Below, in pieces: positions 1-64,000 of a DNA stretch of 64,000 nucleotides. How positions within the stretch are numbered: position 1 is the first letter of the stretch; each line of letters starts with the position of its first letter. Under the pieces are notes generated by a model. It made no database searches, was not told the DNA's origin, and saw only the letters and a program-made list of their open reading frames with translations. Origin of the DNA: Xestospongia muta (lineage: Eukaryota; Porifera; Demospongiae; Haplosclerida; Petrosiidae); the NCBI GenBank assembly GCA_963693285.1, contig OY848917.1, positions 13,640,192 to 13,704,191 of the forward strand, written 5' to 3'. Position numbers and translations under genes: made by a program.

Positions 1-2
1 TA

Positions 3-1429
3 GAAGAGTTACCTATAATACAAAGATTTCGTCTCCGGATGATGAGATACCAATATGACATTAAACACGTTCCTGGAAAAGAACTGAACACTGCTGATTT
101 CCTATCAAGATCACCATTACCAAATACTGGAATTTCTGAATTACAAGAAGAGACAGAAGCGTATATCAATCTTATAGTGAGCCATCTGCCAGCAACAGAT
201 AGAAGATTAACTGAGATAAAGGAACATCAAGAGAAAGACCCAACACTACAAAATGGAAAGAGGAAATTCAGCAAGGGAGGAGAAAGAGGAAGAGTATGAG
301 ATTTGGAGATTTATCAATTCATAATGGACTGATGATGAGAAGTAACAGAATAGTGATCCCAAAAGACCTTCAGCAGGAAGTGTTGTTGCAACTACACTCT
401 GGTCATCAGGGAATACACAAATGTAAGGAAAGAGCTCGCTGCTCAGTTTGGTGGCCCGGAATCAATATGGATATAGAAGAATACATCAAGAAGTGTAGAG
501 TATGTTGTCAGTTTCAACGACCACGATTTGAACCATTATGCCCTTCAGAACTACCAGATACACCTTGGCAAAAAGTTGGGACTGATCTGTTTGAATGGAA
601 ACAGGTATCATACTTACTTGTTATTGATTACTATTCCAGATTCATTGAAATAGCGAAACTATCTTCAACTACCTCCAGAGGAGTTATTAATCACCTTAAA
701 TCCATATTTGCTAGACATGGAATTCCCCAGATAGTGGTCTCTGATAACGGACCACAATATTCGTCGTCTGAGTTCGCCCAATTTGCAAGGGACTACAAAT
801 TTAACCATATTACCAGTAGCTCACATTTTCCACAAGCAAATGGAGAATCTGAAAGAGCTGTTCAAACTGTGAAAGGACTACTTAAACGATCTAATTATCC
901 ATATTTAGCCTTACTTGCTTATCGCTCTACTCTCCTGAAATTAGGCTATAGTCCAGCTGAGTTATTAATGGGAAGAGCATTGAGAACCACTGTACCCATC
1001 TTACTAGAACAGCTTCAACCTAAACTGCTAAACAATAATAAGCTCAAGAAAAAAGATAAAGAACTGAAAATTAAACAGAAAGAAAATTATGATAACAGAC
1101 ATAAGACATCCGAACGAGATATTTTAGAACCTGGAGATGAAGTATGGATATATGATCAAGGAGTTTCTGGAGAAGTGACAAATGAACGAGGACCCAGATC
1201 ATATCAAGTTCAAACATCAACAGGAGTTGTCAGAAGAAATCAACGTGACTTAAACAGACTTCCAAGTCAAGATGTACACTCGAGTGGAGATGAGACACCA
1301 CCCATTACTCAGTTTAGTACTTCTGGTGATACATCATCTCAACTAAGGAGAAGTTTGAGACAGTCGAAACCACCTGACCAATTTGGAGTCTGGTTGAACA
1401 GTGTCCACCAGAACTGGGGGGAGATGTAG
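3..1429 (+). pseudogene. Ty3/gypsy retrotransposon pol, 3' part (RNase H end and integrase)
   Basis: Frame 3-299 is open to the window edge and carries the end of an RNase H region, with the HVPGKELNTADFLSRS motif typical of Ty3/gypsy pol. A frameshift near 250-296 leads into the integrase frame (296-1429, 377 residues). There, an HHCC zinc-binding module is visible (H37, H41, C67, C70), followed by a DDE core with D97 (GTDLFEW), D150 (SDNGPQY) and E186 (GESERAV), then a basic C-terminal tail. The element would insert retrotransposon cDNA. Protease and reverse transcriptase must lie before the window. Just after the stop comes a purine run and a likely 3' LTR. The frameshift marks this copy as inactive. 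Family assignment is strong; the lineage within gypsy is not determined. Confidence 0.93.
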
Positions 1430-1579
1430 TATCCCTTGGACTTTGTACTTTGGACCTTGAATTATAATATTCATGAGTTTGTTTAGTATATATAATGGTA
1501 CATTTGTTTGAGAAACAGTTATTATGGAGTTGAGAACTTTACATCCTTTACCTAAAGTGTAATGAACTGTTGATCTACA
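1415..1579 (+). repeat. Polypurine tract and candidate 3' LTR of the gypsy element
   Basis: A G-rich purine run at 1415-1424 directly follows integrase and overlaps its last codons, as in many Ty3/gypsy elements. It is followed by TG at 1425, the usual first bases of an LTR. A CA at about 1578-1579 would give an LTR of about 155 bp, but the 5' LTR is outside the window, so the end cannot be tested here. Confidence 0.35.
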
Positions 1580-1715
1580 TAGTCTCCATTTTTAATACTA
1601 TACTAATTCAATGGATTTCAGTGGTAGTTATAGCGCAAACACGAGCATCACTTTTTCTATATCCTTGAGACTTCACTTCAGCTGACATTTGCCTTTATTC
1701 TGATATACTCCAGTT

Positions 1716-1857
1716 CAACTATAGTAATAATAGGTAATAACTACATTTGAGCTACTACCATTTTTCTCTCCAGTTGATTAAACATAAGTAGTATTGTTTT
1801 GTTTCTCCAAGCTCTCCTTCCATTCATCAGTATCTGCAAGCATATTTAGATATATTA
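1716..1857 (+). repeat. Direct repeat, copy 1 (flanks the Crypton-like pseudogene)
   Basis: About 140 bp that recur in the same orientation at 2922-3067 with few mismatches. Shared landmarks are taataataggtaataacta and gctctccttccattcatcag. The pair brackets the DUF3504 pseudogene, so it may be the terminal direct repeats of a mobile unit or a duplicated flank. Confidence 0.85.
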
Positions 1858-2720
1858 TAAGCGAAGTGTTAAGAAGTACCACACTGTACGAATCAATGTT
1901 TTTGGGTCACTGTCACTGAGCTGATTTGTTCCAAATAGCTGCTCTTCATCACCATCACTTTAACTACTTGATGTATTAGGCTTTTGCCCTTTACCCATCG
2001 ATCGAAGTTGCTTCCTTCTTGCTGCAAGTGTTGCTCTGGACATTATGAACTCTTTGTCAGTAATTATATTGAATTGAGCACCATTCTGGCTTAGATGTCG
2101 GTTGAAACTTCAATGAAATGAAGTAAGGGAATCTGGCTCGTATGGTTCTCCATTTTTTTGACAATTTCCTTGAAAAAAAACTCCAAGCAAACAGTCCAAT
2201 TCCTTAGTTGGAATTTCAGCCATACTCCTGTTTTCTCCTCGACTCAAACAGAATTGTTCCCATATTTTCATATCAGAAACTGTCTTTTTTCTAGTGTTCA
2301 GGTTTGCTTGATTTTCTATGAATTGACGTAGGTCACTTTCTTCTTCAATTGGCTTATAGGTAGCATTATCCCATTCCTTTGTACCCCTAACTAAGTCTTG
2401 GGGATAATAGAACTCATCACTCTCAGAAAACATCCTATACAATACCAGTGGCGTATCCATGATAGGGCATGGTAGGGCATTTGCCCTACCAACTGCTGCT
2501 GGCTCAGTTAATTCAGAATGTCATAACAATGTTATTATTATAAAGTAATTAATTAATTGACCACACCCATCATGAATATATTTAACTCTGAAATTTTCGG
2601 CCGCGCTTGGCGCGGCATTTCTGATGCCCTACCATCTTAAAATTCCTACCTACGCCACTGTACAATACACTGAACACAGTTACTGAGGCTGAGCTAGCCC
2701 CAGCTGCTATGCTTAAGTGG
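1858..2720 (-). pseudogene. Crypton-type tyrosine recombinase fragment (DUF3504-like)
   Basis: On the minus strand 2460-2110 encodes NTRKKTVSDMKIWEQFC ... EIPTKELDCLLGVFF ... YEPDSLTSFH, the N-terminal helical region of DUF3504/Crypton-derived proteins (ZMYM, QRICH1 and relatives). After one in-frame stop, the homology continues downstream: a NRHLSQNGAQFNI segment, then DEEQLFGTNQLSDSDPKTL and RTVWYFLT, close to the family's DPxxLLxTxWxxNT segment. The catalytic recombinase half is missing. The apparent start codon near 2459 lies inside an inserted MITE (2446-2660). On the far side of the insertion the same frame stays open to about 2710. Family call is from memory of the domain; the copy is clearly broken. 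Confidence 0.75.
2446..2660. mobile_element. hAT-type MITE with perfect 8-bp target site duplication
   Basis: 215-bp element with inverted ends CAGTGGCGTA (2446) and TACGCCACTG (ending 2660), flanked by identical 8-bp TACAATAC at 2438-2445 and 2661-2668. Subterminal inverted gccctacc motifs are also present. CAGTGGCG-type ends with 8-bp duplications are diagnostic of hAT elements. It has no coding capacity and has inserted into the Crypton-like coding sequence. Confidence 0.93.
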
Positions 2721-2921
2721 TTGCTATAGACACAGATGGTTGCTATCTAAACTGACCAATTAAATTCATGTACGCAAATAAATTGTGCAAGTTTGAACTG
2801 TATTTAAACAACTTGTAGATTGAAAGATTAGATAAGATAAGAGAAGGGCAATAACCTTTTGTCAATATGGGAGAATATTGCCCACTAATTGACCAATCAG
2901 ATTTGAGTATGTTTTCAAAAC

Positions 2922-3067
2922 TCAACTAGTCTAATAATAATAGGTAATAACTACATTTCAGCTACTACTAGTTTTCTCTCCAGTTGATTAAACATAAGTA
3001 GTGTTGTTTTGTTTCTCCAAGCTCTCCTTCCATTCATCAGTATCTGCAAGCATATTAAGATATATTG
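2922..3067 (+). repeat. Direct repeat, copy 2
   Basis: Same-orientation copy of 1716-1857, about 1.2 kb downstream of it, on the other side of the Crypton-like fragment. Confidence 0.85.
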
Positions 3068-3987
3068 TACAACTTAAGAGATTATATGATAACTTACTGG
3101 CTATTTTAGTAAACTTTTGACAATGCATATGTAGTCAAATTTTTTTAGATGTTTGCTTCTAAATGAGTTTTCAATTGATCAATCCTGACCTTCTTGACAC
3201 TTTATTGATCCAACAATATATAATTATAATGTTAGATATTAAATTGAATGAAAACTATACCTTCACATTCATTATGAATTAATTTCAAATGTTTATGCAG
3301 TCCAGATATACTTCAATACTGCAATCAAGACAGTGTGAGCAAATGAAGACTACCTTCACCAACGACAACTAATAGACGATCACAATATTTTAAGAGTAAA
3401 CACTCACAATCACGTTTTAAAGTAATTCATAGCTTTATTGAATGATGTCATTTACAACAAAATTCACTGATGTCATGATGATCGTTATTGTTGGAAAAGT
3501 TCGTGTCTTTAGGCACTTGTGTATTCTCACCTTCTTCTCATTTCACTTGACTGTTGCATGACTACACACATGGATATAATATTCATTTAATTACTGAGAT
3601 TATGAATGTATTTAGCACTCTTAAATGGTTCACAGCTTCTACAGTGTTCTGACATAAATTGATGCTTTCTTACTAAGAAACATAATGTTTGTATGTACCA
3701 CCTATATTAACATACTCCAGAGACAAGTCAGTGTTATTCTGTGTCTCTCCCTATTTATATGTTTATATATATACATCAACTCACACAGGCATATACAAAA
3801 AAATTACAGATTACACAGAACCTAGATCAACAAATGATTACAGTTGAGGTACAGGGCAGATAAAGCTTCATTAATCTAGATTTCTGTATATGTGAGATAA
3901 CTCAATACAAGAGTGTGTCTAAGTAATCTCCATCAATAGTAGAGTACAGAAAAATTACACAACAATTTTTCATTATCTCTTTACTAG
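3068..3987. other. AT-rich stretch with no recognisable gene
   Basis: No ORF with family resemblance on either strand. It should contain the upstream intron of the GT92 exon at 3988, whose acceptor (ctag) ends here. I looked for a membrane-anchor first exon like that at 39708 and found none. Confidence 0.5.
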
Positions 3988-5067
3988 ATAAGAAGACTGG
4001 CATACTATGATGATCGTCTTGGAAGTCCTACTATTGTACTGATAGCTATGCACAATGATACTGTTCAACATCTAAAATATTATGCTCAGATTGTATACAA
4101 GACAGAAAAAAGATGTGTTCCTTTAAGAAAGTTAAAAAGTGGAAGACTTGATTTGAAGCATGTTCTTCCAGAAATATATGTGAACTACTTGTTAAGAACT
4201 GATGGAAAACTTCCTAATAAACCACCTCTCTATCTAAGAGTGACTTCAAATAAAAGATGTGCTAATGAAGAAGAATTGTCTGATCCCATATTGGTAAAGT
4301 ATGGAAAAAATGATAAACATGTCCCATTTGGTGTATGCTTACACAAAGCATTATTTTCAATCACTAATCCTCAGTTGTTGGTTGATTGGATAGAAATACA
4401 TAAACAGTTAGGAGCTGAGATAATTACAGTCTATTTAGAAAATGTACCAGAAAGTATTGCAAAGGCTGTTCAACCTTATATCAAGGATGGTCTGTTAGAG
4501 TTACTAGACTGGAACTTGAAAAAAAGAACTCGAGATTTTGGACAATCTGGTGTCATGAATGATTGCTTATATCGTAATCTTTATCGAGTAGAGTATCTTG
4601 GAATGTATGATTTAGATGAAGTGATAGTGCCTCAAAAAAATGATTCGTGGCATGAAATGATAGAATACCTGAATAGTCATTACAATTTGGATAAGTATGC
4701 TTCACTAATTTTTCAATGTTGTCCATGGCATGTTAGTACTCGTGACAAAGTAATAGGTAACAATATGTCACTTTGTCAAAATGCAAGTTTACCAATCTAC
4801 TTCACACGGACAATGAGAGATAAAGTTCCTGCTGATCATTCAAAATTGATGATAGCACCTGCTCGTACAATATCAGTACAAGTTCATCATATTGATCATC
4901 AGACTACACAACGTTTGGACAAGCATTTCTTTGTACCAAAAGAACTTGGTCTATGCCATCATTATTCGAGATCTCGTTCACCAAAAAATATATTTTATAG
5001 CAATATAATGGCTCGTTATAAAAAACAAGTTCTTGAAGGAATAAGGAAACACATGTGTCCTCTATAA
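3988..5067 (+). CDS. GT92 (DUF23) family glycosyltransferase, main exon; first exon not found
   Basis: The exon starts after acceptor ttactag with IRRLAYYDDRLGS and runs without a break to the stop at 5065-5067 (359 codons). GT92 signatures: the VPFGVCLHKAL region, NPQLLVDWIEIHKQLGAEI, GLLELLDWNL, the GQSGVMNDCLYRNLYRVEYL block and the DLDEVIVPQ acidic motif expected to bind the metal-nucleotide sugar. Members transfer galactose or related sugars in the Golgi. From about 4135 on it is nearly identical to the gene at 39708-41916, and the homology continues through the 3' flank to 5304. The N-terminal 40 residues differ more. The paralogue's membrane-anchor exon has no counterpart within reach here, so this is either a gene with a distant first exon or a truncated duplicate. 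Confidence 0.85.
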   Translation: MRRLAYYDDRLGSPTIVLIAMHNDTVQHLKYYAQIVYKTEKRCVPLRKLKSGRLDLKHVLPEIYVNYLLRTDGKLPNKPPLYLRVTSNKRCANEEELSDPILVKYGKNDKHVPFGVCLHKALFSITNPQLLVDWIEIHKQLGAEIITVYLENVPESIAKAVQPYIKDGLLELLDWNLKKRTRDFGQSGVMNDCLYRNLYRVEYLGMYDLDEVIVPQKNDSWHEMIEYLNSHYNLDKYASLIFQCCPWHVSTRDKVIGNNMSLCQNASLPIYFTRTMRDKVPADHSKLMIAPARTISVQVHHIDHQTTQRLDKHFFVPKELGLCHHYSRSRSPKNIFYSNIMARYKKQVLEGIRKHMCPL

Positions 5068-5304
5068 CTGTATTCAATTATTTTTCTTGTATACATAAGT
5101 CACTAGAATTGTCTAGTTTGCTTTTGAACATTTTTTTTCTACTCAATGGTTTTACATACAAATTAATTGTCAATCATTTATAATAATACTCATGAGTTAA
5201 ACTATAGTAGTTAACTGTACACCAATTATTTCAATTATGTTGTATATATAAACGTACACAGAGCGCATTAATGTAGCTGTATTGTAATTAGGTTCTTTCT
5301 TTCA

Positions 5305-5521
5305 CATGGACAATGAGAGATAAAGTTGCTGGTGATCATCCAAAACTAATGATAAAGCCTGCACTTACAATATCAGTACAAGTTCATAATATTAATTATC
5401 CTTGGACTGCATGGTTTTGGTTTTATATCAATGTACCAGAAGAAATTATGGCTCGTTATGAAAGACCAGTTTTGGAAGGAATAAGGAAACGTATTTGTCA
5501 TGTTTCTATAAAAAAGAAATA
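5305..5521 (+). pseudogene. GT92 glycosyltransferase C-terminal fragment
   Basis: Encodes TRTMRDKVAGDHPKLM ... ISVQVHNINY ... IMARYERPVLEGIRKR, a copy of the last part of the adjacent GT92 exon with a short internal deletion. It starts abruptly at 5305 where the 3'-flank homology to the 41917-42155 region ends, so it is a third, truncated piece of the tandem duplication. Confidence 0.8.
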
Positions 5522-5633
5522 GTTTATATGTCATTTATATAAATATTTTCAAATATATGGTATCTAATAGCCATTATATACACTTTTGAAATTTCAATTA
5601 AATTATTGGGTATATGGTCATTAGGGATTGGAG

Positions 5634-6377
5634 AACTATACTTGTCCGAGTTGAGTTGAGCCCTTCATTAAAAAAAAGGTGTTGTATGCATGGAATGTAA
5701 AGTCAGGTATTTTCTCACCTACTTTATCCACTTAGCACTGAAGTACATTTTAATGTTATTCATTACTTTTTCACGTGAATGTCATGCGAACAGACCACGT
5801 TTTTCCACGTGTTTGTGAAGATACAAGGGGAAGAGACTGAGGTTACAAACAAAGCAAAGGAGGTTGTTGCAAATGTCTATGACTATTTCGAGGAACTCCA
5901 CAGGCGTCAACGTACTCGAGGACCTCTTAAAGAAACTGCTGATGCCACAGGAATTTCACGTGCCAGCATCATTTGTTAAAAGGTTTTTTTTAGAACCACA
6001 GCGGCTTTATAGCTGCCTTAAATCGCAAAAGACAATATCTTATTATTATTTTAATAGTAATAATTATTATAATAGAACGTTTGTTCATATAATTAGAACT
6101 GTAATTTTGAATTGCCACGTGACACACAGCTGACTTCTCAAGGTGAAAAGTGTTATTCGAAGGTGTGGAATTTGAAGTATGACGAAGGTATGCCATTGAA
6201 AATGTATGGAGTTTATAGTTTGCCACTTTCTCGTAGCACTAGAGAGCCAAATTTTATATATAAATAGCGCATTTGCAAGCTGAATTGATTGGTGCAAGTT
6301 CCATGCGGATAGCACGTAAAACGGCAAAGTTATTTACATGTCTGGGTAGCTCAACTCAACTCGGACAGAGTATAGTT
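5634..6377 (+). mobile_element. Small TIR element with transposase N-terminal fragment (Tc1/mariner-like)
   Basis: Inverted ends of about 27 bp: left 5634-5661 contains tgtccgagttgagttgagc; right 6349-6377 contains its complement, flanked by TA-rich sequence that fits a TA target. Inside, 5779-5979 encodes a short product with EVVANVYDYFEEL and KETADATGISRASI, a helix-turn-helix region as found at the start of IS630/Tc1-mariner-type transposases. The DDE domain is absent, so this is an internally deleted, non-autonomous copy. The superfamily call rests on the HTH and the TA flanks. Confidence 0.65.
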
Positions 6378-7412
6378 GCATATATATATTTAGTATAGTC
6401 TGGTGTTGCAGACTGTTTGCATAGAGAAGAATCGTTTGAGGACACGTGCAAATGGGTTTTGTACAGCCTGCAAACTCTTTCTCACTCTCTATCGTATCTG
6501 TTTTCATGATTCAACCACAGTCTTACATTTTATATATAGAGCTTTATTTAATACATTACATTATTTGAGTAATTGGATTTTATACATGTACATCTAAATA
6601 AACTAAAAACCAAAATTAGGACATTCGGACCCAGATTTAACTTATATTAATATTTTTCAAAGTTACACCTAATATGTAATTTAAAAATTTCTGTTATATA
6701 CAACTTATTCAATAGAATGCTCAATTGCTGGTATCGGTCATTTGTAATCACAAATTGTCCAATCCCACAAATGTTTAATAGAATGTGTCAATTGAACGTA
6801 GGGTGTTAGTATCAAATACTGTACAGTTAGTATTAACTTTACATATTGCACATATTTTTTGTACTGAAAATGCTATAAAAGTAGATTTTACTGGTAATGA
6901 GATCATATTGATCAGTGTATGATCAGTGTATATTTCCGCCATTTCATATTCTGAAAATCGATTTCCGCCATTACGCGCCGAAATCTTCCTAAGAAATGAA
7001 AATTCAAAAAACCAAAAAACCAATATTTTTTCGATTGAGTTAGGTCAGAGCGGTTGACTATTATCAATAAAATAGGACTTTGTCCTGCTTGTGTTCCCAA
7101 TTCGTCTCTCTATCTCTGATCTTTGACTCTCTGACGTTAGTCGCAGTGAGGTTTGACCCGTTCTTGCATTGTTACTCACTCTCAAGAATTGGTCCTACAG
7201 GCTCTAACCTGGTAGGTATTTTGTCTCAAAGTTGACTTTTGTCAGTTTGTCTAATACATTATATATATGGTATAAATTACGTCTCTACCTGTATACCCTT
7301 TCTTTCAAATGTTGTATAGTATACCTCTTCATATTTAAAGTAAAGTATATATATATAATCAGGCAAATCAGATTACTATTGTGCAATATTATATATTAAC
7401 ATCAGTTAAATC
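6378..7412. other. Intergenic, possible 5' leader of integrase A
   Basis: No supported ORF. A short tandem gatcagtgtat (6910-6931) is visible. The 7080-7220 part is less AT-rich and ends in a good donor (ctg|gtaggt), so it could be a non-coding first exon of the gene that starts at 7413. Confidence 0.35.
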
Positions 7413-9091
7413 ATGTCGGTGCGATTGATTGATATTGAAGACTTGGTTATACTGAAAATTGAACAAGAACAATGGACTCACGAAGACTTGTCAGAGTACT
7501 TAAAAAAAGATTTCCAAACATCAAGGAGGCTAGCATATGATCTATTGAGAGGTTTTGCAACTTAAAAAATATTCACAAAACCTCCAGGCCAACTTATCTT
7601 CAGCTAAATAATGCTGTTAGCAGGGCAGTTCATAAGGTGAATTATTTAATCAAGGGATAAGCTTGCAATTGCTTTCTTATATTATGCATAGGTTGGACCT
7701 GTCTATGGTCGAAAGACAATAACTGGCTTTTTGGCATCGGAAGGAATGCGTGCTTCTGAGGTCCGTGTAGGAAAAGTTTTAAAAGATATTACTCCTGTTT
7801 ATCATCAAGCAAGACGAAAAGACACAGCGAGGAAGTTGAATCCTATTCCATATATAGCTCAATATTTTGGGCAAAAATTACACATCGATCAAAATGAGAA
7901 GTTAGTCAGATATGGAGTAACTCACATTTGTTGCATCGATGGATTTAGTAGGCAAATTGTCAGTTTTGCTAGTATGCCTTTAAAGAACAACTTGGAGATC
8001 TATGAACATGTCTTTAGGTAAGATCACAAGAAAATGCCATATAAGATTGGCAGGATGATTTGGTAAATTTGCCAATTACTTGAAGACATACATGTAATCA
8101 TGCATGCATGTATGAAAAGTGATAAATCAATCTTCAATCCACCAAAAAGTACTTACAAAATTTACTTCTAAATAACCTATTACTATACAGTAAACTTTCT
8201 ATATTGAAGTACATCAAATGCCTTATAGACATTCAGATGAAAGCATTGCATGCATTAAGTGATATAGTGCATGTGATATAGCTAGTTATAGGACCTTATA
8301 GGAATCATCATATCAGGTTTCTTTTTATGTAGACCTCTGCTATTGAATTTTGGTATTTGGGATCAAGTGTGTGTTGATAAGGGAAAGGAATGGTATCTTT
8401 TGTTGTTTATTCAAGAAAAACTCAGCCACATTAGATATGACAAAGGAAAGCTCCACACTTACAGACACCTTCAACGATGGTAAGTTGCATGCAATCAAGT
8501 AAATTTCTTATAATCTACTCTTAATTGCAGAATCATGTGGTTGAGAGAATGCGGGAAGAATTTAATTCAAGGGTAAATTATCCCATCAAGCAATGTTTAA
8601 CAGAAATGGAGAATGACCATGTAATAGATATGGTTAATGACACACATAAATTTTGTGTGTCTTGGGTAACTATTAGAGTTGCAAATGTTGGGACAACAAT
8701 TGTTATAAAATCTTGGAATAATCATCGTATTCCGAGTAAGTTTCACAACATGTATTTTAGTTGATATTGTCTTACAGAAAAGGGTATACCTGACATACTT
8801 ATGAAGAAAAAGAATGACGTGGTTCCTGTTATGCCCACTCTGATTCCAGTAGTCAGTGACGCTGTTCGAGAATATGAGGCTCTGGGTGGCTCACTAACAA
8901 GATCCAGTTCTTTTGGTATTGATCCTTTGGAATCAAGTCCTGTTCTAAAGGAGAGAAGGCAAGAGCTATTTCATTCACAATATCCACAGTTTGACCCTGT
9001 ATTTTACAGCTGTGTTAATGATAAAAGTCATATCTTTCGCAAATGTGTGCTATACTTCATTTACATAACAGAATATCTTTCACAATATTAG
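7413..9091 (+). pseudogene. Integrase A: five-exon DDE integrase-core gene, lightly damaged
   Basis: Exons by homology and GT-AG sites: 7413-7636, 7692-8017, 8333-8479, 8531-8735, 8778-9091. Exon 1 is N-terminal DNA-binding-like (MSVRLIDIEDLVILK...). Exon 2 carries the first catalytic Asp (HIDQNEK, then CCIDGFSRQIV), exon 3 the second (CVDKGKEWYL), exon 4 the Glu (NHVVERMREEFNSRVNYPIK). Exon 5 is the conserved C-terminal tail (SLTRSSSFGIDPLE). This matches a family of animal integrase-core-domain proteins known from many fish and invertebrate genomes. Damage: a one-base shift in an A run and a TGA in exon 1, and a one-base phase mismatch between exons 3 and 4; exons 2, 3, 4 and 5 are otherwise open. 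It is followed at once by the RING gene on the same strand. Confidence 0.8.
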
Positions 9092-9107
9092 CATGATGTT
9101 TTCTTGC

Positions 9108-10403
9108 TGTAATTGTCTGTTGAAGTTCAAAGTTCATTAATAAGAACCCGAGTTATTTTACGCAAGCGCAGTTAGTACACGTTGCCAGGTTCCTGCTATC
9201 TTACGATTACATGGTATCAGACTTCATCTCACCTACTTTGATCTTTTTGACTCATTAAGGCTATATCACATCGTCTGGGCACTATATTGTGAGCTAAAAC
9301 ACATTTCACTCAATAAACTATCCTGGTGTTTCTCTCTAAGTTGATTGTTATTATAATACGTCGTCATCGGTTGTTCTCGATCGAAAACTGTTCGATTTGG
9401 ATTAAAACGTGTCTGTAAACTCTCTTGTGAGTTAATCTAACAAGCTTAAACTTAGTCTCAGGCAGGATCGAGTTGTAATATTATAGTCAGTTTATCTAAT
9501 TGTTAGCTAGTGTTAGCCCCCCATAAGGGACCATTGACCTAATTTTGGCATTTTGGTATAACCAACAGACTAGCGACTGTATCTCTCTCCAGTTGAGTTT
9601 TGACAGTCCAATTGTCACAAGACTTAACCAATCTAGTTTGCCTTGCTTTTGTGGTGTAATGTAATTTATTGTCTCTCGATATAGTTAACTCACTGGTACT
9701 CTTTCTCTCCCTGTCAGTTTGTCTAGGAACACCCTAGTTTGACCAGTGCTGTCTTTCTCTCTGGAGTTGTATGCCATTGATCCACCTTGCTTTGGTGTAC
9801 ATTCTCTATCATTTTGTTGTTTGTCCACTCCAAGAATGAGTCGTATTCAAACCCCTCCTCAATCACAGACTGTCACATTTGTCCGTGACCAACAATGCTT
9901 TGAAATAGAATTGTCAACTCGACAAATTTCTTCAAGAATGTTGTTGAGAATGTTTAATGTGAGTGCTAATTGTTTTATTTATTATTCAGTGTTCGAATTG
10001 TTGTAGGTGGATCCTGCAAATGTGTTGTTAAGAGAAGATTTTAGTGCACAGGCTTTCCTACCTGATGACGAAGGGATCTTCCACTTTCATAATCTTCAGT
10101 TCTCACCATTTATCACGATGTTTGTCGAGGGCTCTGATGCTTCGAAAAGTGCTGGTTCCTCTTCAACTCCAACAGTTCGTCCTAATAGCTCTGTACTAGA
10201 TGGTCATCCTTGTTTTCGGTGAGTATTAACAGTGAAGTTGTTCATAGTCAGATTATCTGATATTGTTATAATTGTGTGATCAATTAATTGTAATTTAACT
10301 GTCCTATAATTATTACATCATGTCTACAATATGTAAATAGTAGGCCACAAATTACTGTTTTGTAGTTTTTTTTTTTTAGGCAAGCTTACATAACACTTCC
10401 TGT
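9108..10403 (+). pseudogene. RING accessory gene, left copy, cut off in exon 3 by palindrome I
   Basis: Leader 9108-9835; exon 1 9836-9958 (MSRIQTPPQSQTVTFVRDQ, 41 codons), exon 2 10007-10218 (DPANVLLREDFSAQAFLPDD ... GIFHFHNLQFSPF), exon 3 from 10380, lost after 24 bases at the junction with the inverted repeat. Exons 1 and 2 are open here, whereas the sister copy (25560-27879) has a frameshift in each but retains the 3' exons with the RING fold. The opening resembles the beta-grasp/PB1-like N-terminus of uncharacterised proteins that end in a RING finger. The gene lies 17 bp after integrase A on the same strand, which suggests a shared element. Confidence 0.65.
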
Positions 10404-10689
10404 CGTTGTTGGTTGTTGTTGTTGCTGTTATTATCATTATTATGATCATGGCCATTATTGTTATTGTTATTTTTATTAACATTATTACTAATATTGTTAG
10501 TATTAGTATTAGTTTTGTAGTAGTAGTATTGTTATTGTTATAAGTTGTTTCTAAATTTTATAATAATTTGAAGTTCACTATTGGTTTCTCCATATTGTTT
10601 TAGTAGTAGTATAGTTATTTTAAATAATTGTTGTTGGTTATGTGTGAAACTAATTTAATTTTTGATCCTGTTATTAATTGGTACTGAAA

Positions 10690-11675
10690 GTATAAATGCT
10701 CTCTCTCAAGCAGTACTGAAGCACACTATAAATATTTAAGATATTGTATTGTATCCTCTATTATATGTGCCAAAATATGTTCCTAATCTTATTCCTCATA
10801 CAAAGGAGTTCTGCAAATATATTAAATGTTTAATAAAATATTAACCAGCTGTTCCCAACCTTATATTTATAGAAGTTTAACGCCTGACGTTGATATAGTT
10901 AATGCATTACTGACTAACTTAATTGCATTATTTTTCAATGATCAACTTCCACCTCTGCCTCATACCTGTAAAGATTCTTGTCCCCTACAAATAACCCTGT
11001 GTATAGTCTCATCTCTGAACTGTTTATCATTTAATTTTATTTCTTGAATTAAAAAAAATCATCTGATTCAGACAAAATTACAGATAATATGTTTGAGACT
11101 ATGGCTGTCTCTATCACACCTACTACTACAAACTATTCATTATGTCTATACCTAACAGTTTAGTTCCTTCATCTTAGAAGGTAGTATTTGCTGTACCTAT
11201 AACAAAGGTAAATGGACCTCAATCTGTTGATAGGTTTTGTCCTAGTTCTCTGTCACCCATTATTGATAAGCTACTTGAGAAGAATATTTTATGATATTAA
11301 GCAACAACTTCCAGGAGTCTTGTTCCTTTTTAAATAATTAATAAGTTTTTCTCCCAAAAACATCAACTATCTTAACTCAACTTCTATTCAAGATGATTGG
11401 TATAAATTTTGAACAAGATATCTTCAATTTGCCCAGCTTTCTTTGACTAAAAAATGCTTTCTTAGTGTGCCACATAAAATATTGCTACTAAAATTAGAAA
11501 ATATGGGGATTGGTAACTTTTCTACTGAGATGGATTTGTAACGATTAATCTGGTAGTGTATAATATATGTTATCACAATGGCGTTCATTTAATAGAACTA
11601 CCAGTCATTTCAGGAATACTTCAAGGGTCAGTACCAGGTCACTTGCTATTTCTAATTTACACAGATTATATTACT
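10690..11675 (+). pseudogene. LINE reverse transcriptase remnant (left arm)
   Basis: Scattered frames encode non-LTR reverse transcriptase pieces: KVVFAVPITKVNGPQSVDRF with SSLSPIIDKLLEKNIL (11174-11293), VPHKILLLKLENMGIG (about 11468-11515), and ISGILQGSVPGHLLFLIYTDY (about 11605-11670), which match the family's PVPKxxxPxxxxxxRPISL, DSVPHxxLLxKL and SGVPQGSVLGPLLFLIYI blocks. The catalytic FADD box is missing because the sequence switches to a PARP-like segment. Many stops and shifts. CR1/L2-like by motif style, not proven. Confidence 0.75.
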
Positions 11676-11927
11676 CCAGCTGAATACACAGATTACTTTG
11701 CGACTGATGCAAAATATTCCAATTCCTATGCCCATTGGCTACCTAACAGGCACAGACAAGTGTTTATAGCCAATGTACTGACTGCGCGCCTGCCCAACAA
11801 TTCACTAAGAATGCCACCAGTGAAGACAATGGAGTCGTTACCAGATGTTAATTTTAAACAAGTCTGCTACAATTCTGTAAGTGGTTTAAGTGGAGATTAT
11901 ATCATTTACATGACTTATGACAATTGA
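11676..11927 (+). pseudogene. PARP catalytic-domain fragment fused to LINE RT (left arm)
   Basis: Residues 41-123 of the 11556-11927 frame read EYTDYFATDAKYSNSYAH ... HRQVFIANVLTARL ... RMPPVKTMESLPDVNFKQVC ... GLSGDYIIYMTYDN. This follows the order of the C-terminal half of poly(ADP-ribose) polymerase catalytic domains of the PARP14/TIPARP type: Y-F-A-x-x-A-x-Y-S, then the VxVL strand, PP, the YDS/CYNS turn, and IFVxFxD. The H-Y-E NAD site is incomplete because the first half is absent. It is joined in frame to LINE reverse transcriptase residues upstream, so it is a chimeric relic, not a working enzyme. The same fusion is in the right arm. Confidence 0.65.
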
Positions 11928-12539
11928 AGGCATATTCAGCCTATCTTATCATTTATTCTGTTTAAATCATTTTAAACATTAACAAAAATGATAGAATAAA
12001 AGAAAGAGAAAGTATTAATTGTGTTGTCATGAATACACTAATTGTTAGTAGACAAACATCAAATTTGAACAAGTCTGTATATTTTGTTTCCATGGGAACT
12101 ATAAAAGTGCACTAACGTCTGTCTTGTTATAGTAGTCCAACATGTGGGATCAATTATGTTACTCTACTCAGTGTCCCAATGAAGAGCTCAGTATATAATA
12201 CTATGAGTCCTAAACCCAGAGTAATATAACAGAGTAGTAATAGTTACAGTCTTATTTTATTGTTACTGTATTATTGCATGTTCTAATTCTCATCTACACG
12301 CTATTTGATTTAAATAGCAATAATTAGTGCAGACTAACATGACACGTGTTCGTGGACATTCGCAATATTACATCACTGCACGTTGCCTTGTGGTTTTCGA
12401 AAGCTGAAGAGAAAGCGTTCTGTTGCTTTTTGTGTGTTGGCTCGCTTGTTGGGAGTCGCTAAGTATGTTCTTTATTTGAATACATATTTTTTCGCCAGTA
12501 ACTAAGCAAATTGCCTACTCTCACTAAGAACTATGTTGT

Positions 12540-13700
12540 CTCAGCTGTTGTTTTTCTGGTAAGAGTATTTACTTTTTAAATTGTTGATAATTCACAATAC
12601 TATCGTTTTTCTAGACCAAACCATGTTCTCCTTCTCCTCATTCGGTTTTCTTGCAATATATTTGCAAGTTCATGGAATCCTGGTTTATGTAAGCATATTA
12701 TATATATATGTAAGTGTACTTACAATGTATCAATTACTTTCCTGCTACTTTTCATTCCTGTTAGGATTTTTAGTGAGCAACTACTAAATTTAGAACCCAA
12801 CCAGTCTAAATTGCATACAAGGCATCAAGCTTTACCTATGTGATAATTATATGAGTCTTTGCATGCTCCACTCAGGCATGTGGTATAATAATTTTGTGGT
12901 TTTACAATGACTGTTTTTGTCTTTGTTACCAAGAAATGTTCCAACACCTCTCACTTGACCCTTTTTAGGACAGCTTTAGATTGGTAATAGTTTAGACCTG
13001 CTGGTTTTTTGAATGCATTGTTGTCTTAGTTGTCAAATTATATGAACACTTTACTCTTTTCAGAATTATTGTGTTAGGATTGACCTCTCAGAACTCTTGT
13101 GTTAGAGTTGGAAATTCAATGATTCTTCAGAGTTCAGAGCTCTCGTGTTAGAGTTAAGCATTCAAGCTGAAGTACTTGTTCTCCTTTGGTCTTCTACACA
13201 ATCTGAGTTATCACAAGTTTCTTGTGTCCAGGCGCAGGTGAGTTATTATATACAAATGTACTTAAAATTAATCAGTTGCATCTTATGACTAGACATATGC
13301 CAGTATTTTGTTGCTGTAGTTTACTCTAGGTACAGTCTTACAGGCTCACAAGCCTAAAACACACATGTAGCTAATAACCTTAGTTGACCCCTGTGATAAA
13401 TAAACATAAAGACATGTAACCAAAATAATTATTGATCTTACATGTTAAGGGCATGTATTAGTTGTACACAAGGCATGTTCAACACCTTTCACTTAACCTC
13501 ATTTTAGGACAATCTTGCTGACTAATTTTTGACATTGTCTTCTAATAGAGCTGCTGTCTTCTGGTAAGAGTAATATAGTAAAAGTTGGTTGTTTCATGTG
13601 CCATCATCTTTCTAGACAAAAAACTTTTTCTTGTTCTCTCCATTGGCTGTTGTAGAACATTATGAGAAGTCTATTAATTCCTGGTTTAGGTGAGCTATTA
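12540..13700 (+). repeat. Two diverged copies of a roughly 0.6-kb unit with splice-site-like signals
   Basis: The blocks at about 12540-12985 and 13470-13700 share, in partly shuffled order, a ctg|gtaagagta donor-like site, a tttctagac acceptor-like site, attcctggttta followed by gt and a tatata run, and a caacacctytcacttraccy motif. This suggests an internal duplication of intron-exon units upstream of the HECT gene. A short AG-bounded piece at 13185-13238 lies between. No protein family is recognisable. Confidence 0.45.
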
Positions 13701-14189
13701 TATATAAATTCACTTACAATTAAATTGGACTTACAAAAAAGTATCTAGAAAGAATAAATGAACGTCTTGCTACTGTTTGCTCAGTCTTTATGTGGTGCGA
13801 AGATAAGTTTGAAGTTTGAGAGAGCACTTTTAGTTGCCTGTAAATGTTTATGTTTTGTCAATGAGGTTAACTTATTTAACTAGGGCAGTTTCAACATGGC
13901 AGGTTTAATATCACAGGATGATGTTGAAAAGGCTCATTCTCATCCCTATCTCATTGTCAGCATCTCATGACCCAGGACTAGCTCTGGTGAGACTGAATTG
14001 TGTATGTATACTGTACATGCATACCAAGTATATCTAGTCACTTGCATTCAAGAGCACAATCGTGTCTACAGATCAGTAGACATATTTTATTTGTGTAGTT
14101 ACTGCTATCACAGTCTCTAGTACACATCTGCATGCAGATATATAGGTTGAGAAATAACCTTTCATATATGTCTACCTATGTATAGATAA

Positions 14190-16477
14190 TGCAGGTGCTA
14201 CAGTTCAACAAACATGTGATGTTGCACTGAGCAATCTCCAAAGAGCCAGAGAAAGGCTCACTGCTAGAGCTCGAGAATCTAAAAATGAAAGTTCTTTTAG
14301 CAGGGAATTCACTCGAACGTCATCTTTCTTAGGACAGAAGAGAAGTTCTGTGAAACTATTGGGCAAAGCAACCTTGTAAATGTGCAGTGAGAACATGGAC
14401 ACATAAATTTGTTTGTTTAAGTCGTTGTGCCCAAGACATCATACCAACTACTGATAGAAAGATGCTTTGTTGGAAGCTGGGCTTGGGGAAAAGAAGATTG
14501 TCATTGAAGATGTTGACTGCTCAGGGGAAGAGTTTCGTGAACTATTGCATGCAGCATTTCCAAAATTAAAAGATTCTGGTGGTGGCTTCATATTTGCAAA
14601 GTGCAAGTGTAATTCACGGTTTTTAGAACCACTCTCATCTATGTGCTTAACCTCACCAAGACGTTTACAAGAAAGAATTGGTAACTCTAGAACATACATC
14701 ATCCCATTACAGAGAGATTTAGACTTGACACCCTGTCAACTTTCACCTGGGGTAAGGCTTGCAGATTATTAATCTGAACATATTTATCATACATGTACAC
14801 ATAGCCTGTGGAGAAGTGCCTATCATGTGCTGAGGATGTCCCTGTAACAGTGTTATGTCAGCATTTGTTATCATGTATAGAGCCAAAGACTGTTTTAAAA
14901 TTGTCAACAATTGTGACTTTTCTCCCACTAAACTTATCAAAGTATGCACAAGTTATATTTTGACATAAACAGGACTTTCGTTAATAGGTTGTCTTCAAAG
15001 GAGAACAGGGTGAAGATGGTGGAGGACTAAGAAAAGTACTTTGGCACCTTTTCTTATTACAACTGAAGGAATGTTACTTTGAGGGTGAAGAGAATAAGAA
15101 AGTAGTTCGACATGATATTCTTTGTCTTCAGGTAAATAATGTGTGAAATTGTTCAAATGATATTAATGGTTTTAAATGGATAAAATCTGTTGCTGTTAAT
15201 TATTTTCTCTCAACTCCATTGTAGACAAATGTTTTTTCACAAAATTGGCTGTTTGATGTCTGTATCTCTTAGTCAAGGAGGATCAGGCTATCCTTATATC
15301 TGTTAGGGGGTTTATGATTACCTTTGTGGCAAGGAGCTTAACGAAATCACTATTGACTACACTATTATACCTGATTATGACATCAAGCTATTAGTAAGCA
15401 AGGTAAATAAGTCATGATGACAACATTATAATTACTTCTAATTTAAGAGTGTATTCATCTGAGACTTACTGAATTAATCTAATTCTGTTGTGTAGTTTCT
15501 TTATTTTATGTGTTAAAAAGAATGACAGTACTGTATTGTTTATAGACTTTAGATGCTGTCAGCAATGAGGACATCCAAGCCCTATCAATGGATGCAATAG
15601 AAGTACTGTCCAACTGTGGGTTCAACAGGGGTCCCACAACTTTGACACTCGAAGATCGTTCTACTTTGGTCCATAGTATCACAATGTACTATACAATACT
15701 TCGATCAAAAGCCAAGCTTGATCAACTATGGAACGGACTTCAAACACTTGGTGTGGCAGATGCCATGAAGTCTCACCAGAATAGTCTAGAATCCCTTTTC
15801 ACTGCTCCTTCACACCCTACTGAATTGACTCCAGGTATCAAGTAGTACATGTACTCTCTGGCAATGTGTTTTTCATGTATTCCTAATAGTTATTATCAAG
15901 TCATTGTTTCAAAACAGAGTTCGCTACTCTGAGAACTCAAGTCATAGAAACGAAAAAGAGATGGCAACATATATACTTTTTGGTGACTATTTAGAGGATT
16001 GCAAAGGTAAGTAGTTCAGAAATTCTAACTAAAAGGCGACTTGTATCTACCAATAATGTTAAGACTTTCTCATGATGAGGTTGGTCGTGGTTTTAGCACT
16101 CTAAGCAATTACACAATTAAATTAGTTTACAGCCTCCACTCTCTAAGTGATTTCTTTGATGTCATTCATTAGTTACTTCATGTATACATTCACTAAGATT
16201 GGTTATAAGACTTGAATACACTGTTTTTTATGTACTTTCACATTCCTTACAGGTGAGTGTAATGAAGTTTCCTTGAAGGATGTTCTCAGTTTTTTTACTG
16301 GTTCATCAGCTGTACCTCCACTTGGGTTTGATAAAGGTCCAACTATGTCATTCAGCCACAATGCAGTTTATCCAACAGCCTCTATGTGTGTTTTCTCACT
16401 CACTCTACCTACACGATACTACAATGACTACAATCAATCAGGCGTTTACTTGTCATGGTGGGTTTGGCTCAGTTTGA
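14190..16477 (+). pseudogene. HECT-domain E3 ligase-like gene (G2E3-like), left copy with catalytic Cys
   Basis: Exon order follows HECT-only proteins of the G2E3-like type common in fish and invertebrates. Segments: ARERLTARARESK linker (14193-14380); EAGLGEKKIVIEDVDCSGEE (14479-14752); CLSCAEDVPVTVLCQH Cys/His segment (about 14810-14945); HECT N-lobe FKGEQGEDGGGLRKVLW (14988-15132); GGSGYPYIC-stop-GVYDYLCGKE (15210-15402); ALSMDAIEVLSNCGFNRGP (15546-15834); VRYSENSSHRNEKEMATYI (15918-16008); FFTGSSAVPPLGFD with YPTASMCVFSLTLPTRY (16253-16477), where the Cys is the expected ubiquitin-thioester residue, ending HGGFGSV. Frameshifts near 14385 and 14465, one before GGSGYP and one before HGGFG, plus an in-frame TAG make it inactive as written. 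The shared breaks occur in both arms. Confidence 0.8.
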
Positions 16478-16481
16478 TTAA

Positions 16482-16770
16482 TGTTATGCTCAATATTATA
16501 TTATGCTCTTGATGAAAGTATGTCAATCACTCATTGTATTCATTTTATGTTCAATTTATTTGTTTTTGGACAGTATAGTCTCCCTTGTATACTCTTGATG
16601 AGATTTTGGTAAAACGTTTTGTCAATCAATAGTTTATTTTATGCTCATTGTATTAATTTTATGTTCAATTTATTATTTGTTTTGGGACAATATAGTCTTC
16701 CTAATAATGCTTGTATACTCTGGATGAGATTTTGGTAAAATGTTTTGTCAATCAATAGTTTATTTTATGC
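16482..16770 (+). repeat. Tandem repeat, two units (114 and 126 bp) plus a partial one
   Basis: Units 16531-16644 and 16645-16770 share tcattgtat, attttatgttcaattta, tatagtct, gagattttggtaaaa and gttttgtcaatcaatagttt. A partial unit precedes at 16482-16530. It lies between the HECT stop and the end of integrase B, in the palindrome spacer. Confidence 0.8.
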
Positions 16771-18090
16771 TTGATCTGTTTATATTTTTGGAAGGAAAAA
16801 AGTGAAAATGTTTATGTAACTGTTTGTGTTCTACACCAAATTTTGTATCTGGATATTGTCGAAGTTCTTCTACTAATAGGATTCTTTGATGTTCAGTTAA
16901 GAAATTAGAGGGAAGATCAGGTACGATAACAGCATTACTATCATCATCAGTACTCACTGGTCCACTACATCAATGCCATAATCACAATCCTATAAATAAA
17001 AGCACCTAATAAGTAATTCATTTCTTTCTAAATAGTATTCACAACAGTATGCTAATCTAACTTTACACATGGTATAATGTTACAGACTTAAAGTCTGCTA
17101 TGCTTTGTAAACTACATAGGTTAACATACATATTGTATAACATGACACTGATTACAAAATATACATACTTCAGTAGTTCCTGTAACTGCTAGTACTGCCG
17201 TACTTGTTGGTGTTTCCATCCTAACTTGAGTCATTCCCAGAATCCATAGCTGATGTGGTGTTTGGTTATGTGCTGTACGGAGAGGATGGTTACACCATAC
17301 CTCACGAAACATGTCCACTTGACATTGTATAATTGGTAGATAAACATAGTGAAGGGCACATAGATCAACTTCACTACCTGGATCTAATAGACTGACTTCT
17401 TCCAGCGAATAGAATAGGAAGTAATAGAAACTAATGCAACCTTGCAAAAGATCTCTCCATAAACGTTCTATCCTTTGGTTGTGTACACTTCTACCACAGA
17501 TGAAACTTCTTTCTGGACCTCTTTCGGAATGCTCGAGCATGAAGCGTCCAACTAGAACATTTTCTCCTCCATAGTCTGAACGTACACAAGATGATAGTCC
17601 ATAACACTTGACAGCTTGCAGAAATACATTAAAAACAGTCACATCTTTGTTATTAGAGGCTACCTTTAAGTAAACTGGAACTCGGCTATATCCATCTATA
17701 CCTCCATGTATTACTAACCGCCACCTTATAAGCTTGTGATATCCATCAATGTGCCACAATGCATTGGGGCTTGCAACGTTATATTGCCTACAATGAAGAG
17801 TGCTATGTAGCCTAGTTTCAAGTCCCAAGGGGTCAACACGACGAATTGACTCTCTCACTCTTTCTCTTTGCAATATCACACCATTAACCTTAAGCAGTCT
17901 GTATTGATTGTATGCCACAAGCAGGTAAGCATGTTACAATCTCCTTAACTAGGTCATCCAAATCTTGATTAGTTATTTCACTGAATCGATTGAATTCTAT
18001 CCCAAACTCCTTTAGTTTTCGTTGAATCGTACGTGTAGAGCAACCAATCAATGTTGCAATGTCAGTTTCTTTAAATCCATTTTCAACCAA
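16760..18090 (-). pseudogene. Integrase B: DDE integrase-core protein with HTH, one frameshift
   Basis: On the minus strand 18090-17890 encodes an HTH region (VENGFKETDIATLIGCSTRT, then RKLKEFGIE and ITNQDLDDLVKEIV). About 17905-17920 a one-base frameshift separates it from the catalytic frame (17918-17121): [15 protein letters not shown], then D58 in [17 protein letters not shown]115 in RSDYGGEN, E151 in QRIERLWRD. The end, after an intron, is probably 16957-16760 (TDDDSNAVIVPDLPS, a Ser/Pro tail like those of relatives). The family is the animal integrase core domain group whose members carry HGG(I/V)DGYSR and RSDxGGEN. The HTH reading frame begins directly at the inner boundary of the right palindrome arm, so its own promoter and first codons are missing. 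Confidence 0.85.
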
Positions 18091-18094
18091 CCTA

Positions 18095-20240
18095 TATCAA
18101 ACCCAACTGGAGGTACAGCTGATGAACCAGTAAAAAAACTGAGAACATCCTTCAAGGAAACTTCATTACACTCACCTGTAAGGAATGTGAAAGTACATAA
18201 AAACAGTGTATTCAAGTCTTATAACCAATCTTAGTGAATGTATACATGAAGTAACTAATGAATGACATCAAAGAAATCACTTAGAGAGTGGAGGCTGTAA
18301 ACTAATTTAATTGTGTAATTACTTAGAGTGCTAAAACCACGACCAACCTCATCATGAGAAAGTCTTAACATTATTGGTAGATACAAGTCGCCTTTTAGTT
18401 AGAATTTCTGAACTACTTACCTTTGCAATCCTCTAAATAGTCACCAAAAAGTATATATGTTGCCATCTCTTTTTCTTTTCTATGACTTGAATTCTCAGAG
18501 TAGCGAACTCTGTTTTGAAACAGTGACTTGATTATAACTATTAGGAATACATGAAAAACACATTGCCAGAGAGTACATGTACTACTTGATACCTGGAGTC
18601 AATTCAGTAGGGTGTGAAGGAGCAGTGAAAAGGGATTCTAGACTATTCTGGTGAGACTTCATGGCATCTGCCACACCAAGTGTTTGAAGTCCGTTCCATA
18701 GTTGATCAAGCTCGGCTTTTGATCGAAGTATTGTATAGTACATTGTGATACTATGGACCAAAGTAGAACGATCTTCGAGTGTCAAAGTTGTGGGACCCCT
18801 GTTGAACCCACAGTTGGACAGTACTTCTATTGCATCCATTGATAGGGCTTGGATGTCCTCATTGCTGACAGCATCTAAAGTCTATAAACAATACAGTACT
18901 GTCATTCTTTTTAACACATAAAATAAAGAAACTACACAACAGAATTAGATTAATTCAGTAAGTCTCAGATGAATACACTCTTAAATTAGAAGTAATTATA
19001 ATGTTGTCATCATGACTTATTTACCTTGCTTACTAATAGCTTGATGTCATAATCAGGTATAATAGTGTAGTCAATAGTGATTTCGTTAAGCTCCTTGCCA
19101 CAAAGGTAATCATAAACCCCCTAACAGATATAAGGATAGCCTGATCCTCCTTGACTAAGAGATACAGACATCAAACAGCCAATTTTGTGAAAAAACATTT
19201 GTCTACAATGGAGTTGAGAGAAAATAATTAACAGCAACAGATTTTATCCATTTAAAACCATTAATATCATTTGAACAATTTCACACATTATTTACCTGAA
19301 GACAAAGAATATCATGTCGAACTACTTTCTTATTCTCTTCACCCTCAAAGTAACATTCCTTCAGTTGTAATAAGAAAAGGTGCCAAAGTACTTTTCTTAG
19401 TCCTCCACCATCTTCACCCTGTTCTCCTTTGAAGACAACCTATCAACGAAAGTCCTGTTTATGTCAAAATATAACTTGTGCATACTTTGATAAGTTTAGT
19501 GGGAGAAAAGTCACAATTGTTGACAATTTTAAAACAGTCTTTGGCTCTATACATGATAACAAATGCTGACATAACACTGTTACAGGGACATCCTTAGCAC
19601 ATGATAGGCACTTCTCCACAGGCTATGTGTACATGTATGATAAATATGTTCAGATTAATAATCTGCAAGCCTTACCCCAGGTGAAAGTTGACAGGGTGTC
19701 AAGTCTAAATCTCTCTGTAATGGGATGATGTATGTTCTAGAGTTACCAATCCTTTCTTGTAAACGTCTTGGTGAGGTTAAGCACATAGATGAGAGTGGTT
19801 CTAAAAACCGTGAATTACACTTGCACTTTGCAAATATGAAGCCACCACCAGAATCTTTTAATTTTGGAAATGCTGCATGCAATAGTTCACGAAACTCTTC
19901 CCCTGAGCAGTCAACATCTTCAATGACAATCTTCTTTTCCCCAAGCCCAGCTTCCAACAAAGCATCTTTCTATCAGTAGTTGGTATGATGATGTCTTGGG
20001 CACAACGACTTAAACAAACAAATTTATGTGTCCATGTTCTCACTGCACATTTACAAGGTTGCTTTGCCCAATAGTTTCACAGAACTTCTCTTCTGTCCTA
20101 AGAAAGATGACGTTCGAGTGAATTCCCTGCTAAAAGAACTTTCATTTTTAGATTCTCGAGCTCTAGCAGTGAGCCTTTCTCTGGCTCTTTGGAGATTGCT
20201 CAGTGCAACATCACATGTTTGTTGAACTGTAGCACCTGCA
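18095..20240 (-). pseudogene. HECT-domain gene, right copy, lacking the catalytic Cys end
   Basis: Mirror of the left HECT gene with the same frameshifts and in-frame stop. The coding sequence stops at SSAVPPLGFD; everything after, including the thioester Cys and C-terminal tail, is replaced by the HTH part of integrase B, which runs in the same direction. Differences from the left copy are minimal: K to E in SKAKLDQ and an extra Ile codon in AQDIIIPTTD. The pseudogene state therefore predates the inverted duplication. Confidence 0.8.
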
Positions 20241-22502
20241 TTATCTATACATAGGTAGACATATATGAAAGGTTATTTCTCAACCTATATATCTGCATGC
20301 AGATGTGTACTAGAGACTGTGATAGCAGTAACTACACAAATAAAATATGTCTACTGATCTGTAGACACGATTGTGCTCTTGAATGCAAGTGACTAGATAT
20401 ACTTGGTATGCATGTACAGTATACATACACAATTCAGTCTCACCAGAGCTAGTCCTGGGTCATGAGATGCTGACAATGAGATAGGGATGAGAATGAGCCT
20501 TTTCAACATCATCCTGTGATATTAAACCTGCCATGTTGAAACTGCCCTAGTTAAATAAGTTAACCTCATTGACAAAACATAAACATTTACAGGCAACTAA
20601 AAGTGCTCTCTCAAACTTCAAACTTATCTTCGCACCACATAAAGACTGAGCAAACAGTAGCAAGACGTTCATTTATTCTTTCTAGATACTTTTTTGTAAG
20701 TCCAATTTAATTGTAAGTGAATTTATATATAATAGCTCACCTAAACCAGGAATTAATAGACTTCTCATAATGTTCTACAACAGCCAATGGAGAGAACAAG
20801 AAAAAGTTTTTTGTCTAGAAAGATGATGGCACATGAAACAACCAACTTTTACTATATTACTCTTACCAGAAGACAGCAGCTCTATTAGAAGACAATGTCA
20901 AAAATTAGTCAGCAAGATTGTCCTAAAATGAGGTTAAGTGAAAGGTGTTGAACATGCCTTGTGTACAACTAATACATGCCCTTAACATGTAAGATCAATA
21001 ATTATTTTGGTTACATGTCTTTATGTTTATTTATCACAGGGGTCAACTAAGGTTATTAGCTACATGTGTGTTTTAGGCTTGTGAGCCTGTAAGACTGTAC
21101 CTAGAGTAAACTACAGCAACAAAATACTGGCATATGTCTAGTCATAAGATGCAACTGATTAATTTTAAGTACATTTGTATATAATAACTCACCTGCGCCT
21201 GGACACAAGAAACTTGTGATAACTCAGATTGTGTAGAAGACCAAAGGAGAACAAGTACTTCAGCTTGAATGCTTAACTCTAACACGAGAGCTCTGAACTC
21301 TGAAGAATCATTGAATTTCCAACTCTAACACAAGAGTTCTGAGAGGTCAATCCTAACACAATAATTCTGAAAAGAGTAAAGTGTTCATATAATTTGACAA
21401 CTAAGACAACAATGCATTCAAAAAACCAGCAGGTCTAAACTATTACCAATCTAAAGCTGTCCTAAAAAGGGTCAAGTGAGAGGTGTTGGAACATTTCTTG
21501 GTAACAAAGACAAAAACAGTCATTGTAAAACCACAAAATTATTATACCACATGCCTGAGTGGAGCATGCAAAGACTCATATAATTATCACATAGGTAAAG
21601 CTTGATGCCTTGTATGCAATTTAGACTGGTTGGGTTCTAAATTTAGTAGTTGCTCACTAAAAATCCTAACAGGAATGAAAAGTAGCAGGAAAGTAATTGA
21701 TACATTGTAAGTACACTTACATATATATATAATATGCTTACATAAACCAGGATTCCATGAACTTGCAAATATATTGCAAGAAAACCGAATGAGGAGAAGG
21801 AGAACATGGTTTGGTCTAGAAAAACGATAGTATTGTGAATTATCAACAATTTAAAAAGTAAATACTCTTACCAGAAAAACAACAGCTGAGACAACATAGT
21901 TCTTAGTGAGAGTAGGCAATTTGCTTAGTTACTGGCGAAAAAATATGTATTCAAATAAAGAACATACTTAGCGACTCCCAACAAGCGAGCCAACACACAA
22001 AAAGCAACAGAACGCTTTCTCTTCAGCTTTCGAAAACCACAAGGCAACGTGCAGTGATGTAATATTGCGAATGTCCACGAACACGTGTCATGTTAGTCTG
22101 CACTAATTATTGCTATTTAAATCAAATAGCGTGTAGATGAGAATTAGAACATGCAATAATACAGTAACAATAAAATAAGACTGTAACTATTACTACTCTG
22201 TTATATTACTCTGGGTTTAGGACTCATAGTATTATATACTGAGCTCTTCATTGGGACACTGAGTAGAGTAACATAATTGATCCCACATGTTGGACTACTA
22301 TAACAAGACAGACGTTAGTGCACTTTTATAGTTCCCATGGAAACAAAATATACAGACTTGTTCAAATTTGATGTTTGTCTACTAACAATTAGTGTATTCA
22401 TGACAACACAATTAATACTTTCTCTTTCTTTTATTCTATCATTTTTGTTAATGTTTAAAATGATTTAAACAGAATAAATGATAAGATAGGCTGAATATGC
22501 CT

Positions 22503-22754
22503 TCAATTGTCATAAGTCATGTAAATGATATAATCTCCACTTAAACCACTTACAGAATTGTAGCAGACTTGTTTAAAATTAACATCTGGTAACGACTCCA
22601 TTGTCTTCACTGGTGGCATTCTTAGTGAATTGTTGGGCAGGCGCGCAGTCAGTACATTGGCTATAAACACTTGTCTGTGCCTGTTAGGTAGCCAATGGGC
22701 ATAGGAATTGGAATATTTTGCATCAGTCGCAAAGTAATCTGTGTATTCAGCTGG
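22503..22754 (-). pseudogene. PARP-like fragment, right arm
   Basis: Identical at protein level over all 123 residues of the RT-PARP fusion frame to the left copy (11556-11927). See that entry for motifs. Confidence 0.65.
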
Positions 22755-23740
22755 AGTAATATAATCTGTGTAAATTAGAAATAGCAAGTGACCTGGTACT
22801 GACCCTTGAAGTATTCCTGAAATGACTGGTAGTTCTATTAAATGAACGCCATTGTGATAACATATATTATACACTACCAGATTAATCGTTACAAATCCAT
22901 CTCAGTAGAAAAGTTACCAATCCCCATATTTTCTAATTTTAGTAGCAATATTTTATGTGGCACACTAAGAAAGCATTTTTTAGTCAAAGAAAGCTGGGCA
23001 AATTGAAGATATCTTGTTCAAAATTTATACCAATCATCTTGAATAGAAGTTGAGTTAAGATAGTTGATGTTTTTGGGAGAAAAACTTATTAATTATTTAA
23101 AAAGGAACAAGACTCCTGGAAGTTGTTGCTTAATATCATAAAATATTCTTCTCAAGTAGCTTATCAATAATGGGTGACAGAGAACTAGGACAAAACCTAT
23201 CAACAGATTGAGGTCCATTTACCTTTGTTATAGGTACAGCAAATACTACCTTCTAAGATGAAGGAACTAAACTGTTAGGTATAGACATAATGAATAGTTT
23301 GTAGTAGTAGGTGTGATAGAGACAGCCATAGTCTCAAACATTTTAACTGTAATTTTGTCTAAATCAGATGATTTTTTAAATTCAAGAAATAAAATTAAAT
23401 GATAAACAGTTCAGAGATGAGACTATACACAGGGTTATTTGTAGGGGACAAGAATCTTTACAGGTATGAGGCAGAGGTGGAAGTTGATCATTGAAAAATA
23501 ATGCAATTAAGTTAGTCAGTAATGCATTAACTATATCAACGTCAGGTGTTAAACTTCTATAAATATAAGGTTGGGAACAGCTGGTTAATATTTTATTAAA
23601 CATTTAATATATTTGCAGAATTCCTTTGTATGAGGAATAAGATTAGGAACATATTTTGGCACATATAATAGAGGATACAATACAATATCTTAAATATTTA
23701 TAGTGTGCTTCAGTACTGCTTGAGAGAGAGCATTTATACT
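22755..23740 (-). pseudogene. LINE reverse transcriptase remnant, right arm
   Basis: Mirror of 10690-11675 with the same stop pattern; the 73-residue frame at 23603-23382 is identical to that at 10826-11047. Confidence 0.75.
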
Positions 23741-23879
23741 TTCAGTACCAATTAATAACAGGATCAAAAATTAAATTAGTTTCACACATAACCAACAACA
23801 ATTATTTAAAATAACTATACTACTACTAAAACAACATGGAGAAACCAATAGTGAACTTCAAATTATTATAAAATTTAGA

Positions 23880-24037
23880 AACAACTTATAACAATAACAA
23901 TACTACTACTACAAAACTAATACTAATACTAACAATATTAGTAATAATGTTAATAAAAATAACAATAACAATAATGGCCATGATCATAATAATGATAATA
24001 ACAGCAACAACAACAACCAACAACAACGACAACAACG

Positions 24038-24072
<35 letters not shown>

Positions 24073-24116
24073 AATAATAACAATAATAATAATTATTATA
24101 ATAATTATAATCTGAT
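23880..24116. repeat. Microsatellite at the outer edge of palindrome I
   Basis: Long run of ACA/AAC and AAT/ATA triplets. The corresponding left-arm tract (10404-10545) is shorter and directly abuts RING exon 3. Poly-Leu/Val/Ile frames here are simple-sequence artefacts. Confidence 0.95.
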
Positions 24117-24193
24117 GAGTTAAACATAGGTCAATGAGAACAGAAAGTAGATAGTATCTTGAGAATATCACCTTACCAAGTACCTTCATATAA

Positions 24194-24235
24194 TGAATGA
24201 AAGGCACTAAAGTGCCGAACCTCGCTGCAGTTTCT
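24194..24235 (+). repeat. Dispersed repeat end with gcactaaagtgc palindrome
   Basis: Segment with aatgaaaggcactaaagtgc then aacctcgctg recurs in inverted form at 62749-62795 (acagcgaggttaagcacttt and on). Looks like the conserved terminus of a repeat family; no ORF. Confidence 0.5.
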
Positions 24236-24333
24236 AAGCTATTTGTAAATGCTATGCCAGCTTAGGCCCAGCTATGATGTTACTAGGTAGCATTACAAAA
24301 AGTTTATTAATATTCAAATTATTGATGGATCAC

Positions 24334-24640
24334 GTGTTGTTTGATGACTCAGCATTTCTCTTCAATCAAAGGGAAAAAAAGCTTTGTCGTTTATTGGGTA
24401 CTTTGCACTCTGATTGACATGTCTGTGAAGCTGATAATGAGTAAGTAATAGTATCCTTCAATTGCCAAGCAAGATTAAGTGCTAGGCTCGTGATGAACGT
24501 TTCTCTGAGCCTTTACATGACGCTTTAAAAAGTTTCAATATTTCATATACAAAAATTATTGTAACTTGAAAATGAAGCATTCTTTGGAAACGTCCCGTAG
24601 TACAACTATAAATCAATATATTATCTATTAGTAGCAGTTT
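24334..24640 (+). pseudogene. Tail of an RPA-like OB-fold gene (dispersed copy)
   Basis: About 300 bp matching, in inverted orientation, 59745-60045, which is the 3' end of the RPA-like gene there. The plus strand reads CC-MTQHFSSIKGK, compared with CCFVTQHFSSIKGKQ in the other copy. Only the C-terminal end is present. Confidence 0.65.
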
Positions 24641-24999
24641 TTCCAGTGCTTTGAGACGTTTTCTGAATGCGTTACTTTGCTCAAAGTCCACAAAACACTT
24701 TTCAGAACTTTTCTAACGATTGCTTCGACCAACGGCTTTCTGTTTTGCTGATCCGTATTCATCTAAGATTCTCTACAGCATACTAAAAAATCTCCACATT
24801 AAGTTTTTTACTTTTCGAGAAACAGCACTTTGACTGTGCAGCCTGAAAATTCTTTTGCGAGTTTTAAGCTTTTGTTTTCCTTGACGATGTTCTTGATACT
24901 ACTGTTGTAAAGTCCACATGTTTTTCTATTCATTGCTAAACTTTGGTAGCTGCTAAGGCTTCGCTTGCCAAGTTATAGTAGTTCAAAGGTAACAGGCAG

Positions 25000-25560
25000 T
25001 CCTGACACACACACTAACACACACATACACACACACACACACTGACAGACTACAGTACCCTCGCTTTGCGCCCACGCACAGCGAGGTTAATAAGAAGAGA
25101 ACCATTCTGTTCGTTGCCACGCCCATTTTGACCCCTAATTGACCCTCATCTTAAATACTGAAATAGAGAGAATTTCTAGTATGATCGAGTATCGAGACTT
25201 ACCAAAATTGAAGATTGCTAATTGAATAACTAAAATTTTGAATTGCAAATTCACAATAAAATTATGAATTCACGAATTGCAATAATCTTGAACTCTCGGT
25301 AAAAACGTGAATTGAGAAGTGGAATAATCGCGAATTCACAGTAAAATTGTGAATTGTGAAATATGATAATCGTGAATTTCCTGGTAGTGTCATGAGTTTT
25401 GAGTGTGCAATAATCGTGAATTACTGGTAAATCGTGAATTTTGAGCGTTCAATAATCGTGAATTACTGGAAAATCGTGAATTTTGAGTGTTCAATAATCG
25501 TGAATTTGATGCCTATTTTTGTCGTGGTTTGTATTCCATATTTGTCGTGGTTTGTATTCC
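25000..25560. repeat. (CA)n tract and degenerate aatcgtgaatt tandem repeats
   Basis: A CA microsatellite lies at about 25000-25045. From 25230 to 25505 a loose motif of about 42 bp recurs, built from ataatcgtgaatt, actggtaaatcgtgaatttt and gagtgttc; the last copies (25405-25505) are almost perfect. Then a 25-bp unit, tttgtcgtggtttgtattcca, occurs twice (25520-25563). No coding potential seen. Confidence 0.8.
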
Positions 25561-27879
25561 ATATCAAAGTTCATATAATAAGAACACAAGTTATTTTACG
25601 CAAGCGCAGTTAGTACACGTTGCCAGGTTCCTGCTATCTTACGATTACATAGTATCAGACTTGATCTCACCTACTTTGATCTTTTTGACTCATTAAGGCT
25701 ATCTCACATCGTCTGGGCACTATATTGTGAGCTAAAACACATTTCACTCAATAAATTATCCTGGTGTTTCTCCCTAAGTTGATTGTTATTATTATACGTC
25801 GTCATCGGTTGTTCTCGATCGAAAACTGTTCGATTTGGATTAAAACGTGTCTGTAAACTCTCTTGTGAGTTAATCTAACAAGCTTAAACTTAGTCTCAGG
25901 CAGGATCGAGTTGTAATATTATAGTCAGTTTATCTAATTGTTAGCTATTGTTAGCCCCCCATAATGGACCATTGACCTAATTTTGGCATTTTGGTATAAC
26001 CAACAGACTAGCGACTGTATCTCTCTCCAATTGAGTTTTGACAGTCCAATTGTCACAAGACTTAACCAATCTAGTTTGCCTTGCTTTTGTGGTGTAACGT
26101 AATTTATTGTCTCTCGATATAGTTAACTCACTGGTACTCTTTCTCTCCCTGTCAGTTTGTCTAGGAACACCTAAGTTTGACCAGTGCTATCTTTCTCTCT
26201 GGAGTTGTATGCCATTGATCCACCTTGCTTTGGTGTACATTCTCTATCATTTTGTTGTTTGTCCACTCCAAGAATGAGTCGTATCGCAACCCCTCGTCAA
26301 TCACAGACTGTCACATTTGTCCGTGACCAAAAACGCTTTGAATAGACTTATCAACTCGACAAATTTCTTCAAGAATGTTGTTGAGAATGTTTAATGTGAG
26401 TGCTAATTGTTTTATTTATTATTCAGTGTTCTAATTTTTGTAGATCCTGCAAATGTGTTGTTAAGAGAAGATTTTAGTGCACAGACTTTCCTACCTGATG
26501 ACAAAGGGATCTTCCCACTTTCATAATCTTCAGTTCTCACCATTTACCACAATGTTTGTCGAGGGCTCTGATGCTTCGAAAAGTGCTGGTTCCTCTTCAA
26601 CTCCAATAGTTCATCCTAATAGCTCTGTACTAGATGGCCATCCTTGTTTTTGGTGAGTGTTAACAGTGAAATTATATAATGTTATTGGTACATAATTAGA
26701 TCTGTAGTTGGAAGCAAAAAAAGACATCTACTGAAAATCATTAAGGCCAGAATGAAAAAAGTAGGGAGAAAACCGGAATTTGAAATGAGTGTTGAAGCTT
26801 TCATTGAATGAACTTCAGAAAAATGGACTAGAGGTAATTAATGTGAATGTGAATATAACATTGTTTGCATTGGGGTTGGACTTGTGGTGTAACTGGGCTG
26901 GCCTTTGGTTACTTTGCTTCTTATATACCATTATAGTGGCTACCAATTGCAATATGCCTATTTGTTTTCCAAATACCAATTTGTATTTTTCTTAACAGAA
27001 TGTGCTGCAACTCTAATTATTATTTTTTTCTTATTATTTGAAAAGGTTTAGACTTTTGGAAACAGAATGCTAGAAAATTTTATGCCATTCCCAAGTCAGA
27101 TATTACAACTCCCACCGTCAGTAATAAGTGAAAACGAGTTGAAACTGAGGATGATGATGAACCTGTGAACACATGTCTCTCTGAAATAAGAGACAAACTC
27201 AACCTTTTTATTTACTGTCACAAAAGATTTAAAGATTCCTATAGCTCTCAAAACTGTTTTCCAGAGCACAGTTAATTGCAAGATATGCTTTGAGACTCCC
27301 ATGAAACCTCCTAATAGCTCTGTACTAGATGCTTCGGGAAGTGCTGGTTCCTCTTCAACTCCAACAGTTTGTCTTAATAGCTCTGTACAAGATGGCCATC
27401 CTCATTTTCGGTGAGTATTAACAGTGAAGTTGTTCTTTACTGTTCTTAGATGATGTTCATAGTCAGATTATCTGATATTATTATAATTGTGTGATCATTT
27501 AATTGTAATTTAACTGTCCTATAATTATTACATCATATTTACAATGTGTAAATAGTAGGCCACAAATTACTGTTTTGTATTCATATCTTCTTTTAGGCAA
27601 GCTTACATAACACTTCCTGTAGGCCTACTGCATGTGATGTATGCGTGTTTGCAGTGCAAGTTGTGTCATACCATTCCAATAAAACCACCTGTAATGATGG
27701 CTGATTGTTGTAAAATAATAATTGGATGTGGAAATTGTGTGGACAGATTGTATGTCTCAAGGCATGTTGATGTACCTTGCCCGATGTGCAAATCAAGTTG
27801 CCCACATTCAAATTATTTGCGTATCAATGATATTGATGAACTTTTAAATGTACTCTCAGACATAAAAAGTTATATATAA
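25560..27879 (+). pseudogene. RING accessory gene, right copy, with RING exon
   Basis: Same leader as 9108-9835, then exon 1 at 26274 with a one-base loss, exon 2 from 26444 with a one-base gain. Downstream 27044-27308 encodes LDFWKQNARKFYAIP, an acidic linker (ETEDDDEPVNTCLSEIRDKL), and the start of a zinc site (VNCKICFETPMKPP) that is cut by a second piece of exon 2 (27309-27412). The last exon 27597-27879 is intact: CKLCHTIPIKPPVMMADCC ... IIGCGNCVDRLY ... VPCPMCKSS, a variant RING/U-box-like finger with Cys pairs spaced as in a cross-brace. Relatives in fish and invertebrates are uncharacterised proteins ending in such a finger and expected to act as E3 ubiquitin ligases. A broken gene or a mosaic of partial copies. 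Confidence 0.65.
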
Positions 27880-28057
27880 AAAGTTAAATATTTTAAATAA
27901 ACCATGAATATTTAATTATATATGTTCTGGTAGTCTGATGACCGTAGATACGCCTATAATGAGCCTGGGTACGAGGCTAAGCTACTTCATGTATCCATTC
28001 GTTGTCAGACACGTCACGTGGGATTGTCACTTCTAATATTCCTCAGGTACTGTTACT

Positions 28058-31000
28058 ATGACCCTCGTACAGAAAAGACTTTACTTGTTAGTGGTCATCA
28101 TTATGGTTGTGACAATATTTGCTTTCCTCCCTATTTTGAACTCACACGTGAAACAGTTACCCTATACCAGTCCTATGAAAGTAAGTTAAGTTAGTCTCAT
28201 ACTTAGACCTACAACAGTACGTCTCGGTACGAGACTAAGGCTATACACTATCATATAAAAGAACACTACGCTAGCTTATATAATTCATTGAGTGATAACA
28301 AGCATATTATATATTGCCTCACTAATATGGAAAATAATTTCATAAATAACTAAGTAATTGATATATATATATATAAGAAATTAAGAAATCCTGACAAAAA
28401 CGGGAAAGCCCAACAGAATCAACATGTTTTAAATGTAAATATATGTAAATTGCTAACATTTTTGTCAAGAAACGATCCGTAACTGTTTGATCTGTTTTTA
28501 TGCCTACATTTTATCTCGTGTGGATGTACACTATAAATGACTTTCATTTCTGGTATTTGTAATGTTTGGAGGTATAGTTTTAGGGCACATATTGAATTTT
28601 ATGTATGTTAGTTTGGGACGTACTCTAAAAATGGAATTTTGTCTCATCAATGTGTGTTAACATCATTTGACACTTTTACACGTCCTAATTAAGTAAGGTT
28701 TGACTTCCTAGTGACATAAAGTTAATAACTAATAACATACCTGTGGCTAAACTTTGACAAAATTATTTGTCTGTGTAAGACCTTTACAGAGACCATTGCT
28801 TAATAGGGAAATCCTTTTAAAAGGTACTAAAGCACATGCTATAAGTTTAATGGTAGAAGGCACATGAGCTTAACTTAATAATACCATTAACAACCAGGCA
28901 TAAGGCCAAGTACATTGGTACTTTTTATACCAGAAAGATGTAGACTTAGTGATGACACATTTAAACAGTTGTGCTTAAATAGCATTTTTTCCATTTCAAC
29001 CATTGTCTTCGTTACCATATCTCATCAATATAATGCAAACCTAATATTGAGTTACCACAAAATCAAAAGTGGTATGACTCAATATGTATAAAGTCAGCTA
29101 GAAGGCAAAAAGTACTCTTTGTAAAAACAATGTGGTTGTAGATGCAACTAGTTGGCTTTATGCATATTAAATTACACTAGTTTTGGCCTTGTAACAACTT
29201 AGAATGAGTTTTCATCATATTGATGAATCTGTGGTAATGAAAAAATTTACTTAAGTCCTTGCAAATGTATTTGGCCCCATCTCTGTTAACAACTACATAA
29301 CTCTATAATAATAACTCAATGGATAATGTGAATGTCTGATATTGTTGCCACAATATTTCATTTTAACAGCAACCCAATTTTGCCATCTTAGTGAGGTCAA
29401 CTTTGTCACTTGTAACCATTTCATAATAATTATAATTACTAAGAAATCTAGATTCTCTAAAAAATTTAAAAAGCTCAGCAGAATTAGCACATCTTAAAAA
29501 GTAAAACGTATATAAATCACTACTTTTTTATCAAGAAATTTTGTAATTGTTTTGAGTCCTTTTAATGTCATCCATTTGGTCGTATGTTATGTGTGACCTG
29601 ATAATAACATGGTGTTTCTTTCAAAAGTTTGATATTCGGCTTGAAGCTAAATTCACCATGTAGCCAGTTTTACTAAGAGATGAATTTTAGTGCCTTTATC
29701 TTACCCAAAGAATCTAAGTCTCTTTCGGATTAGTCTTTGCCTACCAAGAAGTCTTTTGTACGATATTAAGTTCCAAACTTTGTACAAAATTATAGTCAAT
29801 AATAGTTTGATAGTTTGTCTGTTAAAACAAATTATTTACTGTGCATGTGATGTTTTGTAATACTGTATCTGTTTAAATGGTAAATAAGTTATGCACATGA
29901 ATATATCTATGCATGTATCTGATTTGTAAACTTTAAAATTTGTTAGAGAATGGTTATTAGATTGTGTAGTGTTTCGCAGTAGTGAGAGTTAAACATTTTT
30001 TATGCCCTTCATTTTAATTTTAGGAATTAAAAAGACAATGAATACTAACTGTAACCTTTTGAACCATATAAAACTTAGTGAGTAACTCATACAAAACTGT
30101 TATATTAATTTTGTTTTATGCAGGAGTCACCTCTTCATCACCCTGCCAATTTAGATGATTTATGGATCATGGTTAATAAATATTTATTGGTAAGACTACA
30201 ATAACTTTCATAAAAATTTATTATATTTTTAAAATCATATTAGATTAGACGAATGGGCTACTTTGACATAAGGATCAGATCCCACATATCTGTTGTATTT
30301 ATCAGTATGCATGATGACAGACAGGCAAAAAAGCCTAATCTTTATGCACAGATCATTTATAAAGACAACTTATCAGTATGTGTTGAACTAGAATATTGGA
30401 CTCAGAGTGGCCACTTAGATGAACATAACTTTAAAGAGTTTTGGGTAGCATATGTATTAAGAAATAAACATGCGGTCTTGTCAATGGAAGCTCCAGTGAT
30501 GGCAAAGATATCAACTAATGCATTGTGTAATACATCTATGCCTATAATACCTATACAAGGTAACACAACAGATAAAAATCTAACGTACGGTATATGTCTT
30601 CATCAACCACTTTATAATATAAAGGATCCACAGCTGTTAGTTGACTGGGTTGAACTAAACTTAGCTTTAGGTGCAGATATTATCACTGTTTATATACAGA
30701 ATATTCCAGAATCATTTTATACAATAATGTTGCCATATATTGAGAAAGGTGCAGTTGAAGTTATTGACTGGAAATTAAAGCCACCTTTAATAGATGGATA
30801 TACTAAATGCTGGGGTCAAGTTGGAACAATAAATGAATGTATATATCGTAGTGTATACAGAGTGACGTATCTGGCACTAATAGACATAGATGAGTTTATT
30901 GTTCCTCAACAGACACTTACAGTAACAAAAATGTTGCGTGAATTAGAAATTATAAAGCCAAAAGCATCATCATTCACATTTTTAAATACATTATTCTTTC

Positions 31001-31374
31001 AAGATGGAGTCAGTCTTCCTGAAGTTAAGTTATCAGTAAAATGTCGAAAAATGAGTTGGCCTAGATATTTCACGTTTACTCTACAATGTGCGAATCCAGA
31101 AATTGAAGCAAAAACTATGACTTGGCATAAAATAGTTGTTAAACCTAAGGCTGTTATAGGTGCTTGGGTTCATAATCCAACAAAAGTTCTACCAGGCTAT
31201 GATAATACATATTATGCTCCTGTGAATGTAGGTTTAACATATCATTATCGTGGACCTAATTCTAACAGAGTCCAAAGTTGTGAGAGCAAAGAGAAACCAC
31301 AAAAGAAACGTGTTTTTACTATTAGTCGATATTTCAATCAAACATTGATGGGAATACAGGAAGCATTGTGTTAA
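28058..31374 (+). CDS. GT92 glycosyltransferase, three exons, 439 aa (left arm)
   Basis: Exon 1 28058-28180 (MTLVQKRLYLLVVIIMVV..., a type II signal anchor), exon 2 30124-30189 (22 codons, SPLHHPANLDDLWIMVNKYL), 53-bp intron, exon 3 30244-31374. All junctions are GT-AG and phase 0. The catalytic part shows LTYGICLHQPLY, PQLLVDWVELNLALGAD, GAVEVIDWKL, GQVGTINECIYRSVYRVTYL and the acidic LIDIDEFIVPQ motif of GT92 (DUF23). Predicted Golgi type II membrane enzyme adding a sugar, probably galactose, to glycans; substrate unknown. The 1.9-kb first intron carries a deleted hAT. It diverges from the sister gene at 33219-36931 and belongs to a different subfamily from the 3988 and 39708 genes. Confidence 0.9.
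28895..29285. mobile_element. hAT element, internally deleted (left arm of palindrome II)
   Basis: Ends CAGGCATAAGGCCAAGTACA (28895) and, inverted, CAGAGATGGGGCCAAATACA (29285), flanked by 8-bp TTAACAAC at 28887-28894 and 29286-29293. Only the last residues of the transposase (PERCRLSDDTFKQL) remain. Compared with 35304-36106 it lacks 412 bp. Confidence 0.9.
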
Positions 31375-31604
31375 TTCTTTTCATTTCATTATATTAATAA
31401 TCATGATAATTATAACTTTTTTGTTTTTTATATGCTGATTTTTTTTGTAAATCAAGTATTGTCGTTTAGACTATAAGTATAAAAAATACAGTATATGACA
31501 GTTGATAATAATTAAATCAACCTCTTTTATCATGAGTACAAAGTAGGAGGTAATTGTTTTTATACTTATATATAAATGTGTGGTTCAATGAGTAATTTAT
31601 GGTT

Positions 31605-32992
31605 TGTTGTGTAATTTAATTTTGTGTATAGGGTATACACCAAGATCAAGGTATATATAAGTGATTTATACACCGATGGTCACAGGCCAGAGGTGGGGTA
31701 CATAGCAATTTAGGTACTACCTTTATTAAATAAGCACTTGATTATGAGATGTAATAGTGTTGTCAGGTGGTAGCTTGCATATCATAATCTGTGATTACAA
31801 GTAATTAGTAGAGTCTAGATCATTTCTAGAATGCATCATCTATAAAACACTTTTCTGTGGAACTGTAAATTGTTAAATTGCAATTATCATCTTTTTCCTG
31901 GGTCCTACTGATTCTTACTTTTCAATATTCTTTCTGCTGTTGCAAATTTTAGTAGGCAGTGCTACTGAATTCGAGGACGGACATTACCAAAATCAGGAAC
32001 CCAACCCAACTGGAAACATCTTGCTGACGCTTGATTCTAAGAGACGACGACTGGTTAAGTAATAAAATATAATAAAGTGTATATGGCTACTGTACAGAAT
32101 CCGAGGACAGACATTCCAGAGCTCATGTAGAGTATCAAAAAAGTAACAGAGGGAGTTTATGGACAGACGTAGTATACGGACACGTAATCTTTCACTCGAG
32201 TAGTAGTGCCGGTAAAATTAAAGTGCGGGGAATTTGAAATTGGACGTACATTATCTTTTACATATCTCAAACATCTGCTGATAATTTGGTGAGTTTCCAA
32301 TGACTTATGATATTCTGTTTGATGTTATAATAGATGCATCAAACATTTTTTTTAAAAAACGTTGTTTATTGAAAGGGTCAATTATGGATCGATTAGAATT
32401 AATAACTCAATAAATTCTATAAAGAGATTCTATGTGTCAAAGGAAAGTTCTTTTAATGGTCTATTTGATAATTTATCTTTTCAATTCAAATGTAGTCTTT
32501 AAAGAGGTAATCATCAGACAGTTTACTCAAAGCAGGAACTATTTGTTCACACCTTTTACCATATAAAAATCATGTAAACAATAATTGTAAACGAACATAT
32601 AATAATATTAATATATATATATATTTAGTCATGGCATGTAATTAAGAAAAGGAGAAGTAACTGGAGTAGTGAAGAATTACAGAAAGCAATTGAGGATGTA
32701 ACAAATTGACTTCATTTGCAAACTCTGCATTTAAGCTTGGTTATAATTGATGTATATTTTATTCTGGCTAAATTCAGGTTACAAGCGCTAATTCCAATCA
32801 TTTTAAACATTCTTACCAGTAGTATTTAGATATCTATAATTTGTGCAATTTTACCACATTGTTTTAGAGTAAATATAACATACCTCTTTCCATTAAATAA
32901 CAGTAGACATTAATTTTAGTTGGCCATATTTCAGTGTAAAAAATCAAAACACTGTACTGCCTGGAAACTACCTTTACTGTCAGTTACCTACC
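31605..32992. other. Spacer of palindrome II
   Basis: About 1.39 kb without a recognisable gene. It contains two gaggacrgacatt motifs (31972 and 32103) and, at 32700-32992, a dispersed repeat that recurs at 39204-39505. Confidence 0.7.
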
Positions 32993-32996
32993 GACA
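32700..32996 (+). repeat. Dispersed repeat, copy 1
   Basis: About 295 bp, from acaaattgacttc to gttacctaccgacaa, repeated in the same orientation at 39204-39505 with a few substitutions and one 10-base insertion there. It ends exactly at the inner boundary of the right arm of palindrome II. Confidence 0.92.
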
Positions 32997-33218
32997 ACAA
33001 ACTATAAATTACCCATTTGAGCACACATTTATATATAAGTATAAAAACAATTACCTCCTACTTTATACTCAGGATAAAAGAGGTTGATTTAATTATTATC
33101 AACTGTCAAATACCGTATTATAACAATACTTGATTTACAAAAATAAATCAGTATATATATAAAAAACAAAGAAAAAGTTATAATTATCATGATTATTAAT
33201 ATAATGAAATGAAAAGAA

Positions 33219-36200
33219 TTAACACAATGCTTTCAGTATTCCCATCAATGTTTGATTGAAATATCGGCTAATAGTAAAAACACGTTTCTTTTGTGGTTTC
33301 TTTTTGCTCTGACAACTTTGGACTCTGTTAGAATTAGGTCCACGATAATGATATGTTAAACCTACATTCACAGGAGCATAATATGTATTATCATAGCCTG
33401 GTAGAACTTTTGTTGGATTATGAACCCAAGCACTTATAACTGCCTTAGGTTTAACAACTATTTTATGCCAAGTCATAGTTTTTGCTTCAATTTCTGGATT
33501 CGCACATTGTAGAGTAAATGTGAAATATCTAGGCCAACTCATATTTTGACATTTTACTGATAACTTAACTTCAGGAAGACTGACTCCATCTTGAAAGAAT
33601 AATGTATTTAAAAATGTGAATGATGATGCTTTTGGCTTTATAATTTCTAATTCACGCAACATTTTTGTTACTGTAAGTGTCTGTTGAGGAACAATAAACT
33701 CATCTATGTCTATTAGTGCCAGATACGTCACTCTGTATACACTACGATATATACATTCATTTATTGTTCCAACTTGACCCCAGCATTTAGTATATCCATC
33801 TATTAAAGGTGGCTTTAATTTCCAGTCAATAACTTCAACTGCACCTTTCTCAATATATGGCAACATTATTGTGTAAAATGATTCTGAAACATTCTGTATA
33901 TAAACAGTGATAATATCTGCACCTAAAGCTAAGTTTAGTTCAACCCAGTCAACTAACAGCTGTGGATCCTTTATATTATAAAGAGGTTGATGAAGACATA
34001 CACCGTATGTTAGATTTTTATCTCTTGTGTTACCTTGTATAGGTATTATAGTCATAGATGTGTTACACAATGCATTAGTTGATATCTTTGCCATCACTGG
34101 AGCTTCCATTGACAAGATCGCATGTTTATTTCTTAATACATATGCTACCCAAAACTCTTTAAAGCTTAGTTTATCTAAGTGGCCACTCTGAGTCCAATAT
34201 TCTAGTTCAACACATACTGATAAGTTGTCTTTATAAATGATCTGTGCATAAAGATTAGGCTTTTTTGCCTGTCTGTCATCATGCATACTGATAAATACAA
34301 CAGATATGTGGGATCTGATCCTTATGTCAAAGTAGCCCATTCGTCTAATCTAATATGATTTTAAAAATATAATAAATTTTTATGAAAGTTATTATAGTCT
34401 TACCAATAAATATTTATTAACCATGATCCACAAATCATCTAAATTGGCAGGGTGATAAAAAGGTGACTCCTGCATAAAACAAAATTAATATAACAGTTTT
34501 GTATGAGTTACTCACTAAGTTCTATACGGTTCAAAAGGCTACAGTACTAGTTAGTATTCATTGTCTTTTTAATTCCTAAAATTAAAATGAAGGGCATAAA
34601 AATGTTTAACTTTTACTACAGCAAAACACTACAATCTATAATAACCATTCTCTAACAAAAGTTTACAAATCAGATACATTCATAGCATGTGCATAACTTA
34701 TTTACCATTTAAACAGATACAGTATTACAAAACATCACATGCACAGTAAATAATTTGTCTTAACAGACAAACTATCAAACTATCATTGACTATAATTTTG
34801 TGCAAAGTTTGGAACTTAATATCATACAAAAGACTTCTTGGTAGGCAAAGACTAATCTGAAAGAGACGTAGATGCTTTGGGTAAGATAAAGGTACTAAAA
34901 TTCATCTCTTAGTAAAACTGGCTACATGGTGAATTTAGCTTCAAGCCGAATACCAAACTTTTGAAAGAAACACCATGTTATTATCAGGTCACACCTAACA
35001 TACGACCAAATGGATGACATTAAAAGGACTCAAAACAATTACAAAATAATTTCTTGATAAAAAGGTAGTGATTTATATACATTTTACTTTTTAAGATGTG
35101 GTAATTCTGCTGAACTTTTTAAATTTTTTTAGAGAATCTAGATTTCTTAATAATTATAATTATTATGAAATTATTACAAGTGACAAAGTTGACCTCACTA
35201 AGATGGCAAAATTGGGTTGCTGTTAAAATGAAATATTGTGGCAACAATATCAGGCATTGACATTATATATTGAGTTATTATTATAGAGTTATGTAGTTGT
35301 TAACAGAGATGGGGCCAAATACATTTGCAAGGACTTAAGTAAATTTTTTCATTACCACAGATTCATCAATATGATGTAAACTCAATCTAAGTTGCTACAA
35401 GGCCAAAACCAGTGTAACTTAATATGCATAAAGCCAACTAGTTGCATCTACAACCACATTGTTTTTACAAAGAGTACTTTTTGCCTTCTAGCTGACTTTA
35501 TACATACTGAGTCATACCACTTTTGACTTTGTGGTAACTCAATATTAGGTTTGCATTATATTGATGAGATATGGTAACGAAGACAATGGTTGAAATGGAA
35601 AAAATGCTATTTAAGTGCAACTGTTTAAATGTGTCATCACTAAGTCTACATCTTTCTGGTATAAAAAATTTTCCTGTATTGCTGAACAGCCTCTCCACTG
35701 GTGAAGATGAAGTAGGTACTCCAAGAACTTAGGCAAGCTTCACAAGAGATGGATTCTCTTTCTTATACTTGGCTGGATTTGCATCTATGAAGACACGAGG
35801 AGCTGTTAAGTAATCATCTGTGTTTGAATGGCTTTGGAAAGGAGTGGTTTCAGTCTCAGGATCAGGCATGAAGCTAAATAAGGTTTTGCTCTTCTTTGAA
35901 TGTGGCTCCAAACTACCCTCAAAATGAAATTGGGTAGGGTTAATTTTGTTGACTTTGATGAATAAGATTAAAAGGACTTAAAGGTACTTACAAGTATTTA
36001 AGTACTTATAAGTACATAGCTCAGTACTTGAGTACAAGTACTATGCAGAAATGAAGGTAGGATTTAAGTATAAGTACAAGTACCAATGTACTTGGCCTCA
36101 TGCCTGGTTGTTAATGGTATTAAGTTAAGCTCATGTGCCTTCTACCATTAAACTTATAGCATGTGCTTTAGTACCTTTTAAAAAGATTTCCCTATTAAGC

Positions 36201-36931
36201 AATGGTCTCTGTAAAGGTCTTACACAGACAAATAATTTTGTCAAAGTTCAGCCACAGGTATGTTATTAGTTATTAATTTTATGTCACTAGGAAGTCAAAC
36301 CTTACTTAATTAGGACGTGTAAAAGTGTCAAATGATGTTAACACACATTGATAAGACAAGATTCAATTTTTAGAGTACGTCCCAAACTAATGTACATAAA
36401 CGTCAATATGTGCCCTAAAACTATACCTCTAAACATTGCAAACACCAGAAATGAAAGTCATTTATAGTGTACATCCACACGAGATAAAATGTAGGCATAA
36501 AAACAGATCAAAATAGTTACGAATCGTTTCTTGACAAAAATGTTAGCAATTTACATACATTTTACATTTAAAACATGTTCATTCTGTTGGCCTTTCCCAT
36601 TTTTTTCAGGATTTCTTATATATATCAATTACTTAGTTATTTATGAAATTATTTTCCATAGTAGTGAGCCAATATATAATATGCTTGTTATCACTCAATG
36701 AATTATATAAGCTAGCGTAGTGTTCTTTTATATGGTAGTGTATAACCTTAGTCTCGTACCGAGACGTACTGTTGTAGGTCTAAGTATGAGACTAACTTAA
36801 CTTACTTTCATAGGACTGGTATAGGGTAACTGTTTCACGTGTGAGTTCAAAATAGAGAGGAAAGCAAATATTGTCACAACCACAACCATGATGATCACTA
36901 ACAAGTAAAGTCTTTTCTGTACGAGGGTCAT
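33219..36931 (-). CDS. GT92 glycosyltransferase, three exons, 440 aa (right arm)
   Basis: Exon 1 36931-36806 (42 codons; one extra Val codon in the membrane anchor relative to the left copy), exon 2 34469-34404, exon 3 34349-33219; all junctions GT-AG, phase 0. Same GT92 motifs as the left copy, with the DIDEFIVPQ acidic motif kept. The 16 changes in the shared 373 residues include SGHLDKLSF for SGHLDEHNF, VSESF for IPESF and the C-terminal LKALC for QEALC. No stops or shifts in either copy, so both appear functional, transcribed on opposite strands toward the palindrome centre. Confidence 0.9.
35304..36106 (-). mobile_element. hAT element with transposase C-terminus (right arm)
   Basis: 803 bp, 8-bp duplications GTTGTTAA at 35296-35303 and 36107-36114, ends CAGAGATGGGGCC / GGCCTCATGCCTG, and subterminal aagtact-type repeats near the 36106 end. 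Minus-strand 35911-35590 encodes the hAT dimerisation region: YLTAPRVFIDANPAKYKKEN, then VLGVPTSSSPVERLFSNTG and IPERCRLSDDTFKQL, interrupted by one TAA. The N-terminal and DDE parts are missing. Confidence 0.93.
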
Positions 36932-37115
36932 AGTAACAGTACCTGAGGAATATTAGAAGTGACAATCTCACGTGATAAGCGGAGATTTTTAAGCCTGACA
37001 ACGAATGGGTACATGAAGTAGCTTAGCCTCGTACCCAGGCTATTATAGGCGTATCTGTGGTCATCAGACTACCAGAGCATAGTCATTAAATATTCATAGT
37101 TTATTTAAAATATTA

Positions 37116-37746
37116 ATTATAATTATCAATAGTTATTAACTATTAATTATATATAGGTCGTTCTACCTACAATCATAATTAATTATAAAGAAAGGTGGAG
37201 TTTAGTTTTGTTTACAGAAGTAATATTCTGGAATTTTTGTGCTCCTGTTCAAACTGCAATACCAAATCTTCCAAACAGTTCCATAATGTAGACGAAAGAT
37301 CTCTCTCTATATATATAATACGAGAGAGCTAGACTATCGAGTCTTTGTCGTGTCATGGTCGAGCGTAAGTACGTTTTAAGCCGACGAATACTAGAAAAAA
37401 CTACGCTACGCAGAAGCCATTTTATTTTACTGGAACAGTTTACCAGGGCAATGCCCTGGTATGCCCAGCAGTCTCCAGGGGCGTTAATTAGAAATTTCCT
37501 AAACCACACAAAAGTTTACCCTAAAAATCCCTGACCCTATGTTAGAAAATCCCTAAATAATTCCCCACATTTTATACCAAATTTACCCCAAAAAATCCCT
37601 GACTATGTCAAAATTCTTACCCATATTTCAAATTATTTTTGACCACACCCAATTGACAAAAAGATCTATCATATTCCAAGAGCTGACAATTGTAACTGAA
37701 GTTAATCATTGTATTTATACAACAACACATACCTAGATCAGGTCAG
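37116..37746. other. No gene recognised
   Basis: AT-rich start, then a stretch with repeated aatccctra motifs (37527-37606) and ccctggtatgcc. No ORF with resemblance to a known family on either strand. Confidence 0.5.
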
Positions 37747-37970
37747 AATTTGACACACGATTCACAGGGTAATCCTTGTTTTACCATCAACAGGGCATCT
37801 AGAATTGAGATTTTTAGTTGGTTCCTCTGTTTCACTTTAATGAGATTAACATGAGAGAAGATTCTTTCCACATCAACATTGGAGTGTGGTATTGAAAGCA
37901 ATGATTTTGTTAACTTTCCAACAGTTGGAAATCTGAGACCACCTAAACCATCGTGAAATATCTGACATAG
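37747..37970 (-). pseudogene. hAT transposase C-terminal dimerisation fragment
   Basis: Minus strand reads RFPTVGKLTKSLLSIPHSN, then VDVERIFSHVNLIK and SILDALLMVKQGL, ending at a stop. This is the C-terminal hAT block (LSIPHSNADVERVFS). The lineage differs from the hAT in palindrome II. It is cut at about 37985 by the pogo remnant. Confidence 0.75.
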
Positions 37971-37995
37971 GGTATGGGCAATGTAACAGAAAATT

Positions 37996-39185
37996 ATAAT
38001 GATGGTGAAGATTGTACTTGATCATACTAGTAAGACTAATAGCTTTACTAATAATCAGCTAGGAAAAGATTGGTGGTATGCTTTTTTGTGGAGACACCGC
38101 AGGGTGAATTTACAAATACCACAAGCCTTACAGACATGCAGAGCAACTGCATACACACCAGAAGTCATGGATAAATGGTACAATGACTGTTAATGGTTCC
38201 TTTTTTAATGACATCTATGATAATCCAGCTAGAATTTAGAACTGTGATGAAAGCACCTTTTTATTGCACCCAAAATCTGGGAAGGTGCTGGTGTCTTGTC
38301 AAGACAAAGATGTTTACTATAATACTAGTAGCAGCAAAACACAAATATTGACATTATGGTTTGTATTAATCCAGCAGGCAACATGATTTTACCAATGCAT
38401 ATTGGGCTTGTATTTGTGGTTCATATCACACTACATATTCATCTTACATTATGACAAACAAGTTCAAGAAGTGGCCTTATTCTTCAAGAATTTATTTGGA
38501 ACCTGCCACCTACAGTTTACTGTAACTATAATGGTTAATTTAACTAACTTCAATACCCTGAACTCAAGTAAACAGTTGAAAATGAGTAAATTTCAATAAA
38601 TTAAATGGTTCTATAAAGTAAAATAGTACAAAATTGTTTTAACCTCGCTCATAAAATGGGTCAAAGCAAGCAAACATTCTGTATTTAAATTACCTAACAT
38701 TTAATGTAGTTAAATTAACTTTAAATAGGTTCATGTCATTTTCACTGGATTTATCCCAACAATAATGGCTATTTTAGCAAATTTTTTGGTAGTGCAATGT
38801 GAGCTTACAAAGAGATACTACAGCTACCAGGAAAGTCTCACAAGAAGCCTATAAGATCTTTTTAATGTCTTCCAAAGCATCTTTTAGGTACAGAAGTCAT
38901 GATCACATAATTATTAGAAAAGTGTGAACTAAAGAAAAAATGGAGAAAGAAGAGAAAGCTAAGAGAAAATATGAAGGAGAACAAAAACGAAAACAAAAGA
39001 AAAATTGGAAGCAGCATTAACAAGAACAAACTTGACAAAAACAAGAAGAAGAAAGTTGAGAAGGAGTAGACAAATGATGTATGTACCTGAATGTGATGAG
39101 AAATAGAATGATGAATGTGATGGTAGTGAGGTATGGATTGAATGTGAGTCATGCTACAAATGATACCACCTTAATTGTACAACAC
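37996..39185 (+). pseudogene. pogo/CENP-B-type transposase remnant with Cys-rich tail
   Basis: 38041-38190 encodes the CENP-B/pogo second HTH: LGKDWWYAFLWRHRRVNLQI, then CRATAYTPEVMDKWYNDC. Further on come NCDES (first catalytic Asp of DDE_1), LHPKSGKVL and DVYYNTSSSKTQILTL in shifting frames, then a Lys/Glu-rich stretch (38930-39060) and a tail WIECESCYK-stop-YHLNC that resembles a PHD-like zinc finger. Several stops and shifts. The antisense Leu/Ser/Phe-rich frame over the Lys/Glu tract is not a gene. Confidence 0.8.
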
Positions 39186-39203
39186 TGCAATGATAATTTA
39201 GAA

Positions 39204-39505
39204 CAAATTGACTTCGTTTGCAAACTTTGCATTTAAGCTTGGTTATAGTTGATGTGTATTTTATTCTGGCTAAATTCAGGTTACAAGCGCTAATTCCAAT
39301 CATTTTAAACATTCTTACCAGTAGTATTTAGATATCTATAATTTGTGCAATTTTACCACATTGTTTTAGAGTAAATATAACATACCTCTTTCCATTAAAT
39401 AACAGTAGACATTACCCTTACCTTTAATTAGGTATATTTCTGTGCGAAAAATCAAAACACTGTACTGCCTGGAAACTAACTCTACTGTCAGTTACCTGCC
39501 GACAA
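39204..39505 (+). repeat. Dispersed repeat, copy 2
   Basis: Direct copy of 32700-32996, located just after the pogo remnant. Confidence 0.92.
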
Positions 39506-39707
39506 TATACATTATCATTTACAATCTGCCATCAAAAAATAATCAAAGAAATTATTGAGTGTTGCATCAATTATATAGAGCAGAAATAGAAGTTATCGAA
39601 AAGACATCAAGGTTTGCGATATTTGCAACGTATAATCAGGACCGCGCCTCTAACTGTAACCGCCCACAACCAAAAGCACCACCTCTATTACTTTTCACCG
39701 CGATATT

Positions 39708-41916
39708 ATGAGGAAAGTCAGATATATTTCTATCTCTATTGGCATTCTTTTTACTTTGTTTATGTTGATTGTCATATTGAGAAATAAAGAAAACTTGGTG
39801 AGTCCGCCTGAACATATGCGAGTACCTGACCAAGCAAGAATAAGCATAAATAAAGAAAACTTGGTGAGTCCGCCTGAACATCATGTACCTAACCAAGCAA
39901 GAATGAGCGGAAGTGATCACTGGGCTGATGTACAGCCACCCACTGAAAATATGCTGGTAAGAAATAAAAATAACATATGTTTAAATAAACTGTTAGTGGT
40001 GGGTGATATGAAACGTTTCTGTTTTGATACAATACCAAGATTTCAGTTGTATTGATAGTATTGAGTAGTATTGATGAGTGTGAGTCCGACCCAAAAACAG
40101 AACTGAAATATAAAAGTACATTCTCATTGTTGTAATCAGAAACATCTGTCTGAAATCATTAAAATGTCTGATTATGTCCATATACCAGGCTTAGAGCTCA
40201 GTCAAATTTAGAAATCATTAACGTATAATGCACAATTCTGTTTTGTGTCAAACATTTTTTGAGTATTGCCTTGCTCTTGTATGAAACACCATGTGTGCCA
40301 GCAAGAATGCTGTTTGTATAATTGACATTATTAAAATGTAATGCAGAATTAGTCTTCAAGACACAAGGCATTTAACCTATATATAGGATATGAAAAAAAA
40401 CAACAACATATTATATAGCATGAAGCATAGTAAAATTTTGCTCTGTCCATGCATTTTTACCACATGACAGAAATAAAACTAGCCATTTATCACCATATAA
40501 TTTCAGCATTTTCTGTGGTTTGTAGTGTTTCAATCAATTTTAGGTATAACATTGTCTTCTATAAAGTCAGATTTCGATTTTAGAATTATAATAATGTTGT
40601 AGTTAGTTAAATGTGATTGGAAAGAGTTGGTTGAATAAAAGTTCACCATGTGATACGATCTCATGACACAAAAAATTCTTAATGGCAGTTGCAATTTATT
40701 CTTTACTATATGTGTCTACTTATTGTATTACAATTACTTTTTAATTAAAAAATACCAGAAATATATCTAAATAGTTTGATTTATATATGATAAAATCACA
40801 GCTATCATATCTGATCTCTCAATTTTTTGGTAGATAAGAAGGCTAGCATACTATGATGATCGCCTTGGAAGTCCTACCATTGTACTGATAGCTATGCACA
40901 ATGATACTGTTCAAAAGCTAACATATTATGCACAGGTTGTATATAAAGCAAGCAAAATATGTATTCCTTTAAAATATTGGCAAAAAAGTGGAATGCTTAA
41001 TTTGAAGCATGTTCTTCCAGAAATATATGTGAACTACTTGTTAAGAACTGATGGAAAACTTCCAAATGAACCACCTCTCTATCTAAGAGTGACTTCAAAT
41101 AAAAGATGTGCTAATGAAGAAGAATTGTCTGATCCCATATTGGTAAAGTATGGAAAAAATGATAAACATGTCCCATTTGGTGTATGCTTACACAAAGCAT
41201 TATTTTCAATCACTAATCCTCAGTTGTTGGTTGATTGGATAGAAATACATAAACAGTTAGGAGCTGAGATAATTACAGTCTATTTAGAAGATGTACCAGA
41301 AAGTATTGCAAAGGCTGTTCAACCTTATATCAAGGATGGTCTGTTAGAGTTACTAGACTGGAACTTGAAAAAAAGAACTCGAGATTTTGGACAATCTGGT
41401 GTCATGAATGATTGCTTATATCGTAATCTTTATCGAGTAGAGTATCTTGGAGTATATGATTTAGATGAAGTGATAGTGCCTCAAAAACACTATTCGTGGC
41501 ATGAAATGATAGAGTTTTTAAAAAGTCATAACAATTTGGATAAGTATGCTTCACTAATTTTTAAAGGTTGTGCATGGTATGTTAGTACTCGTGACAAAGT
41601 AATAGGTAACAATATGTCACTTTGTCAAAATGCAAGTTTACCAATCTACTTCACACGGACAATGAGAGATAAAGTTGCTGGTGATCATCCAAAATTGATG
41701 ATAGCACCTGCTCGTACAATATCAGTACAAGTTCATAGTATTGATCGTCAGACTACACAACGTTTGAACAAGCATTTCTTTGTACCAACAGAACTTGATC
41801 TATGCCATCATTATGCGAGATTTCGTAAACCAAAAGATATATTTTATAGCAACATAATGGCTCGTTATAAAGAACAAGTTCTTGAAGGAATAAGGAAACA
41901 CATGTGTCCTCTATAA
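39708..41916 (+). CDS. GT92 glycosyltransferase, two exons, 443 aa
   Basis: Exon 1 39708-39956 (83 codons): MRKVRYISISIGILFTLFML type II anchor followed by a stem with a 21-residue tandem duplication (NKENLVSPPEH...DQARIS, NKENLVSPPEH...NQARMS). Intron 39957-40833; exon 2 40834-41916 (360 codons) starts IRRLAYYDDRLGS. Catalytic motifs: VPFGVCLHKALF, PQLLVDWIEIHKQLGAEI, GLLELLDWNLK, GQSGVMNDCLYRNLYRVEYLG, DLDEVIVPQ. A Golgi enzyme by family, sugar and acceptor unknown. The stop is 254 bp from the stop of the convergent sulfotransferase. Exon 2 plus about 240 bp of 3' flank are duplicated at 3988-5304. Confidence 0.92.
39781..39908 (+). repeat. In-frame tandem duplication in GT92 exon 1
   Basis: Two units of about 63 bp, each beginning aaataaagaaaacttggtga, duplicate part of the stem region while keeping the frame. 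The sister copy at 3988 does not retain this exon, so its age cannot be judged. Confidence 0.95.
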
Positions 41917-42170
41917 CTGTATTCAATTATTTTTCTTGTATACATAAGTCACTAGAATTGTCTAGTTTGCTTTTGAACATTTCTTTTTCTACTCAATGGT
42001 TTTACATACAAATTAATTGTCAATCATTTATAATAATACTCATGAGTTAAACTATAGTAGTTAACTGTACACCAATTATTTCAATTATGTTGTATATATA
42101 AACGTACACAGAGCGCATTAATGTAGCTGTATTGTAATTAGGTTCTTTCTTTCAATAAATCATTTTTATA

Positions 42171-45100
42171 TTAATAGGTAATTTCAAGAAGTTTATAAGT
42201 GAAGGTTTTTTCAGATGGGTATAAAGAATGATAAAAGTCAAATTCTATAGAAAATTTGAGATACAAGGAATGTTTTAACTGCTTAGAAACCTGTGAATAG
42301 TAATTAGTCATCATATCTGATGTTTTCTTTCCTTGTGAATAATAAGAAGTCTGCAAAAGTTCTAGACTTGGAGAAAACTGTTCAAGAATCTGTGTGGCAT
42401 CCTTGGAGAAATTCTTGAAATTCCCATAGAAATGGTAATCCATACGACATGGTTCACAATTGTAATATTGTGGCATAAAATGTTCATTAATAGCGCTAAT
42501 GTTTTCATTTGTTACCCATTTAAGAAATGTTGTAAATGATATGTATGATTCTGATCTGTTAGTCTGTTTCCATAATTCATACTCATCGTGACAGTATTTT
42601 TTAAAGATTTCTTGTTTAAGTCGTTCAAAATAATTGATACGATGGATCACTCTTAAAACAGGTCCTCCAATTTTATCAATGTATGCAGACAGAAGACGTT
42701 CCAATGGATGTCTAACAATTGTATATCTGTTGAATCTGAGAACACGAAATAACTTCTCATCTTCAGATAGTTCTTCATTAAGAAGTGTAACTTTCTTCAA
42801 AGCCAGTTCTAACTTTCTCTCCATCACGTTTTTCTTCTTTTGTAGCCTAATAACATATTTAGATAAAACATTCTTTCCAATGAGTAAAGTAACTCTCATA
42901 TTTGTGCATCCAACCTACAGTGAATAAGTAATAAACTATAATACTATGATATCAATGTATATGCATGTAAAGTATTGCTATCACAAATGAAGTACCAACC
43001 TAAATGCAAATATTTTGTACACAATTTATTGTCCATGCATGTTTTCTCCAGTAGTGACTTAATCATGTAGTGGTACATATCAAGTATAGATGCTAAATGC
43101 TTTCAGATATATTATGATATATTGACATGTTATTACTGTTATTACTAAATATGAACTCTCAACAATACAATAAACCAAGACTATAATTGAAAAAATCTAA
43201 AGTGTAAGAATAATAATCCTCTTGCATTAAGCTCCAACCCACATAATATACATTTACTAATATTAAAGATTATGAAGTGATTGGAATTTCAGTACTACTG
43301 AAAATGAAGTTTTGACTATGCAGTGACACATACTAGACTTATAATAAATTCATTGGTTATATTGGCAGTCAGTGAACATGGATTAATAGCATTCATGGTC
43401 ATCAATCATTATATACAATGATAACAAACATAAAAGTACAGTGTATTTCATAAGTTACAAAAGGACTGCCTACCATAATTTGCATTGCAAAGAAAATCGA
43501 ATCTCATGTATATGCATATTTTCATAACATTACTTTTACCTTGGGCATAAAACAGAACAAATTCATACTGTCATCATCGTATATGATGTGACGGAAAAAT
43601 TCATTTCGATAATATCCTTCTGCTGGCAGTGTATGATTTAAGTCTGACAAACCATGTCTACGACAAAAGGCAGCTACTTGAGACCTCTGCCACTATAAAT
43701 TTAACAGCATAAAAAATAACGACAACATTTAATGTATACATGATTCAAATTATGACCCTCCTAGCTCCTCCCATAAATCTGCTTCTGGGAATGATTCAAA
43801 AAATAGCTAACATTGGAACTCATTAAGTCTGACCAGCCTACCTACAAATTTAAACTGATTATTAATTTAAATTAGTGGACTCTTAACAAGTTAACTGACA
43901 GTACATGTTTGATGGTTCAGTTCTTTGAATCATAAAATGTGTGGTGTAGATTTTACTATAGTCAATCTAACCTTTCCTCTTATATCCATATCAGGGTGTT
44001 CAGACGGATCCATGGAATGCTTTTGGTTAATGTTTACTTCATTGTCATTATTATCATCCATTACTATTGTTCTCGATAGCTTTGGTGAAACAGATTCTAT
44101 GAAATAATAAAGCATTGTTCTGGTAAGAAGGTAATGGTAAATACAACTAGTAATTTTAAGACAGGGAAATAATCAAAATAATGTCATAAATTTTATTGAA
44201 GTACTTGTATCTGCCACCTAAAAGTTTTCTACATGGAATGCTTTATGTGGCAGGTGGTTCAAAGATTGCTTTGGACCACGAGTGTTAACGTTGTACACAT
44301 ACATATGTGTATATGTTCACTTACAACATTTAATTATGTTGTTATATTGACTTTTTGATAGCTATGAATGACCTTATATAACTGCCAACACCATCAATAT
44401 AATACCACAAACACTTGGATGTTGGACATGACTGATCAAAGCTAACAGATCTTTTTAGACTAAGGTCTCCAAACTTTTATTAACTCTCAAGTCTAAAGGT
44501 CTAGTCTTATAGAACAATAATCATCAATACAACAAATATAATCTTGATATTACAGTTTTCTCATAAAGGCACTCATCATAAATTCATTATACACTTCTAG
44601 TATTATATTCTGATGACAGCAATAAGTCAGTTAGTTGATCATTCTATTTTGACTGTCCCATTCAGGTATTGTTTTTAGTGACTCCTTAAGCTTTTTTTTA
44701 AAGTAGCTTCACAGGTAACATTTGATTTTTGGGTTCCAAAAATCAAATCATGTGACTATTTCCTGCGCTATGGCCGTGGTCCTTTAATATAATCAGTTTA
44801 ATGTACATGCTTACTATGTTAATGTACATGCTCACTAGATTGTCTACTTTGTGAAGCCAATTGATCTGTTATTTGAAACTACTTAGCAATAAGGCTAAGT
44901 AGGTTTAAATGAAAAAAAGAAGAATTATATATACAGGACAATACCGCTGTAACTGTTACTACAATACATGTGTTATATCCATTGCTTATTATAATTTGAC
45001 TATCTACAGTCAATTACTTTTGAAATCAAGCAATCTGATTGGCTACACCTATATCTAACAACTTAGATGTATATGTACATGTACGTAGGTATTGCAATTT

Positions 45101-45521
45101 CACAAAACCCACCTTCCTTTTAGCAAGGGTCTAGTTTATAAGACATATGTTTGATCACATTGTTAGTGATATATTACACAAGAAAGTCAGTAACATATAA
45201 AAAAGCAATAAAAATATAAACATAAATCTCTACACAGTGGGCCGGGCATGAGAAAATACCAACAAGGAAAGCACTCATTGCTACATAAATACTGCTATAT
45301 TATGGCAATGGAATAGCTTAGCTGAAACATAGGTTAGTACACACACAAGTGTTCATAAACAACTGACTTTTACTGGTGATAGTCACATCATCCTCATGTC
45401 TTAGAGAGTGGTGTTCGGTACCAGAATCATTGCTCATTATCGTTAAAAGTAAGACACATACTGAAAAGAACCCGATTACAAAGAACAGGACCTTCTTTTT
45501 CGTTCTTCTTAGCAACATCAT
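42171..45521 (-). CDS. Carbohydrate sulfotransferase (CHST8-14 type), four exons, 389 aa
   Basis: Exons 45521-45374, 44096-43972, 43692-43540, 42914-42171; all GT-AG, phases fit, total 1170 nt. Exon 1 encodes a type II anchor (MMLLRRTKKK then VLFFVIGFFSVCVLLLTI). Exon 3 has HIIYDDDSMNLFCFMPK, and exon 4 opens with VGCTN, which together make the 5'-phosphosulfate (PAPS) loop PKVGCTN. The 3'-phosphate site is YTIVRHPLERLLSAY (Arg at about residue 210). The end contains HFMPQYYNCEPCRMDYHFYG, typical of Sulfotransfer_2 enzymes that sulfate GalNAc or glucuronic/dermatan-type chains in the Golgi. The acceptor cannot be read from sequence. It lies tail to tail with the GT92 gene and head to head with the ZU5-like gene. 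Confidence 0.93.
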
Positions 45522-45911
45522 GATTGTAGTATCAGACAGCCACACCCCTCTCCACCCCTTCAGAAAAACCTCATGGCTGATAGCAAAGGTTAGTAGTATC
45601 AAATATTGTAGTGGTGTTGGCATAAGTAGTAATGATATTTTATAACCAGGATACATAGTATCGTATCAAATTATAACACTAGACGTTGACTTATAGTAAG
45701 TTTTGTCATAAATATATTTGCTAATTTTCATTGGCCTGACTTTAGTCATATTTAGTCGATTAAGATTTGATTATAACGTATCTTATAGATAAATAAACAC
45801 GTGCGCTGTAAGTCTTATAGGTAGACTTTTCAAAAGCACAGGTTATTACTGTTACCTACTAGTCATATTGTACCAATTAGTAATATATTTGTACATTTAC
45901 TTTCTTAACAG

Positions 45912-47549
45912 ATACTTTTTTTGTTCCTTTAGTAGCAGGAGATAGCAGTGATGGACAAGATTATTTGACGTCTGTTGTAGGTAATAATTAATCCTTTGTA
46001 TAATATAGGTGTAATCATTTCCATGGTACATCCCACCATGATAATGAAAAAAAAGGGATTGGATAATGAAACTTGAATAATGGTATCGTTTATATTATTA
46101 ATACAGTGTAGATATTGTAAGCCTTCATTTAAGTATGAGCCTATACTTACTCAGCCTAACAAATCTTTTTTTAAATCAAACGGTCCATTTAAAGTTTAGA
46201 CCACTTCATTGAATGACTAAAACACTTCACTAGATTGTACGACTAATATGTCAATCAAAACTTGATGGAGTTAAGACTATATACTCTTATATATATATTT
46301 CCTTTCTATTCCCATTCAAGTTTGTCTTATATCAGTACTGTAATGAACAGTTGTCTTATATTGTCTTTAGTTTGTATCATTAATAAGGAATAGCCAGCTC
46401 AACTGCACGTGATTGATATTTTAAGCATAATTAAGAACATAAGGAGCACATAATGAGAAAAGATGGGAAGAGGGAGGGGTGTGAATCTCCCACACGATTG
46501 ATTAAAATGCCAGGTCAAACTCTTTGGAGTTGTTATTATGTAATACTTATATTGACAACTTATGAATAATTAATATGTTAGACATGTTATGAATGTGATC
46601 ATTATCTGAATGTTATTGCTTGATCCTACACTATTGTAGTGTGTTTTGTCTTAAGATTAGCTTTACAATATTATGATAGCATATCAGACGAATTGTTTCT
46701 GGCTATTTGCATTTTTCTTCATCATTACACTAGTAAATGACATGCCTACTACAATGTGTGCTAGTCTAAATATAGTAATGAAATTCCCAAGGGCTCAATT
46801 CTGATATTTTAATCAATTACATGGGAGTTTCATGCTCCTTCTCTCTTCCTGTCTTTCTCATTACAAGGACATTTATAGTCGTGTTCTGTGTGTGTTACTG
46901 CAGAGTAGTGGTGAACAAAGTTATAACTTGACCAATTATTGTCTAGTATCAAAATGTAAATGATATGAATAACACTTAAGTTTCTCTTAATATCTTGATG
47001 GTACAGACTGTATATGATAAATACATGTACATGTATGTACTAATCAATCAAGGTCTATGGTAGTATGTAGATAATATGACTAATGTATGATAATTGGTTC
47101 TTATTACCATTCTTTTTTTAGATCGTCTCAAAAATGTTTTTGTTGCTGGTAAAAAATTATTTATTGCAAATGGAGACAATTCTCAGTTATTTGATTGGGA
47201 CGAGATGGGCTTTAAGATGTCTATACCACAAGGGTCATTGTCTGAGTCATGTCCTGTAGCTGCCGTGGCATTTGTTGGTGGGAAATTTGACTTTCCTGTG
47301 AAAGCTGATTTAGTGAGTGCTGTGTTTGCTGTTGCCATAGGAAAGCCACTTATTAAACCAGTACAAATTGAAGTTCAACATTGTGTGGCTATTCAAACAC
47401 CTGTGCAAACAGGATTTCTTAGCTTTGCAGCTGCCCGTGTTGATCCTAATGTTGAACCTCCCTATAAGTTCGAGTTCCTGAGAGGAGGAGAGTTCTTTCC
47501 AGAGAATAACTATGGTTGTATCACTTATGATAAATTTGATTTGTGGTTG
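45912..47549 (+). CDS. ZU5-like domain protein, partial exon model
   Basis: Two exons fit in phase: 45912-45980 (TFFVPLVAGDSSDGQDYLTS) and 47122 to about 47545-47549. The second carries a beta-sandwich-like domain: VAGKKLFIANGDNSQLFDWD, GFKMSIPQGSL, ADLVSAVFAVAIGKPLIKPV, IEVQHCVAIQTP, YKFEFLRGGEF. The order SWDxYGFxLxIPxxxL ... LVSAVYxV ... KPVxxEIQHC is that of the ZU5 domains abundant in sponge signalling proteins. The first exon and the end are not found; downstream, 47655-47680 could be a very small exon. No death or kinase domain is seen. The next gene starts at 47778, so the protein is probably short. Confidence 0.6.
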
Positions 47550-47777
47550 GTTTGTATTTTGAAAATGCCTCATATTATCACATAAATAATTTTGGTTTGG
47601 CTTTTCCTTCTTACAGTAAAATTAGTATTAATTGTTGTTATTAGAACATCAAAGACTATAATAGTAAAAGGTAAATTGCTGTTGATCAACTATATAATAT
47701 CCGAAACACCGCGGAGGGCAGAGCGTCATGAATTTTTAATATATATCTTCTATTAAAGCCCACTTCTTGGTACAACA

Positions 47778-50233
47778 ATGGTGATCCTGCGATCTATTCC
47801 TCGAATTCTCTCACCTCAGTTGCTAAATGCGTTGGCTCGAATGGGCCATGGCGATGAGATTGTTCTAGCTGATGCAAACTTTCCATCAGCTTCCATTTGC
47901 AGGTATTGATACACAAAATTAATCAACAAATTAATAAATATTATGTCTTACATTTTATTAGTTATTACTTCGTGTGCATTGTTTCCCATAATCACTTTTG
48001 GATATAACCGGTTACATAGCAGCAATGTGCTCTATATAACTTACTATAATTTGGTAACAAATTTAAGTTTATATACAGTATGCTTTTTCAGATATTAATA
48101 AATGAACTTTGACCTTTGATCCAAACAATGCAATGATCCTAGTAAGCTCTGTTTTATGTACTACTTTTTTCCCAACACATAAAGTACATCAAGAGATTCC
48201 ATTTTTAATTATATATTTTAGCTTAACTATGAAAGACATATACTTACTACTGACATGTAACAGATGAGCGTAGACAAACAGAGTGATGATCGTATTGATC
48301 ATCATATCAAATAGTGTCAAGATGATTTTTTATATTTATAATCTTTAATTGTAGACATGGACCAGAATTAATAAGAGCAGATGGACATGCTATACCACCT
48401 CTTTTAAAAGCAATTACTTCATTACTTCCTCTTGATCAATATGTCCCTAAACCAGGTACCCTAATGTAACATATAAATATTTGTAAGAAGTGTTGTACTC
48501 GTTAATCTGAACACCATTATCTGAATGGAATACCAATAAACCATTTATTAACCCTTTCTTATTTAATAACTTATTAAACTGTTATATTAGTAGGATAGTT
48601 AATGTGTACTTCTTGATGGATAGAATGAAGACAATCTAAGTCTGTCAATCTGTCCTATCCTTAAGTAATGGTAAATTTTAATTGATTTTAAAGTTACAGA
48701 GAAATTAAATTGTCACAAAAGCAACAAGTCTATCGTGTTAAAACGCACAAATTAATGTTCATGTACATTAGGTTTTTGCTTTTATTTTCAAATTTCTAAC
48801 TTTGCGAAATGAAACAACAGGGACATTAACAAAATGTATGGTAATAGTTATGGTAATACCTGATTTACAGATTTCAAAGCTAAAATGGTAATTGGACAAA
48901 TATTTAAACAATGGTTGTTATGGTAACATAGTGATAATGATGGAGTGATAATTACTTATGATTATTATCAATCAACTAGACCTCCATTGTTATCATATAG
49001 TAATTTATACAAAAAACAATAGTTGTATTATCACTTAAGGTGTATTTAATGAGAGTTTAGATAGAAAATTTGGTTGAGTACAATGGTTGTTATGGTAACA
49101 TAGTGATAATGATGGAGTGATAATTAATTATAATTATTATTTATACAAAAACAATAGTTGTATTATCACTTAAGGTGTATTTAATGAAAATTTAGATAGA
49201 AAATCTAGTTGAATATAAATGTTTCTCTGCTAAAAGTATTACATTATTAATTAAGTTACTATTTCAAATATTCAAGTCAGATAAGACACTTTTGACAATC
49301 TTTTTTATTCTATACTAGCTATGTTAATGGACTTGGTTCCTGATGACAAAGCAAAAGGATTAAAAACTCCAGTCTGGGATGAGTACAGAAAGATACTGAA
49401 CCAGGCAAGTGATAGTGCATACAAGTACATCAATGGATACTATTAGTCTAAATAGTGCCCGCTTTTGGAAAAGTATCCACATCCATGTCTTTATAATAGT
49501 ATTATATACTATTTAAACACCCCACCCTACTTATTTTGGTTTGGTTATTTTTTGCATGTGAAACAGTTTGGGCATTACTTTATATTACATGTCTCCTCTA
49601 TGGTGAAAACCACAGCAAGACATTGCTTGACCAAATATTAGTCGACTTGTCTTAATTAAATTAATTATTCATGTATAGGCTCTTACCTTATTGCTATTTA
49701 TAAATACAGTAGTGCCAACACCCACTCCACTAGTTTAAGTGAATTGCAAGCACAAGTACATGTTTCCTCATGACTTTGTGGCAACCATGCTATAATAGTT
49801 AAAGTTAGTTTTGCCTACACTATACTGTCCTAACATTAGTGCCTCGTTATCAGTTACATTAACACCTCTATGTCATTATTAACATACCACTTTACAACAA
49901 CAAGAAATGACTCCTATTGAATTTATTTATTTATAAAATTATGACATCATTAGATATACAGGGTTCTGTCAGTCCTTTTAAATCAATTTTCTTCATCTTA
50001 TCTGTATGGTATGTCAATAATGATCATATGTACATGTATTGTATTATTATAAAGTTGATTGACTGATAATGTTTACATTGTAGGCTGAAGGACGTGAAGT
50101 AAATTTTGATTTTATTGAGAGATTTGCCTTCTATGAAAGAGCTAAACAAGCTTTCATTGTTGTAGCTACTGGAGAAGAGGCTCTCTATGGAAATATCATA
50201 CTCAAAAAAGGAGTGTTGCCACCAGAAAAATAA
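47778..50233 (+). CDS. FUOM: Fucose mutarotase, four exons, 153 aa
   Basis: Exons 47778-47902, 48355-48455, 49319-49404, 50084-50233 give 153 residues; human FUOM has about 154. [93 protein letters not shown] and [12 protein letters not shown] follow the family closely. The enzyme interconverts alpha- and beta-L-fucose, feeding the fucose salvage pathway in the cytosol; the HGDEI His is the family's active-site region. Intron 3 has a GC donor (ccag|gcaagt), intron 2 contains a tandem duplication. Complete and undamaged. Confidence 0.97.
48903..49209 (+). repeat. Tandem duplication in FUOM intron 2
   Basis: Two units, at about 48907-49079 and 49080-49207, share acaatggttgttatggtaac, atgatggagtgataatta and acaatagttgtattatcact followed by ggtgtatttaatga; the second unit has lost about 45 bp. 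Confidence 0.9.
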
Positions 50234-50836
50234 ACGTCACATCCTCCTACAAAACTTCCTTTAGTTCATTATCTTTTAATTTTGTTACATCTACTTTTTA
50301 TTTCGTGTACATTTTTGCTATGATATTCTATTGGAAGTTACTATTGAACTTATGAATGCATGTTATGGACAATTACATGAGTGAGTATATTGTATTTCAA
50401 TTTCGAACACTGTCACTAACATGAGAATAGCATATATAGTCACAGGTTGATATTAGTAGTCAGCTATTATTATGTACTTACATGTTTGTAATGTAAGTTA
50501 GTTGTTGTTATAAAACTAGAACAACCTATATTAAATCAATGAATAACAAGGGAAAATTCTTGTTCCATAAGTCATTTTAGTAAGTACATTGTACACAAGA
50601 GATAAGAAAATCAGTGTTCTGACAGCCTTCAAAATGAGACAGTTACTATGACAAGAATAAAGAAAAGATCATCTTACGACTTAGTATTGTGAAATGATTG
50701 AATATGAAAAGTATGCATATACTTAACTGCACATCAACATGTACAGTTACACTTACACTAAATATATAAGTCTATTTAAAGGTTTCTTTTACGTTGACTT
50801 AAGGTGTCTAAGAAGCTGTATTATTGACTAACCTTA

Positions 50837-51972
50837 TTAATATTTGTGGGACTCAGTTCCACCATGTCCAAATCCTTTTGGTCCAAAAAGTGCACTATAA
50901 CATGGTGTATTGCAATATGGCTTGTTCTCATGCTATCAAATAGACAGAACTATTGTCATATATATCAATATACATAGTGAACCAAACAATGAAAACTACT
51001 TGAGCTACAATTAAGTACTACAGGTATATCATTATGTTGCTACTTGCTAGGTAGCAACCTAGTTGTGATTATGTTGCTAGGTGTGATAATGTTGCTAGGT
51101 TACAACCTAGTTGTGATCATGTTGCTAGGTGTGATAATTTTGCTAGGAGGCAACCCGAGTCTGATCATGTCATAAGAGGCAACTAAAGTGTGATCATATT
51201 GCTTAGGTGGCAAACCAAGTGTGAACATGTTACTAGGCCAGTTATAACCTAAACATGATCTATGCAATAATGACAAAGCATTGACAGTAAATTTATTGCT
51301 TCTTTACAATACAATGTGATCAATGTAATGTCAATATAATTTATTTATAACCTGAGCATGTCCACCAGGAGTAAGTGTTTTCTTACATTTTGTACATTTT
51401 AGACAGCCACGATGCCAGTCTTTTCCAAGACTACTTACGCGTTCAGCTAATAATAAAATAATATTATGGTAAAAGTACATATACTATAACACAATACTTG
51501 CTACTAATATTAAGTTAACTCATGATGTCATAGTGAGAACAATTTAAATGACATCAGGAATGTGTTTATACTATCTAATAGACAAATTTACTTGTTATAG
51601 CTCTCCTAGAAATACTTAAATTCTACTTTTAATCCTTTTACATATTGTAACATTAAACTGTGTGAACAAACCGTTATATATAGGAACTTATCGACTGGTT
51701 TTCAAAATTTCTTTGGGTTCATCATTCAATGTATATTAAATCCTCATTGGCTAAAATAAAGTATATACATATAATATCTCCAATTACGTATGGATATAAT
51801 CATTTATCAAGGAGCATCATCATTAAGATGTTACACTGTTAGTGAAACAAGCTGCTAATTAGATGGCTAACCCACAAATTATAAATTATACGACTTGTAT
51901 TAAGCTATGAAATTGCATTGTAAAACACTTACCAAAGTAGACCTCCTTTCCACAAGTGGGACACTTTGGCAT
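50837..51972 (-). CDS. CRIP1: CRIP1-like single LIM-domain protein, three exons, 76 aa
   Basis: Exons 51972-51933, 51446-51352, 50932-50837; GT-AG junctions and phases fit exactly (231 nt). Protein: [65 protein letters not shown] and [11 protein letters not shown]. One LIM domain with all zinc ligands (CxxC...HxxC, then CxxC...CxxxC), followed by the glycine-rich GPKGFGxGG tail of cysteine-rich (intestinal) proteins. Small adaptor that binds proteins or actin-linked partners, in cytosol or nucleus. Length 76 against 77 in vertebrates. Confidence 0.96.
51040..51240. repeat. Minisatellite in the second CRIP1 intron
   Basis: Roughly 35-60-bp units built from gttgctaggt, gcaacctagttgtgat and catgttgctaggtgtgataa, with decay toward 51240. 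Confidence 0.85.
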
Positions 51973-52131
51973 GACTCGTCTTTTACAATTAAGTTTTACA
52001 ACTTAAAGTCTGTAACGCCTTTAAATTGATTTTGTTAATAATTAAGGTCACGCCTTACTTATTCTTAATAAACATACCATGACGTCATTAATAAACCACG
52101 ACTTACCACGTGTTTTGGAGAGAACGTGGCC

Positions 52132-52428
52132 ATGTTGTCTGGAGCTATGAGAAAGTATAAAACCTTAACACCAGATAGCGGTAAGATTGGTTTATATTGT
52201 TTAACAAAAATACCGCTATTCACAGTACAATAATTCTTATAAAGAAATGATGTTGTTTGTTCTTTGTTAGGTTTCGCGGGAGTACATATCGGCATCCAGT
52301 CTCGTGAAGTGAACAAACTGATAATCCTACTGAGTAAACTCCTCTTACATCATGACTTTGACAGTGCTATTGATGTGATGGATGTAATTACTAAGAGGGC
52401 TATAGTGGTGGGAGAAATAAGTATGAAG
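52132..52428 (+). CDS. First two exons of an unidentified gene
   Basis: Exon 1 52132-52180 (MLSGAMRKYKTLTPDS), exon 2 52271-52428 (GFAGVHIGIQSREVNKLIIL then LHHDFDSAIDVMDVITKRAI), phases fit and the 69 codons are open. The amphipathic helical repeat-like pattern could fit the N-terminal region of TAF1A, a TATA-binding-protein-associated factor for RNA polymerase I, but the resemblance is weak. The next intron was hit by a Tigger element. Later exons were not found; 57598-57659 (acidic, ends at a stop) is one possible last exon. Confidence 0.45.
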
Positions 52429-52798
52429 GTTAGTAATGATTAACAATGTTAAAATTTGTATTCTAGCTTTTATAACGTGTTTAGGCCATTATGTGGTCGT
52501 GTTTTTAAGAAAATCCCACATGTTGTGTTAAAAATTTTAGAACAAACAGTTGCATATACACAGTTATTATGCAGCCATTTTGTACAGGATGTATAACAAA
52601 TTAATAAGTACTGCTTAATTATTATTCATTACTAAACTTTAATCTGCTGGTTAACTTTAGTTAAATCTATTTTGCAATGTTTCACTACTGTTTTGTTTAA
52701 CTTCTAAAGCGACCAATTGAATTAAATTGCATGTATTGACTGCCAATACACTTTACAAGCAATAATTCTAATTGTCCTTACTTCAAGAGGTATAACTA

Positions 52799-54258
52799 CA
52801 GTAGAACCTCCATTATCCGGACCCCTTTGTAAAAAAAAGAAATTGTCCGGATAAATAAAAAAGTCCTGATAATTATAATGGGCGTGACACCAACAACTAC
52901 GCATGCGTAACATGTTACGCGTTGTATAATTATGGCAGCCGTTTCTTCAAATGTTGTACCACTTTCATATTCACATCCTTCAAAAAATCCACTATCGATG
53001 TTCCTAAATCATCTGCTATTACAAGTCTTTGCAATAGTTTCTTCTTGAACTTCTTGACTGACTGAATGACACCTTGGTCCATTGGCTGTATCAGAGCAGT
53101 AACATTTGCTGGCAAGAATTTAGCATAGATTGTTCCATCATCACTTACTAATTCCCGTGGATCTGGATGGGCAAAGCAATTGTCTAAGATTAATACTGCT
53201 TTGGGTTCCTCTCCAAGGAATTGGAGCTGATCTTTAACTTGTGGCACAAAATCATTATGGAACCAATTATGAAATACGTCAGCTGTCATCCAAGAATTAC
53301 ACTGATTGGTATATGTCACAGGCAATAAATCCATATTCAAACTTTTGAAGCATCAAGGGCGCTTGGACTTGCCAATTAGATGAATTAACAGTTTGATTGT
53401 GCCTGAAGTAGCATTTGAGCATAGGTTGAGAGTTACACGGTCCTTAGATTTTTTTCGCTGACTGATTTTTCAAAGCTTGCGGCAAGTGTTGTATTTGGCA
53501 AGGCCCTATAATTAAGCCCTGTCTCATCACAATTAAAAATTTGGTTTAGTGAAAAATGTTCTTGATTAACAAATTTTCTGAATGATAACACAAACATATC
53601 AACCTGTTCCTTGTCCCCTGAAAGTTTCTCACCTTCAATAGAAAGCTGGTGAATTCCATGCCTTCTCTATCTCCACCCTTCACTTGCTGTAAAGCTATAG
53701 GTTTCACCATTATAGGTTTCACCATACAGACGTTTGCTGAGTTCTACAGCTTTTTCACAAAGCATTGGGCCACTCACTGGGACTCCCTCCATTCTTTTTT
53801 GTTTAAACCAAAGATACACTGCTTGGTCGAGTTTATGATGTTCTCCCAGTTTCATCGTTTTTGCTTCCCTGCTCACTCCCATTTTAGCCACTTGCCTTTT
53901 AAATGTAAGTATCTTTTCTCTGTTTTTCTTTATGTCTCCAATCGTACTTTTTCCAATTCTAACTTTCTCCATGATAACAGTGTATGACACATGTTTATCA
54001 AGCATGTCTACTGTCTTTGTTTTGTCTTCTTTAGAATGTACTAATCGTTTTCTTTTCTTTGCAGTGACCATTACTGTACAATATATTCAGCTGCACTTAA
54101 TTTTTATCACACGTAGTAGCGTGACAAATTAAGTTTGGGGGCGTGGTATTTGCATATTCTAATAAAACAAATTACGGTAATACACGTAGGTAATTTTCTT
54201 TTATACCGGAAAAACGAGGGTTCGGATAAACGAGGTCCGGATAATCAAGGTTCTACTA
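52799..54258 (-). mobile_element. Tigger/pogo DNA transposon, degenerate
   Basis: Ends CAGTAGAACCTCCATTATCC and, inverted, an equivalent with TTGATTATCCGGACCTCG, each beside TA, as in Tigger elements. Minus-strand 54071-53667 encodes the HTH half: RLVHSKEDKTKTVDMLDKHV, then KSTIGDIKKNREKI and QAVYLWFKQKRMEGVPVSGP. 53340-52930 encodes the DDE_1 half: WMTADVFHNWFHNDFVP, LILDNCFAHP (second catalytic Asp), FLPANVTALIQPMDQGVI (third position). Between them are stops and shifts. About 1.46 kb in total, inserted downstream of the exons at 52132-52428. Confidence 0.95.
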
Positions 54259-54289
54259 TAGTTATTGGAGCTTCACTTGCTTGAGTCAA

Positions 54290-54975
54290 AAACTCTTGTA
54301 GACAACCATCTTTTTAAGCACAGGCTACAGACTTGTGATAAAGTGAGCTGTAATTCCAAAGTAACTGTGAAGTTGTCGGTTAGTCCACAGGTCGACAGTC
54401 ACACAAACTACAGATGTTTTCTGGAGGTGTGAAACAATGGATTGTCACACAGCAGCAGATCTTTCTGGAAGCATTTTAGTTGTCAGATGTTTACAACTTG
54501 GAATTTGGTAAGCCTTGTTGGCAGCTTCCATCAACAAATGAAATAAAGGACTGTCAACGACAGACAATGAAAGTAAATCCCCAGCAATGAATGATACAAG
54601 AGCTTTGGAGATGCGAATTTGACGTTGGTCAGTTGATGAATACTTCTTAGTTCTAACTATCCCACTATCAGCTAGAGTTAGTTGAGTGCTTGTCAACTTT
54701 TTATTCTTTGAAGAAGTACGTTGTTTAGTTACAACACTGTGATGAGCTGAAGGATGCTTTCTCTACACATAGATAAAGTTTCAATCAATGGGACCCACAA
54801 TTTTCATGTTTACCTTTAAGTGAAGTAAAAGTTGGATGTTGACTTAGTGGAACCAGAAATTGTAACCTCAGGATTTTTACAATGCTTTCATTTAGCTCTA
54901 AATGTACCTTCCACACCTTCAGGCACTTCATAATGCTCAAACACAATAGGAATTGACCTACTACCCATATTGAGA
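54290..54975 (-). pseudogene. BED-finger hAT transposase remnant
   Basis: Minus strand: RSIPIVFEHYEVPEGVEGTF, RAK-stop-KHCKNPEVTISGST, KSTSNFYF, an intron (donor gtaaac, acceptor tgtag), RKHPSAHHSVVTKQ, then RQIRISKALVSFIAGDLLSL, VDSPLFHLLMEAANKAYQI, and after a stop VCVTVDLWTNRQLHSYFGIT. This is the BED zinc finger and the start of the hAT DDE region as in ZBED-type elements. The first BED Cys codon is now TGA. Cut off at about 54290 near the Tigger insertion. Confidence 0.8.
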
Positions 54976-55129
54976 CTCAGAATCAACAGCTGCTTTGATG
55001 CTTACTGCTTAGATTATTGACCATGTGATATGTGTCATGCATGATGTAGCATCATTCAGAAATGAAAAGTGAGTTGTCAAAGGTCAATAGCTGTCACCTT
55101 TCTATTGTATGGTATGTAAGTATTTACAA

Positions 55130-55272
55130 CAAAGTTACAAAGATGTATTTCAAATACAAATACAAATACATGAGATTTATAATCTTAAAATACAAATACA
55201 AAAACAAATACTCTAAAATTAGTTTTTAAATACAACCAAATAGAAATACCAATGTATTTGACCCCAAGTCTG
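55130..55272 (-). repeat. Probable hAT terminus with subterminal repeats
   Basis: Reading on the minus strand, CAGACTTGGGGTCAAATACA is followed by repeated atttgtatttg-type motifs, the usual build of ZBED/hAT ends. It probably belongs to the BED-hAT copy at 54290-54975; the partner end is missing. Confidence 0.6.
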
Positions 55273-55275
55273 GCT

Positions 55276-55888
55276 ACAGTACGTGAACAAAGCTTTGAAA
55301 GCATCTGCAATAGACATTTGAGTCACAATTATGTTTATGCAAGGTTATTCATTATAAAAAAGTCACAATAGAAATGTTCATCATTTGGAACTATTGCATA
55401 ATCGCAGGGGAAATGATTAAAAAGATATGCATAAAGAGCAGAAAATGTCATAAACGTCTTGTTTTTGAAATAAAATACCATATTGCGATTATGCATGTGT
55501 ACTTGCTCTTTACTTAGTGTGGTGGCACCACTTTCGGTGGTTAGTATGCGCATGCATAAGAGATGTATTATTCAAAACAAAAATAGAATTTAGAAAGACA
55601 AAATGAGATTGCTTGAGGTATGTCTCCAAGAAATGCCAGAAGATACTAGATCTTAAAAGGAAAAGTCTGCAAAAAGAGAAGTGGCCTAAAAACACATCAG
55701 AATATCAGTCATGCACAATTGAAATGCTCACAGTAACAGTAATTAAATTCATTGGTTGCAATGAGTATTGGCAGTGATTACCTTTCCCACCATATCAATA
55801 TTAATCAAGTGGTGCCTAATGAGATTCTGTCACAACAGTTAGAGTTAACTGCAAGTTCACTTGAAAGAATTCTGCCTGTAAAATAACC
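55276..55888. other. No gene recognised
   Basis: Contains an inverted gcataatcgca / tgcgattatgca pair (55395 and 55484) that could fold into a hairpin. No supported ORF. Confidence 0.45.
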
Positions 55889-56293
55889 TATAGGTTGTAT
55901 ATTTAGTGGGTATAAATTTTCGCGATTTTACCCCAAATTCATATTCACAATAAAGTTTTTCTAGAATTAAGATAGATCTATTTTGTGGTGAGGCGTGTGC
56001 GACAAATTATTAATAGACGTTTTCTTGAAGTACTGTCTTTACATCTTTATTTGCTGACAAAATAGAACTTAAGGGAACTTTAGAAGATAGTTGACCTTTA
56101 GGATTTGGCAAATCATCATGTTTCTTGAAATATTTGAACAAAGCTGTTGTGGTATGTGCCAATTATACCACACCTTTTACATGACACGCCCATTTTTTTT
56201 AAGAATAGAAATTTTTGTGGATTTTTAATTTCACAAATTTGCTCAAATCACAAAATTTGTGAAACTAAATCCCCACAAAATATACCACCTATA
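55889..56293. mobile_element. Non-autonomous element with imperfect inverted ends
   Basis: Left end tataggttgtatatttagtg and right end (reverse complement) tataggtggtatattttgtg, extending imperfectly for about 45 bp through ttcgcgatttt-like sequence. 405 bp, no coding capacity. Superfamily not determined. Confidence 0.6.
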
Positions 56294-56499
56294 CAGTAAT
56301 CCTTTCAAGTGATGCCTGATGAGATTCTGTTAGTTTGAGGGATGAAAATAACATTGGCCAACTCATCTGATATTTGTCAGATCAGTTTTAAATGACCTGC
56401 CATTGTAAAATGTTGATCGGACGTACTACTTTTAAGTGCTTTTGAACAAAAAAGTTACTTTAGAAAAATTAATATTGTCAATTATTGTCAAGTTACTAA

Positions 56500-56930
56500 C
56501 TGTGACCCACAATTGTATTAACATGAGTTATTATTATCATTACCAAACCAATGCAATGGGACTGTAGGCATTCTTTTCTGCTTTTTGCTTCATCCATGTG
56601 AAAGAGCTTCATGGCAGACTTATGCTGCTCACTCTTTGCGTGATCTGTAATATTACTGGTTTTGTGATTGCAAGACCCATCTATCCATGATTGAGAAAAG
56701 TTCTTGTGACCAGCAATCTTTGCCTCACACTTGTGACAGAGAGCACACCACAAGAGTGAAACAAGAGACTTATCCTCATTGTCTGGATCATAACGGAGCC
56801 ATGAAAGTGATGCATACTCTTTCTCATAACTTCTCTGCCACTTCTTGAAAGTTTCCAGTGACACTTGCCTCTTCGTGTTCTTTATAGTAGGCACAGCAAT
56901 CGTGCCAGCCTTTCTCTTTCTAGTTGCCAT
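56500..56930 (-). pseudogene. TTF-type zinc-finger N-terminus of a hAT-derived gene
   Basis: Minus strand encodes MATRKRKAGTIAVPTIKNTK, FKKWQRSYEKEYASLSWLRY, LWCALCHKCEAKIAGHKNFS, QSWIDGSCNHKTSNITDHAK, SEQHKSAMKLF. CxxC ... H ... H with W and F spacing matches the TTF-type finger of hAT-derived proteins such as C17orf113/ZNF862. The homology ends near 56530 at a possible donor (gtaatg), and no transposase core is found. Single first exon, intact, or a fragment. Confidence 0.7.
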
Positions 56931-57808
56931 TTTCTATACGTGACAACATCTAAACCGCACCCTTAATTTAAAAGACCACACCCATTATAATTGATCGGCT
57001 CCAACTAGCCGAATCTTTTAAATTTACTGGTTATTCAGCTAGTTTGCTCGGATTTTGGCTGATGGCCGGCTGTTATTTTCATCCCTGAGTTTGGGTGTGG
57101 CTACAAGATCAACACATAAAATAATTTTGTAGTCTAAAATAGTGGTCCAACAAATGTTATCCCATAATGTTCAGATGTTTGCATGACATACCCAATCAAA
57201 CATTTGAAAGGTTTGACTTTTAAAAATCGTTTTTAGCCAAAAAATTATTGGAAATTGTTTTTTAAAAGTAAAGAAATGTTTCTTAGAAGTTATAACTGAA
57301 AAGTATATTTAGTTATTTACTACTAAAAATTAATCAATTACAGTTGATTCAAGTTTTTGGCTAGAAATACAAGTGCGTCAACTTTGTCTGGTTTCAAAGC
57401 AGACCTTCAGCTATTGACTATAAATCCTGCTTTTAAAAAAATTGCTCAGCTGGTGTTGTTGTTACAACTAAAACAAGGTGTGGATAATTGAAATGGTTGG
57501 CCATCCACCAAGTGAGCGGGTTTCTTTCCCTAGGCACAGGTTTTACAGTTAGATAACGTTTGATTCACCAAACAAGGTGATCAATTTATTACGTCAGACG
57601 TGGACGAGGATGAATACGAGGAGTTCACATCTGAGTTAGAGCTTGGCGACTCCATTTAAGTTGGTGGTGGTATGGTGGAAGTCAGAAGCCAAATAATTTT
57701 ATTATAATAATATTCATACTATATTCATAATATTCATAACACACTCATTAACACATATTTGTGGTTGGTTTGCATTCTAAGCCATATGAAAATGCGCTAT
57801 ATCCAAGA
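56931..57808. other. Mostly unassigned
   Basis: No full gene seen. 57598-57659, after a cgtcag acceptor-like site, encodes an acidic end (DVDEDEYEEFTSELELGDSI, stop) that may be a terminal exon of an unidentified gene. Confidence 0.35.
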
Positions 57809-59620
57809 ATGCCTAGAGGAAGGATAAAAAATGTTCTTCTACAAAAAAAGATTAAGTCATCTCAAGAAACTCTATGAAAAGAGGGCAGAAATAAGACAAT
57901 CAACTGCTTTATTATCATCTTCACAACAATAAATTATACTAGTCCAATGATTCCTGTTGACAGTCCTTCCTTAAAAGCATCTAACACAAATGGCTCACTG
58001 TTTCTCCATTCTGGACATCATCAGATATACTGTCTTGATGGCAATCGAATAATTAATTTAAAAAAATCTAAAATCATATATATAAAAAAATTAGTGAGCA
58101 CTCGATTACATGTGGTGGTGAGGTAGAATTCTTAGGAGAGAAGAAGAGAGATGGTCTTGCTTCAACACTAGTTTCCTATTGTAAGAAATGTGAGGAAGAA
58201 ATAACATTTCTATCTTCACTTAAATCGCCAATTGGAAGCAGTAATAGTTTCTGTGTATAATGTCAACATTGGTGCTGTGTTGGGTCAAATCTCCACTGGA
58301 GGAGGCAGTGCACAGTTGGTAGAACAAATGTCTGCTATAGATTTACCATCAATGAGGACTCAAACATTTTGTATTCTTGAAAGGAAGCTTGGAGGATTAT
58401 TTGAAGAAGTTGTTACATCAGAACTGATAGCAGCTGGACTAGAAGAAAAACGGATAGCTATAGAAAAAGGTGAATACCACGACAATGTACCATCTATAAA
58501 TGTAGTTGTTGATGCTGGTTGAAGTAAAAGGAGTCATAAACACTCTTACAACGCTAATTCTGGAGTTGGAGTTATTTTTGGATTTGCTACCCAACGTCTT
58601 TTGTTCATTGGAGTTAGAAATAAGTACTGTTCTATTTGCTCAGTTGCTAGTAGTAAAGGAGAGGATATAAGAGAGCATTGTTGTTTCAAGAACTGGACTG
58701 GATCTTCAACAGCCATGGAATCTGACATAATAGTGGAAGGTTCAATCTATTCGAATGTATGCATGGCTTACGTATGAAGTTGATTAGAGATGGAGACAAT
58801 TCAGTTCATTATAACATAATAACATCAGTACCATATGGCAGACATGTTGAGAAGATAGAGTGTGCAAACCATGCAGTTAAGTCCTACCACTCAAGACTTG
58901 CCAATATCGTCAAAGACAATCCCAGTTTTGGTGGTTCAGGTAAGTTGACAAAGCATATCATTACCAAAATTACACAGGCAGCTAGGAAAGCAATCACTGC
59001 TCATAGCTGTACTGGTGATGTCAAAGCACTTAGAAGCGATTTCTGTAATGGGCCAAAGCATTACTTTGGTGATCACTCGAACTGTGACATGACTACTTGT
59101 TTACAGAAAAACAGCTCTTCCCTTTCTCAAAGTCGTCTTGAATCACTTCCTTTGGGCTTATTTCGTGCTATTCAAGGTGCTGGTGATCGCATTGTCACGA
59201 AATCTTCTCAACTACTTGGTAACCATACCAGTAATCTGTGTGAAAATTTTATGTCAATTCTGGGTAAAATGGATGGAGGAAAGTTTTTCAATCAGGTTCA
59301 AGAAGGATCATTTCAGCATCGTTCAATGGCCGCAGCACTTTGAGTACAGCTTGGACCAGAGTGGGTAAGTAAACTTTGAGAAAGGAAGATAGGAAAACCA
59401 CAAAAGTGTATTTGTCTAAGTTTGGTCAGTGTAGAAAAAGAAAATTGGAGCTCAATACTTCCCGAAAAATTAGTGAAAAATATAAACATCAATGACTAAT
59501 GAAAAAATACCAATGTCCACCACAAAGACAAGATTCATCATATGGTGTTGATATAAGTATGGCAGAACTGAAACGATTGTGTAGTGAGTATATTGACAGA
59601 CTAAGATACAGAGGCTGAAG
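57809..59620 (+). pseudogene. Mutator-like transposase, degenerate
   Basis: Starts MPRGRIKNVLLQKK. A Cys region reads CGGEVEFLGEKK and YCKKCEEE (58110-58200). The catalytic part follows: IGAVLGQISTGGGSAQL, FEEVVTSELIAAGLEEKRIA, NVVVDAG-stop-SKRSHKHSYN (first Asp; the usual Trp is TGA), VGVIFGFATQRLLFIGVRNK, CFKNWTGSSTAMESDIIVEG, then after a frameshift near 58745 RDGDNSVHYNI (second Asp), VEKIECANHAVKSYHS and LLGNHTSNLCENFMSIL (Glu). This matches the Mutator-like transposase domain of animal elements. At least three stops or shifts. TIRs not located. Confidence 0.88.
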
Positions 59621-59896
59621 AAATAGCTAAATGAACAGCGGGACAGTCAATGCTTGTAACATAAACGTAACATGAGAAGTTAAATTATAATACAATATAA
59701 GTGCTTTAAACAGGATGTTTCCCATTCATCAACGAAGTGAAACTGCTACTAATAGTTAATATATCGATTTATATTTGTACTATGGGACATTTCCAAAGAA
59801 TGTTTCATGTTCAAGTTACAATAAATTTGTATATGAAGTATTGATACATTTTAAAGCGTCATGTAAAGGCTCAGAGAAACTTTCATCACGAATCTA

Positions 59897-60590
59897 CTAG
59901 CACTTAAATCTTGCTTGGCAATTGAATGATACTATCAGGTACTCAGTTACCCGCTCACATACATGGCAAGACTTATTAATTTGTATTAGCTTTTCTTGTT
60001 TCCCTTTGATTGAAGAGAAATGCTGAGTCACGAAACAACACTTTGTGTTTGGATTAGCAAGGTGTGGCCGTGCATGCTCAGATTGAGTTGTGTTACAAGT
60101 GTAATGGATCCGAAAATTCTGTGTTCCCACTATTGTGGCATTCTCTATTGTCTCAACTACTTCATTCTCAGCTGATACTTCAAATACATCCATTTCCTTC
60201 TCTTCTACCACTTCGTATTTGGTTTTTTGTGATAAACTTAGACATTTATCATCTCTGTAGCTTCGTACATAAACATTATGAAACATGTACAATTTTCCAG
60301 GTTCCAACATATCAATATTTTTTTTGTCCCAAGCAGACAGATTTGTCTCATCAGCAATAGTGACATCTTGAACTATTCCAGTGGATACAGCACGTATTGG
60401 ACTTAATGACAACACCTTCCCCTTTAACATCACTAGTGTACCATCATCTATTTCAACCAATTGTTTGATTTTTATTTTTTTATTTTGCTATTGTTTCATT
60501 CTTCATAGCAACGGTGTCCACCTTAAATTTAAGTGGTGACTGCTGAATTGTTGTGTTTCTGGTTATTAGACTCTTAGTAACTTTGATCTA
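59897..60590 (-). pseudogene. RPA-like OB-fold protein, frameshifted
   Basis: The frame 60460-59897 reads DDGTLVMLKGKVLSLSPIRA, IVQDVTIADETNLSAWDKKN, MLEPGKLYMFHNVYVRSYRD, KCLSLSQKTKYEVV: the strand order and (V/I)xDxTxxxxLxxW, GKxYxFxNVxVRxY signatures of RPA-type single-strand DNA-binding OB folds. Upstream, in another frame joined through an A run near 60475, lies RNTTIQQSPLKFKVDTVAMK. The tail HFSSIKGKQEKLIQINKSCH is shared with a copy at 24334-24640 in inverted orientation, so this is a repeated, probably transposon-linked gene rather than host RPA1. Confidence 0.6.
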
Positions 60591-60689
60591 TTTTGTCCAA
60601 TTTTTTTGGATGTTCAACACGTCTTCTTCTATGCATTTCTGTACTTGTATATCGTTCCCCATAGTGTGATAGTGTCTGTTTAAGATCTA

Positions 60690-60770
60690 AAGTACAGAAT
60701 GATTAGAGATTCCAAATACAGAATGATTAGAGATTCCAAACACAGAATAATCAGAGATTCCAAGTACACA
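60690..60770 (+). repeat. Short tandem repeat, three units of about 28 bp
   Basis: acagaatgattagagattcc with variable spacer, three times, last copy diverged. The rest of 60591-61439 shows no supported gene. Confidence 0.9.
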
Positions 60771-61439
60771 ACTGAAGGCTCCTTAGAAACAAAATACACT
60801 ATAATGTAAGTTTCAATTCCTTTATATACTAGTCACCTATGTCTAACAAACATGATCTTGGTGAAATAAAGTTACTCCCCTATGTATCTCATTAGAACTA
60901 AACACTGACTGCTTTAGTACCACTTAGACAAGCTTATGCTGTTGTTCACTAGTTTGCCTTTGTTTCCCTTTGATCGATGAGAAATGCTGAGTCATTAAAC
61001 TCGCTTTTGTAATTGCATTATGTAATCATCAATAATTTGACCACACCTTGTGCAATGTAAGTGTACATGTACATGCATTAGAGCTACACAGCCAAGAACC
61101 AAATTCCGTATCGGATCCATATACATTTATGATTTATGTTCGTTTTTCTATATCGGTTACACAATGTTCGAGCAATGATCCGTATCAGTCTGTTCAATCA
61201 GAACTGATACAGTATAGTTGTGGTTATGAATCAGTCTGTGATATTAGCGATACAGACTCTTCACTAATTATAATATTCATAATGATTAATTAATTGTAAT
61301 GATTTTTATTTTCCTGCTATAATAATTATTATTCAAAACAAGTTGTACAATAAATATTTAAACAAAACAAACAGTTAGAATAGTCATGTACATAGGTATG
61401 TTCAATTATTTTACAAGAATCACAACAGACATGCACAAC

Positions 61440-62530
61440 TTATACAGGACATACAATTGATGTTGTAGGTAGTGTGTACAAAGTTGGTGTAAGTTCAAGT
61501 AGTGGACAGTCAAACTCAGTTAATAAAGGTATTCCACTTGTTGTGGTTTGTGTCTTTAGTTCTCTTACAACACAAAGCTGAGTTGATGTCTTGCTGTCTT
61601 TAAAAAGAGCCAAGAGAACTCCAAAAGACACCTATAATAATGAGACAGTGATTACAGAAGAAGGCAATAGATTTACCTCTGCAGCAGTCACTTTAACAAA
61701 ATCACCTTTGTTGGCCATAATTTTATGCTGAGTCATAACAACATCATAGTTCATAACATTAGATTCAAAGGAGATGGAGCTATGGTGAATGTTACAGTTG
61801 AAATCACGAATATAGAATTTGAGGGTATGAGAATCTTTCTGAAAACACATTAACAAACTTAAACGTTAACAAGCTTACATTCCACAGTTCCTTGTTTAAG
61901 CTATAATAGCAGATAGCAATCATCAAAAGTATGTATTAGTATGAGATAATACTTTCTGTAGCTGTCCTGCTGAATAGATTTGGTTGTCCATATTAAGTTC
62001 TTTAGAAGGTATACAATTCAAATATGCTTGAACCTGAGGGGTATCGTAAAGCTGTTGTAGTCCTTCACCACACCTGTTTAATGATACATAATGAGTAGTT
62101 ATTTCATTTGTTAGAGTGTATGATAACCCTCTTAAATGTTTGCAAGGCAAAAGATGGTTTGGTTCACCTATATAATTAGGATCTGGCACATATTCATATT
62201 CTCCATCATCGGTGTTGTACTCTTCATTATCACAGCTTTTGTTACCCTCTAAAGTTGTGGAGTTGTCCTCTTCAGCCACATTCATTTCTACTTCTTCGAT
62301 GTTAGCAATTGCACTATAATAGTGGCAGGCAGTCTTGATCAGGTAATATTGGCAATGCCAACCTTTCAATTCTGACTTTTATTGCCTCAATCTCATCACA
62401 AACAACTTTAATGGAATGTTTAATTCCTATTATAATACATTTAAATTAAATAGTCATTCAGTTCTACTTCTGTACCTTTTAATTCGTATTTAATATCTAT
62501 CAAGGCAGCCTTGGCCATATTTGCTTTCAT
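61440..62530 (-). CDS. Unknown five-exon gene, 277 aa
   Basis: Exons 62530-62476, 62426-62363, 62313-61953, 61838-61677, 61631-61440. Lengths 55, 64, 361, 162 and 192 sum to 834 nt with all phases consistent and GT-AG at each junction; introns are 49, 49, 114 and 45 nt. The first residues (MKANMAKAALIDIKYELK, then HSIKVVCDEIEAIKVRIE) suggest a short amphipathic helix or coiled coil. An acidic linker follows (EEVEMNVAEEDNS ... EEYNTDDGEYEY), then a mixed domain (HLLPCKHLRGLSYTL, KFYIRDFNCNIHHSS, KGDFVKVTAAE, FGVLLALFKDSK) ending in a Thr/Leu-rich tail. I do not recognise a family. The absence of stops across five exons argues for a real, expressed gene. Confidence 0.75.
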
Positions 62531-62748
62531 TCAGTATCGAATTAGAAATAATGGCATGTATCTACATGATGCAGTATCATAGTGAAACGGTGATAACAAG
62601 TATGGAAATGTAAAAACAATTTGAATCGTAGTTGTATTTCATGCGGTATCATAAAAATTATGTATCATACTGTTATACATACGTGGTACTCAAATGTTAA
62701 GAAAACTACATGATTCATTTCTGTGCATTATTGGCTGTGTACACTGCA

Positions 62749-62795
62749 CACCACAGCGAGGTTAAGCACTTTAGTGCATTTTTCATTATTATGGT
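62749..62795 (-). repeat. Dispersed repeat end, inverted copy of 24194-24235
   Basis: Complement of aatgcactaaagtgc and aacctcgctg, matching 24194-24235. The rest of 62531-63082 shows no supported gene. Confidence 0.5.
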
Positions 62796-63082
62796 ACCAT
62801 TGGTAACTAGTAAGTGTTATAATGACATGTTCTTTGGGATTAATAAGCTTTTTCTTTCATATTAGTGTATGATGTGTGACTGAAGTATGTCTACTAATTT
62901 GAATTTAATATGAGTCATCAATATTATAACATTACTGTAGTATGAAAGATATGAGTTTTTGCCATTTGAATAAGAGGTCTGATGTTTTTTTTTGAAGGAA
63001 TAGTCTTTGCTTTGCTTTTTGAAAGATATTAAAAGAAAACATAAGTTATTCAATTAAATGTATATCAAACGTTGTTTATAAG

Positions 63083-64000
63083 TTAACCCTCTACTTCACC
63101 TCACAAAAGAGAGCAAAAACGATTGCTTATCATATTATTTTTTTTCTCCCACAAATTGTACTCAATATATGTATTTCCATATATCAAATAACTCAACTTT
63201 TATTGGAGATTTCAAATATTGCTTTAGCTTTGTGCAATATTAAATAATATTTTCAATATTTAGTAGCAATTGTAAGTGTGCAGCTTTTGAAATATTTATG
63301 TCCTCGCATGAAAATGTTATTGTATCAACAGTGTTAAGAGCAAAGAAAAAGGGTTCAGATGATATATAATAATAATGGTTTATGAGTTTGGTGCAATAGA
63401 TTTGCGATAGTTTCCACGTCGACGTCTGCGATTTATACTGCCTTTTGGTCTTCCTCTTGACTTAGTACTTGTACTTACTGTAGTAGTGTTACTTAGTTGT
63501 TTTCTTGATTGCTTATCATACCATAGTTTGCGAATTATTGAAAAATTGCTACTATGCCAAGCAGAGTGACAGTCCTTTTCATTTATTTGGAGAGTGCTGG
63601 CGTAAGTAGATAATCTGGACATTTTCTTTGTGTGTACGATTTTGTATGATGAAGATAACAGTACACACAGTGGGATTTTTTATTGGAAGGATAGAGCTTA
63701 CTTCCATGAGAAATTTGTATAGCTGCAGATACAGATCGTTTCGGTCGTCGAGGGCTTTTTTCTATTGGTCTTCTTTCAATTCCATACTGCGATATTATCT
63801 CTAGAATAAATTGATCACGAAATTCATTTTCTGTCAAAACTCTTCCATCATTTTCCGACTGAATCCAGTTGTACAAAATATGTGAGTTGACTATGGCAAC
63901 ATCAATCATGTGATAGAAACAAGTCTTCCTATATTTTGCAGTTTTCCTGGTCACTTTATGATAGCTAATGAACTGATCGCTTTTATCAACACCTCCCATG
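63083..64000 (-). pseudogene. piggyBac transposase 3' part and candidate element end
   Basis: Minus-strand frame from the window edge to 63583: MGGVDKSDQFISYHKVTRKT, then KTCFYHMIDVAIVNSHILYN, the conserved C-terminal part of the DDE_Tnp_1_7 domain, with a CRD-like Cys-rich end (SHCVYCYLHHTKSYTQRKC). A one-base frameshift near 63590 leads to EKDCHSAWHS and a basic tail (RGRPKGSINRRRRRG) that stops at 63380. TTAA at 63083-63086 followed by CCCTCTACTTC is a good candidate for the element end and target site. The catalytic Asp residues lie outside the window. Confidence 0.88.

Follow-up and report, generated by a model that had tools for sequence, protein, structure and literature searches.

The 64,000-nucleotide stretch of Xestospongia muta DNA analysed here (the window) is best explained as holding damaged copies of two distinct DNA transposons that have become joined, a reading to which a probability of approximately 85% is assigned. 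Integrase B and a HECT gene belong to one DNA transposon family, referred to here as the HECT element, and integrase A and a RING-like gene belong to another, the RING element. A sequence-only reading of the window had tentatively placed all four genes in one mobile element. The genes it described are real and, in searches of the 158-Mb, 28-contig genome assembly, all are multi-copy, but its position for the RING gene, the intactness of the copies and the number of HECT genes have been revised. Likewise, the proposal that integrase elements carry E3-type genes stands, because each integrase-ligase pair recurs as a mobile unit, while the union of all four genes in one element does not.

Architecture of the window

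The left part of a RING element occupies 6921-10400 on the plus strand. It begins with the end GATCAGTGTATATTTCCGCC at 6921, contains the entire left arm and approximately 180 bp of the centre, and matches positions 750-4257 of another copy of the element (L073) at 97.8%. Integrase A (7413-9091, plus) is a gene of several exons, two of which (7692-8018 and 8525-8761) give weak Pfam matches to rva_4 (2.2e-5 and 6.3e-6), in agreement with its earlier identification as an integrase; in the window exon 1 is divided between two frames, whereas a single intact frame is present in L073. The 5' exons of a RING-like gene follow at 9836-10219 on the same strand. A RING-finger gene had been described only 17 bp after integrase A, but frame analysis and comparison with L073 indicate that the gene is truncated there, with a likely start codon near 9836, and no frame of at least 20 codons at 8000-10420 contains the RING cysteine pattern. 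The RING-like zinc-finger exon instead lies outside that interval, at 27559-27876 (plus), with the pattern C-x2-C ... CCK-x-IIGC-x2-C ... C-x2-C. This exon was unscored by Pfam, and a paralogous exon retrieved from another copy matched zf-RING_2 at an E value of 0.0012, below the curated cut-off. A rearranged piece of the RING element is located at 25564-27872 (plus), matching L073 at 6769-5506 and 5406-4923 in the minus orientation and at 3968-4509 in the plus orientation.

Between these two pieces, at 10401-25563, comparison of copies and ends identified a palindromic derivative of the HECT element, which is probably of IS3EU type. A repeat search of the window revealed a 5.94-kb inverted repeat whose left (10402-16338, plus) and right (18090-24027, minus) arms are 99.6% identical, with 19 mismatches, around a 1.75-kb centre that contains most of integrase B. 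Because the arms are inverted copies, HECT exons flank integrase B on both sides and are present twice, not once as first described. The left arm carries HECT exons at 14158-16509 (plus), including the C-lobe with its Cys motif at 16216-16509 (Pfam 3.2e-5); the second copy spans 18090-20270 (minus), with its C-lobe exon cut at 18090 and a far bound that is approximate, being the mirror of the left copy. Integrase B (16763-18096, minus) comprises a DDE core at 17124-17933, an HTH-like frame at 17893-18096 and a probable last exon at 16763-16969, and its assignment as an integrase facing the other genes is borne out by a strong match of the core to PF24764 rva_4 (4e-75). Genome copies show that the right arm is a copy of left-type sequence; in this the window element, its right half a copy of its left, differs from the copy at C1:11918305.

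The copies in the window seem to have decayed. The integrase B frame is 270 aa, against 435 aa at six other loci, and both HECT copies are without approximately 400 bp, located after 14886 in the left copy, that are found in the right-hand HECT region of C1:11918305-11934653. The same segment is also missing from several left-hand HECT copies elsewhere. The right terminal region (25088-25563, minus) contains 42-bp tandem repeats and a doubled CCATA end, at 25540 and 25563, and is preceded by an 893-bp insertion within the right end of the element (24195-25087), with related stretches at 59740-60041. On its left side the element breaks off at a TTG array (10401) and, as that end is missing, no target duplication can be sought for this copy. 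The HECT element may have inserted into the RING element, with inverted duplication and loss following.

The HECT element and its integrase

Many copies of the window element were found by searching the genome with the inverted-repeat arm, the end TATGGAATACAAACCACGACAAA was read from their flanks, and ten pairs were taken from a pattern search listing inverted pairs of that end. Nine copies of this family (family A) span 14.5-17.8 kb with ends TATGG...CCATA; the tenth pair, on C3, carries a single mismatch at one of its ends and spans 24.8 kb because a RING element is nested inside. An exact 6-bp target duplication flanks six of the ten copies (CACTTC, GTAACT, CTTATG, GTAGGG, AATATG and CTCCTA) and is absent from the other four. 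In the copy at C1:11918305-11934653, TIRs of approximately 617 bp (99.2% identity) enclose two inverted HECT regions, 95-98% alike, on either side of one integrase. Among the single open frames listed for this copy (at least 60 aa in L041, at least 50 aa in L069), none resembled a polymerase or capsid gene and none besides the integrase exceeded 126 aa.

Integrase-HECT pairing is general in this genome. A HECT-family exon lies within 10 kb of 31 of the 35 rva_4 integrase matches scoring at least 100 bits, the exceptions being C1:3586726, C1:11912555 (where it is 10.4 kb away), C6:7274899 and C12:3783282. Conversely, an integrase was found within 10 kb of 40/46 HECT exon matches and not for the remaining six. 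Random placement would pair the genes with a chance of at most 0.6% per locus and, as a control, no HECT exon was detected within 10 kb of any of 150 rve matches, with two having one within 20 kb. Because multiple copies of a single element do not count as independent observations, the number of subfamilies carries more weight than the number of copies. Three HECT-carrying subfamilies were distinguished, with integrase identities of 44% (A-B), 49% (A-C) and 45% (B-C). Subfamily B is bounded by ends of its own, TATGAGAGGT (TATGAG..CTCATA), and has TIRs of approximately 0.9 kb (78%) in one copy, and exact duplications in four of the six copies read (GTTTAC, TATATT, AGGATA and GTCATT; two without), while subfamily C was paired with HECT by distance alone.

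The 435-aa integrase frame is common to 6/12 loci of the HECT-element type. Residues D228, D285 and E321 are invariant across 23 aligned relatives, D285 and E321 being separated by 35 residues, and no invariant His or Cys lies upstream of the core in these 23 sequences. In a protein collection, 3367 of 7995 scored candidates matched at an E value of 0.001 or less; on contigs elsewhere, the only relatives detected were in a record bearing the label of a sponge symbiont. The joined HECT exons of family A match Pfam HECT at 9.8e-7, above the cut-off, and the HECT cysteine is kept in all three subfamilies (motif YPTASTC in both A and B, LATSSIC in C). The C-lobe of subfamily B shares 47% identity with that of A over 59 residues (3e-18). 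Pfam gave no match for the inner pieces submitted from the HECT genes of B and C, nor for the conserved N-terminal domain of the HECT gene in 39 sequences, and B and C are therefore named HECT by their likeness to A. The N-terminal domain is predicted to be ubiquitin-like.

The RING element and long palindromes

The RING element is an 8.2-kb near-perfect palindrome present in seven copies, and the gene order integrase (plus), RING (plus), RING (minus), integrase (minus) recurs at seven places. RING-gene DNA is located within 10 kb of 19/27 integrase A matches. In the copy at C1:17679750-17687977, arms of 3.33 kb (99.7%) surround a 1.58-kb centre containing two different RING-like exons that are 31% identical. 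The element has the ends GATCAGTG...CACTGATC; four of the seven copies are flanked by an exact 6-bp duplication (CCTAAG, AGTCAG, ATATTT or CTCGAT) and the other three by a near one, two being off by one base and one having three extra bases. Where it can be aligned, integrase A shares only 21-26% identity with the integrases of subfamilies A, B and C.

These data bear directly on the proposal of a single large, previously undescribed element with both integrases and both E3 types. In its favour, the four genes stand next to each other in the window, and at C6:4.2 Mb and C3:7.25 Mb, too, integrase A has a HECT exon within 10 kb; however, this occurs only at these three loci, at each of which the two elements adjoin or nest, and no HECT exon is present within 10 kb of five of the seven RING elements. 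Shared termini and target duplications, proposed earlier as the means of recognising a common element, do exist, but separately for the HECT and RING elements, and each gene pair has its own copy sites. Independent insertion, named beforehand as evidence against a single element, was observed on C3, where the RING element nested in the HECT element has its own CTCGAT duplication on both sides. Since the ends and duplications are separate, the four-gene element is considered refuted, with a very low residual probability, and two joined transposons are retained as the explanation of the window.

The palindromes themselves could be artefacts of assembly or reads, as the near-identity of the window arms might suggest. 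Furthermore, the one other HECT copy with two left-type ends, at C1:33.43 Mb, has no target duplication. Against an artefact, 19 positions differ between the window arms, and the seven RING palindromes occupy different sites with exact or near 6-bp duplications across both ends, making this explanation very improbable. Genuine palindromes may have arisen by inverted duplication during repair or by aberrant transposition.

Relation to known elements and a possible role for ubiquitination

Several known systems share features with these elements. In foldback-type elements, very long inverted repeats make up most of the element; the RING palindrome differs in having coding sequence in both arms and an integrase of its own. 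Transposases of the RAG1/ProtoRAG type include a RING domain and are thus an example of a mobile element with its own ubiquitin-ligase domain, whereas the HECT and RING elements encode the ligase in a gene of its own and have an integrase from another superfamily. Polinton/Maverick elements are approximately 15-20 kb, with long TIRs, an integrase, and polymerase, ATPase, protease and capsid genes; they are also described as making 6-bp duplications. The HECT element resembles them in size, TIRs, integrase and 6-bp duplications, but its ends are TA..TA.

The closest likeness is to IS3EU/GingerRoot, for which published descriptions specify TA..TA termini, usually 6-bp target duplications and a DDE core without an upstream HHCC motif, with TIRs of more than 30 bp stated for fungal TET+ IS3EU members. 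HECT elements A and B share the TA..TA termini, the 6-bp duplications (6/10 and 4/6 copies), long TIRs, an integrase-like transposase with a DDE core lacking HHCC, and an accessory gene. Judged by ends, duplications and core, the HECT element is of IS3EU/GingerRoot type. The RING element makes similar 6-bp duplications and is not filed under IS3EU because its ends differ from the TA..TA rule. The published account of fungal IS3EU elements gives the ends TAYGG..CCRTA and alpha-kinase and TET/JBP cargo (PMC12730594), and accessory genes in IS3EU are thus already known; unlike these, the accessory gene here is a HECT-type E3, in one or two inverted copies. In the paper library searched, IS3EU and HECT never occurred in the same paper and no HECT-bearing transposon appeared among the results listed; Repbase and Dfam, outside the scope of this search, may hold one.

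The conserved core and the target duplications suggest how the HECT element would move: a DD35E integrase would act on the ends TATGG...CCATA and make 6-bp staggered cuts in the target. The same element carries one or two putative HECT-type E3 genes with a ubiquitin-like domain, a zinc-knuckle-like motif and a HECT domain; each arm of the RING element carries a RING-like gene together with a distant member of the rva_4 integrases. It is proposed, with somewhat less than even confidence, that the ligases are active and have been retained as helpers of transposition, most probably through ubiquitination of a host silencer or break-repair protein, or else through control of integrase turnover.

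The E3-type genes could instead be passengers, host genes caught by transposons with no role in transposition. The different cargo of fungal IS3EU elements is consistent with this, as is a stop in 6/26 close copies of one HECT exon, and pN/pS within family A is not decisive: 0.35 for the integrase and 0.32 to 0.77 for HECT exons, with one at 1.44, another without synonymous change and another with only two sequences. However, HECT and its cysteine have been retained alongside the integrase in subfamilies that share 44-49% integrase identity, and an E3-type gene of another kind is found in a separate lineage. The passenger explanation is considered unlikely; the persistence of the pairing over deep divergence and the different E3-type gene of the other lineage speak for a function. 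More tentative is the broadest reading, in which related integrase elements independently acquired two unrelated ligase types, HECT and RING, for working roles in transposition, and in which the mobile form of one lineage is a near-perfect palindrome that bears genes and has two equal ends.

The data suggest that these elements may bring their own protein-tagging tools to the cell. On the broadest reading, this group of integrases would repeatedly require ubiquitination, for instance to remove a host silencer or dismantle the integrase-DNA complex. Uncharacterised multi-copy HECT and integrase genes could be accounted for jointly as parts of one transposon type. With known ends, complete copies and two ligase types, the elements provide a defined system for testing a role of ubiquitination in DNA transposition. 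Furthermore, gene-bearing palindromes with target duplications bear on the origin and survival of long palindromes.

Repeats beside the RING and HECT elements

The remnant of the RING element, a palindromic transposon, is adjoined by a second large inverted repeat (27921-37081), the arms of which are several kb each and ~97% identical. Within this repeat, a frame at 30244-30498 has no Pfam match, and by eye it resembles the start of the glycosyltransferase family 92 gene at 3988-5064 (match 5.3e-28), the DNA of which is near-identically present again at 40826-42154, ~36.8 kb farther along the window. Another repeat, with inverted copies at 24334-24640 and 59740-60041, is probably a separate mobile element, because its first copy sits in the insertion within the right end of the HECT element, an IS3EU/GingerRoot-type DNA transposon.

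Further integrase and HECT-associated sequences

At the start of the window, a 404-aa open frame contains an rve integrase core (584-823), a close second copy of which lies ~14 kb outside the window, at position 13626791 of the same contig. In subfamily C, a frame that lies upstream of the HECT gene (L089:2337-2792) has cysteines and histidines spaced in a zinc-finger-like manner.

Relatives outside this genome

The rva_4 integrase and HECT-like N-terminal exons also occur on short contigs (L070-L072, L102-L104) in a public record labelled as a bacterial sponge symbiont, and these contigs are probably host contamination.
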